Assembly (NCBI GenBank): GCA_900095095.1
Contig: FMBT01000311.1
Span: 1-64,000, forward strand
Origin: Fragilariopsis cylindrus CCMP1102
Lineage: Eukaryota > Bacillariophyta > Bacillariophyceae > Bacillariales > Bacillariaceae
DNA length: 64,000 nucleotides
Direction: 5' to 3'
Every line of letters begins with the position of its first letter. The stretch's first letter is position 1. Positions 1 through 64,000 of the stretch are shown piece after piece. The notes beneath the pieces are model-generated. The model made no database searches and was not told the origin of the DNA. It worked only from the letters and a program-made list of their open reading frames with translations. The position numbers were made by a program, and so were the translations under genes.

Positions 1-45
1 TCACGACTCAACCTATACACTGAACCAAGAACTGAACCAACCACA

Positions 46-2610
46 ATGAAAAATAGTGATACCCTCATCAACCATGAGGGTCTACAGCAGCGAAAAGAAG
101 AGATAGACAAAGTCAGTATTGGGACGTACATACTTAAATATTGGATTGGAGTACCGTACAGAGGAATTGTAATGAACAATACAGGCAAATACTACAAAAT
201 ACTATACGAAGATCATGACGAAGAAGAACTTAACCATACAGAGGTAATACAATATGAGAAAAAGTACAGAGGAGAGGGAAGAATGACAAAAGAAGTAGGA
301 AGACGAATGAGACTTACAAAACCGTTAGGGGACTGGATCGTACAAGCTAATGATTCTGAGAGGCTGTGGCCATTCTATTATTCAGAAGAAACAGACGTAC
401 TATACAGGAGTTACAGAAAAGAATGGCACACCAATGGAGAATACTACTATGACTGCCATAAAATAGCAGACAACGATACATACAACTACAAACCCGATGG
501 AAATGTGGAAAGACTACCGAAAGATGCAACACCAACAGACGTGATGGACACTGAAGACGGATGGAGAATATCAGAACACCACTCAATAAGACAACAAGAA
601 GAACAATGCGTGGAGAGCAAAACGATAATACAATATCTACAGTCACAAGAAGAACATGTGTCACAGTACTATGCAGAAATAAACTTTCTAACAACACCAT
701 TTGAAGTTTACGAACTCATCAAATCACCAAGAAAATACAACATAGCGACCGATGGAGGAGCAATACCACTCAAAGGATCTCTGGGATTTGTTGTTGCCAA
801 TGAAGATGGAACAGTACTATTATCTTGCTACGGACAACCATCAGGAAATGACCCACTATCATTCAGATCTGAAATATGTGCACTACTAGCAGCAGCAAAG
901 CTACTACAATTGATAACAGAATACTATGACAACCAAATACAATGTGAAGAGCCGGCAAGAGGAAAAATACAGGTATACACAGACAGCCTAAGTATGATAA
1001 AGAAATTAGAAGCATATGATGAATATCCAACAGCTCACCTAAAGACAGTACTTAACTCAGAGTGGGATGTCCTTTCAGCATTAAGTAGGACCCTGAAGAA
1101 ATTCAGAACGTATCCAAAACTAAGCTGGGTAAAGAGTCACCAAGATGATATGGTTTTTGATAAGAAAACAATGCCACTGGATGCCTATCTAAACTCAGAA
1201 GCAGATGAATTAGCAACGATAGGACTGAAGCGACTACAAGAAAAACCTATTGTACCACTGGATCCAAACACATGTGTACAATTCCACATAGAAGGGAGAA
1301 CAATAACAAGAAACTTCAAAAACACAGTGAGAGAAATAATACAACTGACACCACTAAGGAAATTCTACTGCATCAGATTCAAATGGAGTGACAATATATT
1401 CGATCTAATTGATTGGGATATATTCCGACCAGTCTACAAGAAACGCCTATCAACACAAGGAATAGCATGGATGCATAAATTTTGCATAAAGAAACTTCCA
1501 ACAGGAGAAAGAGTACACAAAAGAGACCACTTCCATGAAAAGAGATGCGCGTCATGTTTGGATGATGAAGATGATGACCACATCCTCCAGTGTGTTCACA
1601 GAAGAAGCGTAAGAAAGAAGGTTGTCAATCAAATAAATGTACTGCGCAAAACAGTGGACAAGAACTTGTGTGACATACTACAGGAAGGTTTAATGGCTTA
1701 CTTCAAAGGGGACTGCATGTCCAACACCATGTTCAGAATAAGAGGGGGGAAAGGCATGGAAAGGTACAAAAACTTAATAGATGAACAAACAGTAATAGGA
1801 TGGGACAATCTGTTAAGAGGAAAATTTTCAAAGGAGTGGAGAATACAACAGAAAGCATATAAGACAAGACTACGCCTAGTAGATCCAATTGAGTATGATA
1901 GGATGAAAAGACAGAAGAAAAGACAACAAGAGCAACACAATGATGCAAACAACAACAACAAAACAACCAAAAGCAAAAATAAAACAGAAGAATTTCATGG
2001 TTTCTTTCAGTCAATAGTACCAATAATATTAGAAATGTGGACAGATAGGTGCATTGACAGAAATACACCAGTATTAGGGGGGAGAATAGTAGCAGAATAT
2101 GAATCTCTATGCAAGAGAATAACTCATCTGTATACATTAAGAGAAATGGTATTGCCAGAAGATGAAATTAAAATATATGATGAAACACTACTATCAAAAC
2201 TTGCAGACACAAACCAACAATTGAAAAAGTGGATCAACAGATGGAGACCAGTAATAGATCACAGCATGAAAAGAGTGAAAGAACTAGCACAAGACAACAG
2301 TATACCGATATGGCAACACTTCACTGCAAACAAACCAGCAAAGACCAAGGTATCAAGGAAAACAACAAAGCAATCGAAACCAAAGAAATATTCCAATAAT
2401 CCATTGACAAATGTGTACACCAGATTAAAGAAGAAGAGATCATCAAGTAGAGTACTTCCAGTAATCAAGAAAATCAAACATAAGGTTAATCATTTGATAT
2501 CATCATTGTACAACAAATTGGGAAAGAAGAGATCAACTAGCAGAGAGCAAACAGCATTGGAGGTGGGAAAGCAGATCATTGATGACAGATTTGGAGATGA
2601 ACCTAAGTAA
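46..2610 (+). CDS. RNase H-domain protein of retroelement type
   Basis: An 854-residue frame starting at an ATG in a CACAATGA context. Residues about 25-75 form a small Tudor/chromo-like beta domain ending in YEDHDEEEL. A type I RNase H domain follows with all four acidic residues: D236 (IATDGG), E276 (FRSEI), D313 (VYTDS) and D387 (SEADELA). A Cys/His cluster (CASC...HILQC, about residues 505-525) resembles the zinc knuckle found behind RNase H in many non-LTR reverse transcriptase ORFs. The C-terminus is Lys/Arg-rich. RNase H of this kind removes RNA from RNA:DNA hybrids. No reverse transcriptase motif is visible, and the window starts just upstream, so this may be the downstream ORF or the C-terminal part of an element. 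Family (LINE-like or other) is unresolved. The frame is open throughout. Confidence 0.7.
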   Translation: MKNSDTLINHEGLQQRKEEIDKVSIGTYILKYWIGVPYRGIVMNNTGKYYKILYEDHDEEELNHTEVIQYEKKYRGEGRMTKEVGRRMRLTKPLGDWIVQANDSERLWPFYYSEETDVLYRSYRKEWHTNGEYYYDCHKIADNDTYNYKPDGNVERLPKDATPTDVMDTEDGWRISEHHSIRQQEEQCVESKTIIQYLQSQEEHVSQYYAEINFLTTPFEVYELIKSPRKYNIATDGGAIPLKGSLGFVVANEDGTVLLSCYGQPSGNDPLSFRSEICALLAAAKLLQLITEYYDNQIQCEEPARGKIQVYTDSLSMIKKLEAYDEYPTAHLKTVLNSEWDVLSALSRTLKKFRTYPKLSWVKSHQDDMVFDKKTMPLDAYLNSEADELATIGLKRLQEKPIVPLDPNTCVQFHIEGRTITRNFKNTVREIIQLTPLRKFYCIRFKWSDNIFDLIDWDIFRPVYKKRLSTQGIAWMHKFCIKKLPTGERVHKRDHFHEKRCASCLDDEDDDHILQCVHRRSVRKKVVNQINVLRKTVDKNLCDILQEGLMAYFKGDCMSNTMFRIRGGKGMERYKNLIDEQTVIGWDNLLRGKFSKEWRIQQKAYKTRLRLVDPIEYDRMKRQKKRQQEQHNDANNNNKTTKSKNKTEEFHGFFQSIVPIILEMWTDRCIDRNTPVLGGRIVAEYESLCKRITHLYTLREMVLPEDEIKIYDETLLSKLADTNQQLKKWINRWRPVIDHSMKRVKELAQDNSIPIWQHFTANKPAKTKVSRKTTKQSKPKKYSNNPLTNVYTRLKKKRSSSRVLPVIKKIKHKVNHLISSLYNKLGKKRSTSREQTALEVGKQIIDDRFGDEPK

Positions 2611-3064
2611 TAAATAAATGTAGAATAAATTTGGCGGGTAGATTGTTGACTTTCTGTCTTTCTAAGACCTTAAGGAGCAAAGCTGCAGCTATTAAATAAT
2701 AAATTATATGAACATCAGCGTGGGGTGCACAAACATGGTGCCATATACGCAGTAGTATAGTCAATCTATTAGGTCGAATATCTCGGAAGACTATCGTCAA
2801 AAGATTCTAGCTACGTTTTAAAAATAGGAAATGTCAGGATTCGTTTTGCTTATGTTAAAATATGGATTATTTGGTATGTTTAAATATATAGTTATGTGTA
2901 AAGTATGTATAATGTACAGAGATATATTCTTAAAAAGTATCGTATCGCATCATATATATCATTTGGAAGTCGGAACCCATCCTTGAGACAAATGATGATA
3001 ATGATGATTATGGAGAATGAAAGAGATAAAAGTAAAAACTACCACGATAGTAGATTTTTTTTGT
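2611..3064. other. Spacer between two convergent genes
   Basis: AT-rich sequence with no poly-A tail typical of a LINE end, no recognisable RNA gene and no repeat. It holds the 3' flanks of the RNase H ORF (plus) and the secreted-protein gene (minus). Confidence 0.6.
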
Positions 3065-3904
3065 TTATGCCAACATTATTGAAGCAGCGAATGTCATAAC
3101 AAGAGCAGCGGTAGAGAACGCAACGGTGTTCCCTGCACTGACAGAGAGAACAGGATCGGATATGTCAATATCTTCGGGGGTTGATGAGACCCAGTCATTA
3201 TCTTTCGAGATGATCGAGATTTCAACTGGATCTGATGAGTCGGTGGAGGTATCTTCCGAGATATCAACAGAAGTATCTTGTTCTGTTTCAACTGGATCTT
3301 CCATTGGTGCTCCTTGTGCGATACAGGAATTGTCTTTAACAAAGTTCAAATATACGGCAACATCTTCTTCGCTATCAGCAGCATCGAAGTTGTATGCAAC
3401 CTTCATGATATCATCGAATGTACCAACATCGACACCCGATGGTGAAAGATGTCCAGCTCTAGAATCCTTTACGGTAGTATCACCATCCATAGAGAAATTG
3501 TAAACGTAACAATAGTCCATCATATCGTCCGCATTGTGTGACCCCCATGCTGTGTATGAACGGTATTCTATTGTACAATCAGAACAGGTATTGTCTGTAC
3601 ATTTATGCCAATGTTCATATACCTTATCGGTATCACATGAAACAACATCCATTTTGGAATAGGCAGGTTCTGTTGTTAAACCATCCGCACTTGTTATAGT
3701 ATCGACAACACAGAATGAACCCATATCAAGCATAGTGATCTTATCGATTAAACCATCGTATAACGTTGTTCCATCACAATCATCTTGGTATTGAGTAAAG
3801 GCAATGGGGGGCGAGAACTCAACAGAATGATCTTCCATAGCGGAAACAGATCCGACGATGGCGGTGGTGGCGATTAATGCAGTGGTGGTAGTAGAGAATT
3901 TCAT
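3065..3904 (-). CDS. Secreted, probably GPI-anchored Cys-containing protein, unknown function
   Basis: 279 residues. The N-terminus is a clear signal peptide (MKFSTTTTALIATTAIVGSVSA, cleavage near residue 22). The middle (about 35-200) has around ten cysteines, including the pair cluster CTDNTCSDC, suggesting a disulfide-rich extracellular domain. A Ser/Asp/Thr-rich stalk (about 205-250) follows, then a C-terminal hydrophobic stretch of about 20 residues with no cytoplasmic tail (AFSTAALVMTFAASIMLA), preceded by small residues (SVSAGN). That is the pattern of a GPI-attachment signal. No known family was recognised. The start is the first Met of the frame. It is divergent from DPH1 across about 0.9 kb. 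Confidence 0.72.
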   Translation of the reverse strand: MKFSTTTTALIATTAIVGSVSAMEDHSVEFSPPIAFTQYQDDCDGTTLYDGLIDKITMLDMGSFCVVDTITSADGLTTEPAYSKMDVVSCDTDKVYEHWHKCTDNTCSDCTIEYRSYTAWGSHNADDMMDYCYVYNFSMDGDTTVKDSRAGHLSPSGVDVGTFDDIMKVAYNFDAADSEEDVAVYLNFVKDNSCIAQGAPMEDPVETEQDTSVDISEDTSTDSSDPVEISIISKDNDWVSSTPEDIDISDPVLSVSAGNTVAFSTAALVMTFAASIMLA

Positions 3905-4808
3905 GATAATTTATTTAGATTTGGTATCTTTGGGAGAGGAATTATGATTTATATGAAAGTTGGATGAGTATTGAGAAGAAGTTGCTTGGTGCACCTGTTT
4001 CGATTTGATTTTATGTGACAGTCATGTGAAGAATCTTGAAACATTTTCTTGTATCAAATCCTTCTTGATATGGCAGAGGCGATGGTTCACGCGATTATAC
4101 GTAAGTTTCACTTGTGTTTCGCATACGGAAGCAAGGTGCTCGATGTTCGTTCGTTCAAAATTTGCAAAATCATTGGTAGTATCATACCGTTGGGTCAGAT
4201 TTGAGTCCGGCAACTTCCTTAGATTTGGAAAGATTCGAATCATATAGCTCTTATAAAATACAGCCTTGAAAAAGGCTTATCAATTATTTCAGCGCGAAAT
4301 TTTATTTCTTCCCGTAAAGGAAACATTTTACGTTTTACGCGACTTAAGTACTCGACGACTCGACTCAACGTCACGAATGGAACCATTGGATTTTTCCTCC
4401 AAGTGAACCTCAAGCAACGCACTTGTTCCTCACGAAGCGTAACATGCAGTAAGACACGAGTAACTAGGGACTGATCAATACATGCGAGTATTGCTGTAGT
4501 ATGATTACGGTAATTACCAGCTATGGAATACAACTATTACTGTACGGTAGAATATCATCTCCTAGGAGCGAATCGCATCCGTGACTGAAGGGATCCAGTC
4601 CCGGTACAAATACATTCTCAATTCTCTTGCACATCTCGTCTCATGACCAATCAAAATAATAATATCTCTTTGATGTGATGAAGAAGCAAGGATTTTCTCT
4701 TTCTTTGATGTTCCGTCACTCATCACTCAAGCGTACTTTTAGCTAAACTCGAAAAACGAGGGGTCTACAATCACTGAACGATGTCATCATCATCACAAAA
4801 CGAGAACA
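3905..4808. promoter_or_regulatory. Spacer holding two divergent promoters
   Basis: 904 bp between the minus-strand secreted-protein gene and plus-strand DPH1, so both promoters must lie here. I see no TATA element I would trust and no RNA gene. Short ORFs inside it overlap on both strands and look random. Confidence 0.5.
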
Positions 4809-6542
4809 ATGAATAATGATGAAACAAACAACAACACCGTAGTCGCGAAGAATCCAGCGGTAGCTGAGAAGGCTGTACCAGTAGTATCGGCGATGTTGGC
4901 AGCAGTGTCAATCGACGATACTACATCTAGTACGGTGGCTGATGCTGAGACAGAGACTGTTACAACGAAACCGAAGAAGAAGAAGACTGGTGTACGAAGA
5001 ATTATTCGTAAAAAGAAAAAAGGACGAAGAGATGGCGACGATGATACTGATGGTATTGATCCTGTACTATTAGAAAAAGTAATGACGGAATCGAATTTAC
5101 CACAAGCCTATTCATTTGAAATTTCCAAGACTGTGAAACGCATCAATCAGATTTTACAATTGAAAATCGAGAAACAAAAACAACAAAATCTAACTGAAAA
5201 TGAGACAAAAGATAATACAAGTACAAGTACAAATAGTAGTACAAGTGTACATATTGCATTACAAATGCCAGAAGGATTATTATTATATGCCACAGTATTA
5301 TCGGATGTATTACAAAGATTAGTGATTGCCACCAACATTACTACATTAACAACACAAAGTACTGGTAATAATGAACAATTATTAACTGTCTCCGTATTAG
5401 GAGATGTGACATACGGTGCCTGTTGTGTCGATGATTTAGGTGCACGTGCCTTAGGATGTGATTTACTCGTCCATTATGGACATTCGTGTTTAGTACCAAT
5501 TCAACATACGGTCATACCCTGTTTATATGTCTTTGTGGAAATTACGATTGATGTACCACATTTAGTAGAATGTTTTCATCAAACTATACTGAAAGAACAG
5601 AAGAATAGTAAGAGTAAACCAAATAATAAGAACAATATAATTGTATACCTGTTGGGAACAATCCAATTTCGTCATGCATTAATGGAAGCACGTCGTTTAT
5701 TAAGAGATGATGAACGATATTTATATAATGTATCAATACCACAAGCAAAACCATTATCACCTGGTGAAGTTTTAGGTTGTACATCACCAGTATTAACAAA
5801 AACAACAACAATATCTGGCGGCGATGATGAACAAGAACCAATTCAAACTCAAATTGTTTTATTTATTGCCGATGGACGATTTCATTTAGAATCCACAATG
5901 ATATCCAATCCACATATACATAAATTTTATCGATATGATCCATACCCAAAAAAATTAACAGAAGAAACTTATAATAATAAACAAATGAAAACATTACGGT
6001 ATAATGCTATATTAAAAGCAAAGAAAGCTATTGCAGTAAAAAGTAATAACAATACAACAAGTACTTGTGTATTTGGTATAATATTAGGTACATTAGGCCG
6101 GCAAGGCAATCCCGCATTATTAACAAAGATACAAACTCAATTAACCATACGGAATATCAAATCATTTGTAATGTTAGCATCGGAAATAACACCTATCAAA
6201 TTAGCATTATTTAAATCGAAAATATCGGTATGGATACAAATTGCCTGTCCACGTTTATCAGTGGATTGGGGTCATCATTTATCTGGATCGTCGAGTATAC
6301 CGGTATTAAATCCATATGAATTATTTGTGACATTAGATATTGTACAATGGAGAGGTAGTATTGATAATAATGATAATGATGAAGGTAACGAAGGTAACAA
6401 CGAAAATGACCAAGAAGATGATCAATCCTATCCAATGGACTACTATAGTCAAGATGGTGGTCCATGGAGTAATTATGGTGATGTTGATAATAAAAATAGA
6501 CAATATACAAAAGAAGAAACAACAATATCAGGAACAGCTTAA
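4809..6542 (+). CDS. DPH1: Diphthamide biosynthesis protein 1 (3-amino-3-carboxypropyl transferase subunit)
   Basis: 577 residues, single exon. DPH1 pairs with DPH2 to make a radical-type [4Fe-4S] enzyme that moves the 3-amino-3-carboxypropyl group of S-adenosylmethionine onto one histidine of elongation factor 2, the first step of diphthamide synthesis in the cytosol. The family signatures occur in order: ALQMPEGLL; VTYGACCVDD with C205/C206; HYGHSCLVP (around 224-232); SPGEVLGCTSP; DGRFHLES; YRYDPY; GTLGRQGNP; and QIACPRLSVDWG with C480. The spaced cysteines are the cluster ligands known in the family. Residues 1-130 are a low-complexity extension with a Lys/Arg block (about 54-74). The tail from about 520 is Asn/Asp/Glu-rich. 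DPH2 is not in the window. Confidence 0.96.
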   Translation: MNNDETNNNTVVAKNPAVAEKAVPVVSAMLAAVSIDDTTSSTVADAETETVTTKPKKKKTGVRRIIRKKKKGRRDGDDDTDGIDPVLLEKVMTESNLPQAYSFEISKTVKRINQILQLKIEKQKQQNLTENETKDNTSTSTNSSTSVHIALQMPEGLLLYATVLSDVLQRLVIATNITTLTTQSTGNNEQLLTVSVLGDVTYGACCVDDLGARALGCDLLVHYGHSCLVPIQHTVIPCLYVFVEITIDVPHLVECFHQTILKEQKNSKSKPNNKNNIIVYLLGTIQFRHALMEARRLLRDDERYLYNVSIPQAKPLSPGEVLGCTSPVLTKTTTISGGDDEQEPIQTQIVLFIADGRFHLESTMISNPHIHKFYRYDPYPKKLTEETYNNKQMKTLRYNAILKAKKAIAVKSNNNTTSTCVFGIILGTLGRQGNPALLTKIQTQLTIRNIKSFVMLASEITPIKLALFKSKISVWIQIACPRLSVDWGHHLSGSSSIPVLNPYELFVTLDIVQWRGSIDNNDNDEGNEGNNENDQEDDQSYPMDYYSQDGGPWSNYGDVDNKNRQYTKEETTISGTA

Positions 6543-8233
6543 GCTTAATAATAATGGTTTATATACGAGTATGGCATGTCATGACGTCGGGTAATGGATG
6601 ATGTGATGAGATGAACTCAAGACGAAACTACTTTTGTTTCTCTTTTCTCAGGTAAGTACGTGTTATCTTTTTACCTACCTCTATCGTTATTGTTATTGGT
6701 CACGTTCCGATTCTCGTTTCGTTTCGTATGAGCTGCTGCTTTGCTTGCTCTGTCTGCACATAATAAATATCGATCGGAGGAGTCTTTCTGTCTGTTATGC
6801 ATATAACATGCATATACTTTTACATGCGTGAATCTCATTTGAGGCCCCGAAGTTTTCAATCTTTGGTTCTCTTCCATATTTGCGCAATATCAAACATAAT
6901 AAACCCATGTTCACTTTATCCAAACTTTTGCGAAATTTATATGAAAAAGAAAGTTATTTTCTTTTTCCTACCACCGTGTTTGGACCATTCTATTGGGTAC
7001 AATTCTTTTCTTCATATTTTACTTAATTATTTATGTATATCGATTCATTTCTTTCTCAGACTCACCTGATAATGTATTTTCCGTTTTTCTTGTTATTGTT
7101 CTTGTTTTATGATATGCAATTGAATCGATAGTGGCCTACTAGACATGATTGCAATATCCTAAGAAGAATAAAGGATGGAATTATTCGGCTACTCTATTGA
7201 CACGAAGAAGGCCTCCAATTAGGTAGAGATGGAAGGGGGTCATCGGCCATATAGTCTGCCCGTTTCGTCGTGGATGATCGATTCACATGACCGCATTTGT
7301 ACCTAAAGTAAATGGGTATAGCGGAATGAACGAGCCGAGGCATCACCCTCCGTTGCTTTATCGGTCCGTGGTAACCGTCGTAACCGAACGAATGAGGATC
7401 CTCGTCCGGATAAGGGTTGGGTGGGGTTAAAGTGAAACAGTCGAAAGTGCTGTGCCTACAGCCTTACTATTCATCTCCGAGCCTGGTAGATATAATTGAA
7501 CAATTTACCGCCTCAAGAATCTTTGGGAGTTTTTGATTTATTATTAGCACAAGACGCTACTGTATATTATAATCACACGCATCATCCTACGTTCATGGTG
7601 ATCCTCCTCGAATAATATGCTAGCAGTATGTTAGTCATGCGTTGGTATTGCAAAAGACGAAGGAGAATTCAATCGTCTACTACTACTTACCTACAATAAA
7701 TTAAATTATAGTTGTAAATGTTGACGACAATACTACTTTCAGTTTAAGTTTTTCTTTTCTCCTTTAAGTTACTAGGTCGTTTACGTAAAAGCTAGCTAGA
7801 TATTTCATTTTCCCCTTGATTTTAACTTGTGGTGTGGAAATTAAAAAGATCCCATGTCCAACGCGGTGAAGCTACAGTACAGTAAAGCAAGCAAGTGAAT
7901 GGAGTCGAGTAGGCGCACTTTTTTTTGCGTGATTATGCATGTATGAAAGAATTGAATATCGATCTTTTCAATCCCGTGCCATCAGTTTCGACGATGGCGT
8001 GTGTGTTGTGTAATTTTATCGAAATAACGATAGAGCATGACCGAAGATTGCTAACTTTTATTTTAAGGTTTCGCTCGGCTTCTTTGATTAAAATGAGACA
8101 ACTTTTTACTAGTAGCTCTGCTGTTTCTTTTCTATAATGTCATAATATGGTACTCGTCTCGTCTCGTCTCGTCTCATGGTAGTAAGCAAGCAGATAGTAG
8201 AACAAATCGGAATAATAGCAATAATAATAAATA
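6543..8233. other. Long spacer, no protein gene seen
   Basis: 1.7 kb between DPH1 and a GPI-like protein gene. Short ORFs overlap on both strands with no family resemblance. Positions about 7190-7480 are clearly richer in G and C than the surroundings and contain short self-complementary words (for example GGTAACCGTCGTAACC near 7369-7384), so a structured RNA is conceivable, but no tRNA, snRNA, SRP or RNase P signature was found. From about 7990 the sequence matches the flank of the paralogous gene near 48 kb. A short (TCTCG)n run lies at about 8154-8175. Confidence 0.55.
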
Positions 8234-9175
8234 ATGAGTAGCAACATCACCGCTGCTGCTGCTGCCGAAGCTTGTCGAGTTGTCGCATTCACAGAATGGG
8301 TTACATCAAACTCTACATCGTTACAGGGAGAATTTGCGGTGGAAAAATTACAATCTATACAGCAAACGAATGAATTGTTTGCAATTGCTGAAGCAAAATG
8401 TGAAGGATATATCAAGGCTTATAATATTGCAGCAGGAAGGACATGTATATTACAACAGCAGTGGTCATCGTCATCGTCATCGTCGTCATCTGATGACAAC
8501 TTGACAAATAATGTTACTTATACTGAATTTTGGGAGGGTGAAGGGGCAAATATGGATGGTTCCTATACTTTAGCAGCAATTCTTGCTTATACTGATGATT
8601 TTACATCCATTGCAAAATTAAATTTATGTGCCAATGATTGTTATGTATCTGAAGCCGGAGAACCTGGATGTTTATTTGGTCAATCAGTTATACCCCTCAT
8701 TGGACAAATATCACAAAGTCATGTCTGTTCTGTTGACTGGTCTGGAATGGACAATGCATGGAATGAATTACAAGTATGTGCTGCTAGAGCTGTTTTTAAT
8801 AGTAACAATCATTACGATGACATTGAAAATGTAAATCAAGATGCTATGGTAAATAGTTACCAAGAGCAAAGAGATAAAGCAGTTGCGTGTGCAATCAAGG
8901 CTTGTAGTAATCCTACTAAATCCGAATCCACGCGATTGACTCCACCAGGAGGAAGAAGAGGAGGAGTTGTAATCATTGCATCAACATTGATGATGCTTTT
9001 TCTCTTGACGCACACATAATATCTTGGTGGTATGATATGGTAGTATAATATAAATGAAAAGTCAATAGTATCATCAGCATCGGTTATTTGAATGCGGTAA
9101 TGCAGACAATAGATAGCACTTAATTTACATAGAAAAAACATTTACCTAATACTGTGCCGAACATAGAAGATGGAA
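7990..9175 (+). repeat. Segmental duplication, copy 1 (gene plus both flanks)
   Basis: This stretch matches the reverse complement of about 47040-48215. The match covers the coding region and continues into both flanks. Upstream, the word AGCATGACCGAAGATTGCT is shared exactly and is followed by TTTATTTTAAGGTTTCG in both copies. Downstream, TATCATCAGCATCG and the AATACTGTGCCGAACAT region recur with a few changes. The flanks have many small indels, so the copy event is not recent. Confidence 0.85.
8234..9019 (+). CDS. Cys-rich surface protein with GPI-like tail, copy 1 of a paralogous pair
   Basis: 261 residues of unrecognised family. The product at 47205-48023 (minus) is a close paralog across the full length, sharing for example LQSIQQTNELFAIAE, TCILQQQWSSS and SQSHVCSVDWSGMDNAWNEL. 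About ten cysteines have matching positions in both copies. The C-terminus ends PPGG, then basic residues, then a hydrophobic run (GVVIIASTLMMLFLL), as in GPI-anchor signals. The N-terminus (MSSNITAAAAAEACR) is not a convincing signal peptide, so either an upstream exon is missed or export is unconventional. A Ser-repeat around residues 78-86 varies in length between the copies. Function is unknown. Confidence 0.75.
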   Translation: MSSNITAAAAAEACRVVAFTEWVTSNSTSLQGEFAVEKLQSIQQTNELFAIAEAKCEGYIKAYNIAAGRTCILQQQWSSSSSSSSSDDNLTNNVTYTEFWEGEGANMDGSYTLAAILAYTDDFTSIAKLNLCANDCYVSEAGEPGCLFGQSVIPLIGQISQSHVCSVDWSGMDNAWNELQVCAARAVFNSNNHYDDIENVNQDAMVNSYQEQRDKAVACAIKACSNPTKSESTRLTPPGGRRGGVVIIASTLMMLFLLTHT

Positions 9176-9395
9176 GATCGTATTGCAATAAGAGAGATGA
9201 TTATCTACAAAGTTGACTTCGTAGTACTAGTGGTACAGTCCCAAGTACGACAGCAATTGATGTTGATGATGATGCTGCTTGCTACTTATATTAAATGCCT
9301 ATGCTACTAATTGGTGTGTATGTAATGCTAGCTACTTTTTTGTTTTTTGTTAATAGTGCGATGATCTATTTTGTGAGTCGATTTCATTATTACAT
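9020..9395. other. Spacer between convergent genes
   Basis: 376 bp. The first 155 bp belong to the duplicated block shared with the 47 kb region. The rest shows nothing recognisable. Confidence 0.5.
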
Positions 9396-10889
9396 TCATT
9401 CTCTTATATTCTCTCTCAGCTTACTTACTTGCTTGCTTGATTGTGTATTACTAACTTGTTCAAAGAATTTTCTCACAAATATACGTTGTGATTCCGTCTG
9501 TGGTGATCGTTGTAATCCAATTGGCATCTGACAAGATCCTAATCGTGAATCATATCCTTCTTGTACAATATCAAAAATCATTTCAACATTCACTGTACCA
9601 CCATCATCATTCACCACCACTGTATCATCATCAGTAATAGTACTATTATTATTATCAGCAAATGCTAATAAAGTTAGTAGACAACACGCTGTTAATCCTG
9701 CACGACCTCGACCACCCCAACAATGTATATATACCATGTTTTCATGGTTGGAATCCAGTACATTGAGTATTTTCCATAATAATAGTCGTAGATCTTTTGA
9801 ATTAGATGGTACCGATAAATCTTCAATCGGATGATGGATATATTGAACTTGTGGTAGTGGTAGTGGTTGTCGTGGTCGTGTTATTTTTTCTGTAACTGCT
9901 TTATCGGATTCATTATCATCATTATTATTCTGACTTATTATCACTGATTCTATTTCAGGTAAATAATGTGAGAATGGATTCGGCCATTCTTGTTGTTGTC
10001 TAGACGACGACGTACTTTCTAAATCATCATCGTTTTTTAGATATATTTTACCATTATTTCTATTCCATGTTTCTTTATCATCTTGTGGTGGCAATTCAGA
10101 TTGTAATGATACAAAACAAATTGTTGTTGTATTACCATTATTCTTATTCTCATTCTTATTATTAAACGATGATGGTGCAATTAGTATATTCCGTATATGC
10201 TCACGTGTCTCTTCTATAGTTGGTGTCGTTTGTTCTGGTACTGTACCAGGATATTGTCCGACCATAATTTTACCTGGAATAATCCAATTTGAAAATCCTC
10301 TTATTGATTTATTCTTTCTATTCTCCTTCTTATTATCGCATTCAATATTTTTTCTGGTTGTTTTTTCACTTGCATCATACGATGAAGAAAAAAATAGATT
10401 GGATTTATAATCATTGTTTCCACCGGTATTTTCGAGTAAGAAGGAAAGTGATGACGATGACGACGGCGATGACGAAGAAGAAGAATGCGATGTTGTTGTT
10501 TTCTTCCATTTGGAACGAACCGAAGTAGCCTTCTGTAATAGTTTATCGAAACCAATTTCATCATTATTAATATTATCATAATATCCATCCTTTACTGATC
10601 CAAATAATGAGAATTTATTAGAGGAAAATAGTGATGACGTAATACTTGTAGTCGAATAATACCGGTAATAGTTCTGCTGATTTTGTTGTTGTAACAGTTT
10701 CCGTTGTTGTCGTCCAGGATTTCTTATGATGGTCGAAGACGTCGTCCTCGCTGATGATGCCGACGACTGAAACTGAAACTGAAACGCAGTAGCATCAGCT
10801 ATTAGATTATTGAAAGTGGTCAAAGATGTTGCAGCACCAACAGCAACGGCAGTCGTTGTCTTCATCAGTAGAGTAATTTTTGATCTCAT
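9396..10889 (-). CDS. Probable plastid-targeted Cys-based (dual-specificity-like) protein phosphatase
   Basis: 497 residues. The active-site loop HCWGGRGRAG (H389, C390, R396) fits the HCX5R signature of Cys-dependent phosphatases. Upstream, SNWIIPGKIMVGQYPG (about 198-213) is a strand/loop found in bacterial and algal tyrosine-phosphatase-like proteins, and HHPIEDLSVPS may hold the general acid. The N-terminus has a hydrophobic segment followed by ADATAFQF (near residue 35), resembling the diatom ASAF motif in which Phe follows the signal-peptide cleavage site of a bipartite plastid presequence. A plastid or periplastid location is therefore inferred. Asn/Ser/Asp-rich insertions (about 40-190 and 240-340) interrupt the fold. 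Substrate is unknown. Translation could instead start at Met9. Confidence 0.75.
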   Translation of the reverse strand: MRSKITLLMKTTTAVAVGAATSLTTFNNLIADATAFQFQFQSSASSARTTSSTIIRNPGRQQRKLLQQQNQQNYYRYYSTTSITSSLFSSNKFSLFGSVKDGYYDNINNDEIGFDKLLQKATSVRSKWKKTTTSHSSSSSSPSSSSSLSFLLENTGGNNDYKSNLFFSSSYDASEKTTRKNIECDNKKENRKNKSIRGFSNWIIPGKIMVGQYPGTVPEQTTPTIEETREHIRNILIAPSSFNNKNENKNNGNTTTICFVSLQSELPPQDDKETWNRNNGKIYLKNDDDLESTSSSRQQQEWPNPFSHYLPEIESVIISQNNNDDNESDKAVTEKITRPRQPLPLPQVQYIHHPIEDLSVPSNSKDLRLLLWKILNVLDSNHENMVYIHCWGGRGRAGLTACCLLTLLAFADNNNSTITDDDTVVVNDDGGTVNVEMIFDIVQEGYDSRLGSCQMPIGLQRSPQTESQRIFVRKFFEQVSNTQSSKQVSKLRENIRE

Positions 10890-10970
10890 TATCTATTATA
10901 GGGATAATATCATACAAATTTATATACATATCGTCTGCAAATGCAAGCAAGAACGATATCCTTCATTGCC

Positions 10971-11008
<38 letters not shown>

Positions 11009-11604
11009 TCCCGGAATAAAATGATGTGTCGTAACAGTCGATGATAGTTTGTTTGTTCAATTTTATTCAACTCGAAAGATGGCCCTGGGTACATACTAAG
11101 TCCTTTATATCGATGATAGCGAAGGTGTGCATAATCCGTCTCGAAAAGATGTCGCACTAAGTTAGTGCTTCATTTAGCATTGGGCTAGGATATTTTAAAT
11201 TTAAATTTTTTTGCTTGTTCTCTTTTGTGAAGGACTCACTCACTCTCGCTCAGTAATTCTTCTTTTTCCCTTTCATTTCAAAACTTCATTTCACTTCTGC
11301 TTTTATGTTGTTGTTGTTGTGCTTGAGCCTGCTATCTATATGGTGTCAACACAACACAACACAACACAACTTGACTTGATGCATCTCCTACTTGTTCTTA
11401 CGCAAAACCCGAGGTCGGAAGCAAGTAGTAATCTACAGACACAAACAAAAGAAAACATCTCAAGGAGTTAATTTATGTTGTGCAATCGATTTAGTTGTGC
11501 ATATGCAATCGATCGAGAAAAAGAAAGAAAAAGATAGATATGTTAATTAAGAAAGAAAGATACTAGATATAGAAAAAGAATAATAACAGTACATTATACC
11601 TATT
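10890..11604. promoter_or_regulatory. Divergent promoter spacer with (GA)n tract
   Basis: 715 bp between the phosphatase (minus) and the trypsin-like protease (plus). It contains a perfect GA dinucleotide run at about 10974-11004 and an (AACAC)n run near 11346-11370. Nothing else was recognised. Confidence 0.5.
10974..11004. repeat. (GA)n microsatellite
   Basis: About 15 uninterrupted GA units, 85 bp upstream of the phosphatase start codon. Confidence 0.9.
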
Positions 11605-14447
11605 ATGTCCACAACGATCAAAGTTACGACAACACCGACGTCGCTGTCGACGTCAGCGGATCCGAGTAAGAAAAATACAAGAATAAGTAAAAGCAGCTCT
11701 CTACTTCGTGGTTCGTGTGTTATCTTTTTCACCATCATTATTGCCGTCTTCGTCGTCATCGTCGTGTCCGTTGTGACTTTGACAACATTCGAATTCAGTA
11801 GCAGTATCAGTAGCAGTATTGATGTTGATGTTGATGTTGATGTTGATTTTATTCGACTTTCCAACAATACGACAACGACAACGACAACGACCAACACTGT
11901 AATTAATCCAAGATCATTAATTGTTGGTGGAACACCAGTCTATGAATATAACAACAACAATAACGAGGACGACGATGATGATAGTAACAATGATAACAAT
12001 AACGAGGACGACGATGATTCAAACAATTCAAATTCAAATGATTCAAATAGTTTTAATGATTATGGATTCTTTATCCATTTTTTAGGTTCTGGGATGTGTG
12101 GTGGATCCTTAATAGCACCAAATATCATATTAACTGCTGGTCATTGTTGGCGTGTTACTTTAAATGAAATTCAACTTGGTCCAATTTATGCACATGCTGC
12201 CTACAGAGGAGATAATAATAGTAGAAGGAGACGTAAGATGAGGAAAATTGGAAAAGTATCTGAATATAGAATCCATCCTGATTATAATGTAAAATCATTG
12301 CTTGATAATGATTTTTTACTACTACGATTATCATCAATAATTGAGGAAGTATATATAGAAGAAGAAGAAAATGTATACGTTGTAGGTGAACCACCACCAT
12401 ACCAAGACGTATCTGATGACGATGACGATGACGTAGACGATGACAAAGGGAATGATACAATCGTTCAGAAACAAAATAATTACAATGATGACGATGACGA
12501 AGACAATGACAACAATCGTCATCAACGTCAAAGTCAACGTCAACGTCGAATTGAATACAATGATGACGATGATGATGATGACAATTCCAAGTCCAATTAC
12601 AATTCCAATTCCAATTCCAATTATATTGAATTAAATTCAAATCCATTACTACCATATGATTATAATCAATCATTATCTGTGATTGGTATGGGATATATTA
12701 ATTCAACCTACACTGAATCCAAAACATTACAACAGTTAGATGAAGTATTATATAAAATTCCAACAGTAGTATGTAATGGTCCAAATTCCTATAATAATTT
12801 TGACAATATTGACAATGACCAGGAAAGTAGTAGTAATACAATCATTAATGATAAAACAATGTTATGTGCTGGTGATATGAATGGTGGAAAAGATGCTTGC
12901 CGTGGTGATAGTGGTGGTCCATTATTTTATCATAAAGATAAAGATGATGATGATGATGACAAACGTCGTCGTCGTAAACGTCAACGTCAACGTCCAATTC
13001 AAGTAGGTGTTGTTAGTTTTGGGAAAGGATGTGGTTTAAAAAATTTACCTAGTGTCTATTCGAGAGTAAGTTCCGCATATGATTGGATCAGGGATGTTGT
13101 TTGTGGTGAATGGATGCCAATGATACAGGAAAAAGGGGATGATATAACAACAGAAGATAATGATGATGATGATTGGTTTTTGTGTAAAGATTATAAACAT
13201 CAATATCCACAACAGCAACAACAACAACAAAGCGACGACGATGATGACGATAATAATAGTAGAAAAAATGACGGAGACGAAGACGATGACAACGATGGAA
13301 ATGATGACGACTATGAATACTGTGACACAGATAATAATGAAGTTTCATTAGATTTCCAATTGACAGCAGATGCATACGGGTAAGTACATTGGAATTCGAA
13401 TTGAAATTGAAATTGAAATACAAACTAAACCAAACTCTCCTGACTTCGGCGAACTAACATAACGAACGAACGAACCAAACCTTTTTTTCAATCTACTTAC
13501 ACCGTAACTGTATTGCTTTTTTGTTCTTTTTTTCCAGTTATGAAACTTCATGGGAACTTTTAGATTTTAATGAAAAACGGATTGATGGTGATCAACTATT
13601 GAATGATTATGAAACACGATTTTATAAATTTTGTTTACCACGAGTAGTAATAGAAAGTAGTAATAATAATGACAAAAATAAGGACAGTAATGACGACGAC
13701 TACAACGACGACGACGATGGAAGCGGAAGTATGGCTAATGAAGGTAACGATGATGATCATGATGACCAGCCATCTGAAATAAATATCGATATAAAAAGTA
13801 TCGAACCTAATAATACTAACGACGACGAAAATAATGAGGATATCGCTAGTGTCACTACTAGCAGCACCACTAATACTACTTCGACGAAAAGCGATGGCAT
13901 TATTATGCCTGAGCAACAACAACAACAACAACAACAACGATGTTATACATTGCATGTACACGATCGTTGGAATGATGGGATGGCAATTAAAGATAGAATA
14001 GGATGGAACGATGCTAATGTTGATGTTGATGTTGACGACGAAAATGAAAATGAAAATCCGGCGGGGTATGGAATACGTTTTGGTACGGCAGATAAGTACG
14101 AGGACTTTAGTTTTCCTGACTTTGGTGGAACAGCGAGTTTCAGATTATGTCCTGGAAGTGCTACCATCAACGAATCATTGGGAACAGCAACGACAACAAC
14201 AACAACAACACCAATCGTAGAGGATTATATTATTGTTATTCATACTGATGCACCTACACCACATCCATCGGATGCTCCTAATAGCGATATACCACCGATC
14301 TTACCAGGAGAATATTTAGTTCCATTTGATTATTTTTCTACGACAAACAAAAAGAATTTTGCAGGAAAATTTCTGGCTTCTTCTAATTTGCGTGGTGGCA
14401 TTGGTATTGGTATTGGTGCTGGTCGTGATCGCGGTGGTGGCGGATGA
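11605..14447 (+). CDS. Trypsin-like (S1) serine protease, membrane-anchored, two exons
   Basis: Exons 11605-13379 and 13538-14447 join in frame (GG|T) into an 894-residue protein. Residues about 38-62 are a hydrophobic signal-anchor. The protease domain starts at IVGG (106-109), the usual zymogen cleavage site. The triad is H180 (TAGHC), D236 (DNDFLLL) and S436 (GDSGGP). D430, six residues before the Ser, predicts trypsin-like cleavage after Lys/Arg. Asp/Asn/Arg-rich insertions sit in surface loops, for example about 270-335. After the domain ends ([12 protein letters not shown]), exon 2 encodes [12 protein letters not shown]...[13 protein letters not shown]...RLCPG, a Cys module I associate with diatom secreted proteins. 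Cleaving extracellular or endomembrane proteins is inferred. Confidence 0.9.
13380..13537 (+). other. Intron of the trypsin-like protease gene
   Basis: Donor GTAAGT at 13380 and a pyrimidine-rich acceptor TTTTTTTCCAG ending at 13537. The 158-bp intron contains stops in the upstream frame, and splicing joins TADAYG to YETSWEL, a junction that restores the expected C-terminal module. Confidence 0.88.
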
Positions 14448-14707
14448 CATCAAGGTCTCGGTGTTGAAAGTAGTATCGGCAGTCAAAGTGGTAGTGGTAC
14501 TAAAAGTAATGATGAAAGTGCGTCCTTTAGTAGGAGGAATGGAAATGGACGAATAGGATGTGGTTTGCTACTACAAGAGGATGGCGACTACTAACCCTAG
14601 TAATCCAGTAGAAGTAGTAGTACTCGTAGTAGAATATGGAATGATATAATCCGTAGACAATAGAATAAATTATACCACTATTGAATAGAATTTTAGGCTT
14701 ACCTCTA

Positions 14708-15775
14708 TTAATCTTGCATTTTAATGTACATGTCATCAGTGTTGTTGTAAGTGTTGTACGTGTTGATACAAAATTCCAGTCCCTCCTGAAATGTCGCAAA
14801 TAACGGTTCCACAAGCAACTCATCTTTTATTGCGAACAATAATGATTCTTGTCTTCTTTTGATCACCTCCTCTAAATTAGACCATCTATCTCTTCTCACT
14901 CCCTCTTCTAGGCGGCCCTTGACATTTTGCTCTATTACTGTCAGTGGTGGGATTACGTTAATATAAATAACATCATCATACTTCTCCTGTTTGGCTGACT
15001 TCCTAGTAGCGATAGCGCTTCCCAATAGCGCAGTATTCTTTGTCACTATTCCTTTAATTACATTGTCCTGCTGAATTCTCATTAGAAATGAACTGTCAGG
15101 CGTTGCCCCAGGATATTTTCTTTGGTTGATCCAATCATGATCCTCTAAGTTACATCCCATGAATTTTTTTGTGTTATTGCGTATGAAAAAACTTTTGCCG
15201 GCACATGGGTGCGAATTGATCATAATCAGTAGGGGTTTTCTTGCTTGTTTGATTCGGAAGATCCGGTTTGTCAACTGCCAATAGACCTCGGGGTTCATGA
15301 CTATAGTGCTGCTGTTGTTTCTATTTCGAAAGATATTCTGTTGAGTGTTGTAGAGTTCCTTGGTGTACACAAATGCAGCAGGGATAGGTTGATCTTGATT
15401 CATGGGAGTGGGATCACGCAACAATGGCGAAGAACGTAAGGTTACGTTGTCTTTGTTACTGATGGATTTTTTACTATCATTGGTGATGTTGATGTTGTTG
15501 CCTGCTATCGGATGATAGAAAGCAGTAGCAGCAGTTGTATAACTTGTAAAATTGATAACGTTATTGATACTGGTCTTTGAATAAGTTTTCATGTATTTAC
15601 TTCCATTCATTATATTGTACAAAGACAATAAAGGAAAAATCAATAGTAATTTGATTGATTTACCAGCATGGACGCCATTGCCACCAGTATTATGATAATC
15701 GTTGTCGTTACTATTTGATCTTGCTGCTCTTCTCTTCAGCCGCTTCTGACCAGTGATTCTTTTTGATTTTGCCAT
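14708..15775 (-). CDS. Membrane-anchored P-loop (kinase-like) protein, unknown substrate
   Basis: 355 residues. The N-terminus is basic (MAKSKRITGQKRLKRRAARS), followed by a hydrophobic segment at about 42-58 (KLLLIFPLLSLYNIM), suggesting a signal-anchor. The conserved half begins with LLIMINSHPCAGKSFF, a Walker A-like loop with K194 and S195. The first Gly of the classical GxxxxGK[ST] pattern is replaced. DHDWI follows, and VIYINVIPPLTVIEQNVKGRLEEGVRRDRW could supply a lid of arginines, as in small nucleotide or sugar kinases. That makes an ATP-dependent phosphotransferase plausible but not shown. It converges on the protease gene across 260 bp. Confidence 0.65.
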   Translation of the reverse strand: MAKSKRITGQKRLKRRAARSNSNDNDYHNTGGNGVHAGKSIKLLLIFPLLSLYNIMNGSKYMKTYSKTSINNVINFTSYTTAATAFYHPIAGNNINITNDSKKSISNKDNVTLRSSPLLRDPTPMNQDQPIPAAFVYTKELYNTQQNIFRNRNNSSTIVMNPEVYWQLTNRIFRIKQARKPLLIMINSHPCAGKSFFIRNNTKKFMGCNLEDHDWINQRKYPGATPDSSFLMRIQQDNVIKGIVTKNTALLGSAIATRKSAKQEKYDDVIYINVIPPLTVIEQNVKGRLEEGVRRDRWSNLEEVIKRRQESLLFAIKDELLVEPLFATFQEGLEFCINTYNTYNNTDDMYIKMQD

Positions 15776-16647
15776 GATTTTTTTAAGATACTGATTTATT
15801 ATGGAATGCAGACCAGAAAAATAGTTGGAATATTGCGACTAAATGTGACGATAACGGACCGAATATACTTGACCACTTGAATATTTTGAATCGATTTCTC
15901 TCTCTCTCTCTCTCTCTCTCTTCTTCTTCTTCTATTTTTTTCCTATGTTTCCTTTGAAGTATTCTTCATACCTTTCTTGAGTAGATGAATAAGAAGAATT
16001 ACAGTACAGTACTCATGATTCCTCCGTTTCAACTCTTGAGAAGATACTGTATGTATTATTCACTATTACAATTTGGAGACGGGAGAACAAAATTACATTA
16101 CTTACTTTTTTACATTCTTCGTCGTCTCATTCTTACACTCACGGCGTCATCATCACTTCGTTTACTCATGGAGCACCCCGACTTAATATTTTCTTTGGTC
16201 GCGTGCGATGAAACGCTACTATTATTATTTTTAATCGTGAAAGGATCTTCAAAAAAAATGTCAACATGATTATTATTTGTTCAACGACGCTACATAGATG
16301 TGCGCGTGACGATCACGAGGTATCGCGCAATAGGTCGATGCTATTGATTCCTCTGGGCCTTATACGGTCTACGGACAGGTTTTTCATCAACATAAAAAGT
16401 AGTAATAGTGCGACGCAACATTGCTTTGTTCAACGACGCTACAATGGTATGTGTAGAATCGAAATGCAACGACGCATTCAACTTTTTCCAATACCGTATT
16501 GCTTTGCTTAAAGAGGGTTCTTGCTTTGCATCGCGTTCGTTGAACATTGAAGATCATCATCAACACAATGTCATTAACAGACTTACTTGCGCTTGCTTAC
16601 TTACTTACTTTTAAGTTACTTGTACGGGATAAATAATACTCACGTCT
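15776..16647. other. Spacer with TC-rich tract and a short direct repeat
   Basis: About 870 bp. A (TC)n then (TTC)n run lies at 15896-15935. The word TTGTTCAACGACGCTACA occurs twice, near 16277 and 16426, about 150 bp apart. The short ORFs have no family resemblance and I do not call them genes. Confidence 0.5.
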
Positions 16648-18091
16648 TTGACGTCACAGGCAGAAGTTAAAAGAGTGAGACTACGACAAGTTGCATACTT
16701 TACTACAAAAAAACAAGGCAGAGTGCAAGAAATAAAGATTATTTGTTGCATTCTTAACAGCATTTACGAGAATCGATTCTGCGGTCGGTATGATGATTGG
16801 AATGATGAAGACTATGGCAACGGCAACGGCGACAACGATATCAGTTTTGATTCTGATGATGATGAGGCTATGATTTATCATTTGAAATTGGTAGAAAGAA
16901 TGGGAGAAAAAGAGGAAGATAAAAAGTATAGAAATAGAGACGGAATTCCCAAAGCGTCCACGTAAGTTATATGTTGCAGCGACTCAAACAAAAAGCAACA
17001 ACGGCTATGAGGATAACGACGACGACGATAACAGCAACCAACAGCAACGTTAGCTTAAGTAGTAGAGAAAGAACACAAATTATGAAGTCCAAGCAGCAAA
17101 AAAGATGGATGATAATGTATCAGCTACTTATTGCATACAAAAAGGAACATAATACTACCAAGGTTCCAAAAAATTACGATAACCTTGGTGTGTGGGTAGC
17201 ACTTCAACGAAAAATGAGTTATAGTAATAGTTTACTTGAAGGACGGCACTCTTTACCAGAGCTAATTGAATTTGATTGGGGGAATGGTCCGCGACCACAA
17301 ACAGATTGGATGGATATGTATCAAAAGCTTATTGCGTATAGAAATCAGCACTATACTACAAATGTTCCAACAAAAAAAACGGCAGTCTTGGTTTGTGGGT
17401 ATACCTTCAGCGTAGACTTCAGAATCGGAGTAGGTTACTAGATGAACGTTACTCTCTATTGGTATCAATTAACTTCAATTGGAAAGATGGTGCACGACCT
17501 CGGATAAATTGGTTGCATATGTATGAAAGACTTATTGAGTATGAAAAGGAACATCATAATGCAAATGTACCACAAAACTACGACTTAGATACGAAAGTTG
17601 GTTTATGGGTAATGAGACAACGAAATACGTACAATAACAATAAGTTATTAGATGAATACACTTCTCTTTTGAATTCAATTGGATTCGTTTGGTCTATGAG
17701 GCGAGGAAACCGTACGACGACATCCACGATCCCACTTTCTAGTCGAAGGAAGAAATTTTGTGCACCAGAAGATGCAGATTCCATAACAACAGCAGAAATA
17801 ACTTCCACCACAATTGCCGTTCCAACCGCTGTCATTCGATTTCATCGTCTGTGTTTGCATCTGCATCTCCTTCTGGAGGTCCGATCATTGATGATGTCGG
17901 TAGCAATAACGATGATGACAACAACAACATACAATACGAAGATGTCGTTGATGAGTATCATCATCCGTACGAATGTCTTTATGCTATGGCAACAACAAGT
18001 GATGAATATTTACCTCCAGTTTGATATTTCTTATCGTCATCATCATCATCATCATATCAAGCTGAACGATTTTATATACATTGGGGGGTGA
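16648..18091 (+). pseudogene. Helicase-associated (HA) repeat gene, reading frame broken
   Basis: Three consecutive helicase-associated repeats of about 65 residues are readable from about 17100 to 17700. Each follows W..MY..LI.Y...H....VP..Y....G.WV..QR......LL..R..L...I.F.W. The first and half of the second lie in one frame. The rest follows in the frame that a -1 shift reaches, and the change falls at a run of eight A (17372-17379) inside a perfect A AAA AAA heptamer. Upstream, an acidic segment runs into PKRPRKLY near 16949 only if another frame is used. Downstream, a natural-looking Asp/Asn-rich tail lies in a third frame. No ATG opens the upstream part. HA repeats are common in diatom proteins of unclear role. 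A pseudogene is the simplest reading; ribosomal slippage or sequence error at the A run cannot be excluded. Confidence 0.65.
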
Positions 18092-18754
18092 TTTGCAAAA
18101 CGGACCTAATAAATTTACTTTTATAGATCCAATATTTCTTTTTAACATTTTTTCTAAAGGGACTGAAACCTGTCGTAGTAGCTTTGATAAAATTGATTGA
18201 ATAGGAGAACAAGTTAGAATCAAACTCTAGTTTATAGTAAATTACATTTTGGGAAATAGTGATAAACCAAACCATTTTTCCATTTGAAAGCTTCTGTATA
18301 TATTTCTTCCTTTAGTAGATGGAACAACAAGCATCACTCATGGTTCGCTTATGTAGATAATAAAGAATTTGTAATACTATGGTCTTCGAGAAGAAGCCAT
18401 GCATTTATTCGTCCATATTGTAGTATGGAACGTACTAGTAAGTTAGATTTTAATTAGGATGGCGTGAAAATTCCCGCGCAGACATAATAGCTTAGCGCGT
18501 GTACAATTTCAACTACTAGTAGTATAAAAAACTGCGTTTGTCAAATGAAATCCCGACAATGTCGTGGAAGTGACAAACAGTTAACAAGCTTTGTTGTCGA
18601 CTCACGCTCGCCGATGCGGTTCCTCCATCGGTACACAAATATCCAACATCAATTTGAGCATATGTTGTTGTGATAGCAACCACCAAAACTACGTGCATTG
18701 GACGCGACGGACACCCTAGCTATTGGGATTAGTGCTGGATACAATTTAGTAGAA
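18092..18754. promoter_or_regulatory. Spacer upstream of the PPR gene
   Basis: About 660 bp of AT-rich sequence with no gene recognised. The PPR frame is open further upstream to about 18698, but the first ATG is at 18755. Confidence 0.5.
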
Positions 18755-20947
18755 ATGATGACTAATCGTGTAGTAATGGCATTGTCGATGCGGAGAGCAA
18801 CGACAATGATAAATCCTTCCTCATCATCAATATCGCACTTATCGAGAGCACTCAAAGAAGGAAGGAATAGCAGAAGCAGCTACTACTACATTTGTCACCT
18901 ACGAACTTTTCAACCTTTGTCCGCCGGCGTCGAGACTTTGACTACAAAAAATAAAAGCCATTTCAGTAACAGCAATCCCGACAACACCGTCACTTATTTC
19001 TCGTGCTCATCGTCTACAAAGAAGAGGTATTTCGGCAGCGACAGCGGAAGTGGTTTGTCGTCACAAAAGAACATTCAACGACTCAAGAAGTTAAGGAAGG
19101 ATCTCGAGATGTGGTCGAGAAGATCGACACGTGACGCACCGGACAGAGCTACACCTATTCTACAGCAATTTTTCCAAGAGTTCTATGATGAAGTAAATGC
19201 TCGCGATTGCCACCAAGTAATCAGCGCTTGGAATAAGACCAGAAATAGGAAAGACGCTCCTAAACAAGCGTTCGTTATATTGGAACAGATGATAGACGTA
19301 TACGATAAGCATGGTAACGATTCTGTTAGACCTACAGGAGCCACGTATAATTTTGTCATCGATACATTCGCACAAAAAGGAGACATTGAAAATGCATGTA
19401 TGGTATTCGACATGCAAGTCAGCGATTTCGAAATGAGACAGAACGTCAAGGCGAAACCGAACCTAAGTACCTTTGGTAATTTGATTTACGCTTGTTCAAA
19501 ATCGAGAGAAAAAAATGCAGCTGAAATATCGAAAGGAATATTGGCAAGAATTATTGACTGGCACGAAAAGGGAAAACTGAAGGAAGGACCAAACATGAGG
19601 ATTCTAATAACCGTCATGAATGCATGCGCAAGAAACGGGGATGTTGAAGGAGCCACTTCGATTCTACAAATGATGGAAAATAGTGTATATACAGTACCAT
19701 ATATACGAGCGTATAGTATTCTTATCAATGCATGGTCCAAATCTAAGAAGGATGATTCGCCGGCGCAGGCAAGGAGTATACTGCAGGAATTGATCGATAT
19801 GCATTTTAATGGATACATTGAAGAAGGGCCCGATGTAATCGCCTACACTTCTGTTATAGATACTTATGCTGCGCGAGGGGATGTTGAAGGTGCATGCGAT
19901 GTACTAGAGATAATGGAAGCTGATTTCGAATCAGGCAACACGGATGCAAAACCAAATACACACACTTACAGTTCTCTCATCCATGCATGGTCCAAATCTA
20001 GGAAGGCTGATTCACCGGCACAGGCAAGGAGTATACTACAGAAATTGATCAACATGTATTCTGGTGGATACCTTAACGAAGGGCCAGATTTAATCGCATA
20101 CTCTGATGTAATGAATGCTTATGCATCACTGGGAGATCCTCAAGGTGCAAGTGATATACTAAAGATGATGGAAGATGCTTTTAATTCAGGTAATAGCGCA
20201 GCAAAACCGGACATGCGGGCCTACAGTACCCTCATCCATGCATGGGCCAAGTCTGGACGAGATCATGCACCACAGGAAGCGAAGAATCTGTTGGATAAGA
20301 TAATTAATTTACATTCAAAAGGAGATCTAGAAGAAGCACCAAGCTTAATCTCCTACAATTCTGTGATAGATGCTTATGCATCACGGGGAGATATTGATGG
20401 AGCAACGGGTGTACTAGAAATGATTGAGGCCGATTTCGAATCAGGTAACATGGATGCAAAGCCAACTATATGGACATACACCATAATCATGAAAGCGTGG
20501 TCCAAGTCTCGACGAGATGATGCCCCTTGTAAAGCGACGAATCTCTTGAATAAAATAAATGACTTATATTCGAAAGGAAATATTGAAGAAGGACCAAACA
20601 CGATCACATATAATGCTGTGATGGATGCTTATGCAAACAAGGGTGATGTCCAAGGTGCTAGCGACGTATATGAGACAATGAAGAATGATTTCAAGTCTGG
20701 TGATAGAAATGCAGAAGTACAAACCTACAATATTCTCATCAAAGCATGGGGCAGGTCAATCAAGAAAAATGCACCAGAGGAAGTGGAAAAGATTCTACAG
20801 GAAATTAACGATCAGCATGCGTCTGGTAACCTTCAAGAAGGACCTACCAAAAGAACTTACTCATCCATGATAAATTGTTTGCAAAAGTTTAAAGGGATGG
20901 AAAAACGCGTAGAAGAATTAAAGAACTTACGGAAATCATGCAAATAG
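18755..20947 (+). CDS. Pentatricopeptide repeat (PPR) protein, probably mitochondrial
   Basis: 730 residues from the first ATG. Residues 1-55 are rich in Arg, Ser and Met with almost no acids (MMTNRVVMALSMRRATTM), as in mitochondrial presequences. From about residue 145 to the end run some 13-14 helical repeats. They alternate in a super-repeat of about 82 residues: one module KP..TY..LI.AWSKS...D.P..A..IL..I...Y..G...EGP, and one module ..Y..V.DAYASRGD..GA..VLE.ME.DF.SGN..A. PPR proteins bind organellar RNA base by base and help process, stabilise or translate it; this role is inferred from the family. No catalytic DYW or SMR domain follows. Confidence 0.9.
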   Translation: MMTNRVVMALSMRRATTMINPSSSSISHLSRALKEGRNSRSSYYYICHLRTFQPLSAGVETLTTKNKSHFSNSNPDNTVTYFSCSSSTKKRYFGSDSGSGLSSQKNIQRLKKLRKDLEMWSRRSTRDAPDRATPILQQFFQEFYDEVNARDCHQVISAWNKTRNRKDAPKQAFVILEQMIDVYDKHGNDSVRPTGATYNFVIDTFAQKGDIENACMVFDMQVSDFEMRQNVKAKPNLSTFGNLIYACSKSREKNAAEISKGILARIIDWHEKGKLKEGPNMRILITVMNACARNGDVEGATSILQMMENSVYTVPYIRAYSILINAWSKSKKDDSPAQARSILQELIDMHFNGYIEEGPDVIAYTSVIDTYAARGDVEGACDVLEIMEADFESGNTDAKPNTHTYSSLIHAWSKSRKADSPAQARSILQKLINMYSGGYLNEGPDLIAYSDVMNAYASLGDPQGASDILKMMEDAFNSGNSAAKPDMRAYSTLIHAWAKSGRDHAPQEAKNLLDKIINLHSKGDLEEAPSLISYNSVIDAYASRGDIDGATGVLEMIEADFESGNMDAKPTIWTYTIIMKAWSKSRRDDAPCKATNLLNKINDLYSKGNIEEGPNTITYNAVMDAYANKGDVQGASDVYETMKNDFKSGDRNAEVQTYNILIKAWGRSIKKNAPEEVEKILQEINDQHASGNLQEGPTKRTYSSMINCLQKFKGMEKRVEELKNLRKSCK

Positions 20948-21206
20948 GAGAACTAAGTGTGTTGGCATATAAGAATAGTATGTATTTGTACTACAAAACT
21001 AATCGTGAATAGCAACAGGTCCTAAAGATTATAGATGGTGATAAATGTACTTGCTATCTATATATCTATAGTAAAGTGCCACTCACATCTTGAATGAATT
21101 TTTTTTGTTCCCATTTTTTACATGTATCGACACGTATATGTGCCTACTTCCTTGTTCATCAGTGATCGGACGCTTCTCCCCTTCCCTACAACAAAACTTA
21201 TTGTTT
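20948..21206. other. Short spacer between convergent genes
   Basis: 259 bp holding the 3' ends of the PPR gene and the following minus-strand gene. Nothing else was recognised. Confidence 0.5.
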
Positions 21207-23450
21207 CTATACGTGTTGCTTCAATGTAAAGTCTGATTCTCCAACAACTGATGTATTCGAATAGTCTGCCATGTAGTCTACGATTCCCTGAACGTATTGA
21301 CTGGTATTGGATACAAAAAATACTGTACTTTGGCCATTAGTGGTTGTCGGTGATGGTGGTAGAATATCCCATCCAACTTCATTGATGCTGCCGTCGGAAA
21401 TATTACCATTGGCCACAGCAGCGGATGCGTTCAGGAACCGTCCCAACGTATCAGGTGTAGGATTAGAAACTAAAATACACGCTGGAAGTAAAGACAGATT
21501 GAATTTTGCTGCTCCGCCTGATGAAGAAGAATCTCCTTTGGATAATGAGTTCATCGGTTCAAATAAATGCTTGAGTACCATAAAGGATGTTGTAGTTATG
21601 GTACGGTACTGGAATTTTGATTTTCGATTAACTGGTGGAGGCGACAATGTCATCGTGGCATGTGGCGAGGTAGTTGAACCTGTATGACTTTCATGACTGA
21701 TATTACTACTACCGTTGCTATTACTTCTACTGCTTCTGCTTTCTGTATCGTTATCATCATTATTTTTATTCTCTTTCTCGACAATTGTTTCATCAGCAAA
21801 AGTTCCTTCAGAGGATGTGGAAGCTTCTGTTTCAGAATCATCACCAATACTCATCCTTCGAATATTGCGTGACTCATTGGCGTTGTCGTTGTCGTTGTCA
21901 TTCATATCGTGACTATGGGAGATCGAATCTTGAGGATGGTGAGCCATTGCTTCCTCATTGCTATTTACTTCTTCTTCGTCTTCTTTCCTAAGAAAATCTT
22001 CTTCATCTTCAGTTGAAAGTGTGTACGACGATGAAGTCATTCTCCATAACATATTCACATCTTGTTCGTGTAAGTCTCCAATTCTTGTTTTGTAAATAAT
22101 TTTGAATTCTTCAAGTTGTGGTCGTGTTGTATTATTACCATCTCCAATACTAGTAGATCGAGATAATCGAGTACTGCTTTTGCTTTTGCCTTCGCTTTCA
22201 TTATCGTTGTTACTGATAGAAAATAAATCTAATATTGTATACAATACATTAATTTTACTCTTTTCACTGTATACACAAAATTCAGTATATAAATCATCAC
22301 ATTTCAATAGACGTTGTTGTTGTGGTTGTTGTGCCGACGTGTTCACTTTGGTTACAATTTTAGATGAAGTTGCTGACATAGGAAGATGACCGGTACCATC
22401 ATTTGGTGGTGCAATTGTTAACATTAATACATTTGTTTTACATAATAATAATATACCTCTTTGTAGTAAATTCATCCATTGCCATGATTTGATTGTACCA
22501 ATGATTTTGAATTGATATTTGTTAATATCTCGTAATTGGAAAAATCGATATGTACTTGCACGATCAATTATATCATGATAATTTATTAATGATCCTAAAC
22601 ACAACCGTACATTAATTTCTTCACATGCATTACATAATTCAGCAAATCGACATACATTGTTTTCGATCCATGTTGTTCCCTCTGTTAATAGTTCAATGAT
22701 ATGGCGTGTTGTTCGAGATGACCATGCCTCCTTTGTTAGTATACGATTATTGTTGTTGTTGTTGTTAGTGGTCTTAGTAGTAATAATAGTAGTAGGAGGA
22801 GTAGGTTTCTTCTTCGTAGCTGCTGCTGATAGATCTTTCTTGCTATCATCTACTGCTGTGCTATTACTAGCACTATTACTAGCATATGTATCATCTAGAC
22901 TATTATCTTCTGTCGTCTTTTTGTCTACATAAATGACACCACCTCCACTACGTAGAAGTACACGGAAGTGTTTACAACGTGACTTGATAAGTTTACCTTG
23001 TATGCTAGGTACATAAACTCGTTCATTTTTCTCACAATGTATAATAAATTCATGATTGCCTGTAGAATCACCATTGAGTAGTGATGATAAATCATCGTCA
23101 TCGTCATTATCACTATCATCGCTGTCATGATGATCTTCAATAACAGCAGGTAAAAAACCATTTGGTAAAGTAACTTCACTCATAACAGAACGAGCAGAAC
23201 TTCGACCACCCTTATTATTATATTTATCTTTGGTAGTAGTAATCTTCATACTAGACTGCTGTTGCTGTAATCGATCAGGACTTCTATAGATAGATACGAT
23301 AGATAGATCATCTTGATCTTGATGATCAGAACTTGAAGTGATAGTAATATTATCCCTTGATTGTTTTTGTTTCTGAGTACTAGTGCTGTTGCTACTGCTG
23401 CTGCTGTGAGAAACTCCTACTGCACGGAAGCCACTAAGAAAGTTCACCAT
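21207..23450 (-). CDS. Unknown protein with a possible BTB-like segment
   Basis: 747 residues, single exon, no signal peptide and no membrane segment. The ordered part is about residues 130-400. It begins EFIIHCEKNERVYVPSI, then SRCKHFRVLL, then after a Thr/Asn-rich insertion HIIELLTEGTTWIENNVCRF and RLCLGSLINYHDIIDRAS. That succession vaguely recalls a BTB/POZ fold (strand, helix, then a C-terminal helical pair), but I would not rely on it. Ser, Asn, Asp and Glu-rich linkers make up the rest, and the last 120 residues are again ordered (SLLPACILVSNPTPDTLGRFLN). The gene is divergent from the next gene across 521 bp. Confidence 0.6.
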   Translation of the reverse strand: MVNFLSGFRAVGVSHSSSSSNSTSTQKQKQSRDNITITSSSDHQDQDDLSIVSIYRSPDRLQQQQSSMKITTTKDKYNNKGGRSSARSVMSEVTLPNGFLPAVIEDHHDSDDSDNDDDDDLSSLLNGDSTGNHEFIIHCEKNERVYVPSIQGKLIKSRCKHFRVLLRSGGGVIYVDKKTTEDNSLDDTYASNSASNSTAVDDSKKDLSAAATKKKPTPPTTIITTKTTNNNNNNNRILTKEAWSSRTTRHIIELLTEGTTWIENNVCRFAELCNACEEINVRLCLGSLINYHDIIDRASTYRFFQLRDINKYQFKIIGTIKSWQWMNLLQRGILLLCKTNVLMLTIAPPNDGTGHLPMSATSSKIVTKVNTSAQQPQQQRLLKCDDLYTEFCVYSEKSKINVLYTILDLFSISNNDNESEGKSKSSTRLSRSTSIGDGNNTTRPQLEEFKIIYKTRIGDLHEQDVNMLWRMTSSSYTLSTEDEEDFLRKEDEEEVNSNEEAMAHHPQDSISHSHDMNDNDNDNANESRNIRRMSIGDDSETEASTSSEGTFADETIVEKENKNNDDNDTESRSSRSNSNGSSNISHESHTGSTTSPHATMTLSPPPVNRKSKFQYRTITTTSFMVLKHLFEPMNSLSKGDSSSSGGAAKFNLSLLPACILVSNPTPDTLGRFLNASAAVANGNISDGSINEVGWDILPPSPTTTNGQSTVFFVSNTSQYVQGIVDYMADYSNTSVVGESDFTLKQHV

Positions 23451-23971
23451 CGTGAGTTATCTGCTGTTTATCTTTTTCTTTTACGACAAACAAAAATGAG
23501 GGGATTTGTAAGTCTAAAACCCTTTGCTTTTTTATTTTTCAATACAACAGAAAGTAGATCACTGCCGGTAGTACTAAATATCGGATGGCAGACGTTGAGT
23601 TTTCGAAATTCCATTCGACAAATAAATTATTTAAAGCATACAGTACGGGTAATCAAATCGTGTAGAGCTTTAGTCGTGAAAAAAAAATTGAGTCAAAATA
23701 ACTTACTCGTATCTGTGACTGGAATTCTTCTCGTGTTCGCGTTTTTTGTTTACCGGTAAAAAAAACAAATCTTTTTCCTTCTCAATAATTCATTCTGTTA
23801 TGTTGACTTAGTATCAAGCCTTACTGAACAGTAAAGAACAGCTATAGTAAAACTTAACATAGGAATTAATTGATGACCATACAGTACTGCGAATCAAACA
23901 ATCGTACCTGCATTGATTGTTTATTCTTTATTTTAATATAAAGTTGATACTACGAGAGAGAAAAAAGAAGG
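23451..23971. promoter_or_regulatory. Divergent promoter spacer
   Basis: 521 bp between head-to-head genes, therefore containing both promoters. It is AT-rich and holds no other recognised element. Confidence 0.5.
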
Positions 23972-25777
23972 ATGGTGTATCGGATATGGAATTTCTCCCT
24001 TGTGTTGGTTGCAATTGTGATAGCGATTGCATCATCGTCGTCGACGTTATTGATAGGGATAGCACAAGCGCAAGCACAGCAATATAATACTGATCATGGC
24101 AGTAGTGGCAGTAGCCGTAGTGGCAGTATTAGTGGCCGTAGTGGCAGTAGTATTAGTGGCAGCAGCAGCAGCAGTAGTATGATATATTATGATCTGCCAT
24201 CATTTTTACTATCACTTAATGTTGAACGAAAAGAAAGTGATAACAATGATAATAATAATGGACAACTTATGATTGCATTTCAAGATGTATTAAAAAATAA
24301 AATACAATATCATATTGAAGAATTTTTTGGAAATAAATTTTTGGTAAATAGTATTGGGATCATACCAAGTTCTATTGAAGTTGATTTAGAAGAATCATCA
24401 TTGGTATGGAAAGAATTATCAACAACAACAAACGGCAGTAGCGAAGAAGAAGCAATTATATTTTCAAAGAATTATGAAATACGTGGAACATTTTCAAGTA
24501 AAATAAAGATTGAATTAGTCGAAGTAGAACCGCTCAGCATATCAGCTACTACCACAAATGAAGAAACAATACCGACGTCGAAACAACCATCATCAGTATT
24601 TCTTACACAATCATTAATGAATTTATTCTTTCTAGAGGCATTCCAACCACAACAACAATATGATTTACTACATTCATTTATGGCTTCATCTTTATTACAA
24701 GATATTAGTAATGTCAATATAACAGTATTAGAGGATGGATTCGTTTATCATAACAACAATGGTAATGATGAAGGTGGTGGAAGAGGAGGAGGAATCTTTC
24801 AGACTGATTATGATGATGACTTTTCTAGTCATGCAGTGTCTAATAATAGTAATAATAATAATTACAGTAGTATGATGACTCCTATTATGATTGTGGGTCT
24901 TACATTTGTAACTCTTTTTTTCACTGCAATCTTTGTTATGTGGTTTTATTTATGTATTTTGATTATGAACAACAACAAAAACAATAACAACTATGGTACT
25001 ATTACTAGATCCCTATTACAACTGTTTTCGAATAAGTTATCAAACAAAAATAATGATTGTTCTTCTTCATCATCTGTAACGGATACAAATAATACCAATA
25101 ATTCGTCGTCATCTTCGTCATCTTCATCAACATCTTCTGATTTAATTGACGAAGAATCATCATTATCATCCGACCGTTATTTAGATGCTTGGGCTAGTTC
25201 CCTTACAAGCATTCCATCATTACGGAATACTAATGATCCTACCACTACTACTACTACTACTAGTAGTAGTAGTAATAATACAACGAAAAAGAATATGAAC
25301 AAGAAGAAGTTGAAGAAAAAGAAACGAGGACAACCAATTGTCCGACAAGCATATTTTAGACCAGGTCATGAACATTCTTCATCGTTGGGTTGTATCGTAG
25401 AGGCGGATAGTGAAAGTTGCTCATCTAGTCTACGAACAACCGATAGTAGTAAGAAGAAGAGCAAGAAGAATAGGCATATTGTAAATAATAACAATACACG
25501 CAACTGTAATAGCTATAGAGTATCATCTTCTTTGATGCTACCAGAAGAAGACGAAATAGAAGAAGAAGAAGACCTTTCGAATGGAATAGAAAGTAAAAAC
25601 GAAGCAGACGAAACGGCGGTAACAACAAGCTCCCCTTTTCTATTACCAACGATGCAGCATTATGATGAAAAACAACTAGTAGAAGACGTTTCATTATCCG
25701 ATATTACGTGTACAACTACTATGTCCTGGGACGAGGAAACAGGAGCATGTCGTCAACATCAATACTGTGACATATAA
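23972..25777 (+). CDS. Single-pass type I membrane protein, unknown function
   Basis: 601 residues. Signal peptide at about 1-33 (cleavage near AQAQAQQ). A Ser/Gly-rich linker leads to an ordered lumenal or extracellular domain (about 70-260) containing LMIAFQDVLKNKIQYHIEEFF and LMNLFFLEAFQPQQQYDLL. One transmembrane helix lies at about 301-327 (IMIVGLTFVTLFFTAIFVMWFY). The cytosolic tail is Ser/Thr/Asn-rich with a Lys block (KKKLKKKKRGQ) and the motif SSDRYLDAW. The same order (signal, ecto domain, one helix, low-complexity tail with SDRYL) recurs in the 1457-residue product at 52797-57170, so the two may belong to one family. Confidence 0.75.
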   Translation: MVYRIWNFSLVLVAIVIAIASSSSTLLIGIAQAQAQQYNTDHGSSGSSRSGSISGRSGSSISGSSSSSSMIYYDLPSFLLSLNVERKESDNNDNNNGQLMIAFQDVLKNKIQYHIEEFFGNKFLVNSIGIIPSSIEVDLEESSLVWKELSTTTNGSSEEEAIIFSKNYEIRGTFSSKIKIELVEVEPLSISATTTNEETIPTSKQPSSVFLTQSLMNLFFLEAFQPQQQYDLLHSFMASSLLQDISNVNITVLEDGFVYHNNNGNDEGGGRGGGIFQTDYDDDFSSHAVSNNSNNNNYSSMMTPIMIVGLTFVTLFFTAIFVMWFYLCILIMNNNKNNNNYGTITRSLLQLFSNKLSNKNNDCSSSSSVTDTNNTNNSSSSSSSSSTSSDLIDEESSLSSDRYLDAWASSLTSIPSLRNTNDPTTTTTTTSSSSNNTTKKNMNKKKLKKKKRGQPIVRQAYFRPGHEHSSSLGCIVEADSESCSSSLRTTDSSKKKSKKNRHIVNNNNTRNCNSYRVSSSLMLPEEDEIEEEEDLSNGIESKNEADETAVTTSSPFLLPTMQHYDEKQLVEDVSLSDITCTTTMSWDEETGACRQHQYCDI

Positions 25778-28210
25778 TGAATGAATGGTTATAGTATTAA
25801 TTTTATGTTTTCCTGTTATTTTGGCAGAGATTTCGCAGAAGTAAAAAGAGATAGGAGGAATGCCTTTTTATCTAAATCTTGGTCGGGAGACCTTCCGATA
25901 TACGTAGAAGGTAATTGTATCCATATGAGGATGAACAATATCCAGAATTTAGAGATGTTAGTATATTACTTTATATTATAGAATATAATCCTAGTAATAA
26001 ATTAATTAAGTGTTTTTAAATAAAACCTGAGACTTCCATGTTTCTATTTTCTTTGAATGAAGCGAATGAATCAACCACCTCAGACCTACAGGCAAAACAC
26101 TTTAACTTTACTCGTTTTTGAACACACTTTAACTTTTTCATGTTCTGTGGTACTTGCTACCTGCACCACTCCACTTTCTGGCATTCGAAACCATCCTAGC
26201 ATGTATTAAGTCCCAATCAGATGGTATATTCTGAGCTTAATATACATTGGGTGGATACCTAGACCGAATTTTGAGGCGCTAGGTATGTGTTCTTCACACT
26301 TGAAGGTGTTAAAGGTTGGTGTGATACAGCCTAGGACATGGGAAATGGCCCATTTGGTGGTGGTGGGGGGGGGGGGGGGGGTTTGTGACCTAGCACACTC
26401 AAAGGAATAAATTATCCCAAATTAAGCGTATGGGGTTGACCATATACACCTAGGGCAATATAAACTTGGCAAGCTATGGGCAGGACTATGCTGATGTCGG
26501 CGCTAAAGTGAGAAGACCTGTTTGGGGTCTAAATGACCCTTTTGGGGGCTTAGCACACCCTGACACCTTTCTAACCTCCCTACAGCCCTAAGCAATAGTT
26601 GGACCTTGTACCCATAGGTATCACGTTGAGCTCCATATAATCTTTCAATGTTATTAGGTCTGTATTGATGGTGCATCACTGCCTTGATTACACGCGCACT
26701 TGGCACTTAAAGAAATTGAGTATTCTTAAAGGGGTGGGTTATGACCCATGACACCCCAAATACATGTATGGTTACCTGAAGCAATGATAGAATCCAAAAC
26801 CTTTATGAGTTAGGTTGATGCCTAGCTATTTTATCTGGGACTCAGCATACCTGGTATGGACGCTGTAGAATCTCAAATATCTTTGCAACTTCTGCATTTT
26901 GGGCTATTTTATGTCTATTCTATTGTTCCCCACCCAAACCCCACCACCAATATGGCAAATATTCCAAGTATTGTGGTGTATTTTGACCATACGCATATAT
27001 GGAAGGTATCTGGGTGTTCAAACCAGCCTAATTCTGAATGATACTTTTGAGCATGGAAATATGACATGTTGACCAAAATGCAATGTTTGTGTTCTGAAGG
27101 CAAGAATAAGGCAAGTATGAGGGATCATGACCCTTGGTTCATCACCTAAGGGTACAAGATGGATGACTGGATGGTATTTTGGTGCACCATACTGGTTCTA
27201 TAACCTAAAGAGAAGTTGTTTGATATTCCAATAACCAAACTCCACTGAAGAATTTGTGAGATGAAAATGATACCAATTAGAATTACTTTGGTCAAGTTAG
27301 GAGGGAAACAAAATGTGTTAGTATACTATGCAGATGTTTTTCCACAGGTCCCATCTGGTGTTGTCCTCTGTGACAATTTCAAATGAGATATTTTGTTGTT
27401 CATTTTATTTGTTGTTTGTGTGCCTGCCATAGCAGCAATCACATGGACAGAAAAGTAGTAGGAGGCACACAGAATGTTCCAGTATACTATGTGGATGTTA
27501 GTGCACCCAGCCTATCTGGTATTGTTGTCTGCAATCCTTTCAAATGAGATATTTTGTGTTCATTTCTGATCAAAAAACAGGTTGTTGTTTTTGCGTGCCT
27601 GCCAAAAAATAGAAATGAATTTTATTCCCCAACCACAGGAATAGAAAAGTTGTCTGAGACAAACACAATGTTCTAGTACACTATGTGGATAATATTGCAC
27701 CCTGCCCATTTGGTATTGACCTCTGCCACCCTTTCAAATGGTATTAACAATATTTTTGTACAAAATATTTTGTCCCCAAATACAAATTTTTGTGTCCCCA
27801 AATACATTTTATTTTCGGGGCCCCCTTTATGCTATTTTTTTGGGGGATTATTAATTATTACCAGTTATTACCAGTTACACTTTTAGGGATTAAAAATATA
27901 GTTAAAGAAGAAAATATGACAACGTTACGAGGAATGAGACAGACGTCCCAAAATTGAATTATTAATTTGAAGAAAGTACTGCCTAGTATGCTACTGCTCA
28001 AACATGGTTGTACATTTTTTTTTGTTCTGTTTGGTTCTGAGTTTTGCGTATGCAGTTGGTAATGGATAAGACAGATATTTTGTTTATTATTTTATGTCTG
28101 CATATTATTTATATTTATATATTTGGATTATTTATTATTTACTTCTTTTAGTTTAACGTACATTGCACGTATCGTATCGTCACGTATTTTATTAATTTAA
28201 CGTACGTACT
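25778..28210. other. 2.4 kb non-coding island with degenerate tandem repeats
   Basis: No gene was recognised. The composition from about 26040 differs from neighbouring spacers: more G/C and T-rich words such as TGACCC, and little of the (CAT)n-like simple sequence of local genes. It holds a run of 17 G at 26365-26381 and, from about 27318, three imperfect tandem copies of a unit of 160-195 bp. The words CCCCAAATAC and TTTTGTGTCC recur near 27776-27806. It may be the remains of an old mobile element, but no coding remnant identifies it. Confidence 0.5.
27318..27740. repeat. Three imperfect tandem repeats
   Basis: Unit starts are near 27321, 27482 and 27676 (spacings 161 and 194). Shared words, in order, are GTATACTATG, then CC.ATCTGGTATTG, then CTTTCAAATGAGATATTTTG, then GTGCCTGCC. 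The third unit is incomplete. Confidence 0.75.
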
Positions 28211-30355
28211 TCATTCACCAAAATATTTATCAATGATTTCATCACTATTAGGAATTTTAAATCCAATAGGGTTTGAAAGTTTAGATACCCATTGTTTTAA
28301 AAATATCATATCATTTTCATATTGTGTTATTAATGTACGATGTGGATTTGTTTTTGATTCATATTCTTTTTGTTTCCTTGCGGTGATTTCCTTGTCAGTA
28401 GCAAATATCATGGCCTCGTCTTCATCACCATCATTATCGTAATTATAATTATCTATGATTACTGGTGCCTTGTTAATAACAATAGTGGTATCGTTATTCT
28501 TGTTCTTGCTGTTACTATTCTTGTTGTTGTTATTATTCGGTTTCTTCTTGTTCTTTTTCTTTTTGGAAGCATTAGTAGTAGCAGAAGCAGAAGCAGCAGT
28601 AGATGACAGTGCTGCTGTTGCTGCTGTTGGTCCTGCCGCTGATGGTACTGAATTTCCGCTACGTAACATTTTCAACAAATCTTGACTTGCTGTATTATTG
28701 CTATTAGATGTAGTAAACACAGCAGCAGCAGTAGCAGTAGCATCATTAGCAGCGAATTTATCTTCTTCGTATCCTTCTTCCTCATCAATTGATTTTGCTT
28801 CTTCTACCACATGCCCCCATGGTGATGCACCATGTTGACTAAAGAATGGTTGTAATGCGCCATCATTATCAAGATCACTACCACGACGAACTAATGGTTG
28901 ATAATTTGCAGCAATATTATTATTATTACTATCAGTTCCAGTAACACCAGGTCCACCACTACCACTATCAGTACCATTTGAATTCATAAAACTACCACCA
29001 ACAATATGAAATGAATGTGGATCTAATCGTTCATCACCATTCCCAAACCCTTTTTCAACAAACTCATGTGGATTACCATCATATTCCACAATCCGACCAC
29101 CCATTAGTTTTGAATTTGTATCAAACATTTCCTGTTCTGTCCAACGTGTCGCATCATCCACATTATCCATTAATCCTGCATCTAATAAATTAGATCGTTG
29201 TTTATTATCTTCTTTTATAATGTTTTTCTTTCCTCTAGTAGTAGAAGACTGCCTGTCACGTCCGGATGCTGACTTGTCACGTCCGGTAGATGTAGTTGTA
29301 GACTTGTCCCTGCCACCACCCTTTGGACGAGATTTAGGCCTTGACTGATTTTTACCACCATTATTACCACCACCCTTATTATTATTACGTTGTGTATTTT
29401 TAATCCATTTTTTTAATTTACCAATAAATGGTAATACCGCAAAAGTTTTATATTGTTCTTTGATATCACGTATATCAATCCATTTAATATTATCCACTTC
29501 TTTTCGACAGACTGGTTCAAATGGAAAATCCATCGGAACATTATAACAGACATAATAGGTACGTCGTTTCCCAGATGGTTGTTCGACGTGTGTTAACATA
29601 TTTGATTCCTCGTCATGTAATGGATGTTTCCATGTTATTTTATTCTCACTAGTATCAGAATCAATCCATTCTTTTGTTAAACCAAATAAACAATGTGGAT
29701 CAAATCCCGTTTCTTCATATGTTTCACGTGCGGCAGCATCAATACCAATTTCATTTTGATTTATTTTACCAGCGGGAAATGTCCAGGTATCACTTTTATG
29801 GAATTGACACAATACCACATGTGTATAATCTTTATTTAGTAAGATACATCCATAGGTGGATATTTTACGTTTATAAATGGAAAATTCTTTCCATAATTTT
29901 TGAAAATCATAGGAATTTAATAATGTGCTAAATTCAAATAATACTTTGGAAAATGGTTTTAAATTGGCATATCTTGGCAGTGTACAACTTCCTGGACATT
30001 GTTCTTCTTGTTTATCACAGATCATATCTTCATAATACCACCAGGCTTGTTCTAATTGAAAAAAAATCCGTTCCGAGGTATTTAATTCTTCCGATGGTAA
30101 ATTTAAGATAAATCTTGTATGGAGTTCATCTAATATATCCTGATATTCTTCTTCATTGATTATTTTTTGTGTTTCAATTTTAGCAGCTTCTTCCAAAGCT
30201 TGTGTTTCAAGTAATGCAGCTTCTTCCAAAGCTTGTTTTTCCAGTAATGCAGCTTTTTCTAATGCTTCTTGTTCTGGATTTCTTGATAACATTGCAGCAT
30301 AACTCATTGGAACAATAGGTGGTGGTGGTGGTGGTGGTGGTGGGAAAGCAGACAT
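28211..30355 (-). CDS. DCP2: mRNA decapping enzyme DCP2 (Nudix hydrolase)
   Basis: 714 residues. DCP2 removes the m7GpppN cap, releasing m7GDP and committing mRNA to 5'-3' decay in the cytoplasm, often in P-bodies. Residues about 72-160 form the N-terminal regulatory domain (ELHTRFILNLPSEE, then FFQLEQAWWYYED). The Nudix box spans 196-218 and fits GX5EX7REUXEEXGU exactly, with catalytic E211, E214 and E215. Box B follows (RKEVDNIKWIDI, about 295). Ahead of the fold are a run of nine prolines (residues 5-13) and three Ala/Glu-rich helical repeats (about 28-62). The C-terminal half is Gly/Asn/Ser/Lys-rich disorder, usual for binding decay factors. A transposon lies about 0.4 kb upstream. Confidence 0.96.
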   Translation of the reverse strand: MSAFPPPPPPPPPIVPMSYAAMLSRNPEQEALEKAALLEKQALEEAALLETQALEEAAKIETQKIINEEEYQDILDELHTRFILNLPSEELNTSERIFFQLEQAWWYYEDMICDKQEEQCPGSCTLPRYANLKPFSKVLFEFSTLLNSYDFQKLWKEFSIYKRKISTYGCILLNKDYTHVVLCQFHKSDTWTFPAGKINQNEIGIDAAARETYEETGFDPHCLFGLTKEWIDSDTSENKITWKHPLHDEESNMLTHVEQPSGKRRTYYVCYNVPMDFPFEPVCRKEVDNIKWIDIRDIKEQYKTFAVLPFIGKLKKWIKNTQRNNNKGGGNNGGKNQSRPKSRPKGGGRDKSTTTSTGRDKSASGRDRQSSTTRGKKNIIKEDNKQRSNLLDAGLMDNVDDATRWTEQEMFDTNSKLMGGRIVEYDGNPHEFVEKGFGNGDERLDPHSFHIVGGSFMNSNGTDSGSGGPGVTGTDSNNNNIAANYQPLVRRGSDLDNDGALQPFFSQHGASPWGHVVEEAKSIDEEEGYEEDKFAANDATATAAAVFTTSNSNNTASQDLLKMLRSGNSVPSAAGPTAATAALSSTAASASATTNASKKKKNKKKPNNNNNKNSNSKNKNNDTTIVINKAPVIIDNYNYDNDGDEDEAMIFATDKEITARKQKEYESKTNPHRTLITQYENDMIFLKQWVSKLSNPIGFKIPNSDEIIDKYFGE

Positions 30356-30742
30356 TCTTTATTTACTGCTTGGCTTTGCTTCGATTGACTTGTGGTTAAG
30401 TTAATTCTCTCGGTAGTAAATCTCTTCCAACGCACGTGGGTACTTGTTCACTTATGTTGTTGTTGCTTTTACTTGACTTGACTTGACTTTCGTCTATGTT
30501 CCTTTCTTGCTCTTTGGGAAGCTCTTGTCTTGATTGGGAAACGTTGGCTTTGCTTTTTTTAATGTTGCTTTTGGCTTTTGGCTACAGTATTGTTCTTTAT
30601 CTTTTTTTCAACGCGTCCGAAGAAGTCTCTTTGTTCTCTTTCTCTGGCTTTGCTTCTTGTTGGATTTAGTATAATAACGACAACTTGTTTGTTACCATTG
30701 ATTAGGATTCTTGAAGCCTATCTACAGTGTACAGTATATGTA
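30356..30742 (-). promoter_or_regulatory. DCP2 upstream region, cut by the transposon
   Basis: 387 bp between the DCP2 start and the target-site duplication of the transposon. If the element were absent, DCP2 and the gene at 37456 would be head-to-head across about 970 bp, so their shared promoter spacer has been split. Confidence 0.55.
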
Positions 30743-30750
30743 ACCGTTGA
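30743..30750. repeat. Target-site duplication, left (ACCGTTGA)
   Basis: Eight bases identical and in the same orientation as 36869-36876, immediately outside the inverted repeats. Confidence 0.92.
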
Positions 30751-30803
30751 CAGGGGTAATAAATTTTTTGAGGGGTGCGCCACGCACAAAAATTCTCGCG
30801 GCG

Positions 30804-30877
30804 CATGTGTAGCCAAAAAGTCAAAAGTTGACCTCAGCTGATTTTTTTTCAATCACAATTTACTAGACATTACTAGT
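30804..30877 (+). repeat. Inner terminal inverted repeat, left
   Basis: Begins CATGTGTAGCC, includes AAAGTTGACCTCAGCTG and ends TAGACATTACTAGT. It is nearly identical to the reverse complement of 36692-36765. The distance to the element end is 53 bp here and 103 bp on the right. Confidence 0.92.
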
Positions 30878-31070
30878 TAAAAGGTGAGAAAAAAATAGAA
30901 TTCTTTTGTGAACTTCTTGAGCAATATTGACCCTTACACTAGGTTGATAGACTAATATGGGTGTTCTAAAGACATTGACAATAAGCGTTTTTGCATTTTT
31001 TGGTTGGTTAGGCCTGTACAGGGTGTACTTTCCACAAGCTCGCAAGTGACGAGCATTCGTGTTTTCGTCG

Positions 31071-31151
31071 AAAAAAAATCGTCTGTCCGTCTGTCCTTTT
31101 TTAAAATTCTTGGAAAAAAATCGTCTGTCCCCCTGTCCTTTTTAAAAAAAT
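31071..31151. repeat. Two tandem sub-terminal repeats in the transposon
   Basis: The unit A-run, TCGTCTGTCC, then CTGTCCTTTTTTAAAA occurs twice at a spacing of 42 bp. A related word (GTCTGTCCGTC) occurs in reverse orientation near the right end (about 36825). Such sub-terminal motifs are candidate transposase-binding sites. Confidence 0.65.
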
Positions 31152-31813
31152 TCAAGTCCCACATATTTGAGTTTTGAGTCACCAATCAAAATTGCCTACC
31201 GTTACACCACTTGGTACACCACTTCGAACACCAAACACTAACAAATAAAATGATTTCCCCTTTACAAACAATATTAGCTACTGTATTTAAGATACAAAAA
31301 ACCTAATAATACCTACGGTCTGTCGCCCTTCGGCCCTGTGTGCAAAATAAGACAGCCCGAGAACCCTCTGCTACTTTATACAAGATTTGGTTAGTAGTAA
31401 GTTACCTTCAGTGATTTCTGGGTGTCTACAGAAATTTAATTGTTCATTGGGTGGATTGAGTGTGTTGTAATTAGTCTTTGATTAATTGTTTCACGAACGC
31501 GCTGAAGACCATTTGGCTGTATATAAAATTACAGTTATTTGCCAGTAGGTATCCACCAATTGTAGTTTGGGAGGGGATCGCGATCTTAGACAAGATTGCC
31601 GAGGAATCAGATTGCAACTAATTTGGGAGTTGTCCTAGGTAAATTTAAAACATAGTCGCGTGCGACAGTTATTCCTAGGGAGTCGAACAAATCTGACCGG
31701 TGCCAACCCCCGAGATCAAGCTACAAAGTAACAATTAACCGTACGAGCGTTTGTTCTCTCCCTCATTTGAGAGCTTTAATACACTGCCTTACCGTACATG
31801 CACATAACTTACA

Positions 31814-34800
31814 ATGGAAATGGAGTCTCAACAAGAATTTTCTAGTGATCATCGTGATTCACTATTCATTGCAACAATGGAGTGTCTAAAAACAAGTGAA
31901 GAAGAACTAAAGCCATCTGCAACTCCAAAAACAGTACCATCACGTGCTTACGCTTGCATTTGTGATTGGGAAGATTGCCGCTCAATTCAAGAACAGTGTC
32001 ATACCCATCTTACAAAAGATCATGTCTGGAACAAAGCACCTTATCGTTTTCATTTATCAAAACCTACAGATAAAAGAGATGTACAAATCAAATCACTTGC
32101 CTTCAGAGCTGCTGTTTTCCATAATTTGAAAACAGCTCAAACCAAACAGATTAAATGCAAAAACACATTCCGTATTGCATACCATCACTTTTCAATACCT
32201 TTGTTAGAAAACAACACTTATCGAACCACATTGCTGAGCGGGCAAGATGCGCGTGACTTGGAGAAAGATACAAGGTTAAAATCTACAGGGTATACAGATA
32301 AGTCAAGTACTGTGGCTACACTACTAAGATCAATACCTGAATCTGTATTAACTTTGTCAGAGGAAGAGAAAGAACAGTACAGTAGAAAATATGTGCAAGT
32401 GCCACTAGTTACTATAACTCAGGTTATTGAAGAATTGGAATCCTACCACACCCCTCGTGGTGTTAGAATGAAAGATGATATTGCTATTACACCCAGGAAA
32501 TTGGATGCATCTGATAGTAGAAAACGAAAACCAATGACATTGGGTGGACTGTCAACTAAAAGACAGAAAATACAGCAGGAACCTTGTGATATCTACAAGA
32601 GTAATGAATCAATTTATGAAGGTCTCATATCCGAGTATGACAAATCCAAGAAGTCCTCATCACCCACTGAATTTCAAGATTCTGAATCTGTACAACGTGC
32701 AGTAAATGACATCTCATTTCTGGCTAGAGCACATGAGGATTCTCCCAGTTCATTTGAACTAGAGGAAGGTAAAATATTCCATACCTGCCTTTCCTATCCT
32801 CAACCTGAAAGCTGTGAAGGCTTCAAAATTTTATCATTACACACTGATAGAGTTGAATGTGATACATGCAAAAAGAACACACGTTACAAACAGCGTCACG
32901 AACAAAGAAAGGATGTTGATTCTGGTAACAGAGAAGCTCATAGCTCAAGAGTCCGAATTGGATATATGTCACCAGAAGGAAAAGATAGACGTGTGCAAAA
33001 TGTGATAACAAAAAAGAAAAATCAGCAGAAACAAATCAAGAGATTACAATTGAAATTAAAGCCACCAGAAGATAAGGAGATGGTTGTCATAAACAGTGAT
33101 GAGGTCAAAAGTGTATTAAAGGAAGCCTTTGATCATATCTTACTTAAAAAGGACAGGGTTCAGCTTAAACAATTAATAGTAAAAACTTTGCTTGAATCTG
33201 AACTAGATGATGGAAAGAAAAACAACATGGAGCCACAGGAAGTAGATATGTTTGCTACTAGAGTTTGTACACTCCTGGAAGCCGAGTCCAAAAAGCTATC
33301 TGGTGACGACAAACAAGTACGATATGATTTCCGTATCAAGCGTCTTGCATTGTCACATTTCCTTGAATTTGGTATATCTGGTTACCAAAGATTAAGAGAC
33401 AGCTCACTTGAGATTCTTCCAAGTCAAAGAACCAATGAGCGTGAATTTGCTCACTTGAAGGGCGGTGAAGGAGCACATGCTGCTGTATTCTGTTCTCAAT
33501 TTATTGATACAATTAAAGCAGGCAAGGAAGCTGGAAAACCATCATCTGATGCAGAAGCCGTGGTGCAACTAATATTTGATGAACTAAAAGTGAAATGTGG
33601 AGTAATGTACAATCCAAGTACAGGTAAAGAATCTGGATTTACAGCAAGTAAAAATGGCACTAGTATGTGTTTTGCAGAGGAGATATTAGATGTAGCAAGT
33701 GCAAGCCTGAATGAAGAAGCAGAAACCAATCCAGAAGATCAGGATTCCACCAATCCAGAAGAAGATAAGGAGGATAGAGGTACATATGTTGGAGCTGCAA
33801 CATTTGCCAATGTTTTCAGGTTAAGAACTTGCTTCAATCAAACATGGAATGTTGCTTATTTTTTCAACAGTGGCAGCTTGAGTGGGGATGATATTGTAAA
33901 ACAGTTACTGATGGTTATTACAGCCTGTGAATTGGTTGGTTTGATAGTCAAGTTGTTGATGTCTGATGCAGGTGGAGGCAACACTCGCGCCCTAGCATTA
34001 CTCACCGGAAACAAATGCAACAATTTGAAACCAGGAAAACCAAAACTAAAAAGTCTTAGGTTTGTCAATCCTTTGAGCCCGTCCAGATATATTTGGGATT
34101 CTCTTTGTTCGGTACATGGCTTGAAGAACCACAAGAATATGGCTTGTAACAAAGACTTAGTGTATAAAGATAAAACATTATCTTGGAATGTCATCATTAA
34201 GCTGTTCTATCATCTGAAGGAAAACTTTGAAAACTCAGGGAATGTGCATCAAGTGCGGCATATGAGATACTGTGTTGCTTTTCCAGATCAATTTACAAAG
34301 CAGAATGTCAGCGATGCAAAACAACCATTTGAAGAAGCAACAATTGCATTCCAATGTCAATGGCTGGCAAACAGAATGAACTGTTCAAGTGATTTTTTTG
34401 ATAATGTACTAGAGGAGTATAGAATTAAGGATGGTTATTCTGATGAAATTCTGAAGGCGAAAGTTGAGTTGTTGAAAATTCACGCATCAACTCTTACTGA
34501 GAACAAGAAAGAATTTGAGGATGAATTAGCCTTCCTTGAATTTTCTGTTATGATGCATTTCATTTTCATTGCACGTCAACTCAATAAAAATGCAAGACTT
34601 GTTTTAACTGAAGAATGTAGAAAGCGTGACAGTGTGAATGGAGGAATTATTCTCTCACTGAATATCGATAAGGAAATGGAAAGAATGGAAGAGTGTATTA
34701 AGTACTTTGACATATGGAGACTGTGGAGCAAAGCTCAAAAAAACCATCTTGAGAATTTTGTTGGAGTAACGAAATGGAGTCAACTATGTGTTTCAAGTAT

Positions 34801-35602
34801 CACTTTGCGTAACCTTAAATTATCTCTGTTTGGTTTTCTAAACTACGCCAAGGATGTTCTGGAGAATTACCCTGCATTGAAGTTTGTTCCTTATCTTCAC
34901 AACAATTCAAGTACACTCGAGTCCCAAAATTCTTACTTTAGGGCTACTGGAACAGATACTTCATTGTTACTACCCAAAGGTCTTGTTGCCAGCAATATTA
35001 AACAGACAACCAAATTGATATCTTCTACATCCTATTCAAGAGAAGATAGTACAGTAGAGAAAAACTTGTTCACATCTAACTTTGATTTAACACTTGGTTC
35101 TAGAGTTAGAGAAGACTGGATACAAGATTTAATTCAAAGAAGAGGAGCAAATGAAAGAATTGATGATACCTCAAGTGGTAATAGAGTCCATATGTTACCA
35201 GAAAGCATAGAAAAAACTGCAAAAATGAAGGCTCTCATAAATTGTATTGGAGATTGTGAGAGTTGTAACAGTTATTCTTCCACATTACTGCAGATTCAAG
35301 GGTTCAAGGACTTTGCAAAAGCATCTCATCATACTGAAGCTTGTAAGAAATGGTTTGAAAATATTATCTTAGGAGAAGATGAAAAGAACTTCAATAGTAT
35401 CTGTCAACAAGTGAATATGAGGTTGCTAAAGTTCCTTATAAAAACTGCAGAGGAAAGAAAGTCCACAAAGACAGATAACAGTCTTAGAATGGTTTCATTC
35501 CAGATAAAGTTGATAAATATGTTACAAGATCCATTACTTGATGGAATAATACTAGGTACTGTAAATGAACATGAAAGAAAGTGCATTGTATATCAGTTAT
35601 AG
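31814..35602 (+). CDS. P-element/THAP9-like transposase
   Basis: 1262 residues, one exon, first ATG. It would cut and paste the element in the nucleus. An N-terminal C/H-rich region (CICDWEDC...PYRFHLSKPTDKRD...IAYHHF, about 44-125) resembles a divergent THAP zinc finger, the DNA-binding domain of this superfamily. The segment RIKRLALSHFLEFGISGYQRLRD...LPSQRTNERE (about 510-545) matches the typical lead-in to the catalytic core. Candidate acidic residues are D589 (LIFDELKVKCGVMYN), D718 (LLMSDAGGGN) and E1036 (STLESQNSYF). Between them is the expected insertion with NPLSPSRYIWDSLCSVHGLKNHKN. Drosophila P transposase and human THAP9 are shorter; the extra length lies mainly at the N-terminus. 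Confidence 0.9.
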   Translation: MEMESQQEFSSDHRDSLFIATMECLKTSEEELKPSATPKTVPSRAYACICDWEDCRSIQEQCHTHLTKDHVWNKAPYRFHLSKPTDKRDVQIKSLAFRAAVFHNLKTAQTKQIKCKNTFRIAYHHFSIPLLENNTYRTTLLSGQDARDLEKDTRLKSTGYTDKSSTVATLLRSIPESVLTLSEEEKEQYSRKYVQVPLVTITQVIEELESYHTPRGVRMKDDIAITPRKLDASDSRKRKPMTLGGLSTKRQKIQQEPCDIYKSNESIYEGLISEYDKSKKSSSPTEFQDSESVQRAVNDISFLARAHEDSPSSFELEEGKIFHTCLSYPQPESCEGFKILSLHTDRVECDTCKKNTRYKQRHEQRKDVDSGNREAHSSRVRIGYMSPEGKDRRVQNVITKKKNQQKQIKRLQLKLKPPEDKEMVVINSDEVKSVLKEAFDHILLKKDRVQLKQLIVKTLLESELDDGKKNNMEPQEVDMFATRVCTLLEAESKKLSGDDKQVRYDFRIKRLALSHFLEFGISGYQRLRDSSLEILPSQRTNEREFAHLKGGEGAHAAVFCSQFIDTIKAGKEAGKPSSDAEAVVQLIFDELKVKCGVMYNPSTGKESGFTASKNGTSMCFAEEILDVASASLNEEAETNPEDQDSTNPEEDKEDRGTYVGAATFANVFRLRTCFNQTWNVAYFFNSGSLSGDDIVKQLLMVITACELVGLIVKLLMSDAGGGNTRALALLTGNKCNNLKPGKPKLKSLRFVNPLSPSRYIWDSLCSVHGLKNHKNMACNKDLVYKDKTLSWNVIIKLFYHLKENFENSGNVHQVRHMRYCVAFPDQFTKQNVSDAKQPFEEATIAFQCQWLANRMNCSSDFFDNVLEEYRIKDGYSDEILKAKVELLKIHASTLTENKKEFEDELAFLEFSVMMHFIFIARQLNKNARLVLTEECRKRDSVNGGIILSLNIDKEMERMEECIKYFDIWRLWSKAQKNHLENFVGVTKWSQLCVSSITLRNLKLSLFGFLNYAKDVLENYPALKFVPYLHNNSSTLESQNSYFRATGTDTSLLLPKGLVASNIKQTTKLISSTSYSREDSTVEKNLFTSNFDLTLGSRVREDWIQDLIQRRGANERIDDTSSGNRVHMLPESIEKTAKMKALINCIGDCESCNSYSSTLLQIQGFKDFAKASHHTEACKKWFENIILGEDEKNFNSICQQVNMRLLKFLIKTAEERKSTKTDNSLRMVSFQIKLINMLQDPLLDGIILGTVNEHERKCIVYQL

Positions 35603-35619
35603 TAATTCTGAATGAAGAA

Positions 35620-36369
35620 ATGGAAAGAAAGCAAAGGAGGGGGTTAATCAGGATGGCAGAAGTAAGGAAAGAAGAAGAAGGAGGAAAAGAAAAACCACTT
35701 CACGTCAGAGATGTAAATTTGATGTTTGGTTGGGCCATTTTTCATTTGAGATTGATAAAAATACGAAAGAAGCGTGAAGAGACTGTGGCCAATGAGAAGA
35801 CAGAAAAATTACAAGATGAGATTGATTTCCTCTCCAACATGAGGATGTATGCAGAAGAGGCACTTCTATCAGAAAGTTATCTTGATAAATGTTATGATAG
35901 TTTTCTCAGATCATCAAATAGGGGATTCATGACTCTTGTATCAGAAGAATACTTTGATTTCGGAGTTGAACTAATGAAGAAGGTATCCTCCTCAATTACT
36001 GTAGAGAAGTTACAGAATGATCTAGATGTTACGGCACCTGCAAAGGAAGCAATACTAGAAGACAATGGACTGATAACAAAATTCATAGAATGTAGCAGGG
36101 AAAACAAATGTTTAGAAGAGGTGGAGAAGAAAAAATTATACAATGAGTTGGTAGAAAAAGTTGTGAATGCCAGATTCTGTGAGGAGTTCCGTGCGTACAG
36201 GGCAGAATTTACAGCTAGAGGAAGCGAAAATAAGCAAAACAATTTTACTTTACGGCAAACTTTGGATTCATATGCCCGTAAAAGACAAGCAAGTACGGAT
36301 AAGAATAAAAAAAGAGGAGCCAAAAAAAGTGGCGCAAAAAAAGATAGCAGCCAAAAAAAGAAGAAGTAG
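35620..36369 (+). CDS. Second ORF of the P-type transposon, unknown
   Basis: 249 residues from the first ATG, 17 bp after the transposase stop and in another frame. It is charged and mostly helical, with a Lys/Gln-rich C-terminus (KKRGAKKSGAKKDSSQKKKK) that could bind nucleic acid or direct nuclear import. No family was recognised. Because the two frames sit so close, it may be a separate accessory protein, a downstream exon joined by splicing near the transposase 3' end, or a partly decayed C-terminus. Length and open frame argue that it is or was translated. Confidence 0.6.
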   Translation: MERKQRRGLIRMAEVRKEEEGGKEKPLHVRDVNLMFGWAIFHLRLIKIRKKREETVANEKTEKLQDEIDFLSNMRMYAEEALLSESYLDKCYDSFLRSSNRGFMTLVSEEYFDFGVELMKKVSSSITVEKLQNDLDVTAPAKEAILEDNGLITKFIECSRENKCLEEVEKKKLYNELVEKVVNARFCEEFRAYRAEFTARGSENKQNNFTLRQTLDSYARKRQASTDKNKKRGAKKSGAKKDSSQKKKK

Positions 36370-36691
36370 TAGTAGAAAAATTAATCATATTATAATATAA
36401 TCATATTCTATTAACTTTCAAACTGTATAACAACTTACTTAGTAGTAGTAGTAGTTGTAGTAGACTTGCAGTGGTAGTTTACTGTTAGTATAGTAAGTAG
36501 GAAGTCAATATGTACTAATTGAGAGATGACATGTTTTTCTGTTGAAAATAATTATATATTATGCTTGTATTCAACAGAAATGGTTAATATATTCCTACTC
36601 CTGGTTAAAAATGGGTCTAGAAAATACATTTAAATTTTAATTTATAATGAATACTTTGTAAGTTGCATGCTGTTGAAAGTACTATAGTTTT

Positions 36692-36765
36692 ACTAGTAAT
36701 GTCTAGTAAATTGTGACTGAAAAAAAATCAGCTGAGGTCAACTTTTCAATTTTTGGCTACACATG
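36692..36765 (-). repeat. Inner terminal inverted repeat, right
   Basis: Reverse complement partner of 30804-30877. The remaining 103 bp to the right end include about 50 bp, with an AT-rich stretch followed by CGCGCGCGTGCGG-like sequence, that has no counterpart at the left end. Confidence 0.92.
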
Positions 36766-36868
36766 GGGTTTTTGAAAAAAATAATATTTTCAATTTTGCC
36801 TGATTTTATCGCGCGCGTGCGGACGACGGACAGACGTCGTGTCGCACCCCTCTTTTTTATGACCCCTG

Positions 36869-36876
36869 ACCGTTGA
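36869..36876. repeat. Target-site duplication, right (ACCGTTGA)
   Basis: Exact direct copy of 30743-30750. Confidence 0.92.
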
Positions 36877-37455
36877 CATCTATACAGCAAATTATGATGC
36901 ACGCCTTTCAATCGCTTTAAGTGAAGAATACATACGGTACGGAGACGGGCAGACGAGTAGAACAAACAGAACAGAGTTCTTTTTTCCTTCGAGGAAGGAA
37001 GGGGAGGGGGATTCATTAAAAGCGGGGGAGAAAGTTTGTAAATGTACCACTTCGCGCGATGAACCTTTTGCACATAAACACGGTAGCTGATATACACCTA
37101 CTTTTACACCTACTGTAGTCGTGAAACGCAAGTCTTGCTAACACAAAATTTTGTCAAGCTTTTTTAGGATTTTCGATACACAGATCCGTTAAAATGTGAT
37201 TGGATTTGACATTATTATTTATTTGAACTGCGAAAGAGAAGAATCAAAGAAAGTCATCATGCATCTATAGCTAGGGTAATCTTCTTCTTATCATTACTAC
37301 TGTAGACTAAGATGAAAAATCATACATTTGGCTTGGTACTATAATATATTCACACATTGAAAATGAAATAAAGGAAGGCACTCATCCAATCTTTTTCTCA
37401 TCGATCGTTGTTGCTACTCGTAAACTAAATCTGAACAATCATCATACTAGATTTG
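36877..37455 (+). promoter_or_regulatory. Upstream region of the gene at 37456
   Basis: 579 bp between the transposon and the next gene. No RNA gene or further repeat was recognised. It was presumably part of the DCP2-side divergent spacer before insertion. Confidence 0.5.
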
Positions 37456-38712
37456 ATGGCAGTATATGCAAACAAACAACATAGCGAGCGAGCGAGTGAA
37501 CAAACAATCATCATACAAACAATGGATTATATACGTAGTAAATTGTTCCATGCGACCAGTAGTACTAGTACAAGTACTACGTCGAACAACTTTGGTGGTG
37601 GTGGTGGTGGCAGAAGGAAAGATGGAAATGCGATTATAATTAGACCTGGTCAAGTAGAAGAAGTGATACATACTGTACCATATCCTGGTACGATTAACTT
37701 ATCATCATTGCGATTTTGGGCATATCCTGCTGATGATACTAATTATGATGATTATACTAATGATGATGATAACGATAATCCTGACATCAATCCTGACCTT
37801 ATATCAAAAACGACAAGCAACAACAAATCTTCACTATCGCTATCACCTGTGTCATCGTCTTCAGGAGATAGAAATGATGAACAGCAACAGGAACAGGAAC
37901 AAAATAGAAACCTAAATCAGGACCAGGATCAGCAACATAGATTCATCGATTCGTTTCTATATTCTGAAGAAGAACAACAACAAGAACAGTATGATAATCA
38001 GAATCAGAATCAGGAACATCAAGACCAACAAAGTAGTAGAAGGAGGCAGCAACACAGAACAATCCATTCGTACATAGACATTGTAGTTTTTGAAGTACCT
38101 AAACATTGTTCGAGTAGTCAAGCATGCGATTTGTCAAAGTATGGTATTGGTCGGATCGAAGAGAATTTTGTTAATGGTATGGAATATCTTTCATTGTGTG
38201 ACGATATAACGGGACGACTTCACATTGAGAAACAAAAATTTCGTGGCTATAAAACACAATTGTATATCCCACCAGCAGGTTTATTAATGAAGGATCGGAT
38301 ATTAGATCTAAATGCAGCACAAATTCCAGTATATCCATCCAATGATGAATCAAAACTTGAAATAATTATTGCAAATTGTGACAAACATGCATATGGGTAT
38401 GGTCGGAACGTTGAATTGGCCGGACAGGTTGTATTCGATGCGGACAATCCATTTTTCGGTGATGGTCATACATCACAGTCACCACTTGATACAGTATCAC
38501 AAATCAAGTTAATCACATTTGGTTTATCGATATGTATCTTCTTTAGTTTGTTTTCTTTTCGGGTACGCACCGGTACAAGAGCAGAATATATTTCGTCAAG
38601 AGTATACAGAAACAGAAACAGCAACAGCAACAGCAATATGAACAATAATATTAGTCATAACAATACCAATAACAATAACAGGAGTAGAACGAACGATTTA
38701 GAAATTGTGTGA
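37456..38712 (+). CDS. Single-pass membrane protein, unknown function
   Basis: 418 residues from the first ATG; Met at about 37522 (MDYIRSKLF) is an alternative start. There is no clear signal peptide. An ordered N-terminal strand segment (IIRPGQVEEVIHTVPYPGTINLSSLRFWAYP) is separated by a Gln/Asn/Asp/Ser insertion (about 95-195) from a second ordered part (IDIVVFEVPKHC...LEIIIANCDKHAYGYGRNVELAGQVVFDADNPF). A transmembrane helix lies at about 351-372 (KLITFGLSICIFFSLFSFRV), with a short Arg/Asn-rich tail. The IIANCD...VELAGQVVF stretch looks like the lumenal beta domain of some Golgi membrane receptors, but too weakly to name a family. Confidence 0.6.
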   Translation: MAVYANKQHSERASEQTIIIQTMDYIRSKLFHATSSTSTSTTSNNFGGGGGGRRKDGNAIIIRPGQVEEVIHTVPYPGTINLSSLRFWAYPADDTNYDDYTNDDDNDNPDINPDLISKTTSNNKSSLSLSPVSSSSGDRNDEQQQEQEQNRNLNQDQDQQHRFIDSFLYSEEEQQQEQYDNQNQNQEHQDQQSSRRRQQHRTIHSYIDIVVFEVPKHCSSSQACDLSKYGIGRIEENFVNGMEYLSLCDDITGRLHIEKQKFRGYKTQLYIPPAGLLMKDRILDLNAAQIPVYPSNDESKLEIIIANCDKHAYGYGRNVELAGQVVFDADNPFFGDGHTSQSPLDTVSQIKLITFGLSICIFFSLFSFRVRTGTRAEYISSRVYRNRNSNSNSNMNNNISHNNTNNNNRSRTNDLEIV

Positions 38713-39235
38713 ATACCGCATTTATGTATCATTATGACAACGGCAATATGATTTCGGTACCTCTCAAGGTGCTTCTAGCCACCCCTTTTAATAGACCAAC
38801 TACCCCGAGCCGAATTAGAAGAAACAAAAACACACAACTACATGATGCTTTGGCACGGATGGCCCTATTATCCGTTTTATAGAAGGGTTACCTACCACTA
38901 TTCCATAATTGTATCCGAAGTACAGGGAGAGAGAGAAAGAGAGAGCTATATTGACGCTCTTTCTAATGTCTGCTACTGCAGTACTGTATCTCTTCTGTTG
39001 TATTGACATACTACAGTTATAAATATTATTAGTGTATGATTAAATATCCGATGACTATTCTACAGAGTATTAGATGATCATATTACTGGTAGGCCTAGGA
39101 GGCATATACTCATGTAGATATTATGGTCTGATTGAGTTGATGCAATGTTAGTGAATTTATTTATTAATGTATGCTGCAATATTATTACGTGTTTTTCAAG
39201 TTATTTTTTTGTTTTCTGCAATTTCGCGACTACAG
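38713..39235. other. Spacer; duplicated from 39014 on
   Basis: Nothing is recognised in the first 300 bp. From 39014 the sequence is the start of tandem unit 1 and matches 41635-41815. Confidence 0.6.
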
Positions 39236-40131
39236 CTATGTTAATTGATTAAATAATAATGCGATCACCTCCTCAATTTCCGCTTTTTCCACATTAAGAC
39301 AAGCGGCATCGCCTCCTGCTTCAGGTGGACAAAAACCTATAGTAGAGAAGAGGAGAGAAGAGTAAAAATAGACATGAGCATTTAAAGTATGTTGGATTGA
39401 AGATGGAACCAATGTAATATGACTTGGGACATACCTGGTACCGTTGTTGCTAACATCACATTTCTGTCTATGTTTTCTCTAGGGAGAATTGCTGTTAGAT
39501 CTACATCTAAAAACGCACTAGGAACCACACTTGGGCTGGAACTTGCTGTACCAGCAGAAGATATAGTCAAAAATTCAGGACCAGTATCAAAGCCGAGAAC
39601 TCCAGTGCCGCCTGTTTTTGTTGCTATTACTGTTGGTACAGGTTCGCCAATAGTAAAAGGAAAGTTACCTCCACTTTTGTAGAAAGCGCATCCACCGATT
39701 AATGGAGCAGTAAGACACAAACTGATATCACAATTGTTTCTCTCAATGAAAATAGGAAATGTACCTTCTGTAATTGTACAAATCTGTGTATACCGAAAAG
39801 GAAGTGGTTCTCCTTCTCTCTCAGGATCAAGATCAAATACATCTCCAGAGATTATTGATCTTGATCCAATAAATGACGGAAAACCACCATCAGTGGTAGG
39901 AACAAGTACAATAGGATCAGCATCTAAAACAACACGAAGGTTCAAGGTATCTGTTTCTAGCGGTGTGGGTGTAGAAGTCGGTGTAGAAGTTGGTGCATCA
40001 GTTTTTTTACTTTTCTTGCTTCTCTTAGGTTTAAGTTGGCGATCCTGTTGTTGTACATCAGTAGCAGCCAAGACGCTACTGGTTGCAAACAGGACGGACA
40101 ATAGTGTCACAGCTTCCATATGAATCTTCAT
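39236..40131 (-). CDS. Small secreted protein, family member 1 (possible AOC/dirigent-like barrel)
   Basis: Two exons, 40131-39435 and 39336-39236 (intron 98 bp, donor GTATGT, acceptor CTATAG), giving 265 residues. Signal peptide at about 1-22 (VLFATSSVLAA), then a Lys-rich and Thr/Pro linker, then a domain with FIGSRSIISGDVF, QICTITEG, NCDISLCL, GGCAFYKSGGNFPF and ATKTGGTGVLGFDTG. The GGTG..GFD element and strand pattern recall the allene-oxide-cyclase/dirigent barrel; this is an inference. Exon 2 adds GFCPPEAGGDAACL, which keeps the family's conserved Cys pair. Paralogs lie at 41816-42685 and 51531-52388. Function is unknown. Confidence 0.82.
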
Positions 40132-41585
40132 CGTTATGTTCTTTTGCTTCTTCTTCTTTCTTCTTTTACGGTATTTACGTCGCTGGAGTTTCTATGAGAA
40201 CAAGCAGAGATCTATTATTTTCGGAAATTCAATATATGAAAATGAACGTGCGTAACACAGAAAGAACACATTACAACGTACCAGGCCCAACAAGTGTTTG
40301 GATCTTGTGTATGAATTACAATTATCGTCCTCTGCCGACCAATTTAAAGTATCCGATCAGATACTGTAGCTTACTGTATGACTATTACTAACTCCGTGAC
40401 CAAAAAAAAAATGATAGTATCGACCATACAGTACTTTGTTCTCCTTTGTGCACCGCTAAAAGTAACTGACATGCGCTCGTGAAGAATTTTCAGACCTCGT
40501 CATCCTTTCATCTTTGACAGCAAAGAAGGATCGCGAAACGAAGAGAACCCTATATATTTCCGTTGAAGCTACTGTATCAGAATATATGATAAAAATCCGC
40601 CAAACAATTTGGTGATGTAAGTGAACGAAAAGTAAAAGCCAATATATGTACACGAACAATTTTGCGCGCCTAACAGATTTCAAATTTTGGTGGATGTTTC
40701 AAAAAAGATTTTCATGGAGCGAAAGCGAATACCACTCACTCATTTGACAATTTCCACGCTTTTATGACGGTGTCGTGAAGCAAAATGTCATCACGTTGGT
40801 GCGTTTGAAGTTAGCTAGGCGGTGATACGGTACAATGACGTACGTACAGCAGTACAATATTTCTTCGTCAAAGGGACGGCGATCTTTTTTATATTCATGA
40901 TAACTGTATTTAGTGTATTTTTTATATCCTGAGGAGGTATGTAGTGTACTGTATGGTAGTTACCACTGTTGTTACCGTACGTACACATAGGTCCTCTGTA
41001 CGACGATAGTACAGTAGGACTATTAATAGTACTTAATAGTACATACCCTCAATACTGTACTAGGTCCTACGGTACATTTAAACATCTTAACAGATAGCAG
41101 CAAGAAATAAGAAATAAGAATTAAGAATAAAGAATGAATGAATGAAGAATCAATGCAATCGAAGATCATCAGTCAATGCAATCAACAAAATAATCATCAA
41201 TTTTAAGCAATCGTAAAATAAAAAAAGGAATATCGTCTACTACTGTCTACAATTATTGTACTTTCATACAGTAGCTCAACGACGACGACGACGACGACGA
41301 CGATATATATTTAGATACATATGTATACATTGAACGACTAGGACTACTTGTGTACTGTACTGTACTGTACTGTACAGATAGATAACGAATCTACTGGAAT
41401 TGTTGGCATACCCAAAGTTTCCCATATTGCCATTGCTAATGTATAAACTAACAGTAAGGTACACGCTACAATACTAGCCGTAACGTAACGTAACGTAACG
41501 TAACGTTGCCTTGCTATAATATAATTACCAACTTATTAAACGAGACAGACAAGAAACAATAAGAAACAACACAAAATTCTTCATT
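40132..41585. other. Duplicated upstream region within unit 1
   Basis: No protein gene. It matches 42686-44581 in order, with (ACG)n at about 41278-41303, (GTACT)n near 41350-41373 and (GTAAC)n near 41480-41505. It presumably holds the promoter of the minus-strand secreted gene and the old promoter of the truncated neighbour. Confidence 0.65.
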
Positions 41586-41636
41586 ATGACGAATAACAAT
41601 TTGAATTTTAGTAATAATATAAATGAAAATGACTAG
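41586..41636 (+). pseudogene. Truncated 5' end of the neighbouring membrane-protein gene
   Basis: After the shared leader (ACAAAATTCTTCATTATGAC), an ATG opens 16 codons (MTNNNLNFSN...) resembling the start of the intact gene at 44582 (MTSNNSNMANQ). The frame ends at the junction with unit 2. It marks where the tandem duplication broke the gene. Confidence 0.7.
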
Positions 41637-41815
41637 TTATAAATATTTTTAGTGTATGATTAAATGTCCGATGACTATTCTACAGAGTATTAGATGATCA
41701 TATTACTGGTAGGCCTAGGAGGTATATACTCATGTAGATATTATGGTCTGATTGAGTTGATGCAATGTTGATGAATTTATGTATTAATGTATGCTGCAGT
41801 ATTATTACGTCTTTT

Positions 41816-42685
41816 TCAACACATATATCCAAATAATGATGCTACTAAGCATTCAATATCAAAATCCTCAGGAAATCCTACGAGACACACGTCATCGCCT
41901 CCTGCTTCAGATGGACAAAAACCTATAGTAGAGAAGATGAACAGAAGACAAATTGTAAATTTAAAGTATGTTGGATTGAAGATGGAATAGATAATGCGTC
42001 GTCGTCAATATGATATGGACTCACCTGGTACCGTTTTTGCTAACATCACATTTCTTTCGAGGTTTACTCTAGGGAGGGATACTGTTAGATCTACATCAAT
42101 ATATTCAGCTGTACCAGCAGAAAATATAGTCAAAAATTCAGAACCAGTATCAAAGCCAACAACTCCAGTGCCGCCTGTTTTTGTTGCTATTACTGTTGGT
42201 ACAGGTTCGCCAATAGTGAAAGGAAAGTTACCTCCACTCTTGTAGAAATTGCATCCGCCTACTAGTGCAGCATTAAGACACAAACTGATATCACAATTGT
42301 TTGTCTCAATTACATTAGGAAATGTACCTTTTGTAATTGTACAAATCTGTGTATACAGAACTGGCAGAAATGCATTACCAGCTGGATCACGGTTTAATGC
42401 ACGTCCAGTGATTACAGATCTTGATCCAATAAATGACGGATCACCACCATCAGTGTTAGGAACAAGTACAATAGGATCAGCATCTAAAACAACACGAAAG
42501 TTCAAGGTAGATGATATTAGCGGTTCTTCAGTTGGTGTAGGAGTTGGTGCATCAGTTTTACTCTTCTTCGCCTTCTTGCTTTTCCTAGGTTTGAGTCGAC
42601 GATCCTGTTGTGCATCATCAGCAGTAGCTGTGGCAGTTGCAAAAAGGACGGACAATAGTGTAACAGCTTCCATATGAATCTTCAT
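41816..42685 (-). CDS. Small secreted protein, family member 2 (possible AOC/dirigent-like barrel)
   Basis: Two exons, 42685-42025 and 41922-41816 (intron 102 bp, donor GTGAGT, acceptor CTATAG), giving 255 residues. It is very similar to the 39236-40131 product: same signal peptide start (MKIHMEAVTLLSVLFAT), same Lys-rich linker though shorter, and the same QICTIT, NCDISLCL, GGCNFYKSGGNFPF and ATKTGGTG blocks. Exon 2 encodes GFCPSEAGGDDVCLVGF and a different, Cys-ending tail (FGYMC). The intron sits at the identical codon in all three family members, so it predates the duplications. Function is unknown; a secreted or cell-wall role is likely. Confidence 0.84.
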
Positions 42686-44581
42686 CGTGATGTAACTTCT
42701 TTTTCTTATTCTTCTTATTCTTCTTCTTCTTCTTATATATACTGCGCTTTGAGTTTATATATTTTGTTTTGCTGTTTTGTATTGTGAACAAGCAGAGATC
42801 TATTTTTTCATTACTGCATCGGAAATTCAATATGCGAAAATTCACCTAACATACAGAAAGAACACACTACTATGCCATATCTCATCGTGTTGACATGCTG
42901 TTGTTGAAGTGTTTGGATCTTGTGTATGAATTATAGTACATATCCTCCTCTGCCGACCCATCAACATTCTCTTCCGTGTACCGATACTATAAGTGCACAC
43001 GCGCTCGTGAGGAATCCTTTATTCTTTGACAGCAAAGAACAAAAAGATTAATCGAGCGCTCGTCAAAGGAATGAAAATCCATTACTGTATATACACACGT
43101 CGTATGTGCAACGCGGAGTGAGAAATTCGATGTGAAGTACTGCTCAGCCAGTTGATCATTTAGATTTTACTTAGACAGCATTGACAAATTGAGATTCTCA
43201 TACAAATCAAATGGGCTGTTGATGCTGACCACCATTATATCATAATATAATATTATATCGCCGATCGTATTTTAGATTTATTGTACAAAATAGAGCGCTC
43301 ATACAAAGAAATCTCGGATGGGGATTCGCGAACCTGGTGTGGCCAATAATATTACATGAAATCTTCCCACACGATGGAGGTGCTACACTACTTACAGTAT
43401 GTTGAAGATAAGATTTTACAGTTATTATTGTCCAATAATTGAGCGCTCGTACTAGCTGTACAAAGAATTTTTGGTTGATGGTGATCGCGAGCGAAGCGAA
43501 GAGAACCCTAAAAATCTACCCAAGTCACTTACTCACTTGCTCACTCACTCACTTACTTACTTACTTGACACTCTCCACGCTTTTATGATGGTGTATCGTG
43601 AAGCAAAATTCCATCTCGTTGCTTGCTTAGCGCGTTTGCTGAAGAGGCTAGCTTGCGGTGATCGGCATGGCAATATTAATGGCGTAAAGTCGTATTTGTT
43701 CTTCGTCAACGGGATTGGAATCTTTTTTTATATCTTGAGCGAGGAGGTATTTAGTGTATGGTAGTAATCGTCCTACACATAGGTACTACTAGTACTAATA
43801 GTACTGTAGGACTATTCATACTACTTCCTCCACTCAGCGCTAAGTTACTACTGCGCGCTACAGTATCGTTTTGAAACCAAAAATCTTCCTCGTAAAATCT
43901 TCGCTTATTTCAATTTTTTTCGTACATTTCGCATTTTTGTTGGTAGAGATTTTAGCGGTTTCAACCAAGCTTTTATTGTTCGATTGTGTAATCCAAACGA
44001 TAGCGCGCAATAACTTAGCGCTGACTGGAGGAAGTAGTACTAAATAGTACCTAGGCTACATACCCTCAATACACTGTTTAACTACGGTACATTAATTAAA
44101 CATCTTTAACAGACATACTAGCTAAGTTAGCAGCAAGAAATACAAATTAAGAATTTAAGAATACTGTACAAGGTACGAATAAATCAATCGATGCAATGCA
44201 ATCAATGCAAGACAATTATTAAAAGCAATCAATCAATCGTAAGAATTTTTAAAAAAAGGAATATCTACTAACGTTACTGTCTACAATTATTGTACTTTCA
44301 TACTACAGTAGCTCGACGACAACGACGACGACTACTGAACGACTACTGAAGTAGTACTGTACAGATAGATCATAACGAATTAATATTTCAACATTACGGC
44401 GCAGTAGCTAGCTGCTGTACACGCACAAAACACCCGCTACAATACTAGTCGTAACGTAAGGTAACGTAACGTGGCCTTGCTATTATATTATAACTACCTA
44501 ATTATTAACATACAGACAAGGAACAAAACAAGAAACAGCAAGAAGAAAGAAAGAAAACAACAAGCACAAAATTCTTCATTC
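42686..44581. promoter_or_regulatory. Duplicated divergent promoter spacer of unit 2
   Basis: 1.9 kb between secreted gene 2 (minus) and the gene at 44582 (plus). It corresponds in order to the unit 1 spacer, with an inserted MITE at 43821-44037. A short ORF near 43471-43764 has no counterpart in unit 1 and is not called. Confidence 0.6.
43821..44037. mobile_element. MITE of Tc1/mariner (Stowaway) type
   Basis: 217 bp flanked by TA on both sides. The left end reads CTACTTCCTCCACTCAGCGC; the right end, reversed, reads CTACTTCCTCCAGTCAGCGC. The inverted similarity continues through TAAGTTA and TGCGCGCTA to TCGTTT, about 45-50 bp. There is no coding capacity. The matching place in unit 1 (about 41014-41045) lacks the insert, so the element entered after the tandem duplication. 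TA target sites and a CT.CTTCCTCC end are typical of Stowaway-like elements. Confidence 0.88.
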
Positions 44582-45481
44582 ATGACGAGCAATAATAGTA
44601 ATATGGCTAATCAAAATCAAAATATCAAGAAAGAGGAATTGTATAAATGGATCGATGACAGTAATCTATATGGAACATGGACATTTACGACACAAACTAT
44701 GACAGATATCGGATATTATAAAGGTATTAGTTATTTTGTCATACATATTATGCCAACTCCAATGTCCGGTGTGAATAGTTGTATTATTAATGATACTTCA
44801 GGTAATAACTGTACAGAAGCAAACAATTATGCATGTCAATATAATAACGAGAGGAAAGAAGAATGTATTAATACAGAAACATCTCAAGTTGACTGGAGTG
44901 ATGGTACGTTACGTAAAACTGTATAAAAACTGTGTTCTCAAATTTGAAATTGATTGAATTTGAACTCTTGACCCCAACATCATATCACTCACATCACACC
45001 GCCCTACCACTCACCCTGCCCACTCTGCCCACTCTACCACTTTATAGTAACAATCTTTTTTCAATATGGATTTAGACTCCGTACCGGTATCGTTCATAAA
45101 ACATATCATAATGTGAATACTGGTGGGAATTGGTTAGGTCCATATAATATTATTCTAGCTAAAGTTGATGATGATAAAGAAGAAGATAATGATGATGTAG
45201 AAGGAGAAGAGGTTAAAGGTAATGCAGAAGATGAAACTGAAGAACAGGCAGTATTTATATCACGATATGTGAATACACCCTGGACTAAATCACAATTACA
45301 GCGTCCATTTCAAAATGCCAATATATTTGAATCTAATTCACAAATATTAGAAAATTTGATTGGTACAAAAGTTATTAATACCACTATTCAAAAAGTACAA
45401 AAAACATGGAATGGTCAACTTAATAGTGGTGAACTTAATAATGGTACAAGTGCAAATGCAAGTGCAAGTAGTATAGCAACG

Positions 45482-45512
<31 letters not shown>

Positions 45513-46818
45513 GACGAGGTCTCTTGCTACGACAAGATGATGATTTCACTGTCACCGATGATGACGAAGATGATAAGGATAATGATACTGATCCATATTC
45601 CAAATATTTACAAAATTGTGATCATGGTGATATTCAACCTATATTACCAAGATTACAATTAAAACGAACAGTAGACAAAGCATCAACAATATCATATTCA
45701 ATGAGTATTGACTATTCTATATTAAGTGTACCAGAAAAGGGTGGTATAAATAATGATTTATATAAATTATGGCCAACAATGAAAAAACATTTAGGAACAA
45801 CATTTCCATTATATGGTCCATGTAAGTAACTTCATTTTTATAATTATATTACAAGTTCTCTGTTTTTGTGTTGTTGATTGTTTGGTGGGTGTGATGATGT
45901 TGATGTTTTGACGTGTCGTAGTAAAGGCATACGATTCCTTTCCTTCCTTCCTTCCTCCCACTCACTCACTCACTCACTCACTTACTTTGTCTTTCCGAAC
46001 GAACAAACAACCGAACACAAACAGATTGTTACGGAAAGGATCCAAATCGTGCATATGCTATCCGATTATCGTTCGATAGTGAAATTGGAAAAAATTCAAC
46101 AAGTACATCGCCATCATCATCATCATCATCATCGTCGTCACCACCACCACCATTATGGTCAGGTGTTAAAGGATGTGTACCACCATGGCCATGTTGGAAT
46201 GGTGAACCATATGGACCACCATCCCCATCACCATCATCCCCAACAAATAAAATTCCAAATGATAATGGCAATACGACAGGCAAATACGTTATTGATCCAT
46301 TAACTATTACTGCATTAATTTTATATTTACTTGGTTCATTATTAGTCATTAGTTTAATTTTTAATTGGTTATTATCAAATCGATTAATGAAGCAGCTGCA
46401 ACAAATATCACAACAAGAACAACAACAACAAGATTCATTATCGTCGTCACAACCACCACCACCATCTGGAGATGTAGAACAAGAAATAGACAGAAGATAC
46501 GATTACTTGGAAGAAGTTGTGGGTGGTAATACTACTAGTGGTAATGGCAATGGCAATGGAAACGATCGAGATAGAGACAATAATGATAACAATACTAGTA
46601 ATCTTAACGATAGCTTGGAGGAACCATTGTTGCCTTCTTCATCTTCTACTTTCAACAGCCATAACAAAAACAACAATAACGCTGAGGAATCATTCTCAGA
46701 TTATTATCGAAACGAAGAGGAGGGGAAAAATGAAGCTACTACTACGGCTACTACGAGTACTAATCTATCAACATCAGCACCACCATCGGGAGTTGATGAA
46801 TCTAAACAAGAGTCATAA
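44582..46818 (+). CDS. Three-exon membrane protein of unknown function
   Basis: Exons 44582-44903, 45048-45821 and 46025-46818 join in frame to give 629 residues. Introns are 144 bp (GTACGT...TTATAG) and 203 bp (GTAAGT...AAACAG). Joined exons read DWSD-VTIFFQYGFRLRTGIVHKTYHN and LYGP-YCYGKDPNRAYAIRLSFD, which look natural. The first 460 residues are probably lumenal or extracellular: several Cys, N-glycosylation sequons, and acidic and Arg-rich insertions. A transmembrane helix lies at about 460-483 (ALILYLLGSLLVISLIFNWLL), followed by a Gln/Ser/Asn-rich tail. No signal peptide is visible at this start, although the truncated copy in unit 1 shares the same start. No family recognised. Confidence 0.72.
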
Positions 46819-47204
46819 GATGTTGTATGGTTTGCTTAGTCAAAGTTCTTTCTCCGTTTGTTCTTTGGACAGCTTGAAAAATTATCTTTGGTCGGTTATC
46901 CATCTTTCAAGTGATATCGCCGGCTACCGGTCTACCTTTGAGAAATCACTAGAACTACGAAGTAAACTGCAGTAGATAGATTATAATAAACTCTTATATG
47001 AAGAGAGGAATCATCTCTCTTATTTGATTAACTACCTGCACCTTTATCTACCATGTTCGGTACAGTATTGGGTGGTATTCTTATACTAGAATGTCTTCTG
47101 TACAGATTAAATTCTTGCTATCTATTATTGGCACTACCGCATCCAAATAATCGATGCTGATGATATTGTCCTACCGTGTCCTATCAACAAAATATTATTT
47201 ATGT
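46819..47204. other. Spacer between convergent genes
   Basis: 386 bp. From about 47040 it belongs to the segmental duplication shared with 9020-9175. Otherwise nothing was recognised. Confidence 0.5.
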
Positions 47205-48215
47205 CTATGCCAAAAGAAAAAGCATCATCAATGATGATACTACAATGATTACAACTCCTCCTCTTCTTCCTCCTCCTGGTGGAGTCAATTGTATGGATTC
47301 TGATTTAGTAGGATGATATCTACAGGCCGTGATTGCACACTTCACTGATTTATCTCGTTGCTCTTGGAAACCATCTACCAAAGCATTTTCATCTTGATTT
47401 TGTATGTCATTGTAATGATCATTACTATCAAAAACAGCTGTAGCAGCACATATTTGTAACTCATTCCATGCATTGTCCATTCCAGACCAGTCCACAGAAC
47501 AAACATGACTTTGTGATATTTGTCCAATGAGGGGTACCAAGGCTTGACCATATAAACAACCAGGTGATCCAGCTTCAGCTACATAACAATCATTGTTACA
47601 TAGATTTAATCTTGCAATGGATGTAAAATTATCAGTACGAGCAAGAATTGCTGCTAAAGTATATGCACCATCCATATTCCCTTCACCCTCCCAAAAATCC
47701 GTATAAGTAACATTTTGTGTCATATCGTCATCGGTTGATGATGATGATGATGATGACGATGATGACCACTGCTGTTGTAATATACATGTTTTTCCAGCTG
47801 CAATATTGTAAGCATTGATATAACCTATACATTTTGATTCAGCAATTGCAAACAGTTCATTCGTTTGTTGTATCGATTGTAATTTTCCCACCGCAAATTC
47901 TCCATCATTACGCATCGATGATGATCTGGAGCTTAATGTAAAGTTTGATGAAAACCAGTCTGCTAATGATACAAGTCGGCATGCTTCGGCAGCAGCGGTG
48001 GCGGTGATATTGCTGCTGCTCATGATTTTGTTACTATTACTATTATTATTCCTGTTGCTCTGCTGTGCTTGCTTTTACGGGCGACGACGAGTGCCATATT
48101 ATGATACAGCAGAGAGCTAAAAAGAAGTTGTCGAAACCTTAAAATAAAGGCAGAAGTCAGCAATCTTCGGTCATGCTCTCTCTATCGCCTTCACATCACA
48201 CAACTAACTACGGTA
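47040..48215 (-). repeat. Segmental duplication, copy 2 (inverted relative to copy 1)
   Basis: Reverse-complement partner of 7990-9175, including about 190 bp upstream of the start codon and about 165 bp after the stop. Confidence 0.85.
47205..48023 (-). CDS. Cys-rich surface protein with GPI-like tail, copy 2
   Basis: 272 residues, paralog of the 8234-9019 product and on the opposite strand. The conserved core is the same (FAVGKLQSIQQTNELFAIAESK, YINAYNIAAGKTC, NVTYTDFWEGEG, VCSVDWSGMDNAWNELQ). It differs by an insertion near residues 29-40 (SSRSSSMRNDG), a longer Ser run, and scattered changes that leave nearly all cysteines in place. The C-terminus again ends in basic residues and a hydrophobic run (GVVIIVVSSLMMLFLLA). 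Preserved cysteines and reading frame suggest both copies are functional. Family and role are unknown. Confidence 0.76.
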   Translation of the reverse strand: MSSSNITATAAAEACRLVSLADWFSSNFTLSSRSSSMRNDGEFAVGKLQSIQQTNELFAIAESKCIGYINAYNIAAGKTCILQQQWSSSSSSSSSSTDDDMTQNVTYTDFWEGEGNMDGAYTLAAILARTDNFTSIARLNLCNNDCYVAEAGSPGCLYGQALVPLIGQISQSHVCSVDWSGMDNAWNELQICAATAVFDSNDHYNDIQNQDENALVDGFQEQRDKSVKCAITACRYHPTKSESIQLTPPGGGRRGGVVIIVVSSLMMLFLLA

Positions 48216-48278
48216 AATATTGAAATAAATACCTTTTTTCTATTTATTGGGAGTGAAGCGATCAATCAATCAATATGG

Positions 48279-48430
48279 TTGTACCGTACGTACACATAGG
48301 TCCTACTAGTACTACTAATAGTAGGACTAAAGTACTAGTAATAAATAGTACATACCCTCAATACTGTACTACGGTACCTACGTATATTTAAACATCTATC
48401 TTACTAACACATACTGTACAGTAAGTACAT
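48279..48430. repeat. Dispersed third copy of the unit 1/unit 2 upstream block
   Basis: ACCGTACGTACACATAGGTCC, a set of AGTACTA words, then AGTACATACCCTCAATACTG and TTTAAACATCT occur in the same order as at about 40972-41095. The match ends before the Pelota gene. Confidence 0.75.
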
Positions 48431-48523
48431 CATCATCATTCATCATCATCGTCGTCGTCAATCTTCATGTCGCCAAGAAGCACCAGAAGTACAGTAGTCC
48501 GAGCAAACTCAGAAAGGGAGTGA

Positions 48524-48594
48524 ATCAAGTCAAGTCAAATCAAGTCAAATCAAATCAAATCAAATCAAATCAAATCAAATCAAATCAAGTCAAG
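48524..48594. repeat. (CAAAT/CAAGT)n pentanucleotide array
   Basis: About 14 tandem pentamers upstream of Pelota. The complementary array GATTT lies 3' of the gene at 50711-50741. Confidence 0.9.
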
Positions 48595-48828
48595 ACAATA
48601 CAGTGGATACCTAAAGTGAAGTTACGTTACGTCAATTTAAGTCGAGTCCGTCGAATTAACAGAGTCAAAGCTACTACTATTTATCTTTCCGGTGCACTAC
48701 GGTAGTTTTAAGAAGTAAGTAGGAAGAAGTAAGTAAGTGAGAAAGTAAGAAATAAGTAAGAAATAACTCCGCCAAACAAAAAGTAAGCAAGCATAAAATA
48801 GCAAAGCAAAGAAATAAATAATAGAATA

Positions 48829-50253
48829 ATGAAAATATTAAAAAAAAATATTAGTTTTAAAGATGGGAGTGGATCAATTATGTTACGACCGGAAACAACA
48901 GAAGATTTATGGCATACCTATAATTTATTACGTCATGATGATTTAGTACGATGTACCACTGTACGTAAAATTGTGAAAGAATCCAATAATGTAACCGGAT
49001 CGTCCACCTCGTCGAAAAAACGGATGATGTTAACAATTCGTATTAAAAAAATTGATTTTGATTCAGAATCCGAGGAAGTGCGTATATCTGGTGTGGTCGA
49101 ATCAGAAAATACCAATGGTGTCCGATTAGGATCGCATCATACATTAAAGATAAAACCATATACAAATTATACATTAGAAAAATTATGTTGGGATCAAATA
49201 TATTTAGAAATTATTGATGATGCTTGTAATCCAACGTTGAATTCTGAAATTGCAGCAATTGTGATGCATATGGGATTAGCACATGTATGTTTAATCACTG
49301 GTTCTTTAACTGTAACAAAAGCAAGAATAGAAACGAATATACCAAAAAAAAGAACTGGATCATCGAATAATGCCAAAGCAATAAAAAAATTCTTTGAAGC
49401 AGTCTATCAAGCTTTACTTAGACATATTGATTTCAATAAAATTAAAGTTATTATGATTGGTAGTCCAGGATATGTCAAAGATGATTTTTTTATCTATTTA
49501 AAAGAAGAATCGGTACGTCGTGATGATCGTCAATTGATGGATAATAAACAAAAATTTGTCCTAGTGAAAGCAAGTAATGGACATAAATATGCCATAGAAG
49601 ATATTTTTTCCGACCCATCTATAATGAAACGTTGTGAGGATACAAAGGTAGCAAAAGAAGTATTAATATTACAAAAATTTATGAGAATGATGGATACAAA
49701 TCCAGACAAAGCCTATTATGGTTATAATCATGTGGTGAGTGCCTCGAAACAATTAGCTATTGATTCATTATTAGTAACCGATGAATTATTTCGATGTTCG
49801 TCCTCCATTCAAATTAGAAAACAATATATTGATTTAGTTGATGATGTACGTGCCAATGGTGGTACAGTATATATCTTTTCATCGATGCATATAAGTGGCC
49901 AGCAATTACAATTAGTATCAGGTGTTGCTGCTATATTACGTTATCCATTACCTGATTTAGATGAATTAGAATTACAAGCAGAAGAATATGAAAATGATAA
50001 TCAAGATAATAATGATAATGATGAAGATGAAGCATATGATTATGATTATGATAATGGTGGATATGATAGTAATGATTCATCTATTGATGAAGATGAAGAA
50101 AATTTAGCAAGAGCTAAAGAAGATTTAGAAATGATGAATTTTAATGTGGATGATGAGATTAAAAATCTAGCTAGAGTGAAAGAAGAAAAAGATGATATGG
50201 AAATGATGGCATTAGCAAATGCAATGGCAGATTTTCATGAACAAAATGAATAA
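48829..50253 (+). CDS. PELO: Pelota/Dom34 ribosome-rescue factor
   Basis: 474 residues, single exon. Pelota, with the GTPase Hbs1 and the ATPase ABCE1, recognises stalled ribosomes with an empty A site and splits them, feeding no-go and non-stop mRNA decay in the cytosol. The sequence aligns by eye from the first residue: MKILKKNI, EDLWHTYNLL, DDLVRCTTVRKI, IDFDSE, GSHHTLKIKP, EIAAIVMHMGLAHVCLIT, RIETNIPKKR, IMIGSPGYVKDDF, SNGHKYAIEDIFSDP, KAYYGYNHV, AIDSLLVTDELFR and IFSSMHISGQQL. All three domains (Sm-like N-terminal, central, L30e-like C-terminal) are present, and the eRF1 GGQ loop is absent, as expected. After about residue 385 there is an acidic Asp/Glu/Asn tail longer than in animal Pelota. 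Confidence 0.97.
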   Translation: MKILKKNISFKDGSGSIMLRPETTEDLWHTYNLLRHDDLVRCTTVRKIVKESNNVTGSSTSSKKRMMLTIRIKKIDFDSESEEVRISGVVESENTNGVRLGSHHTLKIKPYTNYTLEKLCWDQIYLEIIDDACNPTLNSEIAAIVMHMGLAHVCLITGSLTVTKARIETNIPKKRTGSSNNAKAIKKFFEAVYQALLRHIDFNKIKVIMIGSPGYVKDDFFIYLKEESVRRDDRQLMDNKQKFVLVKASNGHKYAIEDIFSDPSIMKRCEDTKVAKEVLILQKFMRMMDTNPDKAYYGYNHVVSASKQLAIDSLLVTDELFRCSSSIQIRKQYIDLVDDVRANGGTVYIFSSMHISGQQLQLVSGVAAILRYPLPDLDELELQAEEYENDNQDNNDNDEDEAYDYDYDNGGYDSNDSSIDEDEENLARAKEDLEMMNFNVDDEIKNLARVKEEKDDMEMMALANAMADFHEQNE

Positions 50254-51530
50254 AGATTCAGATCAGAGGACTTATATATGAAAGATGCATGATATAATGA
50301 AACAACGATACAGTGTTTTTTGATTTGATTTGATGGCGTCTATCTATAAATACCCCCTACTGAACTGCACTACCACCCATCACTACAAAAATGAAATGAA
50401 ATGAAATCGATGCGATGTGGTGTGGTACGGCACGGTCGCCACCACAACAACCACACACAAAAGATAATAACTAAATGTATAGTACGCACATCGTTTGTTG
50501 CTTGCTTGCTTGCTTGCTTGCTTGCGGTATGATGATAGGAATATACGATATGATCTGCTATAAAATAAAAGAATAACGTTTCTAAAAAATAACTATCTTT
50601 ACAGTACGTGTAATATCTTTTGTGTCGATTCTAGTCAAGTCGAGTAGAATCAAGTCTAGCTTGACTCTCTCTGTCTCTCTAATTTGAGCTACTACTAGAA
50701 TCAACATTCCGATTTGATTTGATTTGATTTGATTTGATTTGTTTTTGTTTTAGCAACATCCTTTCCAGTAGGGAAATACCATTAGCATTTGTTTCTCTCG
50801 CACTTCCAAGAAAATGCAATTATTTATTTTACCAGTTGTTTTCAGGTCCATCATCTATTTTGATGAATGACACTGCATGCATATTTGCCAGTTACCGTAC
50901 GTTCCGTTCATACTTTCTCTGTATCCTCGATCATTTATGGACAACATTGATAACGTCGTAATTTCCGTTCCCAAGTCGATGGCGCTTTCCTTCATTTTTT
51001 GTTCCCTCTTTTAATGTACAAGCCTTTCTTATTTGCACATACATTGCCACATTTAATTTTTGAGTCCCATGAGCTAAGTAACTACTGATTACCGTTTCGC
51101 ATTTGGGACTTAGATAAATAATGCATGAGTCGAGTCATTTCACATAACGAAGTCTTGTTGGCGTTTGTTGAATAGAAAGAGAACTCTACGACTAGAGGAA
51201 TTGTACAGGAATATCAGTTTAATGTACTTATTGGTTCAATATGACGAAGACTTTAATTGTGACTTTTAGCTGCCGATGATTTTACAATTGCTGCACAAGA
51301 TTTAAATCTAAGATGCTGTATTTTACTTCAAGTACAGTAGTGAAGGTACACAACAACATAACGATGATATGGCCTGATGCATGAGGTGTTGTAGTTCCGA
51401 TACCGTACAGTAATTTCAACAGCAGTTGATGTCGTATCAACCATAAAATAGATCTCTACTGTTCACAGTAGATAGTAAAACGAAATAGAAACTCCATCAC
51501 AGTAGAAAAGAAAAAGGAAGTTACATCACG
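50254..51530. other. Spacer between Pelota and secreted gene 3
   Basis: 1.28 kb. It holds (CTTG)n at about 50500-50525 and (GATTT)n at 50711-50741. The last 20 bp before the next start codon (GAAGTTACATCACG) are shared with secreted gene 2, showing a conserved leader. No gene seen. Confidence 0.6.
50711..50741. repeat. (GATTT)n array, inverted partner of 48524-48594
   Basis: Six tandem pentamers whose complement is the array upstream of Pelota, about 2.1 kb away. Confidence 0.85.
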
Positions 51531-52388
51531 ATGAAGATTCCTATGGAAGCTGTTGCACTATTGTCCGCCCTTTTTGCAACCAGTAGCGTCTTGGCTACTG
51601 CTGCTGATGATACACAACAACAGGATCGCCAACTTGGTCCTAAGAAAAAGAAGAAATTGAAAAAGATTTTTAAGAATATAGTTACAAAGAAATTACGTAT
51701 TGTTTTAGATTCTTCTCCTATTGTACTTGCTGCTGTCACTGGAGGAGGACCAGAAGGACCAGGAGAACCATCATTTATTGGATCAAGATCTGTATTAACT
51801 GGACGTGCATTTAGTCGTTCATCGGTTACTACTGGTGGAGAAGCTGGTGATAACACTTCAGAAATTGTTTATACACAAATTTGTACAGTTACAGCAGGTT
51901 CATTTCCTGCAATTGACACAAATAGTTGTGATTTTAGTTTGTGTTTTACCGAACCATTAATCGGTGGATGCGATTTCTATAAAAGTGGTGGTAATTTTCC
52001 ATTTAATTTCAGTACTGGTATGCCACCACCAGTAACAGCAACAAAAACAGGCGGCACTGGAGTTTACGGCTTTGATGCTGGTTCTTCATTTTTTATATTA
52101 TCTTCTCCTGGTTCAGGACAAGTTCTTGATCTAGACTTGATAATTCTCCCGAGAGAAAACACAAAAAGAAATAAGATTTTAGCAAACACGGTAGCAGGTG
52201 AGTCCATATCATATTGACGACGACGCATTCTTTCCATATTCAATCCAACATACTTCAAATTCTCATATGTCTTTTTTTTCATTTGTTCATTTTCTCTTCT
52301 TTTCCCTACCATAGGTTTCTGTCCACCAGAAGCAGGAGGCGATTTAGTTTGTATTGGTGGATTTAGTGAAAAATATGATATGCCTTAA
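51531..52388 (+). CDS. Small secreted protein, family member 3 (possible AOC/dirigent-like barrel)
   Basis: Two exons, 51531-52197 and 52315-52388 (intron 117 bp, donor GTGAGT, acceptor CCATAG), giving 246 residues. Signal peptide MKIPMEAVALLSALFATSSVLA, then a Lys-rich linker (GPKKKKKLKK) without the Thr/Pro repeat of members 1 and 2. Core motifs are conserved: FIGSRSVLTGRAF, YTQICTVTAG, NSCDFSLCF, GGCDFYKSGGNFPF and ATKTGGTGVYGFDAG. Exon 2 encodes GFCPPEAGGDLVCIGGF. It lies on the opposite strand from members 1 and 2 and is the most diverged of the three. The shared intron position and 5' leader establish common descent. Confidence 0.83.
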
Positions 52389-52796
52389 CGACACTTCTAG
52401 TGAAGGCATTAGCATTATATTATGAAGGACTGCCTGTAAAATATATAACATCTGAATAATCATTTAACATGCCGGTTATCATCTAATCGCAGAAAGAGAG
52501 AAAAAAAATGTAAAGAATTTTAGTTATCATCTATTTATTTACTATCCAGTAGTCCTCTTATATAATACAGTGTGAACCAGAAAACAAATATAACGAAAAT
52601 AGTATGAAAAATGTTGGTCAGCACCCGAAAGAATACTAGTAGAACGACAATTGTTGACTGCGCAGAACTAAGAATCGGAGTAATCAATTGTATACAATCG
52701 TACTAGATCCCTATACGCGTGATCGTACCTATCTTGCTATAATTATATAAACGGCGTATGCTTGAGTCAGTTTAAGCAAGGTGCAAACACTTATCA
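52389..52796. other. Spacer between convergent genes
   Basis: 408 bp, AT-rich, nothing recognised. Confidence 0.5.
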
Positions 52797-54971
52797 TTAA
52801 ACGAATCGTGTCTGTGCAACGACGCCATGTAAGAATACATCCTCCGAATGTTGACTATTCGATCTCTTGTGTCCACCACTACCACCCGTAGCACTTCCAA
52901 TTGAATGTTGACTACCTGATCGTTTGTGATGAGTGCTGTTGGTGGGTACTGATGAATGGGCCCTTCTGTGACTTAAAATTTTGGAAGGTGACGTACCGTA
53001 CGGGTTTTGTTGAAACTGTGACCGAGCGGTCGGGACCTGCTGTTGCTGCTGCTGCTGCTGCTGCGATGATGCGGAATTTGAAGAACCAGTTTGACGTATG
53101 AACCGATGATCCGATTCGGTGACATCGAATGAACTTACACGTCGATGTTTATGGAATTGTTGTTTCGATGATAACTTCGAAACTTTTGTTGGAGTTCGGG
53201 ACTTATGTCTCATTAATTCTTGAAAGTTATTTCGCGATTTTTGCATCGATTCTTGTCCCGTTTGCATGACTTCGTCAATGACGTCTTGTGGAGATGGAAA
53301 CTTAGTATCTTGTACAGAAGTTGTCATGTAAGGTAGGGACAAATCATTGAAGCGGTCCCCTCCAGAACCGCCACCCTGTGAACCCGCAAACATCTCTGAC
53401 CCATATAGATTAACAGGTCGGAACTTAGGTTTATATTCATCCATGGGGGCATCAAAATCTTCGAGTCCACCCGGTGGAGAGACGGATCTGTTCGAGGCTG
53501 ATGTGGCAATCCCTTCGCTGTTTGACGTCGTAGAACGAAAGATTGCACCACCACCGATATCACCGCCCCCGAAACTGTGACTGGGTGCATGGTTACGAGT
53601 GCGTGGACTGATTTTTCGGTAGGGACTAGCTCCTAGACTATTTTGTCGTCGATGACTACCACCACCGAAACTATTGTTACGGACGTGATGATGACGTCCT
53701 CCTACGACGTTTGCTCGAGCGGGAGATTGAGCAACAAAGTTTCTTGCTGGAGATGCGGTACCCATTCTATAAGACGGACCGCCCAATCGAGACGGCATCG
53801 GTGAAATGCGACCTATACCCCCACCACGCCCACCAATACCTCCCATCATATCGGCCCTTGTGGTGGTGTTTGAAGGTTTTGGTGATAATTCACCACCACC
53901 GGGAGCGATATTGTTGTTGTTAGCATTATTATTGTTATTATTGTTACTGTTACGGACCGGTGATAAAGGTTGCATTGTAAGTGAAAATTCCGCTTCGATG
54001 TCTTCTAGTTCACGTTCGATTGCCTTATGACGATCAACACGTTCCCGTTCACGTACGTTTTTTCGTTTCTTTCTTTTCTCTGCAACGATCGCTGCATTTT
54101 TATTTTCTCGTGTGTATCGTTGTCGTTTCGTTTCCATTAATCGGTTCAATTTTAACACAAATTCTGGAGATTTTGCATTACTAGGAACCGATGTCAAGAA
54201 ACTTCCATCAAGTGGACCCGGTACATCATCATCATCATCATCGTTACCATCACCACTAGCAACATCCTCAAATGACGAACCATCGATCGTCTGAGAATTT
54301 TGGGACAGCATTTTCTTAAATACATCATCCGATACTGGACGAGCATCGTCTTGTTTCTTTTCCGTTAACGACCCTAATGATGCATCATCAGTAGTCTTAT
54401 CCTCTTCGTCATCGATGGTAAATATCTTCCTTGCAGATTCACGTCGTTTTCGTTCATGCAAAAGTGAATCATCATTAATGATCAAACATGGTGTACCGTC
54501 CTTTCGAGGAAAATCTTGAAATGCAAAGTTATAATCATCCTCATCGTCTGTTTCATCGTTCGGTAATGGTTCCATTTCGATTTCCCTATTGAACAAGGAT
54601 GGATCATTATGTTGATGATTATAATCATCGTAATAGATTTCTTCTTCTCCGCCATAATTATTATTCGGATCGTTATTGTTCATATTAGTATTTTGACTAT
54701 TATTGAAATTATTTGCGTCGTTATTTGCGTTATTGTACCAAGATGACATCGGTAGATTTCTCCAGATATTACCAATAATACCACCATTCCCTTCTGATTG
54801 ATGATGGTGATGTTGCTGCTGCTGCCAGGAATGTCCAGTATGGGCACCGCCACCACCACCACCACCACCACCACCACTAACATCATAGGAGGCAAATCCC
54901 GCTGCAGCAGCTATATCATTAACATCATAATCATTTCTTCCTGCAGCTAAATTTTGATTCTGATTTTGAGT

Positions 54972-55004
<33 letters not shown>

Positions 55005-57170
55005 ATTATTGATCGGTGCGAAATGACCATGACTATTACTACCTGTACTACCCATCGATGTTGATCTTCCTGTAAATGCTCCATTACTGCTGGTACTACC
55101 GCCACCTATCGAAGCCGATCGTCCTGTAAAAGCACCAGTGCTTCCCACCGAAACTGATGTCCCGTTGGGTGAACCGAATGGAAAATGAGCAGACCGACCT
55201 AAGTCAAGACTATAAGTTGGTGATGTAATAGATCCCGGAGATGATCCATTTTCACCCTTCGTTTGTTGTTGTTGTTGTTGTGGATTTTGAAAATATCCGT
55301 TATAGATATATTCAAATGGATTACTTGGTATTTCATATGTCCGTCCAAATACTTCATAAGTATTACTATTGTTGCTATTACTTTCACCACGATTATTTTG
55401 TTGATCATAAAATAAATCAGGTCGATGTCGTGATAAATACCGATCAGATGCTTCCAATGCAGACATCGCACTTGCAGTACTTACACTCCTATTACCTGTA
55501 TCCGACGACGATCCATGTCGGGCTGTATCTAAGGAACATGTCCTCATTCCTAATCCAAGTGGTGGTGGACGAGGTAAAGATATGTTGGTGTTGCCACTAC
55601 CACCACTGCCGCCACCACCAATACCACTATTATTGTTACTGGTGACCATATATGATTTATCATCACGATAACTACTGATAGTACTACCACCACCATTATC
55701 ATTATCATCATCATTATCATGATCAAGTGATAATGACATCATACCACCATCTAATAATTGCAATCGAAGTTCTTGATCACGTTTAATTCTTTCTTTCCAG
55801 GCATACATTGGATAAATAACACCAAATAATCCAAGTACCACTAATATAGTAATTAATGCATTTTGTGTCCGATCCGACCAACCTTCCGTATAGGAGGAGG
55901 ATGATCCATCATTATTCGAAATGCTACTACTACCATCATTATTGGCATTAGATATAGCTATTGTTGATGATGACGATGATGATGGTATATCAATAATCAA
56001 ACTAGTGATTTCTTGTAGTAAATCTTGTGTCGGATATTGTAATAATTCACGGACGTATAAATTCTTGTTTTGATTTTCGTTATTTTCATTTTCATTGCCT
56101 TGAAATAAATAGTTAGTCCATAAATGAAATAATTCTTGTACCTTTTGATTACTTGGTTTTTGTTGTTTTTCCTTCTCCGATATTGGTTCTAAAAATGCTA
56201 TAGTTGGTATAATTTCGGCTATTAATATTGCTTCTTCTTTGTTCTGTTCTTGTTCACCATCACCATCTTGTTGTTGTTGTTGTTCTTGTTGTTGTCCTCG
56301 ACGGCGTACATTACTCTCATTATTATTATCATTATCCTGTAGATATAATTTAACTCGTAAATCAACTGTAACTATATTATTGTACATTGAATGAAAAACA
56401 AATCCGTTGTATAGTTGATCGGTATCATAATCATCATCAAGATCAGCAGCAGTAGCAGTAGCAACAACGTTATTATCGTTATTTTCCGATTCTGAGGATG
56501 AGGATGATTCCTCTTCTATTATTGTATCTTCTTGTTGCTGTTGCTGCTGCTGTTGTTGTTGTTGTTGTTGCAATTCTGACCATTGTTCTTCTCCTGTTGA
56601 ATCCCCACCACCGGAGGATGATGATGATTCTTGTATGAACCGCTGTAGTTGTCTTTGCCTACGCCGTCTTTGCTGTACTAATGGCCAATTATCAATAATA
56701 GTTTCATATCCAACAAATAAATAATCTTGTGTTACTGTTCTGAATGGATAGGATAAACTGGATTCAAATCCACCTGTTTCGGAGACTAATGTATATCCTT
56801 CTCTACTATTCTTATTTTGTTGTTGTTGTTGTTTCTCAATAGCTGTATTGTAGGCACGTTTTAGTTCATCTGTACGTTTGGTGGTAAATTGTACCACAAA
56901 TCCATCTAAATTATATAATGCATAGACAGCAAGATTTCTATTTTGACTTTGACGTAGATTTGCTTTTTCTACGTGTGTGGCAGTGGCAGTGGCTGCTGCT
57001 ACAACTAGCAGTAGTACCAGCACGACTACTTGTAGCAATATCATCGGAAGTATATTATGGCGTATTATTTTCGTCGTTGGTAGAAGCGGCGTCGACGCTA
57101 TCCTTCGTTTTTGTCGTCGTCGTCGTTCTTGTCGACGACGTTGCTCATGATTTATAACAACACTTGTCAT
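52797..57170 (-). CDS. Giant single-pass membrane protein with polyQ/polyN tracts, unknown
   Basis: 1457 residues, one exon. A basic N-terminus is followed by a hydrophobic segment (about 40-62, ILLQVVVLVLLLVVAAATATA), probably a signal peptide. The ecto domain (about 75-430) is interrupted by polyQ and Glu/Asn runs but has ordered parts (NLDGFVVQFTTKRTDELKRAYNTAI; DYLFVGYETIIDNW). A transmembrane helix lies at about 437-460 (ALITILVVLGLFGVIYPMYAW). The cytosolic tail of about 1000 residues is Asn/Gly/Ser-rich, with the motif SDRYLSRHRPDLFY and many RS/RTP-like sites that kinases could use. The architecture matches the 601-residue product at 23972-25777. No enzymatic domain recognised; a membrane scaffold is a guess. 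Confidence 0.75.
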
Positions 57171-59739
57171 ATTTCTGCCTTTTTTTCTTTCTTTTGTTTT
57201 CTTTTCCTTTCTTTTCTATCGTTAATATTACTGTCTGTACGTACGGATTCCTCTTCTGCTTCTTCCTCCTCCTCCTCTTTTTTTTGCCGTATCAGAAGTC
57301 ACCACAATAGTACGGTAGAAAGACCATGAACTAACTTAATTACGTAAACAAACCAACACGACAGTAATAATAAAGGAAGCAAATCGTGTTGATTCCGCGA
57401 CGGGCTAGCTATGATGAAATAATATATGGCTGTGTTGCTTGCTTGTTCTTGGAAGATTGGTTCCATCCACTGATGCTGGCAAATAAGCAATAAATTGTGT
57501 GCATAATTTAGCGCGCACACAAAACAAAAACATAAAACATAAGAAATGCATTGGATTTAACGGTTCAAATCAAGAAAATGGAACGACGACGACGGTTAAA
57601 TAAAATGAGGTGATACTCCTATCCTACTAATTTATAATGCACGAGCGAATTGATCCCACGACTTAAAAAAAAATTGTAAGTGTACGGTACGTACGGTAGT
57701 AGTCCTACGCTCTCATACTGGTACTGGTACTAGTACTGTAATAGTAACATATTATTGTGGTGGTAGCAGAATACAGACAACAATACATGCCATCCCACTG
57801 GATAGTTGTTGGGATTATACATCATAGACACACCATTACATAACTACATGACAATCTAAATAAAGTTAGCTTTTTCACTGTTTGACTGCCAACATTTACC
57901 ATATACTTCCTTCCTCTTCCATTGGTAAAGTAGGAGGAGGAGTAAAACCTATTTAGTTCAATGTCATATTTCTTCATTCTTTTTCATGAAAATCAATAGA
58001 AGTCAAGTCCCTGTGAGTGACCCTGCCTGATCCAAACTTTTTCTCCATTCCACCTCTCCTTTATCCTCTGCTTAATTATTGGGTGTGCTGCAGTTTGTAT
58101 CCTCTCTCTATTCTATCCTGCCTCTTTTTGACTCACATATGGTCTCTGCTAATAACTTGCAGTTTGTATCTGTACCATATACTTAGTATGGATCTTAAAA
58201 AAGGTGCAGCGTAGCAGGCACCTAGGGGGATTCAATGACAACAGGCATTATTGGAGAAAACCCCATGTTTCCAGTGCAAGCATAAAAATCTTAAGAAAAA
58301 CATGTGTCCTATGATTATTGTTGACTATGTGGTGATGATATGGTGGGCAAAAACTCTAAGGAAGAAAGGATGTGTCTATTTGTTGACAGCCACTATACTT
58401 TGACTCACTTAATTGACAATCAATAATTATTCATAATTCATATTGAACCTCCCTCCACAGAAAATTCTCCAACTTGCTGCCTCCTGTTCAAATGATGCGG
58501 GTATTTCTGTTATTCATCAGATCAATCAGTCAGTATAGTATTGATAAAGATGTGGTTTACTGTTTTAGTTTTTGTTGTGATGCACTGCAGGGGGGGGGGG
58601 GGGTTAAATGAGGAGAAGATCAGTCTCACGCTAATTATTAGTGCAGTATGCACTATATCCACCAGAAAAGGAAACTATATATTCCTGCATTCTACATACC
58701 ACCCCCCAATGGCCATTCAAAGAAAACTCTACAAAGCTGAATATGAGTGAGACTTAATAGGATTATGATGTATCCCAAATTCTCCCATCATTATTGTATG
58801 AGCTAAAAATCTATTATAGAAACACACACACACACACATACACATACTTAAACATATGTATTCATCAAACACAACCACAGTAATAAGTTAACCTCAATTC
58901 CACTCCAATATCGCAAATTACCTATACATTTGGTAAATACTAGTAGTTTTACTCATTGTTCATTTTTAAATGGTGTATAGAAGATGCACCAAACAACTTA
59001 AGGAGGAAGAAATTCATTATCTTCACAATTGAGACAAATTCAAACAATCTATGGCCTGCACCGCCTATGTCTCAGGAATAGTTACCATCATGGGAATCTT
59101 ACACGTTTCCTGACCGCCCACCACCAGGGCTATTAGTAAAGTCACGGGGGATAACATAATACAAGAGATGGTACCATCAGAGAAGAAACAGAAGCCAATA
59201 ATATACAATCACTCTCCTCTCATCCGTTATGATTTTTTAGGAAGAGACAGTAATGGAATTCTACTTGATCTGAAAGCAGAATGTGAAGTGGACTGTATTG
59301 GATTCAAACTGTTTTAATATCAGAAAGAGCATTGCATCCAATATTCTTTTTTGCTTATGACAAGCTCCCAATACTGCTTCTACCCAACTCATAAATTTAT
59401 GACTATATCTTGTTTCCAATCAATGCATTACATGAGGCATCAAACTTTATTTTGATAGGATCTTACTATTGATTGCAAAACTTAATTTTGCAAGTAAGAA
59501 ACCATGATTAATTGATCCACCATTCCACGACTGTATTGAAGATTGTTCACTTGCTAGTGGCATCACTCGTATTATTAACTCTGCATTCCAGGTCATCCCT
59601 CTATGCAGCTTGGATTATATCAGCAACCAACATCTAGCAGATTCAAGTACAGTAGCTGTACCACGATCTCTACTATCTAGAGCTTATACATTAACGTTAC
59701 ATAGATTGATAACTTATTTTACTACTAGGTATATATTGC
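57171..59739. other. 2.6 kb spacer including a non-coding island
   Basis: The first 0.7 kb is the upstream region of the 1457-residue gene. From about 57870 to 59700 the composition changes, as in the 26-28 kb island: fewer trinucleotide repeats, more mixed sequence, a run of 14 G (58590-58603) and a CA microsatellite (58825-58841). Around 59110-59310 one plus-strand frame stays open for about 65 codons with a protein-like composition but no ATG, and I cannot assign it. Possibly the remains of an old element. Confidence 0.45.
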
Positions 59740-62700
59740 TTATTCTATTACGTATGGCCAACACCGTCCATCATAACAACTATTAAGTGTCTTTGAATGA
59801 ACAGTGAAAGAATTCCCATCTTCTGATTTGAGTCTTGGTAAATCTACCATTATGCTCGTATTTTGATGATGTTGGAATTGAAATGATGCTTGAGGTAGGA
59901 TCATTATATGTGGTAATTCTAATGGTACTCTATAAGCTCGTCCACTCCCATTATACAAATCAATATTTGTTGGACGCGGAAAATTGTATTCAGCGTTGTC
60001 ATCTTTATTTTGTTGTTGTTCAACTAAGTTTTTCCATGCATATTGTATGCCAGGCGCTTGTTTACCGAAAAACATGAATGCTTTATTCTTTGCAGCATCG
60101 TAGTCATAGAAAATTTGTCCCGGATAAGAAAATTGTTTCTGCGTGGTGTCTAATTCTGGTGATATTGGTGCTGTCCATGCACTAAATGTTGCAAAGAATG
60201 TTAACCATAATGATGATTGGTCTTTCCGACCACATCGTGTATACCACCATAATGCTGATATATCTTTAGAGACTTTTGTTTCCCGTACAATCATTAGACC
60301 ACTATTCATAACATTTTGACCTTTCAAATTTTGTGTTCCCATAATCGATGCCTGTGATGATGCATCCAAATATGTTTCTGGTCCCAGCCCTATTGCTGTT
60401 GCCGATGTTGATGCCTTGATTCGTTCAAATGCAATCTGAGTAAAATCAGTATCAGCATCCATAAAGATAAATGATTTTGATGACGATGATTCTGTTGTTG
60501 ACGATGATAACATATCAAATAGTATCAAAAATGCAATAGGCTTGTAATAATGCATCGTATTGGCATGCACTTCTTTTTCATTTGGTAAACACTTCGCTCC
60601 AAATATCATACCATTATCGTCATAATCATTATAGTTTCTTTTATTTAATTCTGCTGAATTTAAATTACCGATCCATATATAAAATTTCCGATTTGATGTG
60701 TAGGAATAGGATGCTTTATTTAATGTTGCTTTAAATACTGGTGTATCGGTTAAATATTCAATAGAATCAACCATCATAAGTATAGCCGATTTATTGTTAT
60801 TGTCATCATTATTGTTAAGAATGTTGTTTGCACCCTCGCCATACGTCGAATTACTATTACTGATACTATTTGCCCATGCAGTTTCATCTAAAACCACTAA
60901 ACACATATTCACTGTATGACACAACTCATCTTGAAACTTTACGTCATTATTCTTGTTACCATCGGCGAGACAACGAAATTTAATTTGTGGTTTACCCATC
61001 TTCCACTCCTCTTTGATATCCGTATTATTCGTATTTGGTGGTGGTAATATATACATTTCACATTGTGTATAAACATCATCTAATACAGATTTTGTGGATT
61101 GATGTGCCAATTCGACTGTTTTTGAATATTCAGACCGATTGATTTTCGTCCAAACAGAAGGATCCTTCCATGGTTGTGTCTGATCAAATATACCTTTGTA
61201 TTTCTTATATGCATCTTCATGAGATAAAGACGAAGATGACGACAGATTTGTTTCCAACAAAGAAGAATTCGCTGTTTCTTCTACTATCGCCGCCGTTGAC
61301 GACGGATTATTATTACTAGTAATAATATTACTGTTATCAACAATATTATTCTTATTCGTATTCATCGTTTGTAAAGATAATGATGAATCAATATCATTCT
61401 CATTCTCATTTCTGTCCTTATCCTCCCATTCCTTTGCCTCGCCGTCACCGTCATTGTCCTCAGCCTTAGTCTCTTCTTTCTTCTTCTCTTGGACATCCCC
61501 GTCCTCTTCTTCAATCTTGATTGTATTCTTCTTCTTCTTCCTCCTCTTCTTTGTATTTGTATTTATAGTCGTATTCACATTCATATTCGTATTCGTATTC
61601 GTCGTCTGGGAAACTAACGATGAAGAATCCTTCTCGTATTTATCCTCCTCACCTATAATTTGCTCACCTTCACTTTTACCCTCGTAGTCCTCGTCTTCTT
61701 TTTTTTCACCTTTTTTGACAACACCCCCATCCTCTTTTTCAATTTCATTTTCGTTTTCGTTTTCACTTCCACCGTCGTCGCCCTGTTCTTCTCTTTCATT
61801 CTTCTCTTCAACGGCACCCCCATCCTCTACTTTATTTTCAATCTCAATTTCGCCTTTACCGTCCTCCTGGTCGACAAGATCCCCGTCGTCCTCACTCTTA
61901 CTTTTGACCATATCAACATTTACACTTTCACTTTCACGTTCCTCCGCCTTCTTCTTTTTCTTCTTCCTCTTCTTATTTTTCTTCTTCTCTTCGACGATAC
62001 CCCCATCCTCTTCTTTATTTTCACTTTCAATTTCGCCTTTACCGTCCTTCTCCTCCTCCTCCTCCTGGTCGACAACTTGATCCCCGTCGTCCTCACTCTT
62101 GCTTTTGACCATATCATCATTTACACTTTCACTACTTTCACGTTCCTCCGCCTTCTTCTTCTTTTTTTTCTTTTTCTTCCCTTTACTTCCACTTTCAATC
62201 TCAGTTTCAATTTCGCCTTTACTACCGTCCTTCTCCTCCTCCTGGTCGACGACATGACCCCCGTCGTCCTCACTCATACTTTTGACCATATCATCGCTGA
62301 CACTTTCACTATCACGTTCCTCCGCCTTCTTTTTCTTCTTCTTCTTATCTTTATTTTTTTCCTTCTTCTTCTTGCCTTCATTCTTGTTGCCATCAATTTC
62401 ATCTCGAATTTCATCTCGAACTACATTATCACCCTTCTCTTCATCCTCAGTCTTGCTGATCATATTTTTTTTCATAGTACTCGATGATGATGATGATGAT
62501 TTTGACGATGACGAAGACGAATAATCTTTCTTATTTTTATTTTTCTTCTTCTTCCTGCCTTCATTCTTTTTATTAGTATGTTCAAGAAGCATTTCAATTT
62601 CAATTTCCATTTCCTCATCGACATCAGGTGCGTCAGTATAATAAAAATGACCATTCTCATTACTGAAAAAATCGGTTGTTCTCTCTTTGTAGGACGTTGG

Positions 62701-62844
62701 AAATTCGGAGGATCGGTACACAATAACATTATGTAGTATTGCAATTGCACATAAACATACTAAATATTTAAGTATCGTTGTAGATGGTAATTTCTGTCGT
62801 TGTGGTAGCTGCGACTGATGATGTTGTTGTTGGGAAGACATCAT
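59740..62844 (-). CDS. Type II membrane glycosyltransferase-like protein with charged stalk
   Basis: 1034 residues. A short cytosolic N-terminus is followed by a signal-anchor at about 24-44 (ILKYLVCLCAIAILHNVIVY), as in Golgi glycosyltransferases. Residues about 60-540 form a highly charged Lys/Glu/Asp stalk with three tandem copies of a module reading KKKAEER.SESV..DMVKS.SEDDG..VDQE. The C-terminal part (about 570-1030) has a nucleotide-sugar-type fold signature: FIFMDADTDF with a DXD motif at 796-798 (metal and UDP/GDP-sugar binding), then NSGLMIVRETKVSKDISALWWY and DQSSLWLTFFATF. This resembles fungal and plant GMA12/MNN10-like galactosyl- or mannosyltransferases. Sugar and acceptor are unknown. 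Confidence 0.78.
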   Translation of the reverse strand: MMSSQQQHHQSQLPQRQKLPSTTILKYLVCLCAIAILHNVIVYRSSEFPTSYKERTTDFFSNENGHFYYTDAPDVDEEMEIEIEMLLEHTNKKNEGRKKKKNKNKKDYSSSSSSKSSSSSSSTMKKNMISKTEDEEKGDNVVRDEIRDEIDGNKNEGKKKKEKNKDKKKKKKKAEERDSESVSDDMVKSMSEDDGGHVVDQEEEKDGSKGEIETEIESGSKGKKKKKKKKKAEERESSESVNDDMVKSKSEDDGDQVVDQEEEEEKDGKGEIESENKEEDGGIVEEKKKNKKRKKKKKKAEERESESVNVDMVKSKSEDDGDLVDQEDGKGEIEIENKVEDGGAVEEKNEREEQGDDGGSENENENEIEKEDGGVVKKGEKKEDEDYEGKSEGEQIIGEEDKYEKDSSSLVSQTTNTNTNMNVNTTINTNTKKRRKKKKNTIKIEEEDGDVQEKKKEETKAEDNDGDGEAKEWEDKDRNENENDIDSSLSLQTMNTNKNNIVDNSNIITSNNNPSSTAAIVEETANSSLLETNLSSSSSLSHEDAYKKYKGIFDQTQPWKDPSVWTKINRSEYSKTVELAHQSTKSVLDDVYTQCEMYILPPPNTNNTDIKEEWKMGKPQIKFRCLADGNKNNDVKFQDELCHTVNMCLVVLDETAWANSISNSNSTYGEGANNILNNNDDNNNKSAILMMVDSIEYLTDTPVFKATLNKASYSYTSNRKFYIWIGNLNSAELNKRNYNDYDDNGMIFGAKCLPNEKEVHANTMHYYKPIAFLILFDMLSSSTTESSSSKSFIFMDADTDFTQIAFERIKASTSATAIGLGPETYLDASSQASIMGTQNLKGQNVMNSGLMIVRETKVSKDISALWWYTRCGRKDQSSLWLTFFATFSAWTAPISPELDTTQKQFSYPGQIFYDYDAAKNKAFMFFGKQAPGIQYAWKNLVEQQQNKDDNAEYNFPRPTNIDLYNGSGRAYRVPLELPHIMILPQASFQFQHHQNTSIMVDLPRLKSEDGNSFTVHSKTLNSCYDGRCWPYVIE
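61930..62340 (-). repeat. Coding minisatellite in the glycosyltransferase stalk
   Basis: Three copies of a unit of 174-204 bp, marked by the word CGTTCCTCCGCCTTCTT at about 61937, 62141 and 62315. Units differ by in-frame length changes in Lys and Glu codon runs. Confidence 0.85.
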
Positions 62845-63480
62845 TCAAGTTTTTCCTGTGTTATTTCTCGTTACTTTGTCGTTTTCCTGTTCTACTGGTG
62901 TTGGTGTTTGTGTTTGTAATGGTGTTGTATGTAGGTACGGATGATTTAAATGGATGGGTGGTGTAAGTGGGTTTAACTTGTTGATTGAGAATGTCTTCAC
63001 ACGATAGGTATCTTTGGTTTCGATTTCCTTTCATTCGCTCCCTCCAGGTACTTCGTTTACATGCACGATATACTAACTTCTGAATTTAGATAATAATTGT
63101 TAATAGCAATTATTATGACGGTATGACAATTATACAGAATGTCCTATTTTTATGTGTAGGGTCACATCGGACATTGTAAAACTTAAACTTCGTACCTTAA
63201 GGAGATTATGTAGTTTCTTTCGTGAGATGTCCAAATATGGCCCTGGGGAAAACTCGCGATTGGAGATTGGGGGAGGGGTGGGTAAATTTTCAAATTCTAT
63301 TTTGGCCGCGACGACAGCGATCGTCTTCCAGATTATGATGTACATTGTACCCTACCTGCTTCTTCACGATACAATCGAACAACAAAGAGGGTGGAGCGAG
63401 CACAAGGGGTAATAATTTGAAATGACAGAAGTAGTTTAAGTCTCTGCGTGACGTCTTTAATAGATTAGATATTTATATTA
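62845..63480. other. Spacer upstream of the glycosyltransferase
   Basis: 636 bp. It contains the promoter of the glycosyltransferase (minus) and the 3' flank of oligopeptidase B. An inverted pair AATAATTGTTAATAGCAATTATT lies around 63092-63114. No gene was recognised. Confidence 0.5.
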
Positions 63481-64000
63481 TTACTTTACTACCAGACCCA
63501 ATTGATCCAAAAGGAAGGCATAATCAAATGCAAGTTCTCTTAGATACTTGTATCGGTCACTAGCTGAGAAATGTCCTGCGTCCATATCAATTTTGATACA
63601 GCATGGACCACTTTCGGTTGGATTGGATTGATGGCGAATTTCAGCAGCAAACTTCGCTGGTTCCCAATACTGAACACGAGGATCATGAAGTCCACCAGTT
63701 AATAAACACGATGGGTACGTTTTACCTTGTTGGACGTTATTGATGGGAGAATAGTCCATCATGTATTGGTGGTATTTTTCTTCATTAGGATTCCCCCATT
63801 CCGCCCATTCAACCACCGTTAGAGGGATCGATGCATCAATCATTGTCGGAACAACATCCACAAATGGCACACCCAATAATGCAGCTTTAAATAATTCCGG
63901 TTCTTGATTTATAGATGCACCAATTAACAATCCACCAGCTGATCGTCCTTCACAACTAAGAGATGATGATGTGGTGATCTTCTTTCTATTTTCACCACCA
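63481..64000 (-). CDS. Oligopeptidase B (S9 serine peptidase), 3' part only
   Basis: The frame runs off the right edge; the last 173 residues are present. Oligopeptidase B cleaves short peptides after Arg or Lys in the cytosol or organelles. The whole catalytic apparatus is visible: nucleophile Ser in CEGRSAGGLLIGA (codon 63940-63942), Asp in LTGGLHDPRVQYWEPAKF (63682-63684) and His in DAGHFSASDRYKYLRE (63571-63573). Family blocks VPFVDVVPTMIDASIPLT, EWAEWGNPNEEKY and YSPINNV lie between them, in the usual order and spacing. The beta-propeller half and N-terminus lie outside the window, so targeting cannot be judged. Confidence 0.95.
   Translation of the reverse strand, partial: GGENRKKITTSSSLSCEGRSAGGLLIGASINQEPELFKAALLGVPFVDVVPTMIDASIPLTVVEWAEWGNPNEEKYHQYMMDYSPINNVQQGKTYPSCLLTGGLHDPRVQYWEPAKFAAEIRHQSNPTESGPCCIKIDMDAGHFSASDRYKYLRELAFDYAFLLDQLGLVVK

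Follow-up and report, generated by a model that had tools for sequence, protein, structure and literature searches.

The stretch of DNA analyzed here, a window of 64 kb, carries genes of eukaryotic type (Dcp2, PPR, eRF1-type and Dph), together with a helicase-associated domain and Asn/Asp/Ser-rich proteins that we take to fit a stramenopile-type genome. Between a Dcp2-like gene and an open reading frame at 37453 lies an element of about 6.1 kb (30751-36868, 6118 bp). It is flanked by a target-site duplication, ACCGTTGA, that is identical at 30743-30750 and 36869-36876 and has no third site on either strand of the window. The duplication is exactly 8 bp long, and repeats of 9, 10 and 11 bp fail. 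The target site is palindromic at 12 of 24 positions.

Both ends of the element begin CAGGGGT, and the match extends from there into imperfect terminal inverted repeats of 34 bp on the left (30751-30784, plus strand, with a second block GAGGGGTGCG) and 31 bp on the right (36838-36868, minus strand), the alignment of which contains one 3-bp gap and five mismatches. Farther inside are two arms of a subterminal inverted repeat, 78 bp each (30804-30881, plus strand; 36688-36765, minus strand). The arms lie at unequal distances from the ends, 53 bp on the left and 103 bp on the right, and a 50-nt probe of this repeat matched the window twice, at itself and at the other arm, but never in 100 shuffles. 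These measurements bear out the duplication and the CAGGGGT ends described in the initial annotation, and its 74-bp inner repeat as well, which extends to 78 nt with 74 of 78 positions matching. An exact 8-bp repeat with a 7-bp inverted end is not decisive alone, because five such pairs, 0.3 to 12 kb apart and including that of this element, occur in the window; to this the element adds longer matching ends, the inner repeat and an open reading frame for a transposase. No further copies of the element were found inside the 64-kb window.

The larger reading frame, ORF1 (31814-35602, plus strand), encodes 1262 amino acids, the length first attributed to it, and resembles a P-type transposase. 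The sole Pfam family significant for ORF1, with expect values up to 1 considered, was PF21787 (TNP-like_RNaseH_N, E = 7.7e-8, 33.2 bits, cut-off 24.6), a model of the catalytic half that comes first in transposases of the P/THAP9 type. Residues 513-749 alone matched this model with an expect value of 1.9e-9. The match falls in two colinear stretches (profile positions 5-58, then 67-136), which assigns residues 559-615 and 661-730 to the RNase H N-terminal domain; taken apart, the stretches score E = 0.001 and 1.9e-4, and neither reaches the 24.6-bit cut-off singly. The fly P transposase, a positive control, also matches PF21787.

Seven motif blocks of the fly P transposase were placed on ORF1 and each was scored against 200 shuffles. 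The block around fly D230 fell on residue 589, with no shuffle as good, and the block around D303 on residue 718, with one shuffle as good; judged by this alignment, D589 and D718 are the putative counterparts of the first two catalytic residues of the fly enzyme. The remaining five blocks miss their expected places. The best place for the D339 block is residue 912 (equaled by 21 of 200 shuffles) and for the K400/V401 block residue 1060 (9 of 200), while those for F443/D444, E531 and LPSRT do no better than chance (192, 162 and 165 of 200, respectively). When longer segments were compared with fly P, residues 530-800 stood out (z = 4.1; 1 of 300 shuffles as good), residues 760-1100 showed no similarity beyond that of shuffles (112 of 300), and the core as a whole did only weakly better (9 of 300).

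The P/THAP9 order of motifs proposed in the initial annotation survives in part: LPSQRT, D589, D718 and E1036 stand at the positions assigned to them, and of these D589 and D718 are borne out by the shuffle tests. LPSQRT (residue 535) resembles the fly LPSRT and lies inside the aligned block; alone, it is not above shuffles, which were as good in 267 of 300 cases for the whole ORF and in 49 of 300 for residues 500-560. A glutamate is present at residue 1036, but its catalytic role was not confirmed, with a score of 5 compared to 6 for E980, neither of which exceeds shuffles; a gapped search for the third catalytic glutamate was equaled by 237 of 300 shuffles. By eye, the sequence C765-S-V-H768 (C-x-x-H), 47 residues after D718, resembles the [C/D](2)H motif given as a P superfamily feature in excerpts of PMC8230255; the fly block prefers residue 912 instead.

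The THAP-like finger originally assigned to the protein was not found. ORF1 has no match to the THAP C2CH spacing under a strict or a relaxed pattern, Pfam reported no THAP family for it, whole or in pieces, and residues 1-249 matched no Pfam family. In place of the finger, a pattern search found a C2H2-like motif at residues 50-70 (31961-32023, plus strand; C-x-W-x2-C...H-x4-H), the spacing of which is not that of THAP. We take the THAP finger to be a feature of animal members, and its absence counts against the term "THAP9-like", not against the P superfamily. In comparisons by sequence alone, the GTP-binding model PF21788 was not reported for ORF1 pieces at expect values up to 10, as compared with 1.4e-17 for the fly P control, and the fly GTP-binding domain aligned to ORF1 no better than shuffles (225 of 300 as good). 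The model for the RNase H C-terminal domain likewise matches fly P and was not reported for ORF1. Because the GTP-binding domain is established in fly P and what it does in THAP9 is described as unknown (PMC8230255, in the part available), we did not use the failure to detect it to exclude the P superfamily.

A second frame, ORF2 (35575-36369, plus strand; 262 amino acids from a GTG at 35581), opens 28 bp before ORF1 ends, the overlap running from 35575 to the ORF1 stop at 35602. In a coding model trained on ORF1, nine of its 11 segments reach 0.30-0.50 bits per codon and the other two 0.04 and 0.10; when 35603-36868 was shuffled 2000 times, no open run exceeded 128 codons. Since this coding-like ORF follows in another frame, ORF1 as read from the sequence is probably not the whole protein, and the description of that protein as "uninterrupted" was overstated. 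ORF2 would supply the C-terminal portion of the protein that ORF1 begins, probably either an exon joined by splicing or a transposase end severed by a frameshift. Pfam gave only CHASE7 (0.083) and DUF5085 (0.87) for it, both under cut-off, and it was no closer than shuffles to a fly C-terminal segment (184 of 300 as good).

If a frameshift severed ORF2, this copy of a P-superfamily element is dead, a special case of the reading favored below that we consider possible rather than likely. ORF2 codes like ORF1 in a different frame, and, given the 28-bp overlap, the gain or loss of a single base would fuse the two. However, an ordinary intron would do so as easily, as 137 candidate GT/GC-AG pairs, none of them singled out, likewise connect the frames with no stop in between; moreover, neither ORF contains an internal stop.

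Taken together, the element between the Dcp2-like gene and the ORF at 37453 is likely a DNA transposon of the cut-and-paste type that belongs to the P superfamily and has diverged from the P/THAP9 elements of animals. This is the best reading because PF21787, the model that fly P also matches, is above its cut-off, D589 and D718 are aligned, and none of the other transposase families, hAT and KDZ included, was reported, a result that upholds the superfamily first proposed. The Pfam library contains hAT and KDZ models, and neither a hAT nor a KDZ transposase domain was reported for the whole of ORF1 at expect values up to 1. When seven ORF1 pieces were searched at expect values up to 10, a LAIKA match at 0.13 was the only one beside the P model, with the reservation that the HMMER filters hide many weak matches, which bears on the absence of other Pfam families. 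Inverted ends with a target duplication of 7 or 8 bp, a feature of the P superfamily (excerpts of PMC4168063 and PMC7776569), are present in the element.

Another superfamily with an 8-bp duplication and a related RNase H fold, either hAT or the large KDZ elements of a brown alga, would suit some of these observations: the 8-bp duplication in the case of hAT (PMC2874221, in part), the occurrence of KDZ elements in Ectocarpus (PMC12477816, in part), and the failure of residues 760-1100 to resemble fly P above shuffles. We regard it as improbable, in that the P model, over its cut-off, was the sole family reported for ORF1 at expect values up to 1 and the search in pieces added just LAIKA. The ends had been singled out as hAT-like, but 8-bp duplications are found in fly P and zebrafish Pdre2, and the ends of Pdre2 are CA...TG (excerpts of PMC7776569 and PMC10983969); CA...TG ends with an 8-bp duplication occur in P elements and thus need no hAT explanation. 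A domesticated host gene of P-element origin, with which a single copy in the window would agree, is highly improbable, as the ends, the 8-bp duplication and the subterminal repeats are all kept and a domesticated gene need not keep them.

Searches for relatives returned only pattern matches from IMG/VR (8 for the whole of ORF1, 5 for residues 514-749 and 89 for a two-sequence alignment) and from GTDB contigs (79 for the whole of ORF1 and 31 for residues 514-749), none of which was confirmed by tblastn. Plasmids gave no tblastn match to the protein, and the end and inner repeat, used as exact DNA patterns, had no match in IMG/VR. Because these collections comprise viruses, prokaryotes and plasmids, absence from them says little. 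NCBIfam (E up to 1) and PHROGs (E up to 0.01) yielded no families for ORF1 or ORF2, and a PDB search by sequence (E up to 10) yielded one match, at 0.17, that we take as chance. PF21787 was found in neither the one lambda genome nor 14 control genomes, an uninformative control. Single-sequence structure predictions were useless as models (mean pLDDT 33.9 for residues 501-1262 and 33.8 for residues 40-209). Among the literature matches listed, judged from titles and the starts of abstracts, none dealt with P elements of stramenopiles, diatoms included; "P element" does not occur in the main text of an Ectocarpus transposon paper, nor a P row among its table rows shown (PMC12477816), nor the term in the available text of a Tisochrysis paper.

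In the mechanism that we envisage, the N-terminal finger of the enzyme would bind the subterminal repeats and the enzyme would pair the two element ends. Cutting would be carried out by a D-D-E active site whose glutamate, E1036 or E980, would follow a long insertion, and the element would be inserted with an 8-bp stagger.

The P element is the classic transposon of animals. Repeat databases already list P families from other organisms, and their presence outside animals is for that reason no great surprise. The element would add a divergent, complete-looking member to a known superfamily, one that may or may not be whole and active. A complete non-animal member would help to separate the ancient parts of these transposases from animal additions such as the THAP finger and the GTP pocket. 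It is doubtful, though conceivable, that the element represents a non-animal P-type lineage with a C2H2-like finger for THAP and a very different insertion domain, which may work without the GTP cofactor; the use of GTP as cofactor is described as setting the P transposase apart from all others (PMC7776569, in part).

Among known systems, the KDZ elements of Ectocarpus, a stramenopile, are likewise DNA transposons of large size (PMC12477816, in part), and no KDZ family was reported here. The hAT superfamily has the 8-bp duplication in common with the element (excerpts of PMC2874221), with no hAT family reported for ORF1. Zebrafish Pdre2/THAP9 shares the 8-bp duplication, CA...TG ends and subterminal repeats (PMC10983969, in part), but its ends read CATACC rather than CAGGGG, and no THAP domain was found here. 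Compared to the Drosophila P element (transposase PDB 6p5a), this element is about twice as long (fly P is 2.9 kb; excerpts of PMC7776569), its terminal repeats are imperfect whereas those of the fly are perfect, the two aspartates are 129 residues apart instead of 73, and the THAP finger, GTP-binding and RNase H C-terminal domains were not detected. The two nonetheless agree in the 8-bp duplication, in terminal repeats close to 31 bp in length and in subterminal sites unequally distant from the ends (as described for the fly in excerpts of PMC7776569), and the first two catalytic aspartates, putative in this element, fall within an RNase H N-terminal domain that fly P has too.

The element at 30751-36868 probably belongs to the P superfamily as a new and divergent member, apparently one from outside the animals. 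Its assignment to the superfamily, made in the initial annotation, is supported by a Pfam match above cut-off and by two sequence blocks of the Drosophila P element transposase (fly P), those aligning at D589 and D718. ORF1 (31814-35602, plus strand) has the 1262 residues claimed for it, and a profile check for P-type domains returned PF21787 (TNP-like RNase H N-terminal; E 7.7e-8, 33.2 bits, cut-off 24.6 bits), the sole family reported for ORF1 among 24736 Pfam families (E up to 1). Scored separately, the match divides into two colinear halves, residues 559-615 to profile positions 5-58 and residues 661-730 to positions 67-136, separated by about 45 partly acidic residues; each half, taken singly, scores under the cut-off. 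The control, 386 residues of fly P in the same search, matched PF21787, PF21788 (GTP-binding) and PF21789 (RNase H C-terminal), whereas ORF1 matched PF21787 without either of the other two. No relatives of the element were found in the viral, prokaryote and plasmid collections searched, which is expected of a eukaryotic transposon and does not show that the element is rare. Repeat databases already contain P families from protists, and for this reason we make no claim of a first.

To locate catalytic positions, seven fly P blocks were slid ungapped along ORF1 and ORF2, the frame that follows it, with 200 shuffles per block. The D230 block scored best at residue 589 (0/200 shuffles as good); for the D303 block the best position was residue 718 (1/200). 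Both agree with the proposal of D589 and D718 as catalytic. The D339 and K400/V401 blocks missed their expected places, scoring best at residues 912 (21/200) and 1060 (9/200) of ORF1, and the F443/D444, E531 and LPSRT blocks were at chance on ORF1 and ORF2 (192/200, 162/200 and 165/200). Gapped alignment to fly P agreed on which parts of ORF1 resemble it: residues 530-800 gave z 4.1 (1/300 shuffles as good), residues 760-1100 scored no differently from shuffles (112/300), and the whole ORF1 core aligned weakly (9/300). By homology, ORF1 carries the first catalytic half of a P-type enzyme. For the third catalytic residue, the top two glutamates in residues 791-1240 were E980 (score 6) and E1036 (score 5), neither score being significant. 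By eye we prefer E1036, the residue originally named, because the preceding helix-like GFLNYAKDVL and the pattern E...FR..G look like the fly sequence; E980 is the better spaced, at 215 residues from C765 versus 271 for E1036, the fly distance from D339 to E531 being 192 (PMC8230255). C765-S-V-H768, picked by eye, may be the [C/D](2)H motif described as a feature of the superfamily (PMC8230255).

The N-terminus did not bear out the THAP-like finger of the initial annotation. Both the C2CH spacing and its relaxed form are absent from ORF1, and a Pfam search of residues 1-249 returned no family. A pattern search found C2H2-like spacing at residues 50-70, starting C-x-W-x-x-C. A C-x-x-C pair at 349-352, whose role is putative, is followed by a charged, coiled-coil-like stretch.

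The transposase gene is probably longer than first described. The ORF2 frame (35575-36369, plus strand) is open for 264 codons, and mononucleotide shuffles of 35603-36868 (n = 2000) gave no open run longer than 128 codons. Under a codon model trained on ORF1, which averages 0.27 bits per codon over the training sequence itself, nine of eleven ORF2 segments scored 0.30-0.50; of the remaining two, the one made up of the first 26 codons scored 0.04 and the other 0.10. The model lacks sharpness, since a third frame outscores both ORF1 and ORF2 in windows starting at 35561 and 35621, and a wrong frame is favoured inside ORF1 in the window at 35381. ORF2 is most simply read as the C-terminal part of the transposase. 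The frames could be joined by an intron, for which 137 GT/GC-AG pairs leave no stop, or by a frameshift, a one-base shift inside the 28-bp overlap having the same effect. As either an intron or a frameshift may separate the frames, and ORF1 and ORF2 may also be two separate proteins, the description of the element as intact is not established.

Both boundaries carry a duplication and inverted ends, as had been reported. The 8-bp duplication ACCGTTGA has its two occurrences in the window directly outside 30751 and 36868, and its extension to 9-11 bp fails. CAGGGGT opens both ends, and these are its sole occurrences in the window, one on the plus strand and the other as the complement. The terminal repeats (30751-30784 and 36838-36868, about 34 and 31 bp) are imperfect: past a 3-bp difference in length the match continues, left CAGGGGTAATAAATTTTTTGAGGGGTGCGCCACG against right CAGGGGTCATAAAAAAGAGGGGTGCGACACG, with five mismatches, and each repeat contains AGGGGT twice. 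The inner inverted repeat (30804-30881 and 36688-36765) is likewise present, but is 78 nt long with 74 matching, rather than 74 bp; it starts 53 bp from the left end and 103 bp from the right, and a 50-nt probe from it had no matches in shuffles. Two 35-nt direct repeats with TCGTCTGTCC lie close to the left end at 31072-31148, and inspection by eye shows a sequence resembling them, inverted, beside the right terminal repeat at about 36817-36840; these repeats by both ends are possible further binding sites.

An exact 8-bp duplication with a 7-bp inverted end, 0.3-12 kb apart, was found at five site pairs in the window, the element included. One falls within the element's own inner inverted repeat, two have repetitive duplications (CATCATCA and CAATAATA), and the last lies at 21029-27203. 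An 8-bp repeat at 6118-bp spacing occurs at 8 of 57842 positions, among which the element alone also has an inverted end. The element stands above chance because of the sum of its longer ends, its inner inverted repeat and the enzyme between them.

The G+C content of the element, 0.367, is the same as that of the rest of the window (0.369), and the window holds no second copy. A Dcp2-like gene (28211-30355, minus strand) flanks the element on the left and an ORF at 37453 on the right. Eight of the ten other ORFs scanned had Pfam matches (E up to 0.001), including Dph-type, trypsin, PPR, Dcp2, eRF1-type and helicase-associated domains, which indicate a eukaryotic host; the proteins rich in Asn, Asp and Ser, together with the helicase-associated domain, are presumably diatom-like. 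The ORF at 48829-50253 has all three eRF1 domains, and from its start we take it to be probably Pelota/Dom34. One gene is present in two opposite-orientation copies at 8211-9118 and 47116-48047 (80% identity over 955 aligned nt; ORFs 8234-9019, plus, and 47205-48023, minus). Three stretches, 39015-40343, 41635-42961 and 51447-52381, are 69-75% identical, and their ORFs (two minus, one plus strand) start MKIHMEAV or MKIPMEAV, signal-peptide-like by eye. The 854-aa ORF at 46-2610, with a Tudor-like match under cut-off and an RNase H-like appearance on inspection, possibly belongs to a retroelement.

P elements move by excision and reinsertion, carried out by a DDE transposase whose RNase H fold is split, giving 8-bp duplications, and their two ends differ in distance to the transposase binding sites (PMC7776569). 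The element resembles them in its 8-bp duplication, its inverted ends and its subterminal repeats, unequally spaced from the two ends. It would follow the same cut-and-paste plan, with each binding and cutting step inferred. The combination of ends and duplication had been viewed as hAT-like. It does not point to hAT, since CA...TG ends with an 8-bp duplication also occur in the zebrafish P element Pdre2, whose ends are CATACCTGTCAAC and its complement (PMC10983969).
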